Shown here: positions 1-29,799 of the stretch, one piece after another | How positions within the stretch are numbered: the stretch's first letter is position 1 | Layout: every line of letters starts with the position of its first letter | IMG/VR virus record: IMGVR_UViG_3300042367_000627 | Span: 1-29,799 of that record | DNA length: 29,799 bases | Strand: one strand, 5' to 3' | DNA from: a virus | The notes under the pieces: generated by a model | Told to the model about the DNA's origin: nothing | Databases searched by the model: none | What the model saw: only the letters and a program-made list of their open reading frames with translations | Program-made: the position numbers and the translations under genes

Positions 1-1722
1 CGCCTGACATCCGCCCCGGATGCCGCCGACACCGTGCACCGCATTCTGGAAAAGACCGTCCGCCATGTCTCCGTCGGCTACCGCGTCCACCGCTACGAGA
101 TCACCAAGCGCGAGGGCCAGCGCGAGCTTTGGCGCGCCGTCGACTGGGAGCCGATGGAGGTCTCTGCCGTCGCCATGCCCGCCGATCCCGGCGCGCATAT
201 CCGCGCCGCCGGGGCCGGACCCAATTCCGGCGCAGCCGCCCTCGCACCCTGCACACTCACCCGAAACGACACCCCCGCCGCCGATGCGGCCCATCAAAAG
301 GAGGCAGCGATGCCGAATGATACCCTGCCTCCGGGCGCCGAGACCGACGTCGTCCGCACGACGGCCACCGTCGAAACCCACGCAGCCATCAGCCCGTCCC
401 CGGCACCCACGGCCCCCTCCGCCGACACGATCCGGGCGGAGGAGCGCCAGCGCGCTGCCGAGATCACCACGCTCTGCCAGCGGCACGGCCTCGGCCTCGA
501 GTTCGGCGCGGACCTGATCGCGCGGGGTGTGGCGCTGGACGCCGCCCGCTCGGCGATCCTCGACCGGCTCGTCGCGCAGAACCCGACCACGCGTGGGGCA
601 GAGATCACTCCGGCGCGCGTCGGCGGGCCTTCGTCCACCGATCTGGGCTTTCGCGATGCCGTGACCGAAGCGCTGCTGCACCGCCACGAGCCGGGGCGGA
701 CGCCACTTTCCACCGATGCCCTCGAGTTCCGGGGCCTGACCCTGATGGAAATGGCGCGGATCGCGGTCGAGCGCCGGGGGGTCAACACCCGCGGCATGTC
801 GAAAATGGAACTGGCCACCGAGGCGCTGATGGGCCGGGCTTCGGTCGGCTATCATGCCACCGCGGACTTTCCCTTCCTGCTCGCCAACGTCGCGAACAAG
901 ACGCTGCGCTCGGCCTATGACTCCACGCCCCGCACCTTCACCGCCTGGGCCCGCCAGGCGACGATCACCGATTTCAAGCAGGTGCAGCGCACCCAGCTTG
1001 GCGGCGCACCCGATCTGCAGCGCGTGCCGGAGTCCGGGGAATTCACCTATGGGACCATCGGCGAGGGCCGTGAAGTCTATTCGCTCCTGACCTATGGCCG
1101 GATCGTCGGCATCACCCGGCAGACGCTGATCAACGACGATCTCGATGCCTTCACCCGGGTGCCGTCGGCCTTCGGCGCCTCGGCCGCCGATCTCGAAAGC
1201 GATCTGGTTTATTCGATCCTGACCACGAACCCGCTGATGGGCGACGGTCTCGCCCTCTTCGTCGCCGGCCACGGTAACCTTGGGACGGCGGCGGCCATCA
1301 CCGAGGCCTCACTGGCCGAAGCCTATCGGCTCTTCGGCAACCAGCGCGGGCTCGAGGGGCGACAGATCTCGATCCAGCCGCGCTACATCATCACGCCGCC
1401 CGGCACCCGGTCGGTCGAAGCGCGGAAGAACGTGACCGCCACGACGCCGATGGCGGTCGCGGGCGTGAACGCCTTCGCCGGGCGGCTGGAACCCATCGAG
1501 GAGCCACGGCTGATCCCGGCGGCAGGTGCCGATCCGTGGTTCCTCGTCGCCGATCCCTCGCGGATCGACACGGTGGAATACGGCTATCTCGAGGGCAATA
1601 CCGGCCCCTACACCGAGACCCGCACCGGTTTCGAGGTCGACGGCATCGAGATCAAGGCCCGCCACGACTTCGCCACCAAGGCGATCGACTGGCGCGGGAT
1701 GCTGCGCAACGCGGGCATCTGA
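1..1722 (+). CDS. Prohead protease/major capsid protein fusion (5' partial)
   Basis: The reading frame is open from base 1, so the true start lies outside the window; the GTG at 34 is probably internal. The first ~60 residues (SVGY, then WEPMEVSAVAMPADPGA) match the end of a phage prohead protease domain, where an EVS.V..PADPGA-like signature is typical. A proline/alanine-rich linker follows, then a scaffold-like segment. From about base 650 comes a Mu gpT-like major head subunit domain ending at GMLRNAGI. In such fusions the protease matures the capsid precursor during procapsid assembly. An in-frame ATG at 310 has a strong AGGAGG five bases upstream and could make a separate scaffold-capsid product of 470 residues. 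The next gene is a DUF2190 cement-like protein, as usual after capsid genes. The identification is confident; the exact domain boundaries are inferred. Confidence 0.85.
   Translation, partial: RLTSAPDAADTVHRILEKTVRHVSVGYRVHRYEITKREGQRELWRAVDWEPMEVSAVAMPADPGAHIRAAGAGPNSGAAALAPCTLTRNDTPAADAAHQKEAAMPNDTLPPGAETDVVRTTATVETHAAISPSPAPTAPSADTIRAEERQRAAEITTLCQRHGLGLEFGADLIARGVALDAARSAILDRLVAQNPTTRGAEITPARVGGPSSTDLGFRDAVTEALLHRHEPGRTPLSTDALEFRGLTLMEMARIAVERRGVNTRGMSKMELATEALMGRASVGYHATADFPFLLANVANKTLRSAYDSTPRTFTAWARQATITDFKQVQRTQLGGAPDLQRVPESGEFTYGTIGEGREVYSLLTYGRIVGITRQTLINDDLDAFTRVPSAFGASAADLESDLVYSILTTNPLMGDGLALFVAGHGNLGTAAAITEASLAEAYRLFGNQRGLEGRQISIQPRYIITPPGTRSVEARKNVTATTPMAVAGVNAFAGRLEPIEEPRLIPAAGADPWFLVADPSRIDTVEYGYLEGNTGPYTETRTGFEVDGIEIKARHDFATKAIDWRGMLRNAGI
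299..312 (+). promoter_or_regulatory. Internal ribosome binding site and in-frame start within the protease-capsid fusion
   Basis: AGGAGG at 299-304 lies five bases before ATG 310-312, which is in frame with the fusion. It is one of the best Shine-Dalgarno matches in the window and sits exactly at the linker between the protease and scaffold/capsid parts. This suggests independent translation of the capsid portion, comparable to the nested C/Nu3 arrangement of phage lambda. Expression of the short product is inferred. Confidence 0.6.
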
Positions 1723-1756
1723 CGCTTGACCCTTTTCCCCCTCAAGGAGCCAAGAC

Positions 1757-2092
1757 ATGGCGAAGAACTACATTCAGGAAGGCGACACAATCGTCATCAC
1801 GGCGGGCACCGCAGTCGCCTCCGGCGCGGGTGTCCAGGTGGGCCGCATCTTCGGTGTGGCTGCGAACGATATCGCCAGCGGCACCGAGGGCCCGATCAAT
1901 CTGACCGGGGTCCATGATCTGCCAAAGACTGCAGCCCAAGCATGGACCGCAGGCGCGCTGATCTACTGGACGGGCACGGCCTGCACCAACGTCGCGGCCA
2001 CCAACATCCTGATCGGCATCGCGACGCGGGCACAGCTCGCGGCGGATACGATCGGACGCGTGCGCCTGAACGGCGCGGGCATCACGCCGTGA
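1757..2092 (+). CDS. DUF2190 family protein, probable capsid cement/decoration protein
   Basis: This 111-residue protein starts at an ATG preceded by AAGGAG. It is a small beta-rich protein with the N-terminal pattern MAKNYIQEGDTI and a repeated glycine/alanine/threonine content typical of DUF2190. Members of that family usually sit directly after the major capsid gene and are thought to stabilise the capsid surface. It has no signal peptide or membrane segment. Its stop codon overlaps the GTG start of the next gene, so the two are probably translationally coupled. The family assignment is by motif and position; the cement function is inferred. Confidence 0.75.
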   Translation: MAKNYIQEGDTIVITAGTAVASGAGVQVGRIFGVAANDIASGTEGPINLTGVHDLPKTAAQAWTAGALIYWTGTACTNVAATNILIGIATRAQLAADTIGRVRLNGAGITP

Positions 2093-2403
2093 CGGCGTTC
2101 ACTGCCGCGACGTCCGCGCTGTTTCGCGACCCGAACATCGCCGTGGATGCCCTCTACCGCCCGGGCGGCATCGGCAATGGTGTCGCCATCCGCGTCATCC
2201 GATCCGCACCGGATCAGGTCGCCGCCTTCGGCGAGGGCCGCTTCGTCACGGATACGGTGCTGATCGCGGTCTGTGTTGCCGATGCGCCGGACCTTGCCTC
2301 CGGTGACACGATCGAGGTCAACGGAGTGCTGTTCGAAGTCCGGGCCGATCCGGTCCGTGATGCCGACCGGCTGGTCTGGTCGGCAGAGGCGCGGGCGCTG
2401 TGA
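2089..2403 (+). CDS. Probable head-tail joining protein
   Basis: This 104-residue protein starts at GTG 2089, which overlaps the stop codon of the DUF2190 gene (GTGA). The N-terminus (VTAFTAATSALFRDPNIAVD) and the end (VRDADRLVWSAEARAL) resemble small phage head-tail attachment proteins of the lambda FII type found between capsid and tail genes in Rhodobacteraceae prophages. Such proteins form a ring at the portal vertex to which the finished tail binds. The reading frame stays open far upstream, but the coding start fits only here because the preceding gene occupies that DNA. Position strongly supports the role; sequence similarity alone is modest. Confidence 0.6.
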   Translation: MTAFTAATSALFRDPNIAVDALYRPGGIGNGVAIRVIRSAPDQVAAFGEGRFVTDTVLIAVCVADAPDLASGDTIEVNGVLFEVRADPVRDADRLVWSAEARAL

Positions 2404-3053
2404 GGCTCTCCGTTCGCGTCGAAGGCGACTTCGTGGAGATCACCGGCAGTTCCGTGGCCGAGGGCAAATCCGCCGTCACGCGCGGCGTGGCGGCGGCGGG
2501 CGCGGGATTGCAGGCCGACTGGCGCGCGCAGATCGCGGCGGCGGGACTTGGCCCCAAACTGGCCCGCACGATCCGGCGCGAGGTCTATCCGCAGTCCGGC
2601 ACCTCATTACGCGCGGCAGCGCTGGTCTGGAGCAAGGCGAGCGAGATCATCGATGCCTTCGACCGGGGCGCGCTGATCCGCTCCGCCGACGGCTTCTGGC
2701 TGGCGATCCCGCTGGCGGCAGCCGGGGCCAGGGGCGCAGGCGGCAAGCGGATCACCCCGGGCGGTTGGGAACAGCGCACCGGACGGCGGCTGCGCTTCGT
2801 CTATCGGCGCGGGCGGCCCAGCCTGCTGGTCGCCGACGATGCGCGGCTGAACAGCCGCGGCCTTGCCGCCTCGAAAGGCGGGCGGCGGCGGCGCGACGGC
2901 ACCCTCACCGGCGCGCAGACCGTCCCGGTGTTCCTGCTGGTGCCACAGGTGAAGCTGGCAAAGCGCCTCGACCTCGGCAAGGCGGCCATCGCCTGGCAGA
3001 ACCGCCTGCCGGGCCTGATCCTCGCCAACTGGCCGGAAGGAACCCGCCGATGA
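2400..3053 (+). CDS. DUF6441 family phage protein (tail-associated)
   Basis: This 217-residue protein starts at GTG 2400, overlapping the previous stop by four bases. It has the layout I associate with DUF6441: an N-terminal RLSVRVEGDF strand, a conserved ARTIRREVYP segment, VWSKASEIIDAFDRGA, and the block RFVYRRGRPSLLVADDARLNSRG near residues 130-155. It ends in a basic, amphipathic tail. The family occurs between head-tail joining and tail terminator genes, the place of HK97 gp10-like minor tail or head-closure proteins. Its biochemical role is not established. Arginine richness and lack of membrane segments fit a structural protein. Confidence 0.65.
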   Translation: MRLSVRVEGDFVEITGSSVAEGKSAVTRGVAAAGAGLQADWRAQIAAAGLGPKLARTIRREVYPQSGTSLRAAALVWSKASEIIDAFDRGALIRSADGFWLAIPLAAAGARGAGGKRITPGGWEQRTGRRLRFVYRRGRPSLLVADDARLNSRGLAASKGGRRRRDGTLTGAQTVPVFLLVPQVKLAKRLDLGKAAIAWQNRLPGLILANWPEGTRR

Positions 3054-3469
3054 GTACGCGCGAGACGATCCTCGAGTCCTTGCGGCTGGTCCTCGCCAGC
3101 ATCCCCGGCGCGCGGGTGCTGCGGAACGAACCATTGCCCGGTCGCATCCCAGCGGGCGGGATGGTGATCCTCCGCGACGGCGATCCGGGGCAACCCGAAG
3201 TCACCCTGTCGCCGCTGCGCTATCACTACGAACATCGCGCCGGGATCGACGTGCTGATCCAGAAAGCCTCGGGGCGCGACGCGGCCTTCGATGCGCTCTG
3301 CGCTGCCATCGGGGCCCGGATCGCCGTCGACCGGACGCTGGGCGGGCTTTGCGACTGGTGCGAGGCCGAGGCCCCGGAACCCGTGGAGATCACAGCCGAG
3401 GGCGGCGAGCCGATCAAGGCCGCGACGGTCGCGGTGATCCTGACCTATTCGACCGCCAATCCGCTCTGA
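3050..3469 (+). CDS. Probable tail completion/tail terminator protein
   Basis: This 139-residue protein starts at ATG 3050 with GGAAGG upstream and a four-base overlap (ATGA) with the preceding gene. It begins MSTRETILESLRLVLASIPGA, typical of small phage proteins just before the tail tube gene, and ends in a beta strand (ATVAVILTYSTANPL). Its size and position match lambda U/Z-like proteins that cap the tail tube. Related proteins are sometimes labelled acyl-CoA transferase in databases, but nothing here supports an enzyme. The function is inferred from gene order. Confidence 0.55.
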   Translation: MSTRETILESLRLVLASIPGARVLRNEPLPGRIPAGGMVILRDGDPGQPEVTLSPLRYHYEHRAGIDVLIQKASGRDAAFDALCAAIGARIAVDRTLGGLCDWCEAEAPEPVEITAEGGEPIKAATVAVILTYSTANPL

Positions 3470-3501
3470 TCCACACAGTATACATATAGAGGAGTCCGAC
3501 G

Positions 3502-4440
3502 ATGGCACGCGCACAGGGCGCGCGGGCGCAGATGGCGCTCGCCTTCGAGACAGTCTACGGCACAGCGCCGGCGACGGGATACCGTTTTGTCCCCTTCGCC
3601 TCGACCACCCTTGGCAGCGAGCAGCCGCTGCTGGCCTCGGAACTTCTCGGCTACGGTCGCGATCCGCAGGCCCCGCTCCGCGATGCCTTCACCGCCGACG
3701 GCGACGTGGTGATCCCGATCGATGTGGAGAACTTCGGCTTCTGGCTGAAAGGCGCCTTCGGCTCGCCGGTCACCACCGGCACGGTGCCGAAGGTCCATAC
3801 CTTCCAGTCCGGCGGCTGGACCCTGCCGAGCCTTGCCATCGAGACGCAGATGCCGGAGGTGCCGCGCTTTGCGATGTATTCCGGCTGCGTGGTCGACGGC
3901 CTCTCCTGGGAGATGCGCCGGTCGGGACTTCTCACCGCCACGGCGACACTGGTCGCGCAGAACGAGGTGGTTGCGGCCGCCACGGCAGCCGGTGCGCCGA
4001 CATCGCTGTCGCTGGCCCGCTTTGGGCATTTCAACGGGTCAATCCAGCGCAACGGGGCGCCCATCGGCAACATCCTCTCCGCCCGGATTGCCTATGCCAA
4101 CAATCTCGACCGGATCGACAGCATTCGCGCCGACGGACGGATCGAAGGCGCGGACCCGTCCATTGCATCGCTGACCGGCACGCTTGAGGCGCGATTCGAC
4201 GATCTCACGCTCTACAACCAGGCTATCGCGGGCACGCCCTGCGAGTTGATCTTCGCCTACAGCCAGGGCGCCAACGCCGCCTTCAGCTTCACCGCCCATG
4301 CCGTCTATCTGCCGCGTCCCCGGATCGCCATCGAAGGCCCCGGCGGCATTCAGGCGACCTTCGACTGGCAGGGGGCCCGCGCCATCTCCCCTGCTCGCAT
4401 GTGCACCGCCGTCCTCACCAACTCTGTCGCGAGCTACTGA
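3502..4440 (+). CDS. Phage tail tube (major tail) protein
   Basis: This 312-residue protein starts at an ATG preceded by GAGGAG. It has the features of the Phage_tube_2 family: MALAFETVYGTAPATGYRFVPF at the N-terminus, long alternating beta strands, the DGDVVIPIDVENFGFWLKGAFG block near residues 68-90, and a C-terminal IAIEGPGGIQATFDWQGA strand. It should polymerise into the tail tube through which DNA passes. It is the only gene in this stretch preceded by a spacer (about 32 bases, AT-rich, with TATACATATA) instead of an overlap. That spacer may allow extra expression of this abundant protein, but I see no convincing -35 box. Confidence 0.8.
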   Translation: MARAQGARAQMALAFETVYGTAPATGYRFVPFASTTLGSEQPLLASELLGYGRDPQAPLRDAFTADGDVVIPIDVENFGFWLKGAFGSPVTTGTVPKVHTFQSGGWTLPSLAIETQMPEVPRFAMYSGCVVDGLSWEMRRSGLLTATATLVAQNEVVAAATAAGAPTSLSLARFGHFNGSIQRNGAPIGNILSARIAYANNLDRIDSIRADGRIEGADPSIASLTGTLEARFDDLTLYNQAIAGTPCELIFAYSQGANAAFSFTAHAVYLPRPRIAIEGPGGIQATFDWQGARAISPARMCTAVLTNSVASY

Positions 4441-4442
4441 CC

Positions 4443-4877
4443 ATGATCAGCCTGACCCTGTCCCGCGAGCCTGAATGGCTCGACCTCACCCATGGCGTGA
4501 CCGTTCTGATCCGCCCGCTGACCGCGGCGATCTTTTCGGCCGCGCGCGCCGATCTCGAGGCCGACGACCTGATCGACGCCGAGGCGCAGGAGATCGCTGC
4601 CGCCCTCGTCAAGGCGATTGCGCGCCGGACCATCCTGTCCTGGGAGGGTGTCGGCGATGCCGAGGGGAACGTGATCGAACCGGACGAGACGGCGATCAAC
4701 GCGCTCTTCGATCTCTGGCCGATCTACGAGGCATTCAACGAGCGTTTCATCGCCCGCTGGCTGCTGCTCGGTGACGAGGGAAACGGCTCTGCGCCCTTGC
4801 CGACTGGCACTTCGGCGGGGGCGCCGGATATTGCGCCGCCTGTCCCCGGCGCTGCGCCGACTGCCCCGCCCGGCTGA
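4443..4877 (+). CDS. Tail assembly chaperone, short product (lambda G analogue)
   Basis: This 144-residue protein starts two bases after the tail tube stop. It is mostly helical and acidic (MISLTLSREPEWLDLTHGV, then ADLEADDLIDAEAQEIAAAL) and ends in a low-complexity proline/alanine tail. Between tail tube and tape measure genes, phages of this type encode a chaperone that coats the tape measure protein, usually as a short and a frameshifted long product. A G GGA AAC heptamer in this frame at 4778-4784 starts the -1 extension described separately. The first 114 residues would be shared by both products. Confidence 0.7.
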   Translation: MISLTLSREPEWLDLTHGVTVLIRPLTAAIFSAARADLEADDLIDAEAQEIAAALVKAIARRTILSWEGVGDAEGNVIEPDETAINALFDLWPIYEAFNERFIARWLLLGDEGNGSAPLPTGTSAGAPDIAPPVPGAAPTAPPG

Positions 4878-5125
4878 ACCAGCCGCGCACTGCCGAGGGC
4901 TGGCAGGTCTGGGACCTTGTGCAGCGCCTCGGCGGCCAGATGCGGGTGATCCCGGGCGCTGTCGTCGGCATCGACATGGGTGCCGCCTTTGAACTCGCCC
5001 GGGCGCTGGGCGTGGAGGCGCGCCTTGTCGCCGAATGGCTGCCCGGCATCGAGGCCGTGATGGTGCGGCGGATGAATGAACAGGCCCGAGGGCAAGCGGA
5101 CAAGGGAGGACGGATTGATGGCTGA
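4443..5125 (+). CDS. Tail assembly chaperone, -1 frameshift product (lambda GT analogue)
   Basis: Shifting back one base at 4784 joins the 114 N-terminal residues to a -1 frame that is open from 4775 to its stop at 5123-5125, giving about 227 residues. The extension has no convincing start codon of its own. It contains a compact four-cysteine motif and then a conserved-looking domain (GWQVWDLVQRLGGQ, then AEWLPGIEAVMVRRMNEQ) that I associate with DUF7697 phage proteins placed before tape measure genes. As with lambda G-T, the extension would bind the tail tube protein while the shared part binds the tape measure. An alternative is separate translation from GTG 4919, which lacks a good ribosome site. 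The extended protein is predicted from the sequence only. Confidence 0.7.
4778..4784 (+). promoter_or_regulatory. Programmed -1 ribosomal frameshift slippery heptamer
   Basis: G GGA AAC fits the X XXY YYZ rule, with the zero-frame codons GGA (4779-4781) and AAC (4782-4784) in exactly the right phase. The -1 frame has a stop at 4772-4774, just upstream, and is then open for 113 codons. Lambda uses the closely related GGGAAAG at the same gene position. Downstream DNA is very GC-rich and could form a stimulatory structure, which I did not fold. Confidence 0.75.
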
Positions 5126-6707
5126 ACGGAAAGTCTCCGTCCGCCTTGGTGTTGTTGGCGGCAAGCAAGTCGAGGATCAGCTGCGCCGGATCGGGACGAC
5201 CGGAAGCGACGCCTTCCGCAAGGTCGGCCGCGATGGCGCGCATGCCTTCAGCCAGATCGAACGCGCCAGCGGCTCGGGCCGTGCCGCGATCGCCAACACC
5301 GCCTTCCAGATTCAGGACCTCGCTGTGCAGATCGCGGGTGGGACCAGCGCCAGCCGGGCGCTCGCGCAGCAACTGCCGCAACTCCTGGGCGGCCTGGGGG
5401 TCATGGGGGCCGTGGCCGGTGCGGCGGCGGCGATCTTCATCCCCTTCGCAGCCTCCCTCTTCGACACGGCGGACGCAACCGCCGCGGTGGTCGAGGAGAT
5501 GCTCGGCGCAGGCGGGTCCATCGGCGCGGTGGAAAGTGCCGTCTCGGCCCTTGAGGCAACGCAGCGCGCCTATAACGCGGCGATTTCCCAGACCGGCGGG
5601 GCGTCGTCCTCGGCGGCGGCGCTGGTGATCGCGAACTCGGCGGCGGAATTCGAGGCGCGCAAGCAGATCCTCGCGGTCGAGTTGGAACTCCTGCGCATCC
5701 GGCGGAAGGAGGGTGCCGAGTCTGCCACCAACCTGCGCGACGGCATCGCGGCCGAGCGCAACAACCAACTGTCGCGGATCATCGGCGGCATGCAGAACGA
5801 CATCCGCTTCACCGGCACCGACCGGGCGGGTGGCACCCTGTCCGACTACGTGAACATCGGCCCGCGCAGCGTCGCTGAGTCCGGCGTCACCCCGGACATG
5901 GTGGAGGCCTACCGCGAGGGCACCAAGCTGGACCGGCTGGCGCTGCAAAAGCTGGACGCAGAGAACACTCTGGCCGACCTTGCCATCACCAATGCCGAAG
6001 AGCTGATGACCACGAAGTTCGAGCAGGTCGCCGCCGGGGCAGAGGCCGTCGTGCCCGCCGCCGGCCGCGCGGGCGGGGCCGTCCGTCAAGCCGGGCAGGA
6101 TGCAGGCCAGGGCGGCGAAGCGGCCACAGCGGGCTGGGCGCTGGCCGTCGAGGCCCTCGATCAGTACGCGGCCAGCGCGCGCGACATCGGCAAGGACATC
6201 GGCGCGAGCCTTGTGGGCGCCTTCCGCTCCGCCGAAGACGCGATCGGCAATTTCGTGAAGACCGGCAAGCTGGATTTCGGCAGCCTTGTCACCAGCATGA
6301 TCGCCGATCTGGCCAAGCTTGGCGCGCGCCGGTTCATTCTCGGACCGCTGGCGGGCGTGCTGTCGGGCGCGTTGGGCAGTGGCGCGGTCGGCCAGGCGCT
6401 GGCGGGCGTGTTCCACGAGGGCGGCACGGTCGGCGCGGGCGGGGTGACCCGGGCCGTCCCGGCTGCCACCTTCCTCGGCGCGCCGCGGATGCATTCCGGC
6501 GGCTGGGCAGGCCTTGCCGCCGATGAGGTGCCCGCGATCCTGCAGCGCGGCGAGCGGGTGCTGTCGCGCGACGAGGCCCGGGGCTACGGCCAGCCGTCGG
6601 TCAACGTCACCATTCAGGCGCGTGACGCGCAAAGCTTCCGGCAATCCCGCAGTCAGGTTGCGGCAGATATCGCGCGCGCCGTCCAGGCCGGGCGGAGAGG
6701 ACTGTGA
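5118..6707 (+). CDS. Tail length tape measure protein
   Basis: This 529-residue protein starts at ATG 5118 with GGGAGGA seven bases upstream; an earlier in-frame ATG at 5076 lies inside the preceding gene. The N-terminus (MAERKVSVRLGVVGG) leads into helical, alanine/glutamine-rich sequence. A strongly hydrophobic stretch at residues 87-115 follows, then a helical central region. The C-terminal part (SLVGAFRSAEDAIGNFVKTGKLDFGSLV, then HEGGTVG and LQRGERVLSRDEARGYGQPS) is typical of lambda-type tape measure C-terminal domains. It sets tail length and is ejected during infection. It is short for the family; at about 0.15 nm per residue it would give a tail near 80 nm. Its last ~80 bases are duplicated downstream. 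Confidence 0.9.
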   Translation: MAERKVSVRLGVVGGKQVEDQLRRIGTTGSDAFRKVGRDGAHAFSQIERASGSGRAAIANTAFQIQDLAVQIAGGTSASRALAQQLPQLLGGLGVMGAVAGAAAAIFIPFAASLFDTADATAAVVEEMLGAGGSIGAVESAVSALEATQRAYNAAISQTGGASSSAAALVIANSAAEFEARKQILAVELELLRIRRKEGAESATNLRDGIAAERNNQLSRIIGGMQNDIRFTGTDRAGGTLSDYVNIGPRSVAESGVTPDMVEAYREGTKLDRLALQKLDAENTLADLAITNAEELMTTKFEQVAAGAEAVVPAAGRAGGAVRQAGQDAGQGGEAATAGWALAVEALDQYAASARDIGKDIGASLVGAFRSAEDAIGNFVKTGKLDFGSLVTSMIADLAKLGARRFILGPLAGVLSGALGSGAVGQALAGVFHEGGTVGAGGVTRAVPAATFLGAPRMHSGGWAGLAADEVPAILQRGERVLSRDEARGYGQPSVNVTIQARDAQSFRQSRSQVAADIARAVQAGRRGL

Positions 6708-6754
6708 GCGATAACCATGAATAGGCATGTACTCTCACATGGCAGCCGCCGCGG

Positions 6755-6878
6755 CGCGCAAAGCTTCCGGCAATCGCGCAGTCAAGGTGAGGCCGAAGAG
6801 CGGAACGTCCGGGGGACGTTCCGTCGGCCGAACGCGGATATCGCGCGTGCGGTGCAGGCCGGGCGGAGGAACCTCTGA
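6755..6878 (+). repeat. Imperfect direct repeat of the tape measure 3' end
   Basis: Bases 6755-6787 match 6626-6658 with few differences, and 6834-6878 match 6663-6707 likewise. Both copies end in a TGA stop. The downstream copy carries about 45 extra bases between the two matching blocks. Confidence 0.75.
6801..6823. repeat. Perfect 10-bp hairpin inside the duplicated segment
   Basis: CGGAACGTCC (6801-6810), loop GGG, GGACGTTCCG (6814-6823): ten perfect pairs with no T-tract. It lies in the sequence that distinguishes the second repeat copy, so it may be a small inserted palindromic element rather than a terminator. Confidence 0.7.
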
Positions 6879-7504
6879 TGGCGTTTCACGAGGTCCGGTT
6901 CCCGGACACGATCAGCCGCGGGGCGCGGGGCGGGCCGGAACGGCGCACCCAGATCGTAGCGCTGTCCTCGGGCGACGAGGAGCGCAACGCCTCCTGGGCC
7001 AATTCCCGGCGGCGCTACGATGTCTCCTTTGGCGTCCGGCGGGCCGACGATCTGGCGGCGGTGGTGGCCTTCTTCGAGGCACGCAACGGGAGGCTTTATG
7101 GCTTCCGCTTCAAGGACTGGTCGGATTTCAAGTCCTGCGTGCCCTCGGCGGCGCGGGGCTTCGCCGACCAGCCCATCGGGACCGGCACCGGATCGAACCG
7201 CTTCTTCCAGCTTGCCAAGACCTACGCCTCCGGCGCGCAGTCCTGGACGCGGACCATCGTCAAGCCGGTGGCTGGAACCGTTCGCGTGGCACTTGGCGGC
7301 GTGGAGCAGTTGTCGGGCTGGACGGTCGACACGACGACCGGGATCGTCAGCTTCACCACGGCACCAGGATCGGGCGTCGCGGTCGCGGCAGGCTTCGAAT
7401 TCGACGTGCCGGTGCGCTTCGACAGCGACTCCCTGGACGTGAACCTCGACATCGAGCGCCTCGGCTCGATCACCTCGATTCCGCTGTTTGAGATCAGACG
7501 ATGA
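6878..7504 (+). CDS. DUF2460 protein, GTA g12-like distal tail protein
   Basis: This 208-residue protein starts at ATG 6878, overlapping the stop of the preceding repeat. It begins MAFHEVRFPDTISRGARGGP and contains RRRYDVSFGVRRADDLAAVVAFFEARNGRLYGFRFKDWSDF, hallmarks of DUF2460 (the TIGR02217-like family). Its homologue in the Rhodobacter gene transfer agent, g12, forms the distal ring joining the tail tube to the baseplate hub. It ends SITSIPLFEIRR, with the stop codon inside an ATGA at 7501-7504. That is the usual overlap with the next tail gene, but here the next tail gene is 900 bases away beyond a toxin-antitoxin pair. Confidence 0.85.
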   Translation: MAFHEVRFPDTISRGARGGPERRTQIVALSSGDEERNASWANSRRRYDVSFGVRRADDLAAVVAFFEARNGRLYGFRFKDWSDFKSCVPSAARGFADQPIGTGTGSNRFFQLAKTYASGAQSWTRTIVKPVAGTVRVALGGVEQLSGWTVDTTTGIVSFTTAPGSGVAVAAGFEFDVPVRFDSDSLDVNLDIERLGSITSIPLFEIRR

Positions 7505-7509
7505 AGGCT

Positions 7510-8031
7510 TCAGCTTTTGCCGAGAATTGCCTCAATCTCTGCGATCCGGGCCGTGAGCGTCATCGGCGCGACCACGGACTCGGTGAAACCGCAGGCAAGA
7601 TAGAAGTCGCGCGCCCTGTCGTTCAAGGCGTGCACAAGGACGGCAGCGATCCCGACCTCCCGCGCGGCCGCCGAGATGCGAAGGAGCGCGTCGCGCAAAA
7701 GCGCCCGTCCGAGCCCTGCGCCCTGTTCGGAGACATCGATCGCCAGCCGACCGAGGACGATGACCGGGATCGGATCGGGCATGTTCTGCCTGAGCTTGCG
7801 CGGCACAAGGTCATGGCCGACCGATCCGGCGGCAAGTGCGTAGAAGCCGACCACCCGGTCGCCCCGGCACAGAACGTAGGTCCGCGACGCCCCCGAGACC
7901 TGATTGGTGCGTGCCTTGCGCACCAGCCAAGCATCAAGAGTGGAGGCTCCCGAGGTGAAGCCGTCAAGCCGGTGGTGATCCGCCAGAAATTCCGGTGGCC
8001 TGAGCGGCTCGGTGCCGGTCACGTCTCCCAA
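7510..8031 (-). CDS. GNAT N-acetyltransferase toxin (TacT-like)
   Basis: This 173-residue protein is a compact GNAT-fold acetyltransferase. It shows the VLGRLAIDVSEQGAGLG strand and acetyl-CoA pyrophosphate loop (QGAGLG at residues 103-108), followed by a helix (RALLRDAL). The late motif ALNDRARDFYLACGF places Tyr144 at the usual catalytic position. Partners of DUF1778 antitoxins in this family (TacT, AtaT) acetylate the amino group of certain aminoacyl-tRNAs and so block translation; which tRNA is used cannot be told here. The gene overlaps the antitoxin by 13 bases, as is typical of this pair. It is transcribed against the tail operon and ends six bases from the DUF2460 stop. Confidence 0.85.
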   Translation of the reverse strand: MGDVTGTEPLRPPEFLADHHRLDGFTSGASTLDAWLVRKARTNQVSGASRTYVLCRGDRVVGFYALAAGSVGHDLVPRKLRQNMPDPIPVIVLGRLAIDVSEQGAGLGRALLRDALLRISAAAREVGIAAVLVHALNDRARDFYLACGFTESVVAPMTLTARIAEIEAILGKS

Positions 8032-8312
8032 GGCGCGGGCGTCGCGAGAAGCGCGCGCAGCCGGGCGTTCGGCGCGAGAGGTGCATCCAGCTGCGCAAGG
8101 AACGCCCCGAAGCGGTCCGCGTCGAGGCGGAAGTGCGACCGATCCAGCAGCGTGTCCTCGGCTGCCTGCCGAGAGGCATCCAGCATGAATTCCGAGCGGT
8201 TCTTCCCGAGAGACTCGGCGGCACGGTCGATCAGATCGCGGTCCCTTGGCGGGACCCGCAGATTGATCAGCAACCGGCGCGCGGCCTCATCCTTGCGATG
8301 TGCGGCAACCAT
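8019..8312 (-). CDS. DUF1778 ribbon-helix-helix antitoxin (TacA-like)
   Basis: This 97-residue protein has an N-terminal strand RLLINLRVPP (residues 13-22) and two helices (RDLIDRAAESLG; SEFMLDASRQAAED) typical of a DUF1778 ribbon-helix-helix DNA-binding domain. The C-terminal tail that neutralises the GNAT toxin (RFGAFLAQLDAPLAPNARLRALLATPAPW) is also typical of the family. The ATG has a strong AGGAGGT upstream. It should bind as dimers to its own promoter; a matching inverted repeat lies just upstream at 8345-8365. It forms a type II toxin-antitoxin operon with the overlapping acetyltransferase gene. Confidence 0.85.
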   Translation of the reverse strand: MVAAHRKDEAARRLLINLRVPPRDRDLIDRAAESLGKNRSEFMLDASRQAAEDTLLDRSHFRLDADRFGAFLAQLDAPLAPNARLRALLATPAPWET

Positions 8313-8344
8313 GATGGCACCTCCTGTCTGACTTCAATCGCAAC

Positions 8345-8365
8345 TGTAAAGACGAACGCTTTACA
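8345..8365. promoter_or_regulatory. Inverted-repeat operator candidate of the toxin-antitoxin operon
   Basis: TGTAAAG (8345-8351), a 7-base spacer and CTTTACA (8359-8365) form a perfect inverted repeat 33 bases upstream of the antitoxin start. The area is AT-richer than its surroundings. Ribbon-helix-helix antitoxins repress their own operon by binding such repeats over the promoter. A minus-strand TTGTAA within this region could act as a -35 element, but the -10 box is not clear. Binding is inferred. Confidence 0.6.
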
Positions 8366-8419
8366 AATCAATCCCGGACCATCGGAAAGATGGGACCGAA
8401 AGGAAAAGGTCCATTCATC

Positions 8420-9304
8420 ATGAAATCCCTCCCCGCCCCGCTGCAGGCTCATCTGGACGACGGCACGACCACGCTTGCGTGGTGCTGGCGGATCACGCGG
8501 GCCGACGGTGTCGTCCTCGGCTTCACCGATCACGACCGCACGCTGTTCTTCCTTGGCACCAGTTTCGAGCCCGACAGCGGGCTGATCGCCTCGGAAGTCC
8601 GCTCGGGCTCGGACCTGTCCGTCGACGCGCAGGACGCGGAGGGCGTGCTGATGTCGGGCCGGATCACCGAGACCGACATCCTCGACGGGCGCTGGGACAA
8701 CGCGGCGGTCGAGGCCTGGCGGGTCAACTGGGCGGACACGGCGCAGCGCGTGCTGGTGCGGCAAGGCAACGTCGGCCAGATCAGGCGCGGTCGGATGGCC
8801 TTCGTGGCCGAGGTGCGCAGCATGGCGCACGCGCTCGGGCAGACAGTCGGGCGCACATTCCAGACCGCTTGCGATGCCGCCCTTGGCGACGCGCGCTGCG
8901 GCGTCAACCTGGAGGCGGCGGGTTACAAGGGCACCGGGGCAGTGATCACCCTGCTGCGCGACCGGGCCTTCCTTGCCTCCGGCCTCGGGAGTTTTGCCGA
9001 CAACCTCTTCAGTTTCGGCACCGTCGAATGGACGAGCGGGCCGAATGCCGGGCGGCGGACGGAAGTCACGATCCACGAGAACGCGGGCAGCGACGTGACG
9101 ATCACGCTTCTGGGCGAGCCGGTCCGTGCAATCGCGGTCGGGCACGCCTTCACGATCCGGGCCGGATGCGACAAGCGGATCGACACCTGCGCGGCGAAGT
9201 TCGCGAACGCGGTCAACTTCCGGGGTTTTCCGACGATCCCGGGGCAAGACGCGGTCCTGCGCTATGCGGTCCGCGACGGCAGCAATCAGGGCGCGGTGCT
9301 CTGA
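8420..9304 (+). CDS. DUF2163 protein, GTA g13-like tail hub protein
   Basis: This 294-residue protein is taken from ATG 8420, preceded by AAAGGAAAAGG; the earlier in-frame ATG at 8390 would add ten atypical residues. The start MKSLPAPLQAHLDDGTTTLAWCWRITRADG is diagnostic for DUF2163. Family members form the hub at the tail tip (g13 in the Rhodobacter gene transfer agent, related to lambda L). Four cysteines, at 151, 160, 250 and 257 (TACDAALGDARC and GCDKRIDTC), fit the Fe-S cluster site known for lambda L-type proteins. The stop overlaps the peptidase start. The gene has been separated from its usual neighbour DUF2460 by the toxin-antitoxin insert. Confidence 0.88.
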   Translation: MKSLPAPLQAHLDDGTTTLAWCWRITRADGVVLGFTDHDRTLFFLGTSFEPDSGLIASEVRSGSDLSVDAQDAEGVLMSGRITETDILDGRWDNAAVEAWRVNWADTAQRVLVRQGNVGQIRRGRMAFVAEVRSMAHALGQTVGRTFQTACDAALGDARCGVNLEAAGYKGTGAVITLLRDRAFLASGLGSFADNLFSFGTVEWTSGPNAGRRTEVTIHENAGSDVTITLLGEPVRAIAVGHAFTIRAGCDKRIDTCAAKFANAVNFRGFPTIPGQDAVLRYAVRDGSNQGAVL

Positions 9305-9759
9305 TGCCCGCCGATCCGTCCCGCGTGATCGCCGCCGCCCGCGCCTGGCTCGGCACGCCCTACCACCATCAGGCCAGCGTCAAAGGCGCAGGCTGCGACT
9401 GCCTCGGGCTGGCGCGCGGAGTCTGGCGCGAGGTGGTGGGCCCTGAGCCTTTGCCGGTGCCGCCCTACAGCCGGGACTGGGGTGAGGCCGGACCCTTCGA
9501 AGTTCTCGCCGACGGCGCGGGGCGGTGGATGCTGATGGTGCCGGTTGCGGAGGCCGGGCCGGGGGCGCTGGTCCTGTTCCGGATGCGGCGCGGGGCCATC
9601 GCGAAGCACATCGGCATCCTGACCGGGCCAGTCAGCGGACCGGCCACGTTCCTGCATTCCTACGAAGGCCTCGGCGTGGTCGAGGAACCGCTCACGACCG
9701 CATGGGCGCGGCGCATCGCCTTGGCCTTCCTCTTTCCTTCACCTTCGGAGAGGTCATGA
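9304..9759 (+). CDS. NlpC/P60 cell-wall peptidase, GTA g14-like
   Basis: This 151-residue protein overlaps the DUF2163 stop (TGATG). It carries the NlpC/P60 motif GCDCLGL with the nucleophile at Cys33, His102 in KHIGILTG and a third polar position near FLHSY (residues 117-120). The N-terminus AARAWLGTPYHHQASVKGAG is typical of tail-associated phage peptidases. It probably cuts peptidoglycan peptides during DNA entry and sits at the tail tip with the hub proteins. Its length is normal for the family. It has no signal peptide, which fits incorporation into the virion. Confidence 0.85.
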   Translation: MPADPSRVIAAARAWLGTPYHHQASVKGAGCDCLGLARGVWREVVGPEPLPVPPYSRDWGEAGPFEVLADGAGRWMLMVPVAEAGPGALVLFRMRRGAIAKHIGILTGPVSGPATFLHSYEGLGVVEEPLTTAWARRIALAFLFPSPSERS

Positions 9760-9760
9760 C

Positions 9761-12700
9761 ATGGCGACCCTCGTCCTCGGTGCTGTCGGCTCCGCGCTGG
9801 GCGCGGGCTTCGGCGGCACCATCCTCGGCCTGTCCGGGGCCGCCATCGGGGGGCTGGTCGGTTCCTCGATCGGCTCGGTGGTCGACAGCTATCTGCTGGC
9901 GTCGCTGACACCCGGCCAGCGCATCGAGGGCGCGCGCCTGGACGGTCTGCGGATCACCTCTGCGACCGAGGGCACGGTCTTGCCGCGCCTCTTCGGGCGG
10001 ATGCGCCTCGGGGGCAACATCATCTGGGCCACCGATTTCCGCGAGGAGATCGTGACGACCGAGACCCAGGGCGGGGGCGGCAAGGGCGGTCGCCGGCGCG
10101 GCCCGACGGTCACGACGACCGAGTATCTCTATTACTCGTCCTTTGCGGTCGCACTGTGTGAAGGACCAATTTCAGGGATCGGGCGCATCTGGGCCGACGG
10201 CGCGCCGATGGACATGGCAGGAGTCGTTTGGCGCTGGTATCCCGGCAGCGACACGCAAGGCCCAGACCCGCTGATCGTCGTGCGCATGGGAGCCGCCGTC
10301 ACGCCTGCCTATCGCGGCACCGCCTATGTGGTCTTCGAAGAGCTGGCGCTGGAGCGCTACGGCAACCGCCTGCCGCAGCTGTCCTTCGAGGTGTTCCGCC
10401 CGCTGGCTGAGGCCGATACCGCCGAGGGGCTGGTCGGTGCCGTGACGCTGATTCCAGCCTCGGGCGAGGCTGCCTATGCGACAAGCCTGATCCGGCGGGA
10501 CGGGGCGGGCGCGGAGAACTGCAATGCGCTCGCCGATGTGCCGGACCTTGACGTCTCGCTGGATCGCCTCTCCGCGCTGGCGCCGGCGGTGCAAAGCGTC
10601 TCGCTGGTCTCGGCCTGGTTCGGCGATGATCTGCGCGCGGGCGTCTGCACGGTAAAGCCGAAGGTCGAGGTGGCGGCAAAGACCACCACGCCCGCCTAGT
10701 CGGTCGGCGGGCTGCCGCGCGCGTCCTATGGCGTTGTGACCCAGATCGACGGGCGTCCGGTCTACGGCGGCACGCCTTCGGACGCGAGCATCGTGCAGGC
10801 CATTCAGGAGCTTCGGGCACGGGGCAAGCGGGTGACCTTCTACCCGTTCGTCATGATGGATATTCCACCCGGCAACACGAAGCCCAACCCCTACAGCGCC
10901 AGCGCCGCCGGTGTCGGGCAAAGCGTGTTCCCCTGGCGCGGGCGCATCACCTGCTCGCCTGCCGCCGGTTACGCGGGATCGCCGGACAAGACCGCCGGGG
11001 CCGTGACGCAGGTCGCGGCCTTCTTCGGATCAGCCTTGCGGACGCAGTTCTCAGTGTCGGGCACGACGGTGACCTTCACCGGAACGCCGAGCGACTGGGG
11101 ATTGCGGCGGATGATCCTGCACTACGCCCACCTCTGCGCGGCGGCGGGCGGGGTCGATGCCTTCCTGATCGGCACCGAGATGCGCGGTCTGACCCAGATC
11201 AGGAGTGCTGCCGGCACCTATCCGGCGGTCGCCGCGTTCCAGACGCTGGCGGCCGACGTGCGCGCGATCCTCGGGGCTGGCACGAAACTGAGCTATGCCG
11301 CCGACTGGTCGGAATACTTCGGCCACCAGCCGCAGGACGGCACGGGCGACGTGTGTTTTCACCTCGACCCGCTCTGGGCCGATGCGAACGTCAACTTCGT
11401 GGGGATCGACAACTACATGCCGCTCTCGGACTGGCGCGACGGCGACCAGCACCTCGACGCCCTCGCCTCGCCGGATATCCACGACCGCGCCTATCTGCAG
11501 GGCAACATCGCGGGGGGCGAGGGCTTCGCCTGGTTCTACGCCTCTGACGCCGCCCGCGCTGGGCAGGTTCGCACCCCGATCACCGACGCAGGCTTCGGCA
11601 AGCCCTGGGTCTTCCGCTACAAGGATATCCGCAGCTGGTGGAGCAACCAGCACCATAACCGGCCCGGCGGGACCGAGAGCGGATCGCCCACTCCTTGGGT
11701 GCCGCAATCGAAACCGATCTGGTTCACGGAGATCGGCTGCCCGGCCATCGACCGGGGCAGCAACCAGCCCAACGTGTTCGTCGATCCGAAATCCTCGGAA
11801 TCCTTCGCGCCACACTTCTCGCGGGGCTGGCGCGACGACGCGATCCAGCGCGCCTATCTGGAAGCCTCGTGGCTCTGGTGGGGCAATGCCGCGAACAACC
11901 CGACCTCGGGCATTTACGGCGCGCCGATGCTCAATCTGGCGGAATGCGCCGCCTGGACCTGGGATGCCCGACCCTATCCCTTCTTCCCGGCGCTGTCGAA
12001 TATCTGGGCGGACGGGGCCAACTGGCGGCTCGGGCACTGGCTGACCGGGCGGCTCGGCGCGGTGTCGCTGGCGGCGCTGGTCCGTGCACTCTGCACGCGG
12101 GCGGGCCTGTCCGCCGCGCTCATCGACGTCTCCGGCCTCTGGGGCGCGGTCGAGGGCTACGTGATCTCCGCACTCGAAAGCCCTCGGACCTCGATCGACG
12201 TGCTGGCGCGCCACTTCGGGTTCGACGCGGTCGAGAGTGAGGGCAAGCTTCGCTTCGTCATGCGGGGCCGGGCCCCTGCGCTGTCGGTCACGCCCGACGG
12301 AATGGTCGCGGGCGGCGGGGGCCCAGGAAACGAGGGGTCGGCCGAGCCGCTGGAAATCGTCCGCGCGCAGGAATCCGAACTGCCGCAGGCGCTGAAATGG
12401 ACCATCGCGCGGGCCGACGAGGACTATGACGCCGCCATCGTCGAGGCCCGCAGGATCACGGTCGACAGCACCCGGATCGCCGCCGAGGCCTTCGCGATTG
12501 CCGTGCCACCGGGGGAGGCCGAACGCCGCTGCCGCCGCGCGCTGGTCAAGGCCTGGGTGGGGCGCGAGACGGCGACCTTCCGGCTGCCGCCGTCGCGCCT
12601 TGCCCTCGACCCCTGCGACGTGGTCGGCCTTGTGATCGACGGGCGGACGCTGCAGATGCGGATCGCCCAGACGGCGGATGCGGATGCCCGGACGCTGGAC

Positions 12701-13741
12701 TGCGTCCGGCAGGACCGCGAGGCCTATGATCTGCCGCCGGGCGAGCCGCGCCTGGCATCCATCGCGCGCCCGGTGGTGTTCGGCGCGCCTGTGGTCGAAT
12801 TCATGGACCTGCCACAGCTTCGCGAGGACGTGCCCGCGCATCGCCCGTATCTCGCCGCCGATGCCGCCCCGTGGCCGGGCGCGCTGGGCGTGTATCGCAG
12901 CCCGGCGCTGGACAGCTTCGCCTTTCTGACCGGCGTCGACGGTCGCGCGCGAATGGGCAAGCTTGCCTCGGACTTTTATCCCGGCCCCGTGAGCATCTTC
13001 GATCTGGGCAACTCGGTGCTGGTCGATCTGACCTATGGCACGCTCGGCAGCGTGACGGATCTCGATGTGCTGGGCGGGGCGAACGCCTTCGCCCTGGAAA
13101 GCGGGCCGGGCACCTGGGAAATCCTCCAGGCTGCGACCGCCGAGCTGGTCTCGCCGGGGCGCTACAGGCTCTCGCGGTTCCTGCGCGGGCAGCGCGGCAC
13201 GGAAACTGCGATGGGCAACCCCGCGCCCGTGGGCGCGCGGATCGTGGCGCTGGACGATCTGATCGTCCCGCTGCCCATCGCCGAGGCGGAGATCGGGCTG
13301 GCCTGGAACTGGCGCGTTGGCCCGGCCTCGCGCGGCGTCAGCGATCCGACCTACACGGGCCAGGCGTTCACCCCTGCCGGGCGCGGCCTCGTGCCCTTCG
13401 CCCCGGTGAATATCGAGCAGCCCTGGCGCACCGGGCGGGTGCCGGGCGACCTGACGATCCGCTGGGTCCGGCGCTCGCGCGATCTGTCCTCCGACTCCTG
13501 GGAAATCGGCGAGCCGCCGCTGGCCGAGACGGTGGAGGCCTGGGAGGTGGAAATCCGGGACGGCGCGGCCCTCAAGCGCACGCTTTCCTCAGGCACGACC
13601 TCCACCCTCTACAGCGCCGCAGCGCAGATCGCCGACTTCGGCGCGGTCCTCGGACCCGGCCAGTCCTTCACCGTCCGCATCTACCAGCTATCCGCCCGGC
13701 TCGGGCGAGGCACGCCTGCAATCGTCACCCTGTTCACCTGA
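9761..13741 (+). pseudogene. GTA g15-like tail tip/host specificity protein, interrupted by an amber codon
   Basis: One frame runs from ATG 9761 to 13741 (1326 residues) except for TAG at 10697-10699, codon 313. The N-terminal part has a glycine-rich hydrophobic stretch, then LPRLFGRMRLGGNIIWATDF and the TEYLYYSSFAVALCEGPI motif of tail tip proteins. After the stop come VTQIDGRPVYGGTPSDASIV and a glycoside-hydrolase-like TIM barrel (FYPFVMMDIPPGN; WFTEIGCPAIDRG), then Phage_tail_3-like and C-terminal beta domains. In relatives these are one protein forming the megatron-like tip that contacts the host. TAG is one base from TGG, which would give W-SVGGL as I recall in homologues. Unless the codon is suppressed or reinitiated, the tip protein is not made whole. 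The codon could also be a sequence error. Confidence 0.8.
10697..10699 (+). other. In-frame amber stop codon in the tail tip gene
   Basis: TAG splits an otherwise continuous frame whose two halves belong to the same protein family. The downstream piece has no convincing ribosome site before its first candidate start (GTG 10736). Confidence 0.8.
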
Positions 13742-13752
13742 GGGGGCCTCCC

Positions 13753-15129
13753 ATGCCGAACCCGACCAGCAACCTCGCGCTGCCGCAAATCCTGTCGGCG
13801 CAGGCGCAGAAGCACGTCACCCACAACGACGCCCTGCGCCTCCTCGACGGGATGGTACAGATCGGCGTCCTGAGCCGCGTTCTGACCACGCCACCGGGAT
13901 CTCCGACAGACGGCGACCGCTATATCGTGGCCAGCGGTGCGACGGGCCTCTGGACAGGCTGGGACCTCAATGTCGCCTTCTGGACCGACGGCGCATGGCT
14001 GCGCCTCGTGCCCCGGCGCGGCTGGGTCGCCTGGAGCGTGGCGGACGCAGGCCTCTACGTCTGGAACGGTACCGCCTGGACGCCGGTCGGCGGCGGCATT
14101 TCCGACGGCGACAAGGGCGATATCGTCGTGTCGGGCGGCGGCACGGTCTGGACTCTCGACCCGGCGGCGAACGCTGTCCTGAACCGCCTCGGCCTCGGCG
14201 GGGCAACCCCGGACGCCACCAACCGGCTGTCGGTCAACGCGCCTGCAGCCCTGTTCAACAACGCCGGAACCTCGTTCCAGATGGTGCTGAACAAGGCGGC
14301 GGCGGCGAACGATGCGCTCCTCGTGTTCCAGACCGGATTCAGCACGCGGGCGATCTTCGGCACCGGCGGATCGGACGACTTCACGCTCAAGGTCAGCCCG
14401 AACGGATCGACCTTCTACGACGCAATGATCGCGGACCGGACCTCGGGCCGCGTCCGTTTCCCCGTGGGCCTGGCACTTGACGGTCTCGCCGCCGATCCGG
14501 CGTCTCCCGCCGACGGGTTCGTCTGGTTGAACAGCACCGCCGGGCAGTTGCGCGCGCGGCTCGGCGGGATCACACGCTCCCTGGCGGACGAGGATATCCC
14601 CTGGCTTTCACCGGTCGCGGGGGATTTCCTGCTGACGACCAGCGGCGCGGGTGGGGCGGCACCCGGCACGCTTGCGGGCGTGGCCAACCAGTTCGACCTG
14701 TTCCCCTTCAGCCCGCGCGCCGACGTGACGCTCGACCGGCTGGCGATCAACTGCACCGGGGCAGTCGCTTCGGCCTTGGCAAAGATCGCGATCTATACCT
14801 CCGACGCGAACGGCCGCCCCGACCAGCGCCTGACCGAGACCGGCGATCTGGACTGCTCGGCCACCGGGACGAAACTGGCGACGGTGTCGCTGACCCTGCG
14901 GCGGGGCACGGTCTACTGGATCGGTGTGCGGCACAATTCGACCGCCACGCTCTCCGCCTGGGCCGCGACCGCGACCCCGGACATCAACGGCGGGGCCATC
15001 GTCCCGACGGCCCGCAAGGTGCTGCGCCGGACGCTGACCTATGCGGGTGCCGCGCCCGCCAGCTGGGCCTTCGTCTCAAGCGAGATCAACGCAGGACCCG
15101 CAACCGCCGTCTGGCTGCGTGCGGCATGA
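13753..15129 (+). CDS. DUF2793 domain protein, probable tail fibre/receptor-binding protein
   Basis: This 458-residue protein starts 11 bases after the tail tip gene. The first ~110 residues (NLALPQILSAQAQKHVTHNDALRLLD, then GDRYIVASGATGLWTGWDLNVAFWTDGAWLRLVPRRGW) are a clear DUF2793 domain, common in Rhodobacteraceae phages and gene-transfer-agent-like regions. The rest is a series of beta-rich segments, with a middle FNNAGTSFQMVLNKAAAANDALLVFQ block and a C-terminal domain containing AKIAIYTSDANGRPDQRL. Placed after the tip protein, it probably forms a fibre or spike that recognises the cell surface. Specificity cannot be predicted. Confidence 0.75.
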   Translation: MPNPTSNLALPQILSAQAQKHVTHNDALRLLDGMVQIGVLSRVLTTPPGSPTDGDRYIVASGATGLWTGWDLNVAFWTDGAWLRLVPRRGWVAWSVADAGLYVWNGTAWTPVGGGISDGDKGDIVVSGGGTVWTLDPAANAVLNRLGLGGATPDATNRLSVNAPAALFNNAGTSFQMVLNKAAAANDALLVFQTGFSTRAIFGTGGSDDFTLKVSPNGSTFYDAMIADRTSGRVRFPVGLALDGLAADPASPADGFVWLNSTAGQLRARLGGITRSLADEDIPWLSPVAGDFLLTTSGAGGAAPGTLAGVANQFDLFPFSPRADVTLDRLAINCTGAVASALAKIAIYTSDANGRPDQRLTETGDLDCSATGTKLATVSLTLRRGTVYWIGVRHNSTATLSAWAATATPDINGGAIVPTARKVLRRTLTYAGAAPASWAFVSSEINAGPATAVWLRAA

Positions 15130-15163
15130 CCGATTGCCCTATCCCTTCCCGAAGGAGACGCCC

Positions 15164-15538
15164 ATGACCGAACGCCCTGATCTGATCAACTGGCTCTGGA
15201 CCGAGCCGGGCAAGGCCGCCCTCGCCGGAGCGCTGGGCGGAATCGTGCGCTGGGTGACCCTGCGCGAGCACTGGCGCGACGGCGTGCTGTCGCTGCTCGT
15301 CGGCTCCATCTGCGCCGTCTACCTTGGCCCGCTCGTCGCCCCGATCCTCGAGCCGGTGATCGGCAAGCTGGCCCCGGGCGGCGACAGCGCCGGGTTCTCG
15401 AGCTTCGTCGTCGGCATCGGCGGCATGTCGATCTCGGGGCTGATCATCGACATCTTCCGCGCCCGGCGTGCCGACACTGCCAGGACCCGCCCCAGCAATA
15501 CCGATACCGGCCGGAAGGACGACGATGCGCAGTCGTGA
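15164..15538 (+). CDS. Holin-like small membrane protein
   Basis: This 124-residue protein starts at ATG 15164 with GAAGGAG upstream. Hydrophobic stretches at about 17-31, 41-62 and 78-98 could form three membrane spans, and a charged C-terminal tail (RARRADTARTRPSNTDTGRKDDD) follows. That is the layout of a class I holin. It lies directly before a tiny membrane protein and the amidase endolysin, so a role in opening the inner membrane at lysis is likely. I recognise no named family, and the function rests on topology and context. The last 14 bases overlap the start of the 31-residue gene. Confidence 0.55.
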   Translation: MTERPDLINWLWTEPGKAALAGALGGIVRWVTLREHWRDGVLSLLVGSICAVYLGPLVAPILEPVIGKLAPGGDSAGFSSFVVGIGGMSISGLIIDIFRARRADTARTRPSNTDTGRKDDDAQS

Positions 15539-15620
15539 CCTGCCCGCCCTTCTCCGCCGCGAGGGCCGGGTCTGGCTCGTCGCCCTCGCCTGCGGCGTGG
15601 TGCTGTTCCTGATCCTCTGA
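15525..15620 (+). CDS. 31-residue single-span membrane peptide in the lysis cassette
   Basis: ATG 15525 is preceded by GGAAGGAC and lies inside the end of the holin-like gene in another frame. The product has a basic N-terminus (MRSRDLPALLRREGR) and one hydrophobic span (VWLVALACGVVLFLIL) running to the stop. Good ribosome site, overlap coupling and the charged-then-hydrophobic layout support a real gene despite its size. It might be a holin partner or another lysis accessory. It lacks a lipobox and coiled coil, which argues against a spanin. Confidence 0.55.
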   Translation: MRSRDLPALLRREGRVWLVALACGVVLFLIL

Positions 15621-15649
15621 ACCGCACCCGCTTTCCAGTTCTACACCCC

Positions 15650-15671
15650 GCCCGCCGTTGGTGGGCTTTTT
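15650..15671 (+). terminator. Rho-independent terminator-like hairpin before the endolysin
   Basis: GCCCGCC (15650-15656), loop GTT, GGTGGGC (15660-15666) pair over seven positions with one G-T pair and are followed by TTTTT. It ends the tail/holin transcription unit or attenuates into the endolysin, whose ATG lies 15 bases downstream. Confidence 0.6.
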
Positions 15672-15685
15672 CATGGAGACGACCG

Positions 15686-16147
15686 ATGATCGAACCCCCG
15701 ATGATCCTCCAGGGTGCTGCCCGATACCCTGTGCGCGAGATCATCCTGCACTGCAGCGCCACAAGGCCGGACTGGCTGGGCGCCTCGTCCCTCACTGCCA
15801 AGCGCGCGGAAATCCGGCGCTGGCACATGCAGGACCGCGGCTGGCGCAATATCGGTTACCACTGGCTGATCGACTTCGACGGCCAGCGCGCACCCGGCCG
15901 CCTCGAGACCGACATCGGCGCGCATGTCGTGGACCACAACCGCGGCACGATCGGCATCTGCCTGATCGGCGGGCACGGGGCCGATGCCGACGACAAGTTC
16001 GCCGAGCACTTCAACTCGGCGCAGGCACGAACGCTGCGTGCGCTGATCGCCGATATCCGCAACCGGACGCAGATCGCCAGGGTGACCGGCCACAACGACT
16101 ATGCCGCGAAAGCCTGCCCGGGCTTTCGCGTCTCGGGCTGGATTTAG
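15686..16147 (+). CDS. N-acetylmuramoyl-L-alanine amidase endolysin (T7 lysozyme-type, Amidase_2)
   Basis: This 153-residue enzyme cuts the bond between muramic acid and L-alanine in peptidoglycan at the end of infection. The zinc ligands are visible as His22 (LHCSATRP), His136 (TGHNDYAAKACPGF) and Cys144. Tyr58 (NIGYHW) and Lys142 match the T7 lysozyme catalytic Tyr46 and Lys128. There is no signal peptide, so export to the wall would depend on a holin, in line with the membrane proteins on both sides. The start has GGAGA nearby. Length and motif spacing are normal, so it should be active. Confidence 0.9.
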   Translation: MIEPPMILQGAARYPVREIILHCSATRPDWLGASSLTAKRAEIRRWHMQDRGWRNIGYHWLIDFDGQRAPGRLETDIGAHVVDHNRGTIGICLIGGHGADADDKFAEHFNSAQARTLRALIADIRNRTQIARVTGHNDYAAKACPGFRVSGWI

Positions 16148-16243
16148 GTCCGCCCAACAACCCCCGCCCTTCCCTGACCCGACCCTAACCCGCGGCGCGG
16201 TGCCGACGGGCCTGGCGCACCCGCGCCCTGAAAGGAGACTTTG

Positions 16244-16432
16244 ATGTTGTCCACAATCGACGGATACAAGACTTACCTCGTGATGGCCGCCCTGCTGGCG
16301 GTCGTCGTACTGGAGAAGGGCCTCGGCCTGGACGTCCCCGGCGTGGCCCTCGGTGAAGACTGGATGCTCGTGGTGATGAACGCCATCGGCCTCGGCACCC
16401 TGCGCCACGGCATCCAGAAAAGCGGGTTCTGA
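16244..16432 (+). CDS. Small membrane protein of the lysis region
   Basis: This 62-residue protein starts at ATG 16244, six bases after AAAGGAG; a TTG one codon earlier is less likely. It has two hydrophobic stretches (residues 10-24, YLVMAALLAVVVL, and about 40-53, WMLVVMNAIGLGTL) joined by a glycine-rich loop. Small two-span proteins of this kind often follow the endolysin gene in Rhodobacteraceae phages. It could be a second holin or antiholin. No family is recognised. Confidence 0.6.
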   Translation: MLSTIDGYKTYLVMAALLAVVVLEKGLGLDVPGVALGEDWMLVVMNAIGLGTLRHGIQKSGF

Positions 16433-16465
16433 CCTACCCGCAAGCACATCCGCTCCGCATCACAG

Positions 16466-16495
16466 CGCCCCCTCGGTTCCGCCGGGGGGGCGTTT
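16466..16495 (+). terminator. Strong GC-rich hairpin closing the lysis operon
   Basis: CGCCCCCTCGG (16466-16476) pairs with CCGGGGGGGCG (16482-16492) over 11 positions with one G-T pair and a 5-base loop. It is followed by only three T residues, so termination is probable but not certain. Confidence 0.5.
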
Positions 16496-16529
16496 GCGCA
16501 TGCGGCCCTTCCCATCATCGAGGCCCGGG

Positions 16530-18039
16530 ATGACCAAGCCCTTCACCTATCTCAGCGTCTGCAGCGGGATCGAGGCGGCCTCCGTCGCCTGGAAGCCGCT
16601 CGGCTGGCGGCCGGCAGCCTTTTCCGAGATCGACCCCTTCGCCTGTCATGTGCTGGCGCACCGCCAGCGCGCGACGCGACCGATGTTCATGCCGGACCCC
16701 GCCGCTGCCCCCGGCTTTGTCGAACGGCGCAAGCGGATGGCCGCGATCAAGGCCGTCGCCGGGCTGCCCCTTCCAGGCACTCCGAACCTCACCCCGAACT
16801 TCGGCGATCTCGAAGCTTACAGGACCTGGCCCGATGCAGCTTTCGATCTTCTCGTTGGTGGAACCCCTTGCCAGTCCTTCAGCGTCGCCGGATTGCGAAA
16901 GGGACTGGACGATCCGCGCGGCAACCTGGCCCTCGTCTATCTGGGCGTGGCTGACCGATACCGGCCCCGTTGGCTGGTGTGGGAGAACGTGCCCGGTGTC
17001 CTGTCATCGGGCAAGGGACGGGATTTTGGTGCCTTCCTCGGGGGTCTGGGCGAACTCGGGTATGGCTGGGCTGACCCGAGTGCTGGACGCTCAATACGTG
17101 CGAACATGCCGCTTCCCCGGCGCCGTTCCCCAACGGCGGCGACGTGTGTTCGTTGTCGGATATCTTGGAGACTGGCGACCTGCCGCGGCGGTTCTTCTTG
17201 ACGCCGAAAGCCTGCGCGGGAATCCTCCGCCGGGCCGTCGGTCGCGGCAAGACGCTGCCCCCACCCTTGCAGCGCGCCCTTCAGGCGGTGGCGGGCTTGG
17301 TACCGACTTCGATCTCGACGGCGGGCTGATCCCGGCGGTGTCAAGCGCGCTGGCCGCGCGGGATGCCAAGCTGCCGAGGGCCGAGGACAATGTCGGGATC
17401 ATCGCCGTCGCTCATGCGCTTCGAGGGACCGGGTTCGACGCGAGCGAAGATGGGACGGGGCGCGGCACGCCGCTGGTGCCCATCGCCTTCTCCGCCAAGG
17501 ACTACGGCGCCGACGCAGGCGACACCGCCCCAACCCTCCGGGCCATGGGCCACGCCGCGAGCCACGCCAACGGCGGCGGTCAGATCGCCATCGCGATGCA
17601 GGAACGCGCCGTCAGCGAAAACCTCGCCGCCGGGCCGGATGGGGCCGGGTTCCGCCAGGATGGCGCGGCCTACACGCTCGAGGCCCGGACCGTCCCGCAA
17701 GCGGTGGCCTTCGATCTGCGTGGCCGCGACGGCGGTGCCATGCTGGAGGGCCCGCACGACACGGCGAACCTCCGCGCCGCGTCCGGTGGGTCGTCCCGCA
17801 GCTATGTGGCGCAGGAGGCTGACCCGCTGATCTGGGCGGTCCGGCGGCTCACACCGCGCGAATGCGAGCGCCTGCAGGGCTTCCCCGACGACTACACCGA
17901 CGTTCCCTGGCGCCGCCGGAACTGGACCCCAGACGGGCCACGCTACAAGGCGCTGGGCAACAGCATGGCGGTCAACGTGATGGGCTGGCTGGGGGAGAGG
18001 ATTGAGGGATTTGTGACTCAGGTTTCGGAACGCGATTAA
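16530..18039 (+). pseudogene. C5-cytosine DNA methyltransferase, split by a frameshift
   Basis: Frame one begins at ATG 16530 with motif I (YLSVCSGIEAASVAW), the catalytic PCQ motif (Cys114 in GGTPCQSFSVAG) and WENVPGVLSS (motif VI). Near 17067-17080 the conserved reading passes to another frame, which continues RVLDAQY, PQRRRRVFVVGYLGDW (motif VIII), a long target-recognition region and the C-terminal blocks RRLTPRECERLQGFPDDYT and ALGNSMAVNVMGWLGERI. One extra base explains the break; without it the protein would have about 502 residues. Phage-borne orphan methyltransferases of this type protect phage DNA from host restriction. As it stands, the catalytic and recognition parts are separated, so the gene is probably inactive, unless the extra base is an error. 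Confidence 0.85.
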
Positions 18040-18199
18040 GAGGCCAGCACTTCGGGGCGGGTTATCCATTCAACTGAGTTTCTTTCCCGGTTGAATCCCC
18101 AACTACCCGGCAGCACCAAGCTGCCCCAAGCCACTTCTCCGAAAGTCATCAATAAACTCTGAGACCGGGTCGACTCCGCTTACCATCACGTGATCCCTA
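18040..18199. other. Short intergenic stretch with a possible truncated minus-strand gene end
   Basis: No complete gene is present. On the minus strand, bases 18199 to 18103 read VSGVDPVSEFIDDFRRSGLGQLGAAG and then a stop. This could be the C-terminal end of a gene cut off by the IS5-type insertion at CTAG 18197-18200. The fragment is too short to identify. Confidence 0.25.
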
Positions 18200-18538
18200 G
18201 GGTCAGGACCCATTGAACTTGCTCTGTCGGCATGATTCAGACTCGGCAAGGAGACCGAGCAATGAGCAACCTTTTCTGGCTGACGGACGCGCAGATGGCG
18301 CGTCTGGAACCCTTCTTTCCCAAGAGCCATGGCAAGCCATGCGTCGATGACCGACGGGTGCTGAGCGGGATTATCTTCATCAATCGCAATGGTTTGCGGT
18401 GGTGTGATGCGCCCCGGGTATGGCCCGCCGAAGACTCTCTACAACCGATGGAAGCGGTGGGGCGACAAGGGTATCTTTGCCCGGATGATGGAAGGTATGG
18501 CGGCAGAAGCGGCTGTTCCGAAGCCGGTGATGATCGAC
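18200..18538 (+). mobile_element. IS5-family insertion sequence remnant (left end only)
   Basis: The left end begins at GGGTCAGGACCCATTGA next to a CTAG that fits the usual target of related IS5-group elements. It contains the transposase start and breaks off at 18538, where IS256-type sequence begins. No right end is present. Confidence 0.7.
18262..18538 (+). pseudogene. IS5-family transposase, frameshifted and truncated
   Basis: ATG 18262 follows a GGAGA ribosome site. The protein begins MSNLFWLTDAQMARLEPFFP and continues VDDRRVLSGIIFINRNGLRWCDAP, typical of the N-terminus of IS5-group transposases. After that the family sequence (YGPPKTLYNRWKRWGDKGIFARMMEGMAAEAAVPKPVMID) continues in another frame, consistent with a two-base deletion near 18415. 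It stops at the first catalytic Asp region at 18538. The DDE catalytic core is missing, so the element cannot move by itself. Confidence 0.8.
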
Positions 18539-18688
18539 ATAGCCCATATGCGCCGTCAGTTCGGCCCCAAGCATGCGCTCCATCAGCCGGACCTTCAGTT
18601 CCTTCATCAGCCTTGAGTCGCCCAACAGGTCTTCAGGCCGCTTGCAGCCCTTCAGCAATTCGTCCAGCAGTTCGTTCGAAATCGTCAT
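18539..18688 (-). pseudogene. IS256-family transposase N-terminal fragment
   Basis: Fifty codons remain: MTISNELLDELLKGCKRPED, then LLGDSRLMKELKVRLMERMLGAELTAHMGY. This is the conserved start of IS256 (Mutator-like) transposases. The frame then crosses the junction into antisense IS5 DNA. No catalytic residues are left. Confidence 0.8.
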
Positions 18689-18750
18689 TGTCCTTGCTCC
18701 TCTCAGGAAGCATGGACCAGATCACAGATACACAGAAGGCCGGACACTCT
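18539..18750 (-). mobile_element. IS256-family insertion sequence remnant (one end)
   Basis: On the minus strand this starts with a terminal-repeat-like GAGAGTGTCCGGCCTTCTGT near 18750-18730 and runs into the transposase N-terminus. It ends abruptly at 18539 against the IS5 fragment. The outer boundary is approximate. Confidence 0.65.
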
Positions 18751-18931
18751 CCACCCGCGTTTCCGAAAGTCAATCAATACGGGTCGTGTATTGGACCAAA
18801 TTGGACCGCGCCGGGATCACTGCGCGGCATCCTACATCAATCGTTGGGACTCGGCCAACCCTCTTGATGCGGAACAGTAGACTTGGCTGCATTCTCGATT
18901 GATCGAGCCACCTGCTCTGCATCCCAACAGC
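18751..18931. other. Intergenic stretch between IS scar and glycan cluster
   Basis: No confident gene is seen. A short + strand reading (ASYINRWDSANPLDAEQ, stop near 18870) could be the end of a lost gene. The glycosyltransferase on the minus strand ends at 18932. Confidence 0.3.
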
Positions 18932-19657
18932 TTACCCGCTGACTTGGTCTGTGTCAGGCCAAGGGACGCCCGACACGCGGTTCACTAACTCCATCTGTGA
19001 TCCGCTACGCGCACGTTTGAAATGCATTGTACCCGGCACAGGTTTGTGTGGGAAACCCGCTTGCAGCGTTACGACATTCCAGTGCCAGTCCTCGTGCCCG
19101 AATCCCAGCCGCAGGTCATTGGCACGGAACGGAAAGCGGAGGTGGAGGTCGGTCCGTGCGATCGTCAGCGCGTCCCAGCAATTGGTCCAGCTCAGATAAG
19201 CCGCATCAAAGAGCGCGGTCTCGGAATCGGTGTGCCACCACAGCAACCGCTTGCGCCCGAACACCAGATTGCACGCGGAATGGGCCACAACGTCAGGCCG
19301 TGCCTCGATGAGCGCGTGCCCCGCTACAAGCCAGTTGCGCGACCACAGGTCATCTGCATCGAGGAAAGCAACTGTCCGGCCGACTGCGGCGGCCACCCCG
19401 CGATTGCGCGCGCCGCCTGGGTCGCCCTCGTCCGTGGCCAGAAAGCGGGCGCGATCACCGAGTGCGGACCGCAGAACACGAGCAGTCAATTCATCGGCCC
19501 GGTCGAGCACTACAACCATCTCGACGTTCAGACTATTCGCGGCCGCCTCGGCCATAGCCGCCTCGGCGCTGCGGGCCGATTGTGCGGCGATCAGCCCCTC
19601 ACGATGCGCGGTAATGATAACGGTGATATCGACAGGATCGCTCGAAGCAGCGCTCAT
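18932..19657 (-). CDS. Family 2 glycosyltransferase
   Basis: This 241-residue protein has a GT-A fold pattern: DITVIITAHREGLIA (nucleotide-binding strand), then GARNRGVAAAVGRTVAFLDADDLW, with the metal-binding DAD near residue 102. A later FGHEDWHWNVVTLQAGF contains the ED motif expected near the catalytic base. It should transfer a sugar from a nucleotide donor to a growing glycan on the cytoplasmic side; donor and acceptor are unknown. It overlaps the upstream GT4 gene by four bases, so the two form an operon. The C-terminus is short and lies next to the IS scar, so a slightly trimmed end cannot be excluded. Confidence 0.8.
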   Translation of the reverse strand: MSAASSDPVDITVIITAHREGLIAAQSARSAEAAMAEAAANSLNVEMVVVLDRADELTARVLRSALGDRARFLATDEGDPGGARNRGVAAAVGRTVAFLDADDLWSRNWLVAGHALIEARPDVVAHSACNLVFGRKRLLWWHTDSETALFDAAYLSWTNCWDALTIARTDLHLRFPFRANDLRLGFGHEDWHWNVVTLQAGFPHKPVPGTMHFKRARSGSQMELVNRVSGVPWPDTDQVSG

Positions 19658-21258
19658 GATCCGATCTCCGCCACGGCCCGGTCATAGGTGGTACCATCAT
19701 GGTTGGCTGCGATGCGACGCTGCAGTGCTGCGGCACGCTCTTGGCGCGCACCGGGGTCCGCCAGCATCGACCGCAACGCCGCCTCGTAGCCTGCGAGGCC
19801 CGCTTCCGGATCGACCGGCCATCCGGTCCTGCTGTCGATGAGTTCCGGCACACCCCCTACGGCACTGGCCACGATCGGCATACCCATCGCTCCGAGCTCG
19901 ATCAGGATTGTCGGCAGGCCGTCCCAGTCAGAAGTGTACAGCCAGCCGTCGGCATCCTTCATGGGCAGCTGGGCATACTTCGAGAAGGGCGGGTTCAGTC
20001 GCAAGTTCGGGGGCAGACCCGACAGGTCCGGTGGCGTGTCAAGGACCGCTTTACCCCAAGCATCGAAATCAACGTCGGGCATCGCTCGCGCCAGGTCGAT
20101 TACGATGTCGAACCGCTTCTGGCGGTCGAGACGCCCGCCCCAGAGGACCCGGGGCCGCAATCGGCCAGCACGGCGGTCAGCCTGCACTTTAGCAAGCGTA
20201 CCATCTGCCACCGGGGTCAGAGCTGGCGTGTAAACGGTTCGAACCCGTGCGGCGAGATCGTCGGGTAGACTGTACCGCCCCGTAAGAGACCGCGCGAGAT
20301 CGGCGGTGTCAAAGATAGCCGCCGTTAGATGCGGCAGAATGTTGGCGAAGTACCAGACCGGATAGCCCACCTCGTTTCCCGCGGAGTCCCGGTCGGCACA
20401 GAAATAATAGGCATATAGTTGGGACTGTACTGCAAGGCGCGCACCGTAATGCACGAGCATATCGAAGCCGAGACGGCTATTCACATTCCAAACGCGCCTC
20501 GCACCGAGTTCACGCAGCAGCATGTAGAGAGCACGCGGCCGGTCCGACAGCTTCGAGAATTCGGCCGAGATGTCGATGGCCGGGGCCGTATCGGGATACC
20601 AGTCGGGCCGGTCCCAGTCGGACAGGTCGGTCCGCAGGATCAAGGTGCGGCCCTGCCGCACCAGTGCCCCGGCCAGAATCCCGGCCACCAGATCTGCTCC
20701 GCCGAGCTTGCCGAAAGGGACGAGCACAACCGAGTCGTAGGGGCCTGCCGGAATAGACGCTACAGCCTTGCGGAAATGGGCATATTCGCCATCATGCCAG
20801 GGTGGCAGGAAACCCGGCTCGTATCCGTTCAGCGATCCCACCTCAGGCTCGATCTGCGCGGCACATGCGATGAGGGCATACATCTCGGCCGAACCACAGA
20901 AACTCTCCATCTCCGCCTGTGTCGCACGGGCGTTGGACTCGCGTGTCACTGCCGCAAGATAGGTCTCATGCCACTCGGGATGCACCTGGAAGAACAGCGG
21001 TCTGGGCGTCGCGCTCGGCGCCAGAGCCCCGGTCGGAGCCGCAGCCTCGCGTGCGTCGCCCATCACGCGACCAATCGAGGTACGCTCGCGGCGCTTGCGA
21101 CGAGAGTTGCGGTAGCGCGCGATCACATCTCGTGGAAAGTCACGTACCTTCCCCGCAAGCTGCCGCAGAAGCCAATTGGTCTTGCGGCTCTTACGCTCGT
21201 GCTCGGCGAGGGCTGCGCGCAATACGGAAATATCGTCGTTTGGGTCCACGAAACTCAT
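19654..21258 (-). CDS. Family 4-like glycosyltransferase with N-terminal extension
   Basis: This 534-residue protein starts with a charged coiled-coil-like region (LRAALAEHERKSRKTNWLLRQL; RNSRRKRRERTS). A middle domain contains YDSVVLVPFGKLGGADLVAGIL, the donor-independent half of a GT-B fold. The C-terminal half shows RPRVLWGGRLDRQKRFDIVIDLARAMPD and DWDGLPTILIELGAMGMPIVASAVGGVPELI, the GT4 nucleotide-sugar binding region with its conserved glutamate. It likely adds a sugar to a surface glycan or glycoprotein. It is translationally coupled to the GT2 gene. No strong ribosome site is visible at the start. Confidence 0.8.
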   Translation of the reverse strand: MSFVDPNDDISVLRAALAEHERKSRKTNWLLRQLAGKVRDFPRDVIARYRNSRRKRRERTSIGRVMGDAREAAAPTGALAPSATPRPLFFQVHPEWHETYLAAVTRESNARATQAEMESFCGSAEMYALIACAAQIEPEVGSLNGYEPGFLPPWHDGEYAHFRKAVASIPAGPYDSVVLVPFGKLGGADLVAGILAGALVRQGRTLILRTDLSDWDRPDWYPDTAPAIDISAEFSKLSDRPRALYMLLRELGARRVWNVNSRLGFDMLVHYGARLAVQSQLYAYYFCADRDSAGNEVGYPVWYFANILPHLTAAIFDTADLARSLTGRYSLPDDLAARVRTVYTPALTPVADGTLAKVQADRRAGRLRPRVLWGGRLDRQKRFDIVIDLARAMPDVDFDAWGKAVLDTPPDLSGLPPNLRLNPPFSKYAQLPMKDADGWLYTSDWDGLPTILIELGAMGMPIVASAVGGVPELIDSRTGWPVDPEAGLAGYEAALRSMLADPGARQERAAALQRRIAANHDGTTYDRAVAEIGS

Positions 21259-21468
21259 ACCGCTTATCGATTGTCGTCCGCTCGGGGCAACGGAAGCTTG
21301 CAGTTGCTGCCTTCACCGCATTCGGGTTTCGTGTAATGGGTTACTCCCATCTGTACAAGCGCCGTGTGGCGGCGGCCTTGCACGACAAAGGCCCCTCCTG
21401 CTATGTGGGTTTTCGTGTTGACTGGCGCAGACGGGCCTCTGCCCCACACCACGGACCGCAGGGAATGC
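21259..21468. other. Divergent intergenic region between GT4 and triple methyltransferase genes
   Basis: This 210-base region separates two divergent operons and must hold promoters for both. A TTGACT at 21418-21423 resembles a -35 box for the rightward gene, but no clear -10 follows at the right distance. No RNA gene or repeat is seen. Confidence 0.4.
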
Positions 21469-23979
21469 ATGATGACCCCAACGCTAGATCCGTCCGCCAA
21501 TCCCGAGTTCGCGGCCATTTGGGCGCGAGTGCAGCCCTTCACAATGACCACCGTCGAACGCGGCTTTGCGCTGTGGACTGCGGTGAACACGGTTGTGGAC
21601 AACGGCATTCCGGGCGGTTTCGTCGAATGCGGTGTCTGGCGGGGCGGTTCATCGATGTTGATCGCCTTGACGCTGCTGGCGCGCGGCGAGGCACATCGCG
21701 AGCTGTTCCTGTTCGACACCTTCTCGGGGATGAGTTCGCCGGGCCCCCACGACTTGGACCTCAACGGCGTGGCTGCGTCCGATCTGATGCAGGGCTCCCA
21801 CGGGCCTGAGGTTGCCGAACTGGTGCGCGCCGAGGCGCCGATCGAGGCGGTGCGGACCGCAATGGAGCAGACCGGCTACGACATGCGCTTGGTGCGTCTT
21901 GTCGAGGGCGACGTGGCTGAGACGCTGCCGCGGGTCCAGACCCTGCGCATCGCTCTCTTGCGCCTCGACACCGACTTCTACGACAGCACCATGGCCGAGT
22001 TGCGCCACCTCTACCCGCGCCTGACGCGGGGCGGAATCATGATCATCGACGACTATGGCCATTGGAAAGGCGCGAAGCGAGCGGTCGACGAGTATTTCGC
22101 GGACACCGCCAGCGGCTACCTCCGACCCATGCTCTGGTCGATCGACTACACCGGACGCGGCGCGGTCAAGGTCGAACCGGACGAGAACGTCGAGATCGAA
22201 CGTTACGACTATCTTCCGCCGGGCATTGACCCGCCCGACCTGCTTGGCCAGTTCCCCGACGCCCGAGCCGAAAATCCCTGGGCGGTGAACTGGCCGTATC
22301 TGCGCCCCGAGGTGCCACATGTCTGGCGGTCTGACATACGCAACGACACGCCCTATGTGACCGGCAACGCCTCGGTCGAGGAGGCCGCCTGCCTTTGGGC
22401 GCTTGCCCGCCAGTTCGCCGGGCGGCGCGGGCTGGAAATCGGCAGCCATTACGGCTGGACCGCAGCGCATCTGCTGGCAGCGGGACTGGAGCTTGATTGC
22501 ATTGACCCGGAGTTCTTGCGCGAGGTGCGCCTTCGGCAAGTATCGGAAGCGCTCGACCGGGTGCAGGATGGGGGTAGCTACCGCCTTTGGGGCGGATTCT
22601 CGCCCGCGATCCTGCCCGAGGTGCGCGCCAGCCGCCCCGAACCTTGGTCTTTCGCCTTCATCGACGGCTCGCATGACGGTACTGCCCCGGCTGACGACGC
22701 GTGCGGGGTTCTGCCGCATTTGGCACCGGATGCGGTTGTCGTCTTCCATGACTTGACCTCGCCGCATGTCGAAGCTGGGCTTGCCATCTTCCGCGACGCG
22801 GGCTTCCAGACGCGGCTGTTCAACACGATGCAGGTCCTCGGCGTGGCTTGGCGCGGTGCCGTGCAGGTGTTCGACCATGTGCCCGACCCGAACATCGCAG
22901 CAGTGACAATTCCCCATCTCGAAAAGTATCTCCGGCGGGAGGACGCCAGTCGCGAACGCGCCCAAGGGCCAGAACAAGAGGACAACCCGATGAGTTCAGA
23001 CGGACGCAATCTGATCGACCGTCTCGTGGGCAGACGGGAGCCGCCGCCCAGCCCGGCGGAGGTAGCCGTACCGACCGCGGTGGTCCGGCCGCGCGCCGTG
23101 GACGCTCCGCCAGCTCAGACCCCTGTCTGGGAGAATCTGGTCTGCCTCAACTCGGACGTAGAGCCTGCCTTCTCCCTGCTTGCACCCGCCGCCGCGCATC
23201 GTGCGACCGACGCGCGGCTGGTTGACTGGGATAGCCTCGGTTACAGCGCCGCTCTGAAGCGTGACACCTGGCCCTTGCCCGAGACCGCCGACCGCGAGGG
23301 TTATTACGGCCCCGATCATTTCAGCTACTGGGCCAGCGGCCTGCTGGATGCCCGCTACCTTCTGGAGGCTGCTGCTGCCCATGGCGTGGCCGATCCGGGC
23401 TGCTTTCTCGATCTCGGTTGTGCCTCGGGCCGTTTGCTGCGGCACATGGCCCTGGAGCGGCCCGGGATGCGCGCGCTCGGCTGTGACATCAACCGCCTGC
23501 ATGTGGAATGGTGCAACCGCCACCTTCCACCCGGCTGCACCGTGTTCCAGAACCACTCGATCCCGACATTGCCTCTGCCCGACAACTCGGTGGATATCGT
23601 CTCGGCCTACAGCGTCTTCACGCACATCGAGGCGCTCGAGACCGCCTGGCTGATGGAACTGCGCCGCATTCTGCGCCCGGGCGGGATCGCCTGGATCACA
23701 GTGCACAGCGAACTGACATTGCAGGACATGACGCCCGACTGGCCGCTCTGGAACCCGGTGATGCTGCACCCCGAAGCGGCAACGAAGCTTGACGCAACCC
23801 GCGCTTTCGTCGGAGACCGGATGGTACTGCGCTGGCGGTCGGACCGATCCTATTCATCCAACGTGTTCTACAAGCTGGATTATATACGTACTACCTGGTC
23901 ACGTCTATTCGAGATCGCCGAGGTTCGCCGCAGGTTCCCGTCTTTTCAGGACGTCCTGATCCTGCGTAAGCCCGGCTGA
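21469..23979 (+). CDS. Triple-domain methyltransferase fusion (TylF-like + two class I SAM domains)
   Basis: This 836-residue protein starts at ATG 21469 (or the next codon), shortly after AGGGA. Domain 1 (about residues 25-215) resembles TylF/MycF sugar O-methyltransferases: GGFVECGVWRGGSSMLIALTL, LFDTFSGMSSPGPHDLD, and LRLDTDFYDSTMAELRHLYP with IIDDYGHW. Domain 2 (about 300-480) has GLEIGSHYGWTAAHLLAAG, FIDGSHDG and VVFHDL of a Methyltransf_24-like fold. Domain 3 (about 600-820) is a classic class I methyltransferase: FLDLGCASGRLLRHM, ALGCDIN, DIVSAYSVFTHIE, LRPGGIAWITV. A proline-rich linker joins domains 2 and 3. It probably methylates several hydroxyls of a surface glycan. Three methyltransferase folds in one chain is uncommon. 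Confidence 0.85.
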   Translation: MMTPTLDPSANPEFAAIWARVQPFTMTTVERGFALWTAVNTVVDNGIPGGFVECGVWRGGSSMLIALTLLARGEAHRELFLFDTFSGMSSPGPHDLDLNGVAASDLMQGSHGPEVAELVRAEAPIEAVRTAMEQTGYDMRLVRLVEGDVAETLPRVQTLRIALLRLDTDFYDSTMAELRHLYPRLTRGGIMIIDDYGHWKGAKRAVDEYFADTASGYLRPMLWSIDYTGRGAVKVEPDENVEIERYDYLPPGIDPPDLLGQFPDARAENPWAVNWPYLRPEVPHVWRSDIRNDTPYVTGNASVEEAACLWALARQFAGRRGLEIGSHYGWTAAHLLAAGLELDCIDPEFLREVRLRQVSEALDRVQDGGSYRLWGGFSPAILPEVRASRPEPWSFAFIDGSHDGTAPADDACGVLPHLAPDAVVVFHDLTSPHVEAGLAIFRDAGFQTRLFNTMQVLGVAWRGAVQVFDHVPDPNIAAVTIPHLEKYLRREDASRERAQGPEQEDNPMSSDGRNLIDRLVGRREPPPSPAEVAVPTAVVRPRAVDAPPAQTPVWENLVCLNSDVEPAFSLLAPAAAHRATDARLVDWDSLGYSAALKRDTWPLPETADREGYYGPDHFSYWASGLLDARYLLEAAAAHGVADPGCFLDLGCASGRLLRHMALERPGMRALGCDINRLHVEWCNRHLPPGCTVFQNHSIPTLPLPDNSVDIVSAYSVFTHIEALETAWLMELRRILRPGGIAWITVHSELTLQDMTPDWPLWNPVMLHPEAATKLDATRAFVGDRMVLRWRSDRSYSSNVFYKLDYIRTTWSRLFEIAEVRRRFPSFQDVLILRKPG

Positions 23980-24006
23980 TGCTGAGAACGGATGTCACAC
24001 TCTGGG

Positions 24007-24774
24007 TCAGCCCCCGGGTGTGACATGCGCCGTCAGGGCGTCAGGATACGCGGCGTGCAGGTCCAGCCAGCCGGGCGCAAGATCCTCGTCCATATCGTGC
24101 AGGTCCTTCCAGCGGCGGTAGATGCCGTCAATCTCGGTCATAGGCCGCCATTTCGCCGCAGGAAGCTCACGCCCGAACAGACCACTCATTTCGCCTGTGA
24201 ACTGGACCGGCACGAATGTCCCTTCGCGGGCCGGTTTGGGCGGCTGCTTGAAAGAATGCATCCACTGGTTGACGATCTGTCCCAGGCTGTAGCCGCAAGC
24301 AACCAGTAGTGCACCTTCGTTCCCGGCACTCATTTCTGCCGAAACAGAGCGCGGGCGCCGTTGGTCGCGCGTCAATTGATCCAGAAGGATCGCGTCTCCA
24401 CCTTCCAGATCGCATTTCAGGTAATGCGGCACGCCATGGGCATCGAACAGCGAGGCCAAGTCTATGGTATCGACTTCGATCCGTACGCTCTGCTGCACAC
24501 CCTTCTGAGCCGTGGCCTGGTCCAGACTGCCCCAATCGTCCTTGCCCGGCACCGTGTAGAAGGCCACCTTCCGCCCCGGCTCATGATAAAGCGCCTTGTT
24601 TATGATGGTGAGCCTCGCGCCGAAGGCGGCAAGCCTGTCCCTGCACAACTCGGCCAGGCGCGGGCCGGCTTCGATCCCCACCACACGGAAGCCCTTGTTC
24701 AGGTAGAACTCTGCATCGAAGCCTTTGTGCAAACCCAAATCGAAAATCAGGTCGCTTTCGACATTCTGAGTCAT
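24007..24774 (-). CDS. FkbM family methyltransferase
   Basis: This 255-residue protein begins with SDLIFDLGLHKGFDAEFYLNKGFRVVGIEAGP, the SAM-binding motif I and acidic motif II of FkbM-type enzymes. It also has VDTIDLASLFDAHGVPHYLKCDLEGGDAILLDQL, the KxDxEG-like signature of that family. Such proteins O-methylate sugars or other hydroxyls in surface polysaccharides and natural products. It is convergent with the triple methyltransferase (27 bases between stops) and lies upstream, on the same strand, of nothing else in this cluster. Its acceptor is unknown. Confidence 0.85.
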   Translation of the reverse strand: MTQNVESDLIFDLGLHKGFDAEFYLNKGFRVVGIEAGPRLAELCRDRLAAFGARLTIINKALYHEPGRKVAFYTVPGKDDWGSLDQATAQKGVQQSVRIEVDTIDLASLFDAHGVPHYLKCDLEGGDAILLDQLTRDQRRPRSVSAEMSAGNEGALLVACGYSLGQIVNQWMHSFKQPPKPAREGTFVPVQFTGEMSGLFGRELPAAKWRPMTEIDGIYRRWKDLHDMDEDLAPGWLDLHAAYPDALTAHVTPGG

Positions 24775-24864
24775 TTCTTTGCTCCGCCATGCTTCAGGTC
24801 TGGATGTTGTGCCAGCAGTGCCAACCGGCGCAAAGGGTCAGTGCAAGGATGGCGCGCGGCGGTT

Positions 24865-25991
24865 TCAGTCCCGCTTTGCAGGTGCTGCCCGGCGCAGGAT
24901 CGCCGTGCGGGCCGGCTTTTCCACAAAATGATGCAATGCCGCCCCTGCAAGAATGCAGACTGGAAAAACCACAAGCGGCGAAGCCGGCTCGATCCTGCTT
25001 TCGACCGCGGCAAGGAAAAACGCCTTCATGATGATCTGGTGCACCATGTACAGCGAGAAACTGATCTCGCCCAGCCAGACCAGCGGCTGGCGCGACAACA
25101 GCCACCCCAGCGGACCGCGTCCCGCAGCGACAGCGACGATCAGCCCGGCGCAGACCAGACACGAGGCAGAACTCTTGTACCACTGCTCGGCCAGAACTGA
25201 ACCCTGCGCCAGTGCCTGGCCAGCCCAGAAGCCCGACAGCGCCCACCAGACGATGACCAGCACGGCTGCGGTTTCCAGACCAGTCGCAGCCGCCCGCCCG
25301 ATCACGCGCCTGTTGAGTGTCTGCCACATCACATACGACGCCATTCCCAGCACGAACTCGAAACCGCGGAACAGTGGCGAGGAATAGGCAAGGAACATCA
25401 CGCTCAGGTCCTGCGGATCCGAATAGGCCGGGATTTCGAACAGAGCGAACAGGGCACCATAGGCCCCGATAATGGCGGCGAACAGCGCAAGCTTCCACGG
25501 CCAGGTCCGGTGGATGTCCTTCAGCAGCAGCGGAAACATCAAGTAGAAGAACCACTCCGTCGATATCGACCAAGACGGTGAGTTCCAGGAGAACACATAG
25601 TTCACATACGGCACGATGCTGTGCAGAAGGAGGATGTTCGCCACCAGCACAAGGCGGGGATCGAAGAACCCCTCGCCCGGAAGCTGGCGCGAATCCGGGC
25701 GCAGAAGGACAAAGACGAGGACCAGCGTCACCAGATGCACCGGCCAGAGCCGCGCGGCCCGGGCCAGCAGGAACCGCCCGGTGCCGGTCGGACGCGCCGA
25801 ATAGACATGCGTCAGGATAAAGCCCGACAGAACGAAAAAAAGCTCACACCCTGCGAGTAAACTCCCACGCGCGCGAACTCGCCCCAGGGGAACAGGCCTT
25901 GGGTGTGGTGCAGCAGAATCATGAACGCCGCGGCAAAACGCAGGGACGTCAGGGGTCGCAGGTCGCTTGGCGTGTTCTGGCGATTGGGCAC
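24865..25991 (-). pseudogene. Membrane acyltransferase (OafA/YrhL-like, Acyltransferase_3), frameshifted in a homopolymer
   Basis: The gene starts at GTG 25991 with GGGGAGGA upstream and reads VPNRQNTPSDLRPLTSLRFAAAFMILLHHTQG, the RxxAxxxVxxxH-like start of this family. At a run of seven T residues (complement of A 25835-25841) the frame is lost: GVSFF is followed by a premature stop. With one more T it continues FVLSGFILTHVYSA, then joins the long downstream frame (MHLVTLVLVFVLLRP and many membrane spans, NSPSWSISTEWFFYLMFPLLL, EISFSLYMVHQIIMKAFF) to 24865. The repaired protein would be about 375 residues with roughly ten spans. Such enzymes O-acetylate or otherwise acylate surface glycans. 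The break may be a phase switch, slippage, a true mutation or a sequencing error. Confidence 0.8.
25835..25841 (-). other. Seven-base homopolymer at the acyltransferase frameshift
   Basis: A run of seven A (T on the coding strand) lies exactly where the family sequence changes frame. Adding one base restores the gene. Such runs can vary by slippage. Confidence 0.7.
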
Positions 25992-26177
25992 GGCAAGTCC
26001 TCCCCGGATCGACTCAAGCCTGATATCGGTCGTCAGCCCGGTCGGCAAGCAAGGCGCGCGGGTCGGGCTCGGCAGATTTTTCGCCGTGGCGCAGTAATCC
26101 CTTTCTGCTATAGGCTCGGTCGGGGCCCGCTCTTGGCAGCACGGGCATGGTTCCAGGGTCCAGAAACGGAGCGCGCT
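25992..26177. other. Divergent intergenic region between acyltransferase and glycosyltransferase fusion
   Basis: This 186-base region must hold promoters for both directions. TATAGG at 26109-26114 resembles a rightward -10 element; the -35 is weak. No other structure is seen. Confidence 0.35.
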
Positions 26178-28268
26178 TTGAAGCTTAGCATCTGCATCCT
26201 GAGCGGTACCGACTCGGACGCGGTGATGCGGTGCCTGACCGAGTTGCGCGGCCAGAACCTTCCGTTTGCGAATGAACTGCTCATCGCCAGCCAGGCCGGA
26301 GTGTCGGAAGGGGCGGCACCTGTTCCTGGGGCAGTGCTGCTTCCCCATACCCGCGGCGCGGCTGCGGCGATCCGACTCGCCGCAACACGCGCAAACGGCG
26401 AAATGATCGCCGTGATCGATCCATATCTTCAGCTGATCGACCCGTTCAAACTGGTCAAGCAGGTCGACTGGCTCGACCGTAACCCTAAGGCGGGCGGGTG
26501 CCTTCACCCAGTGGCTGGGGTTGAAGGGGCATGTCGACTGGGCGTCAAACCCGAATATCTAACCGCGGAAATGCTTCTTGCTTCCCGGTCCGACGTGGCA
26601 CTCGGCAGTCTTGTCTTTCACAGGGCTGCCGTGGCCCATCTGCCCGACTGGTTTGACGCGACAGACAGCCCCGGATGGGCGTTGGCCTTTCTGTTAGCCT
26701 CGGGTCCGGGACTTTGGTGCTTGCCCCACGCTATGGCGACAGCCACAGCTCAACCTCGGGAAGACGCAGGATTTCTGGCCGCCGCCATGCTCCGGTTGGA
26801 TGCGGACCGCGACGCCCTCCTTGCAGAGCGCTCAGACCTTCGTTCGGCCTTAGCTGAAACGCGCAGTCATCCCTTTCGGACCCTCAGAGCATTGGCATCC
26901 TTTTATGCTCTGTCGGCGCTGACGCGCGCCTCACCTCCGCTACCGGCCCGGATGGCGACCCGAATGGCAAAGAGCGCGGTCAAGCGCGACCCGGAACGGT
27001 CGCTGCGCGCCGTTGGGTCCGATCATACCGTACATGGGTCGACTGCAAATTCCGGCGCCGCGCGACATGCGGGACGACCGTCCAATACGGCAAGGCCCTC
27101 AATAATGATCGTAACGCACGACGCCAGCCGCACCGGTGCCCCGATCCTGGCGCTGAACCTCTGCGAGGCACTATCGGCACGCTACAACGTCATCGTCTTC
27201 GCCCTGCGCGACGGTGAGTTGAGGCCACTGTTCCAGAAGCATGCAACCGAAGTGATTGTGCCCGCGCGTTACTCCCGCGACGGTAAGACCTACACCAAGC
27301 TTGTTGCCGAGGCGGCGCGCCGCCACGGGCTGTGCTTTGCCATCGTCAACAGTCTCGAGTCGGTCGCGGCACTGGGGCCGTTGAGGCGAGCAGGAGTCCC
27401 AACAATCAGCTTGGTGCACGAGTTTGCGGCCTACACCCTGCCGCGATCGCTTTTCGCCGAGGTCGTCGCCCTGTCCGACGACACGGTGTTCTCTACCGAA
27501 CTCACGCTTGAGGATGCGCGAACATTGGCCTATCTTCCGGAAGACGCGCGGTTGCATGTCATACCGCAGGGCAAGAGCACCGTTCCTCCTGCGGCAGGGA
27601 ACGCCGATGCCGCAGCTCGGGACGCCGAACGTGCCTGGTTATGCACTGCCATGCGCCCCGATGGCATCATTCCTGACCCCTTTTTGGTGTTGGGTGCCGG
27701 CACGGTGCATCCACGCAAGGGTCTTGATCTGTTCCTCGACTGCGCCGCACGTGTGATGGCAAGCGCCGAAGGGCAAAGGTTTCGCTTTGTCTGGATCGGG
27801 CATGGTTACGCACCTGAGACCGACATGAACTATTCCGCCTATCTCGCCGACCAGATCCGGCGCACCGGCATGGGTCGGCAGATCGCTATTCTGCGCCAGA
27901 CTGCTGAAATCGAGACGGCTTACCGCCTCTCCGATCTGTTTCTTCTGTCGAGCAGACTCGACCCGCTACCAAACGTAACAATCGATGCGCTGACGGTCGG
28001 CCTGCCTGTGTTGTGTTTTGATCGGACGACTGGTATCGCTGAGCATCTGGCGGAGGAGGGTTTGGGAACGGACTTGGTTGCGCCCTACCTCGACACCGCT
28101 GCCATGGCTGGACGCATCGAGGATCTTGCCCGCGACCCGGGGATGCTGCAGCGCGTTCGAGACCGCTGCCGCGAAATGGCCGCCCGGCGCTTCGATATGC
28201 CGACCTATGTGCGGCAGATCGAGGCGCTCGCGAAGGCAGCACTAGAGCGGCGCGGAGAAGGGCTGTGA
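26178..28268 (+). CDS. Two-domain glycosyltransferase (degenerate GT2-like + GT4)
   Basis: The most plausible start is TTG 26178 with ACGGAG upstream, giving 696 residues that begin LKLSICILSGTDSDAVMRCL; the open frame continues upstream without family sequence. The N-terminal part (about 1-210) is GT2-like but has IDPYLQ where a DxD is expected, so it may not be catalytic. A helical linker (ALLAERSDLRSALAETRSHP) follows. The C-terminal GT-B domain (about 310-690) has IMIVTHDASRTGAPILALNL, VLGAGTVHPRKGLDLFLDCA and SSRLDPLPNVTIDALTVGLPVLCF, typical of GT4 enzymes. It probably adds a sugar to the cluster's glycan. The epimerase gene follows on the same strand. Confidence 0.8.
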   Translation: MKLSICILSGTDSDAVMRCLTELRGQNLPFANELLIASQAGVSEGAAPVPGAVLLPHTRGAAAAIRLAATRANGEMIAVIDPYLQLIDPFKLVKQVDWLDRNPKAGGCLHPVAGVEGACRLGVKPEYLTAEMLLASRSDVALGSLVFHRAAVAHLPDWFDATDSPGWALAFLLASGPGLWCLPHAMATATAQPREDAGFLAAAMLRLDADRDALLAERSDLRSALAETRSHPFRTLRALASFYALSALTRASPPLPARMATRMAKSAVKRDPERSLRAVGSDHTVHGSTANSGAARHAGRPSNTARPSIMIVTHDASRTGAPILALNLCEALSARYNVIVFALRDGELRPLFQKHATEVIVPARYSRDGKTYTKLVAEAARRHGLCFAIVNSLESVAALGPLRRAGVPTISLVHEFAAYTLPRSLFAEVVALSDDTVFSTELTLEDARTLAYLPEDARLHVIPQGKSTVPPAAGNADAAARDAERAWLCTAMRPDGIIPDPFLVLGAGTVHPRKGLDLFLDCAARVMASAEGQRFRFVWIGHGYAPETDMNYSAYLADQIRRTGMGRQIAILRQTAEIETAYRLSDLFLLSSRLDPLPNVTIDALTVGLPVLCFDRTTGIAEHLAEEGLGTDLVAPYLDTAAMAGRIEDLARDPGMLQRVRDRCREMAARRFDMPTYVRQIEALAKAALERRGEGL

Positions 28269-28344
28269 CTGAGGCGAGGCGCGCCTTGCAGAGTTTTCTG
28301 AAAAACAAGAAGGTTTGCCCGGACGATGCAAGGGGAGTGACAGA

Positions 28345-29259
28345 ATGAAAGTTCTGGTTCTGGGAGGAAACGGATTCATCGGATCGCATGTGGTAGATGC
28401 CCTGCTGCGGCAAGGCCATTCGGTCCGAGTATTTGATCGCCAGCCGGAGCAGTTCCGTGCGTCACTGAAGGACCTCGATTACCGATTCGGCAGCTTCGCG
28501 GACCGGATGGCGCTGAATGATGCGCTGGCGGGCACTGAAGCTGTGCTGCACCTTGTAAGCACCACCTTCCCGGGCACGGCTGATCTCGATCCGCGGACAG
28601 ACGTTCAGGACAACCTCATGAATACGATCGGGCTGCTGGACTCAATGCAGAGCCTTGGAATCCGGCGCCTCCTGTTCCTGTCCTCAGGTGGCACGGTCTA
28701 CGGCATCCCAGAAACCATCCCGATACCGGAAAACCACCCACTGCGGCCAATCAACTCCTACGGCATCGTCAAGGTCGCCATCGAACATTACCTTGAAATG
28801 TACCGCAGGACGCGCGGCCTTTCGCCGGTGATCATCCGCGCCTCAAACCCTTACGGTCCGCGTCAGGCGCATGTTGGTGTGCAGGGCGTAATCTCGACCT
28901 TCCTGCGACGAGTGAAGGCCGGCGAAGCAATCGAAGTCTGGGGTGACGGCAACATCCTGCGCGATTACGTCCATGTGGCCGACCTTGCCGCGCTTTGTGT
29001 GACCGCGGTTTCGGGGTCGGTCGAGGGAACCTTCAATGCTGGCAGTGGCGCTGGTGTGACGGTGAACGAGATCATTGCGCGCGTGGTCGAGGCGACCGGA
29101 ATCGCAGTCGTACCCGTCTACAAGCCGGGCCGCGCCATCGACGTACCGCGTTCTGTACTGGACGTGCGTCGGGCGGAAGAAGTGTTCGGTTGGCGTGCGA
29201 AGACTGGCCTGCGTGATGGAATTGCCGAGACATGGGATTGGCTTGGCACCCAGCCCTGA
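28345..29259 (+). CDS. NAD-dependent sugar-nucleotide epimerase/dehydratase (GalE-like SDR)
   Basis: This 304-residue protein is taken from ATG 28345, seven bases after AGGGGAG; an upstream in-frame ATG at 28315 has no such site. It has the Rossmann motif GGNGFIGSHVV (residues 7-17), FLSSGGTVYG with the catalytic Ser near 114, the Tyr139-x3-Lys143 pair (SYGIVKV) and the NPYGPRQ substrate-binding segment. It also shows WGDGNILRDYVHVADLA, common to extended SDR epimerases. It likely supplies a nucleotide sugar to the neighbouring glycosyltransferases. UDP-glucose 4-epimerase is one possibility, but other 4-epimerases or dehydratases are not excluded. Confidence 0.88.
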   Translation: MKVLVLGGNGFIGSHVVDALLRQGHSVRVFDRQPEQFRASLKDLDYRFGSFADRMALNDALAGTEAVLHLVSTTFPGTADLDPRTDVQDNLMNTIGLLDSMQSLGIRRLLFLSSGGTVYGIPETIPIPENHPLRPINSYGIVKVAIEHYLEMYRRTRGLSPVIIRASNPYGPRQAHVGVQGVISTFLRRVKAGEAIEVWGDGNILRDYVHVADLAALCVTAVSGSVEGTFNAGSGAGVTVNEIIARVVEATGIAVVPVYKPGRAIDVPRSVLDVRRAEEVFGWRAKTGLRDGIAETWDWLGTQP

Positions 29260-29555
29260 CCGCTGTCGGAGTGCAGGCCTTGTCCACGCGGGCCGACATC
29301 GAGATCGTCGAACACCGGAGCGGCATGCGTGCGGCGGAGTTGGGCGCGTCGGTCAGGTGGGGAGCCACTGGCCTCCTTCTCGACGGCATTAAGCTGGGCG
29401 ATCCAGCCGAAGGCCTCTTCAGCGATGGGGGCGCCCTGCGACTGATGGATGTCGACGAACTTGCGCCGCACCTGGAGGCGACCGCCGCTGCCGGGCCGCC
29501 AATGCTGATCCGCATCGAATGCGATCCTGACGCCCCCCCAATGTTGCGGCGCTAG
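29232..29555 (+). CDS. Hypothetical protein or gene fragment
   Basis: This 107-codon frame starts inside the last 28 bases of the epimerase gene and has no clear ribosome site. It keeps a high GC3, like real genes here, and reads ADIEIVEHRSGMRAAELGAS and LLLDGIKLGDPAEGLFSDGG. I recognise no family. It could be a small soluble protein or the C-terminal remnant of a gene trimmed when the element's right end formed. An antisense frame covers the same DNA but looks less like coding sequence. Confidence 0.4.
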   Translation: MGLAWHPALTAVGVQALSTRADIEIVEHRSGMRAAELGASVRWGATGLLLDGIKLGDPAEGLFSDGGALRLMDVDELAPHLEATAAAGPPMLIRIECDPDAPPMLRR

Positions 29556-29603
29556 CGGCAGAGCTGGGACCCTAGCGAAGACGCGCACAAGAGGTTGGTT
29601 CCG

Positions 29604-29617
29604 CGTTTCGCGAAACG
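29604..29617. repeat. Perfect 14-bp palindrome near the attachment site
   Basis: CGTTTCGCGAAACG is a perfect palindrome, flanked further out by AGAGG and CCTCT, so a longer imperfect hairpin is possible. There is no T-tract right after it. It may be a protein-binding site or a weak terminator at the end of the element. Confidence 0.55.
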
Positions 29618-29648
29618 TTCCCTCTTCGCCCCACGTTCATTTCCATCT

Positions 29649-29661
29649 TAACATATTGAAT
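29649..29661 (-). promoter_or_regulatory. IHF-like site next to the attachment core
   Basis: On the minus strand ATTCAATATGTTA matches the integration host factor consensus WATCARNNNNTTR with one mismatch. It lies in AT-rich DNA 16 bases left of the tRNA fragment, where phage attachment sites often carry such sites. Binding is inferred. Confidence 0.3.
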
Positions 29662-29676
29662 AAAAATGATAAAATT

Positions 29677-29724
29677 CGGATTGCAAATCCATGAAGACCG
29701 GTTCGATTCCGGTACCCGCCTCCA
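29677..29724 (+). other. 3' half of tRNA-Cys(GCA): probable distal attachment site
   Basis: The sequence contains the anticodon loop TTGCAAA (anticodon GCA), a T arm (ACCGG, TTCGATT, CCGGT at 29697-29713) and the acceptor 3' strand ACCCGCC with T discriminator and CCA (29714-29724). The 5' acceptor strand (GGCGGGT expected), D arm and a fully matching 5' anticodon stem are absent. The left stem strand TCGGA does not fully pair with TCCAT, so tRNA identity begins about 29678. This is the remnant left at the far end when an element integrates into a tRNA-Cys gene at the dyad GGATTGCAAATCC. It is not an intact tRNA gene. Confidence 0.8.
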
Positions 29725-29799
29725 ATAATTTCAATAGGTTAGAGAGAATTTTGCCTCAGAAACCCGAAGCGGTTTCAGATTCGGTTTCAGGTTTCCCGT

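Follow-up and report, generated by a model that had tools for sequence, protein, structure and literature searches.

The window, that is, the whole stretch of DNA analysed here, comprises one IMG/VR record in full (29,799 bp), and its leftmost 18 kb constitute the head-tail-lysis half of a siphovirus (Table 1). The capsid, tail, amidase/holin, and Dcm genes were recognised as phage genes by PHROGs and Pfam matches. Integrase and terminase genes are lacking in the window because the record begins inside the capsid gene. The TIM-barrel tail protein shows 65% identity to those of Rhodobacter phages such as RcKvothe (RcC cluster), and the structural gene order matches that of the RcC-cluster Rhodobacter capsulatus phages (RcKvothe, RcDormio and others; PMC8601537): terminase, portal, protease-capsid fusion, tail, GTA-like TIM-barrel, holin, and endolysin are arranged alike in these phages and in the phage of the window. 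Unlike the phage type described here, RcKvothe lacks both an annotated integrase and a glycan cargo. Insertion-sequence remnants sit between the Dcm gene and the downstream glycan cluster; their IS4/5-type part has Pfam support (PF13340, 3e-10), and the second, transposase-like remnant on the minus strand was called by inspecting a frame only.

Seven glycan ORFs fill positions 18,932-29,259, as the preliminary description of this DNA had placed them, between the lysis genes and a tRNA fragment, and Pfam searches support their assignment. The ORFs lie in mixed orientations outside the late operon, and the cargo has a G+C content of 62.5%, compared with 69% for the phage backbone. As a correction to the three-fold methylation described earlier, the cluster carries four methyltransferase domains, of which three lie in a single ORF of 871 aa. 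Translation of this ORF probably starts at ATG 21469, and its third domain could possibly be translated from an internal start at 22990, an ATG with a purine-rich stretch upstream. In the viral contigs searched, the 871-aa ORF had no match. The epimerase remained under the cut-off of every NCBIfam equivalog among the matches shown. For the GT4-containing glycosyltransferase, the TTG start at 26178 is a guess; by inspection only, its N-terminal part is GT2-like. Neither an RNA family (Rfam scan of the window) nor a defence family (PADLOC, cluster proteins tested) was detected.

Table 1 Features of the 29,799-bp window
Feature	Position	Strand	Evidence and remarks
Fused head protease / major capsid protein	1..1722	+	phrog_4523, E 9e-195; cut by the record's left end
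Tail protein	3502..4440	+	phrog_290, 2e-68
Tape measure protein	5076..6707	+	phrog_8462, 2e-28
GTA-type TIM-barrel tail protein	9761..13741	+	phrog_4271, E 0
Small holin-like protein	15161..15538	+	phrog_2359 (holin), 6e-8
N-acetylmuramoyl-L-alanine amidase (endolysin)	15686..16147	+	phrog_822, 3e-47; PF01510, 8e-15
Dcm-type DNA cytosine methyltransferase	16494..18039	+	frameshifted; left border of cargo slot
Degenerate insertion-sequence remnants	18232..18902	.	IS4/5-type DUF4096 on +, transposase-like fragment on -
GT2 glycosyltransferase	18932..19657	-	PF00535, 2.6e-14
GT4-type glycosyltransferase	19654..21258	-	PF13692, 1.8e-8; homologue beside a GT2 in chromosomes
Three-methyltransferase ORF, 871 aa	21364..23979	+	TylF 2e-43, Methyltransf_24 2e-27, Methyltransf_11 2e-15
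FkbM-family methyltransferase	24007..24774	-	PF05050, 3.7e-9; TIGR01444 above cut-off
Acyltransferase 3 (OafA-like)	24865..26040	-	two frames joined at A7 tract; upstream start uncertain
Glycosyltransferase, GT4 C-terminal domain, long N-terminal extension	26178..28268	+	PF13692, 1.6e-16
NAD-dependent sugar epimerase/dehydratase	28345..29259	+	PF01370, 6e-52
Left (P) arm, A+T-rich	29599..29676	+	29599-29724 aligns to G001:C122 at 83%
attP core, tRNA-Cys 3' half, 48 bp (anticodon loop to gene end)	29677..29724	+	
Right (P') arm, towards integrase beyond record	29725..29799	+	29677-29799 aligns to G001:C23, 87%

To display a polymer, the cassette alone is not sufficient, since neither a flippase/transporter, polymerase, or ligase family (Pfam, NCBIfam) nor a GtrA flippase, GtrB bactoprenol glucosyltransferase, or GtrC membrane transferase (Pfam, PHROGs, NCBIfam) was found among the cluster ORFs. 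Likewise, the cluster does not amount to a complete Wzx/Wzy or ABC-type polysaccharide locus. For the seroconversion-like change suggested earlier, a gtr-type mechanism is therefore not supported, as no gtrA/B/C-like gene is present.

Several genes of this copy are interrupted. In the acyltransferase, a frameshift occurs at an A7 tract (25835-25841), with the Acyl_transf_3 match (PF01757, 3e-16) on 24865-25740 and the N-terminal part in the other frame. This tract is one of only three homopolymers of at least 7 bases in the window, and a break at such a site can be a sequencing or phase-variation artefact. The Dcm gene, whose homologue in the relative L014 is intact (PF00145), is frameshifted at about position 17075; a sequencing error is an improbable explanation, as two further relatives (L012 and L075) share the frameshift. 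The TIM-barrel gene contains an in-frame TAG at 10697-10699, where the seven relatives aligned have TGG. With two frameshifted genes and a stop codon in a tail gene, the phage copy in the window may not be fully functional and is possibly decaying.

Downstream of the cluster, the 48-bp tRNA-Cys fragment is the attachment site of this phage, a possibility on which the preliminary description had built. Its sequence equals the intact tRNA-Cys of a Rhodobacter MAG (G001, contig C23) in 47 of 48 bases; ARAGORN found no intact tRNA in the window, and Rfam did not report the fragment at E<=1. In G001, the prophage ends sit on two separate contigs, and one of the arms flanking the core recurs at each of them. 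On contig C122, 12 kb of prophage backbone with 89% identity to the window are followed by a different glycan cluster, the match to window 29599-29724, and host transporter genes; this is the only contig among the relatives to hold both cargo and attR. Contig C23 provides the other end of the element that had been called for, in the order acyl-CoA dehydrogenase, intact tRNA-Cys, match to window 29677-29799, and tyrosine integrase (PF00589). Because both phage arms flank the core, the end of the window reads as attP, in a circular or tandem form, and the sequence beyond 29.7 kb belongs to the phage's own integrase-proximal arm, as expected of attP, and does not form a boundary that would exclude the cluster. 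On the host side, the genes beyond attR encode a sulfate-type ABC transporter, the first of them being present in 6/7 genomes of the genus. A synteny comparison aimed at an empty integration site succeeded on one flank only: G280 also has the acyl-CoA dehydrogenase next to tRNA-Cys, but in other genus members the transporter genes do not lie beside tRNA-Cys. When the P arm was searched for across the family, G001 was the only match among 394 genomes, exact attP-arm patterns had no match in viral contigs (a set that may omit the window's own record), and the att region had none in seven viral relatives, all of which are contig fragments.

The integrase and its adjoining right arm recur in another assembly (G002:C43). 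Moreover, the viral record G412 carries the same integrase on one molecule with a replication gene, terminase, and structural genes including portal and capsid, in this order, and its structural part is 89% identical to window 4-5748. G412 links the right-arm integrase to the structural genes of this phage and, therefore, the glycan cluster rides inside the phage, as had been proposed. This linkage of the integrase to the same element is seen in relatives only (G001:C23, G412). No second copy of the core (repeats of at least 12 bp) was detected within the window, so nothing suggests a phage ending earlier, near 18 kb. Assembled from these pieces, the phage would measure about 43 kb, of which the cargo would make up about 11.5 kb; these figures represent arithmetic over several relatives and not an assembled genome; likewise, the gene order from int to lysis was pieced together from several records.

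Relatives of the phage were identified via the amidase and are 88-90% identical to the window over the tail, lysis, and Dcm genes. Similarity to the window breaks off at 18002-18069 in four of them (L014, L033, L006, and L010) and slightly before in L007. Many of the relatives' contigs end at this 18-kb border; only one relative has a contig long enough to include the P arm, and its homology to the window is not restored before that point (29599). Four different contents were found behind similar backbones. Cassette A is present in three metagenomic records (the window, L012, and L075), the latter two being 96% identical to the window cassette up to the ends of their contigs. Cassette B, in L014, includes a TylF methyltransferase and a methyltransferase-WbsX fusion, on a contig that stops short of any attachment site, and cassette C, in G001, comprises FkbM, DegT aminotransferase, ATP-grasp, and Gfo/Idh genes. 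No glycan genes were found in cassette D; the L007 cargo genes had neither a Pfam match nor a PADLOC defence family. Cassettes A, B, and C all consist of glycan genes, show no blastn similarity to one another, and share a shift in G+C content from 68-69% in the backbone to 57-63% in the cargo. Between A and B there is distant protein similarity only, chiefly over the TylF gene. As non-essential cargo inside a prophage that varies among close relatives, the cluster resembles a moron. Three more distant genomes (G400, G280, and G401; tail proteins 59-71% identical) were too remote to inform the slot; different genes follow their lysis region, and the stretches read did not contain a tRNA-Cys core.

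Homologues of the cassette genes also occur in chromosomes. A chromosomal contig of another member of the Rhodobacteraceae (G131) carries homologous GT2, GT4, Methyltransf_24-type, Methyltransf_11-type, and FkbM genes, and parts of the set are present in G347, G263, and G395. No phage genes were noticed in the 20 kb read around the G131 set or in the stretches read in the other three genomes. The G263 homologue lies among genes that by inspection are sulfotransferase-like, nucleotidyltransferase, and flippase-like. Since the homologous clusters keep the third methyltransferase as a separate gene, the three-domain ORF of the window may be a read-through fusion. In sampled strains without the prophage, the tRNA-Cys site was not found to hold the cluster, whose chromosomal homologue lies elsewhere. 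In origin, the cassette appears to derive from bacterial glycan loci, and insertion sequences perhaps aided its recruitment.

Together, the phage genes, the attachment site, the integrase linkage, and the cargo swapping are best explained by a temperate Rhodobacter-type siphovirus that integrates at tRNA-Cys and, in a slot exchanged as a block, probably carries a glycan conversion cassette altering a surface receptor; its expression, target glycan, and benefit we infer. The genome would run from attP through integrase, replication, terminase, head, tail, lysis, (Dcm), and cargo to attP. The slot that separates the late genes from attP is swapped as one block and, in this lineage, holds a ~11-kb cassette of three glycosyltransferases, four methyltransferase domains, an acyltransferase, and a sugar epimerase, predicted to be expressed in the prophage state as lysogenic-conversion cargo. 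Enzymes of these families could activate, transfer, methylate, and acylate sugars, and by using host carriers might synthesise or cap a surface glycan bearing methyl and acyl groups, with host-made lipid-linked or protein-linked glycans as the substrates. The altered glycan would represent a changed receptor and thereby exclude related phages. Lysogenic conversion of a surface glycan is hence the most likely role of the cassette, with its chemistry and target deduced from gene content.

That the cluster is instead a host chromosomal island, with the prophage ending at about 18.1 kb and the tRNA fragment stemming from another element, would fit the change in G+C content and the IS remnants at 18.2-18.9 kb, the many relatives' contigs that stop at this very border, and the existence of a homologous cluster in a chromosome. 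However, a second core copy near 18 kb is missing, the P arm in G001 follows a different cargo on the same phage-type backbone, and the right-arm integrase shares one molecule with the terminase and capsid genes of this phage, which renders a host island very improbable. Equally to be weighed is the condition of this copy: the frameshifts in the Dcm gene and the acyltransferase, the stop codon in the tail gene, and the IS remnants could mark the cassette as a passive relic in a defective prophage without present function. Yet the remaining cassette ORFs are long and open, two further metagenomic records keep cassette A at 96% identity over the part that their contigs cover, the attP-like end of the window hints at excision, and the acyltransferase break, at a homopolymer, has a possible artefactual origin. 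We consider a passive relic unlikely, though a realistic alternative.

Two other readings concern the target of the enzymes. Small, methyltransferase-rich glycan islands are typical of flagellin glycosylation, and the cassette has no recognised polymer-assembly genes; it might thus decorate flagellin and not LPS, capsule, or exopolysaccharide. However, flagellar genes were not noticed around the homologues in G131, G263, and G395, and the G263 neighbourhood, by inspection, suggests a polysaccharide locus, so that flagellin is an unlikely, though realistic, target. Some phages encode glycosyltransferases for DNA or virions, and modification of virion proteins or phage DNA instead of the host surface would be in line with this precedent. 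Against such a target, which appears very improbable, speak the location of the cassette outside the late operon in a slot adjoining attP, its mixed orientations, its G+C content below that of the backbone, its chromosomal homologues, and its wholesale replacement while virion genes remained about 89% identical.

A bolder and so far tentative proposal, which we regard as possible but not as the likelier case, is that this phage lineage possesses a dedicated slot between late genes and attP that loads and swaps whole bacterial glycan loci. Related prophages would then serve as shuttles, altering the surface chemistry of bacteria by many genes in one step, with the acyltransferase possibly being switched on and off by A7 slippage. 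The large diversity of surface glycans in environmental bacteria has few known carriers; wholesale-swapped glycan cassettes in a prophage slot would, if true, allow surface structure and phage sensitivity to change in jumps. Lysogens would accordingly be predicted to differ from strains whose tRNA-Cys site is empty.

Glycan conversion by phages is a classical phenomenon, and prophages with glycan cargo are likewise known; what appears new is the replacement of whole cassettes at a fixed slot flanking attP. In the part of the literature covered, no report was found of a single slot flanking attP at which phages of this group swap whole unrelated multi-gene glycan cassettes. Temperate phages commonly place genes that the prophage expresses outside the late operon and beside attP; the conversion genes of epsilon34, whose attP lies in a tRNA 3' end (43 bp of argU), are an example (PMC2629481). 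As with gtrABC of P22-like and Shigella phages, the phage of the window appears temperate, with a tRNA 3'-end attP and surface-glycan genes that vary and are exchanged between relatives. However, gtrABC operons comprise three genes with a flippase and a polytopic transferase, whereas the window has seven ORFs without these, in several orientations and swapped as whole unrelated cassettes. Roseobacter prophages carry rfbABCD (dTDP-rhamnose) clusters with a proposed effect on O-antigen, and tRNA-Cys is not named in the list of prophage tRNA integration sites in the same study (PMC8224337). Like the window, they represent prophage-borne nucleotide-sugar genes from the same bacterial family, but rfbABCD are four precursor-synthesis genes and the window cassette encodes glycosyltransferases, several methyltransferases, and an acyltransferase. 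The latter resembles phage Oac/OafA O-antigen acetylases in being an Acyl_transf_3 membrane enzyme (phrog_6705 'O-antigen acetylase', 7e-12) and differs from them in being a frameshifted gene within a larger cassette.

The tail operon of the window contains a toxin-antitoxin-like gene pair, transcribed in the opposite orientation to the surrounding genes. Comparison of relatives revealed the same pair in L005 and in the prophage stretch of a Rhodobacter MAG (L033), and its clean absence at the same position in five other related sequences (L002, L003, L004, L007, and L009).

Coordinates of the tail-operon gene pair and of the cargo of a close relative
Feature	Coordinates	Strand	Location and content
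GNAT acetyltransferase toxin-like gene and TacA1-type antitoxin	window 7510-8312	-	within tail operon
L007 cargo	L007 11336-16780		3' of amidase; two large proteins

The two large cargo proteins of L007 had no match in Pfam or PADLOC, and could be the products of undescribed defence genes.

Three reading frames of the window are disrupted. The TIM-barrel tail gene carries an in-frame TAG at 10697-10699, where seven relatives have TGG, reflecting either a nonsense mutation or an assembly error. The Dcm frameshift at 17075 is common to L012 and L075, two relatives with the same glycan cassette. In the prophage carried by the Rhodobacter MAG, a complete transposase-like ORF (L033 12139-13497) splits Dcm. 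The acyltransferase frameshift coincides exactly with an A7 tract (25835-25841), making phase variation possible.

Because a 5' half of tRNA-Cys lies apart from the intact gene in two genomes of the genus, at a distance of 53 kb in G400 (contig C6:342535-395551) and of 7 kb in G404 (contig C4:22438-29249), other elements are suggested to occupy the same tRNA. In the related phage L191, whose integrase is 74% identical, an att-like core at about 15900-16060 derives from a different tRNA, and about 5 kb of genes separate int from att.

Follow-up and report, generated by a model that had tools for sequence, protein, structure and literature searches.

The 836-residue gene studied here is probably a stop-loss fusion of a bi-domain and a single-domain sugar methyltransferase, which would multiply methylate a surface glycan. 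It lies in the window, a stretch of 29,799 bases from a virus record, as a single open frame of 836 codons plus a stop on the plus strand (positions 21469–23979). An alternative GTG start at 21364 is possible for this frame. Our alignment shows that the relative from genome G360 begins near the equivalent of 21469.

Pfam identifies TylF at residues 23–212, Methyltransf_24 at 322–428, and Methyltransf_11 at 647–742, all above the curated cut-offs, which bears out the original prediction of three domains in one 836-residue frame. A chance open frame was rejected, as the three domains lie far above these cut-offs. The SAM motif expected in each domain is also borne out by conservation among relatives: both the SAM-binding and the cation-site residues are conserved in all three domains, and the loss of SAM-binding residues from two domains, which had been raised as a counterargument, was not found. 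We then used a full-length structure model, one of the checks suggested at the outset. It contains three confidently modeled domains, with residues 500–568 at a pLDDT below 50, and its pTM of 0.41 says nothing on the relative placing or packing of the three. Both the model and structure matches assign each domain to the class I Rossmann type. The idea of three different folds was therefore rejected; the TylF, Methyltransf_24, and class I domains belong to three families that share one Rossmann-like fold.

Domain 1 (residues 1–251; 21469–22221, plus strand) is a TylF-family O-methyltransferase according to PF05711, structure matches, and phmmer. PF05711 covers residues 23–212 with 148.9 bits against a cut-off of 23, and the motifs include CGVWRGGS (54–61), LRLDTDFYDST (164–174), and IIDDYG (192–197). 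The best structural matches are the sugar O-methyltransferases NovP, SpnH, and MycF with Z scores of 25–27, and phmmer matches 4cdz and NovP. The GVWRGG loop and the D-x-D ... DD residues, which we take to be the Mg sites of NovP and SpnH, align with those two enzymes and are conserved in the aligned relatives. MeT1 from Mycobacterium hassiacum and COMT-type enzymes align with domain 1 as well. Pfam, sequence, and model all place it in the TylF/MycF/NovP/SpnH family (PF05711). However, the solved members of this family are single-domain proteins of antibiotic pathways, whereas domain 1 is joined to a Methyltransf_24 domain and lies in a glycan cluster.

Domain 2 (residues 252–490; 22222–22938, plus strand) is a Methyltransf_24/COMT-like O-methyltransferase, as defined by PF13578, the ends of its relatives, and its fold. 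PF13578 covers residues 322–428 with 96.7 bits against a cut-off of 26.3. The motifs are GLEIGSHYGWTAAH (321–334), FIDGSHDG (397–404), and VVFHDL (424–429). All eight aligned sequences keep a glycine-rich SAM loop, an acidic residue following strand 2, and the D/H-D residues that presumably form a COMT-like cation site. Structure comparison returns COMT-type O-methyltransferases at a Z score of about 17, consistent with a COMT-like class I fold. The top PDB profile match is MeT1 (6g7d, 6g80) at an E value of 3e-5; as a structure, it gives a Z score of 16.8, level with many COMT-type enzymes, and an rmsd of 3.6 over 175 residues. MeT1 is a mycobacterial methylmannose 1-O-methyltransferase, a sugar enzyme of a polysaccharide cluster (PMC9883506). 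It is a single-domain protein only 22% identical to domain 2, and the match does not imply the same substrate. A stand-alone domain 2 with 67% identity is present in Neorhizobium (L003).

Domain 3 (residues 553–836; 23125–23979, plus strand) is a general class I SAM methyltransferase, defined by PF08241 and by a homologue in genome G961. PF08241 (Methyltransf_11) covers residues 647–742 with 57.6 bits against a cut-off of 21.2, and the motifs are LDLGCASG (647–654) and GCDIN (671–675). The D and both G residues of the D-x-G-x-x-x-G loop are invariant in all seven aligned sequences, and the conserved part is 68% identical to the stand-alone G961 gene. A Pro/Ala-rich N-terminal extension, predicted to be disordered (residues 508–552; 22990–23124, plus strand; pLDDT about 30–39), precedes the domain and starts at its own ATG. 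Domain 3 of G961 and G360 is likewise extended N-terminally, and the other relatives begin near VWENL.

TylF and Methyltransf_24 form a conserved pair: seven genomes (G001, G1144, G048, G052, G385, G095, and G360) have an intact bi-domain open reading frame, with 48–63% identity to the window in domain 1 and 47–66% in domain 2. Pfam, run on all of them but G052, finds both domains in each of the six scanned. Neorhizobium and G961 were left out of this count, as domain 1 is missing or broken there. Genome contigs yielded 76 loci when scanned, and almost all of these have just one TylF domain; in one of the loci, a Granulosicoccaceae MAG (L002, genome G001), domains 1 and 2 are fused. A whole-genome search gave matches in 9 of 390 genomes at an E value of 1e-40. 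Further searches gave 1 of 196, 2 of 195, 1 of 385, 3 of 394, 1 of 195, and 2 of 143, with overlapping sets and differing cut-offs. Two candidates per genome were scored in the searches of 390, 385, and 394 genomes, from which the absence of domain 3 is not to be inferred.

A close relative of domain 3 is its own open reading frame in all six genomes where one was found (G001, G095, G360, G259, G894, and G961), a count that excludes G219, where the relative is distant (35% identity) and fused to another methyltransferase domain. In G360, domain 3 is convergent with the bi-domain gene and some 40 bases distant; in G001, the two are on opposite strands, roughly 1.2 kb apart; and in G095, domain 3 is on a different contig, which lacks the glycosyltransferases. 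The proposed search for the same domain order elsewhere returned no other three-domain version: none was seen in one frame among the 76 loci or the overlapping sets of 390, 196, 195, 385, 394, 195, and 143 genomes, nor among the plasmids, phages, or IMG/VR contigs searched. Plasmids gave only partial relatives: 28 records, each with a query coverage below 80%. A TylF gene is followed by a weak match resembling domain 3 in L028, L037, and L051, which come from three distant bacteria. Because close domain-3 relatives are separate genes in all six genomes, the triple architecture appears from these comparisons to be a private fusion of neighboring genes and not a conserved enzyme.

The G961 locus (L106) has the same order and strand as the window in an unfused form. 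Remnants of domain 1 (8175–8539) and domain 2 (8614–9311), both frameshifted, are followed by an intact domain 3 (9348–10313). The last stop behind the domain-2 remnant is in the frame of domain 3, and two codons separate it from the ATG of domain 3. The neighbors are homologues of the FkbM (61% identity), GT4a (49%), and GT2 (56%) genes of the window described below. An open reading frame that by eye resembles a transposase fragment lies just upstream of the remnants, within L106:7611–10313. The glycosyltransferases of this locus are intact, as is domain 3. Domain 3 can probably act alone, because it is intact in G961 despite dead domains 1 and 2.

Next, we examined the junction between domains 2 and 3. 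The window has no stop after domain 2, and about 18 codons run into the ATG of domain 3 at 22990. This read-through linker (residues 491–507; 22939–22989, plus strand) covers a stretch where most relatives have already ended: domain 2 ends at the equivalent of 488–491 in five of seven aligned relatives and at about 501 in the other two (L002 and L108). Model confidence is about 30–40 from residue 501 on. A Shine-Dalgarno-like AGAGGA (22977–22982, plus strand) stands 7 bases before the internal ATG with a 4-base consensus match. A match of at least 4 bases precedes 21% of 700 ATGs counted on both strands, so AGAGGA is weak evidence for a ribosome site. The original prediction had warned of an erroneous join near 22980. 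It pointed to the right place, given the ATG of domain 3 at 22990, but codon statistics favor the open frame: over the 18 codons 490–507, the log-odds are +0.6 for the open frame and −4.5 and −10.2 for the other two. By this measure there is no sign of a frameshift at the junction, with the proviso that 18 codons are few. A TGA in the +1 frame overlaps the internal ATG, and an indel artifact would use that TGA.

The fusion gene is surrounded by genes for glycan synthesis. On the minus strand are a family 2 glycosyltransferase (GT2; 18932–19657; PF00535), with homologues beside bi-domain or domain-3 genes, and a group 1, GT4-like glycosyltransferase (GT4a; 19654–21258; PF13692, PF00534, homologues), which is divergent from the fusion gene. 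Downstream, also on the minus strand, are an FkbM-type methyltransferase (24007–24774; PF05050; 61% identical to the G961 gene), the fourth methyltransferase domain of the cluster, and an acyltransferase 3 with approximate bounds of 24865–26000 (PF01757 on the 24865–25740 piece). The acyltransferase gene has a frameshift near 25840 at a short T run, which may reflect phase variation, gene decay, or an erroneous base call. A second group 1 glycosyltransferase (GT4b; 26193–28268; PF13692, PF00534) and an NAD-dependent epimerase/dehydratase (28315–29259; PF01370; homologues in L002, L096, L098, L101, and L108) follow on the plus strand. Homologues of GT2, GT4a, and the epimerase accompany a bi-domain or domain-3 gene in L002, L096, and L101; GT2 and GT4a do so in L003, L102, L106, and L107, and the epimerase does on the 5.5 kb contig L098 and at the short locus L108. 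This set was not seen in L097, L099, or L103. GT2 and GT4a adjoin domain 3 in four of the six genomes with a close relative (G001, G259, G894, and G961); the G360 contig is 5.5 kb and has the epimerase only.

The left flank of the cluster is a prophage with several broken genes. A large tail protein (phrog_4271; 9761–13741) has an in-frame stop at 10697–10699, and the same split is present in the IMG/VR record L109; the protein is unsplit, at 1,316–1,486 aa, in relatives such as L111–L114, L116–L118, L120–L124, and L126. A C5 cytosine DNA methylase (Dcm; 16494–18039) has a frameshift near 17.1–17.2 kb, also present in L119, and is one open reading frame of about 520 aa in L110 and L115. An IS4/5-type transposase remnant (18232–18867) lies between the prophage genes and the glycan cluster. 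A second IMG/VR record, L119, aligns with window positions 11375 to 21258 and shares the Dcm break, the IS remnant, GT2, and GT4a. It is nearly identical to the window before 14000, 82–90% identical at 14000–16500, and 100% identical from about 17000, in every 500-base bin from there to 21258; the divergent stretch suggests recombination within the prophage. The gene breaks and the prophage-glycan junction are very likely real, because L119 and L109 repeat them. The fusion itself is seen in one contig only. L119, the only record repeating this flank, ends at 21258, before the gene, and L109 does not extend to it either. A phage-encoded enzyme was rejected, since the homologues are in bacterial genomes and the IS4/5 remnant stands between the prophage and the glycan genes. 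Furthermore, no match was found in 50,697 phage records, and only two loci in IMG/VR have TylF matches. We infer a chromosomal position in the host for the glycan cluster, next to a decaying prophage.

We propose that a conserved TylF plus Methyltransf_24 sugar O-methyltransferase was joined in frame to a class I gene directly downstream. The joining was most likely recent, by loss of a stop between neighboring genes of one surface-glycan locus. Stop loss could be another step of decay, because the tail protein, Dcm, IS, and acyltransferase nearby are broken. Each domain would bind its own SAM. Domain 1 would most likely carry out a cation-dependent methylation of a sugar hydroxyl, as NovP, SpnH, and MycF do; domain 2 would methylate a second position or a second sugar; and domain 3, tethered by some 65–70 flexible linker residues, would perform a third methylation. 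Some domain 3 may also be made alone, from its own ATG and its weak ribosome site. The three domains, the FkbM enzyme, and the glycosyltransferases would jointly build a multiply O-methylated surface glycan.

How far the three domains work as one enzyme is a separate matter. Three methylations of one glycan, as originally suggested, fit three intact domains in a glycan cluster, but the triple architecture is private to this gene. The strongest form of that idea, in which all 836 residues are made as one protein that moves a single tethered sugar among its three SAM sites and permethylates a surface-glycan end in one visit, is tentative, and we would not expect it to hold in full. The window may instead still contain two genes in effect, with a neutral loss of the stop, domain 3 made mainly from the ATG at 22990, and the fused chain present as a by-product that is scarce or unstable. 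The internal ATG with AGAGGA upstream, the separate domain-3 frame in all six genomes and its survival alone in G961, and the predicted disorder of the linker suit such an arrangement. Yet ribosomes would meet no stop between domains 1–2 and domain 3, and a 4-base match is equalled or beaten at 21% of ATGs; we think this reading rather unlikely.

An assembly or sequencing error hiding a real gene pair, with a stop or frameshift near 22940–22990, would fit a fusion seen in a single contig, and an overlap of the +1-frame TGA with an ATG is a common arrangement of coupled genes. Other genes nearby also have frameshifts. We nonetheless consider an artifact quite improbable, as the few codons of the junction favor the open frame and the assembly looks accurate from 17000 to 21258, where the second record is identical, broken Dcm and IS included. 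Finally, one domain, for example domain 2, could be catalytically dead and support the others. Its fusion to domain 1 in all seven intact bi-domain relatives would suit a structural role, but its SAM loop, acidic residue, and D/H-D residues are invariably kept, and the Neorhizobium copy stands alone. The suggestion of a scaffold found no support, with cofactor and cation-site residues kept in all three domains, and is highly improbable. The stop-loss fusion of working methyltransferases is the reading we prefer.

Tri-O-methylfucose reportedly occurs in R. etli, and a sugar O-methyltransferase from Nocardia has reportedly been described. To our knowledge, no substrate has been assigned by experiment to a member of these subfamilies. 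A search of the open-access literature, including work on R. etli O-antigen methyltransferases and on proteins with two or three methyltransferase domains, returned no description of this fusion or of the TylF-Methyltransf_24 pair. A parallel in our genome set is the G219 protein (L103:9064–10638; 524 aa), in which a domain-3-like half, 35% identical to domain 3, follows another methyltransferase domain and adjoins a GT4-like gene; its N-terminal half, however, is Methyltransf_31/DUF1698-like and not TylF.

Chlorovirus PBCV-1 A064R similarly has several glycan transferase domains in one chain, a class I methyltransferase included, which complete a single sugar. It is a GT-GT-methyltransferase that makes one methyl transfer, and the separate A061L adds the next methyl on the same rhamnose (PMC9614988). 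The window protein instead has three methyltransferase domains, and we liken the two by architecture. Klebsiella O7 ORF6 and WbdD-type methyltransferase-kinase chain terminators also carry a methyltransferase fused to other catalytic modules (PMC11231755). Like the fusion, they place a methyltransferase module in a multi-module enzyme of bacterial surface-glycan assembly; unlike them, the window protein has no kinase or glycosyltransferase module and has three methyltransferase domains.

The conserved pair, the neighboring third gene, the unfused tandem in a related genome, and the fused copy together illustrate clearly how enzymes with several glycan-modifying domains can arise. The TylF-Methyltransf_24 pair and its glycosyltransferase neighbors are a good target in the search for new O-methylated bacterial surface sugars, which may affect recognition by phages or hosts. 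Should the chain act as one enzyme with three sites, stop-codon loss would have created it only recently, and we would be seeing an assembly line of three methyltransferases at an early stage.
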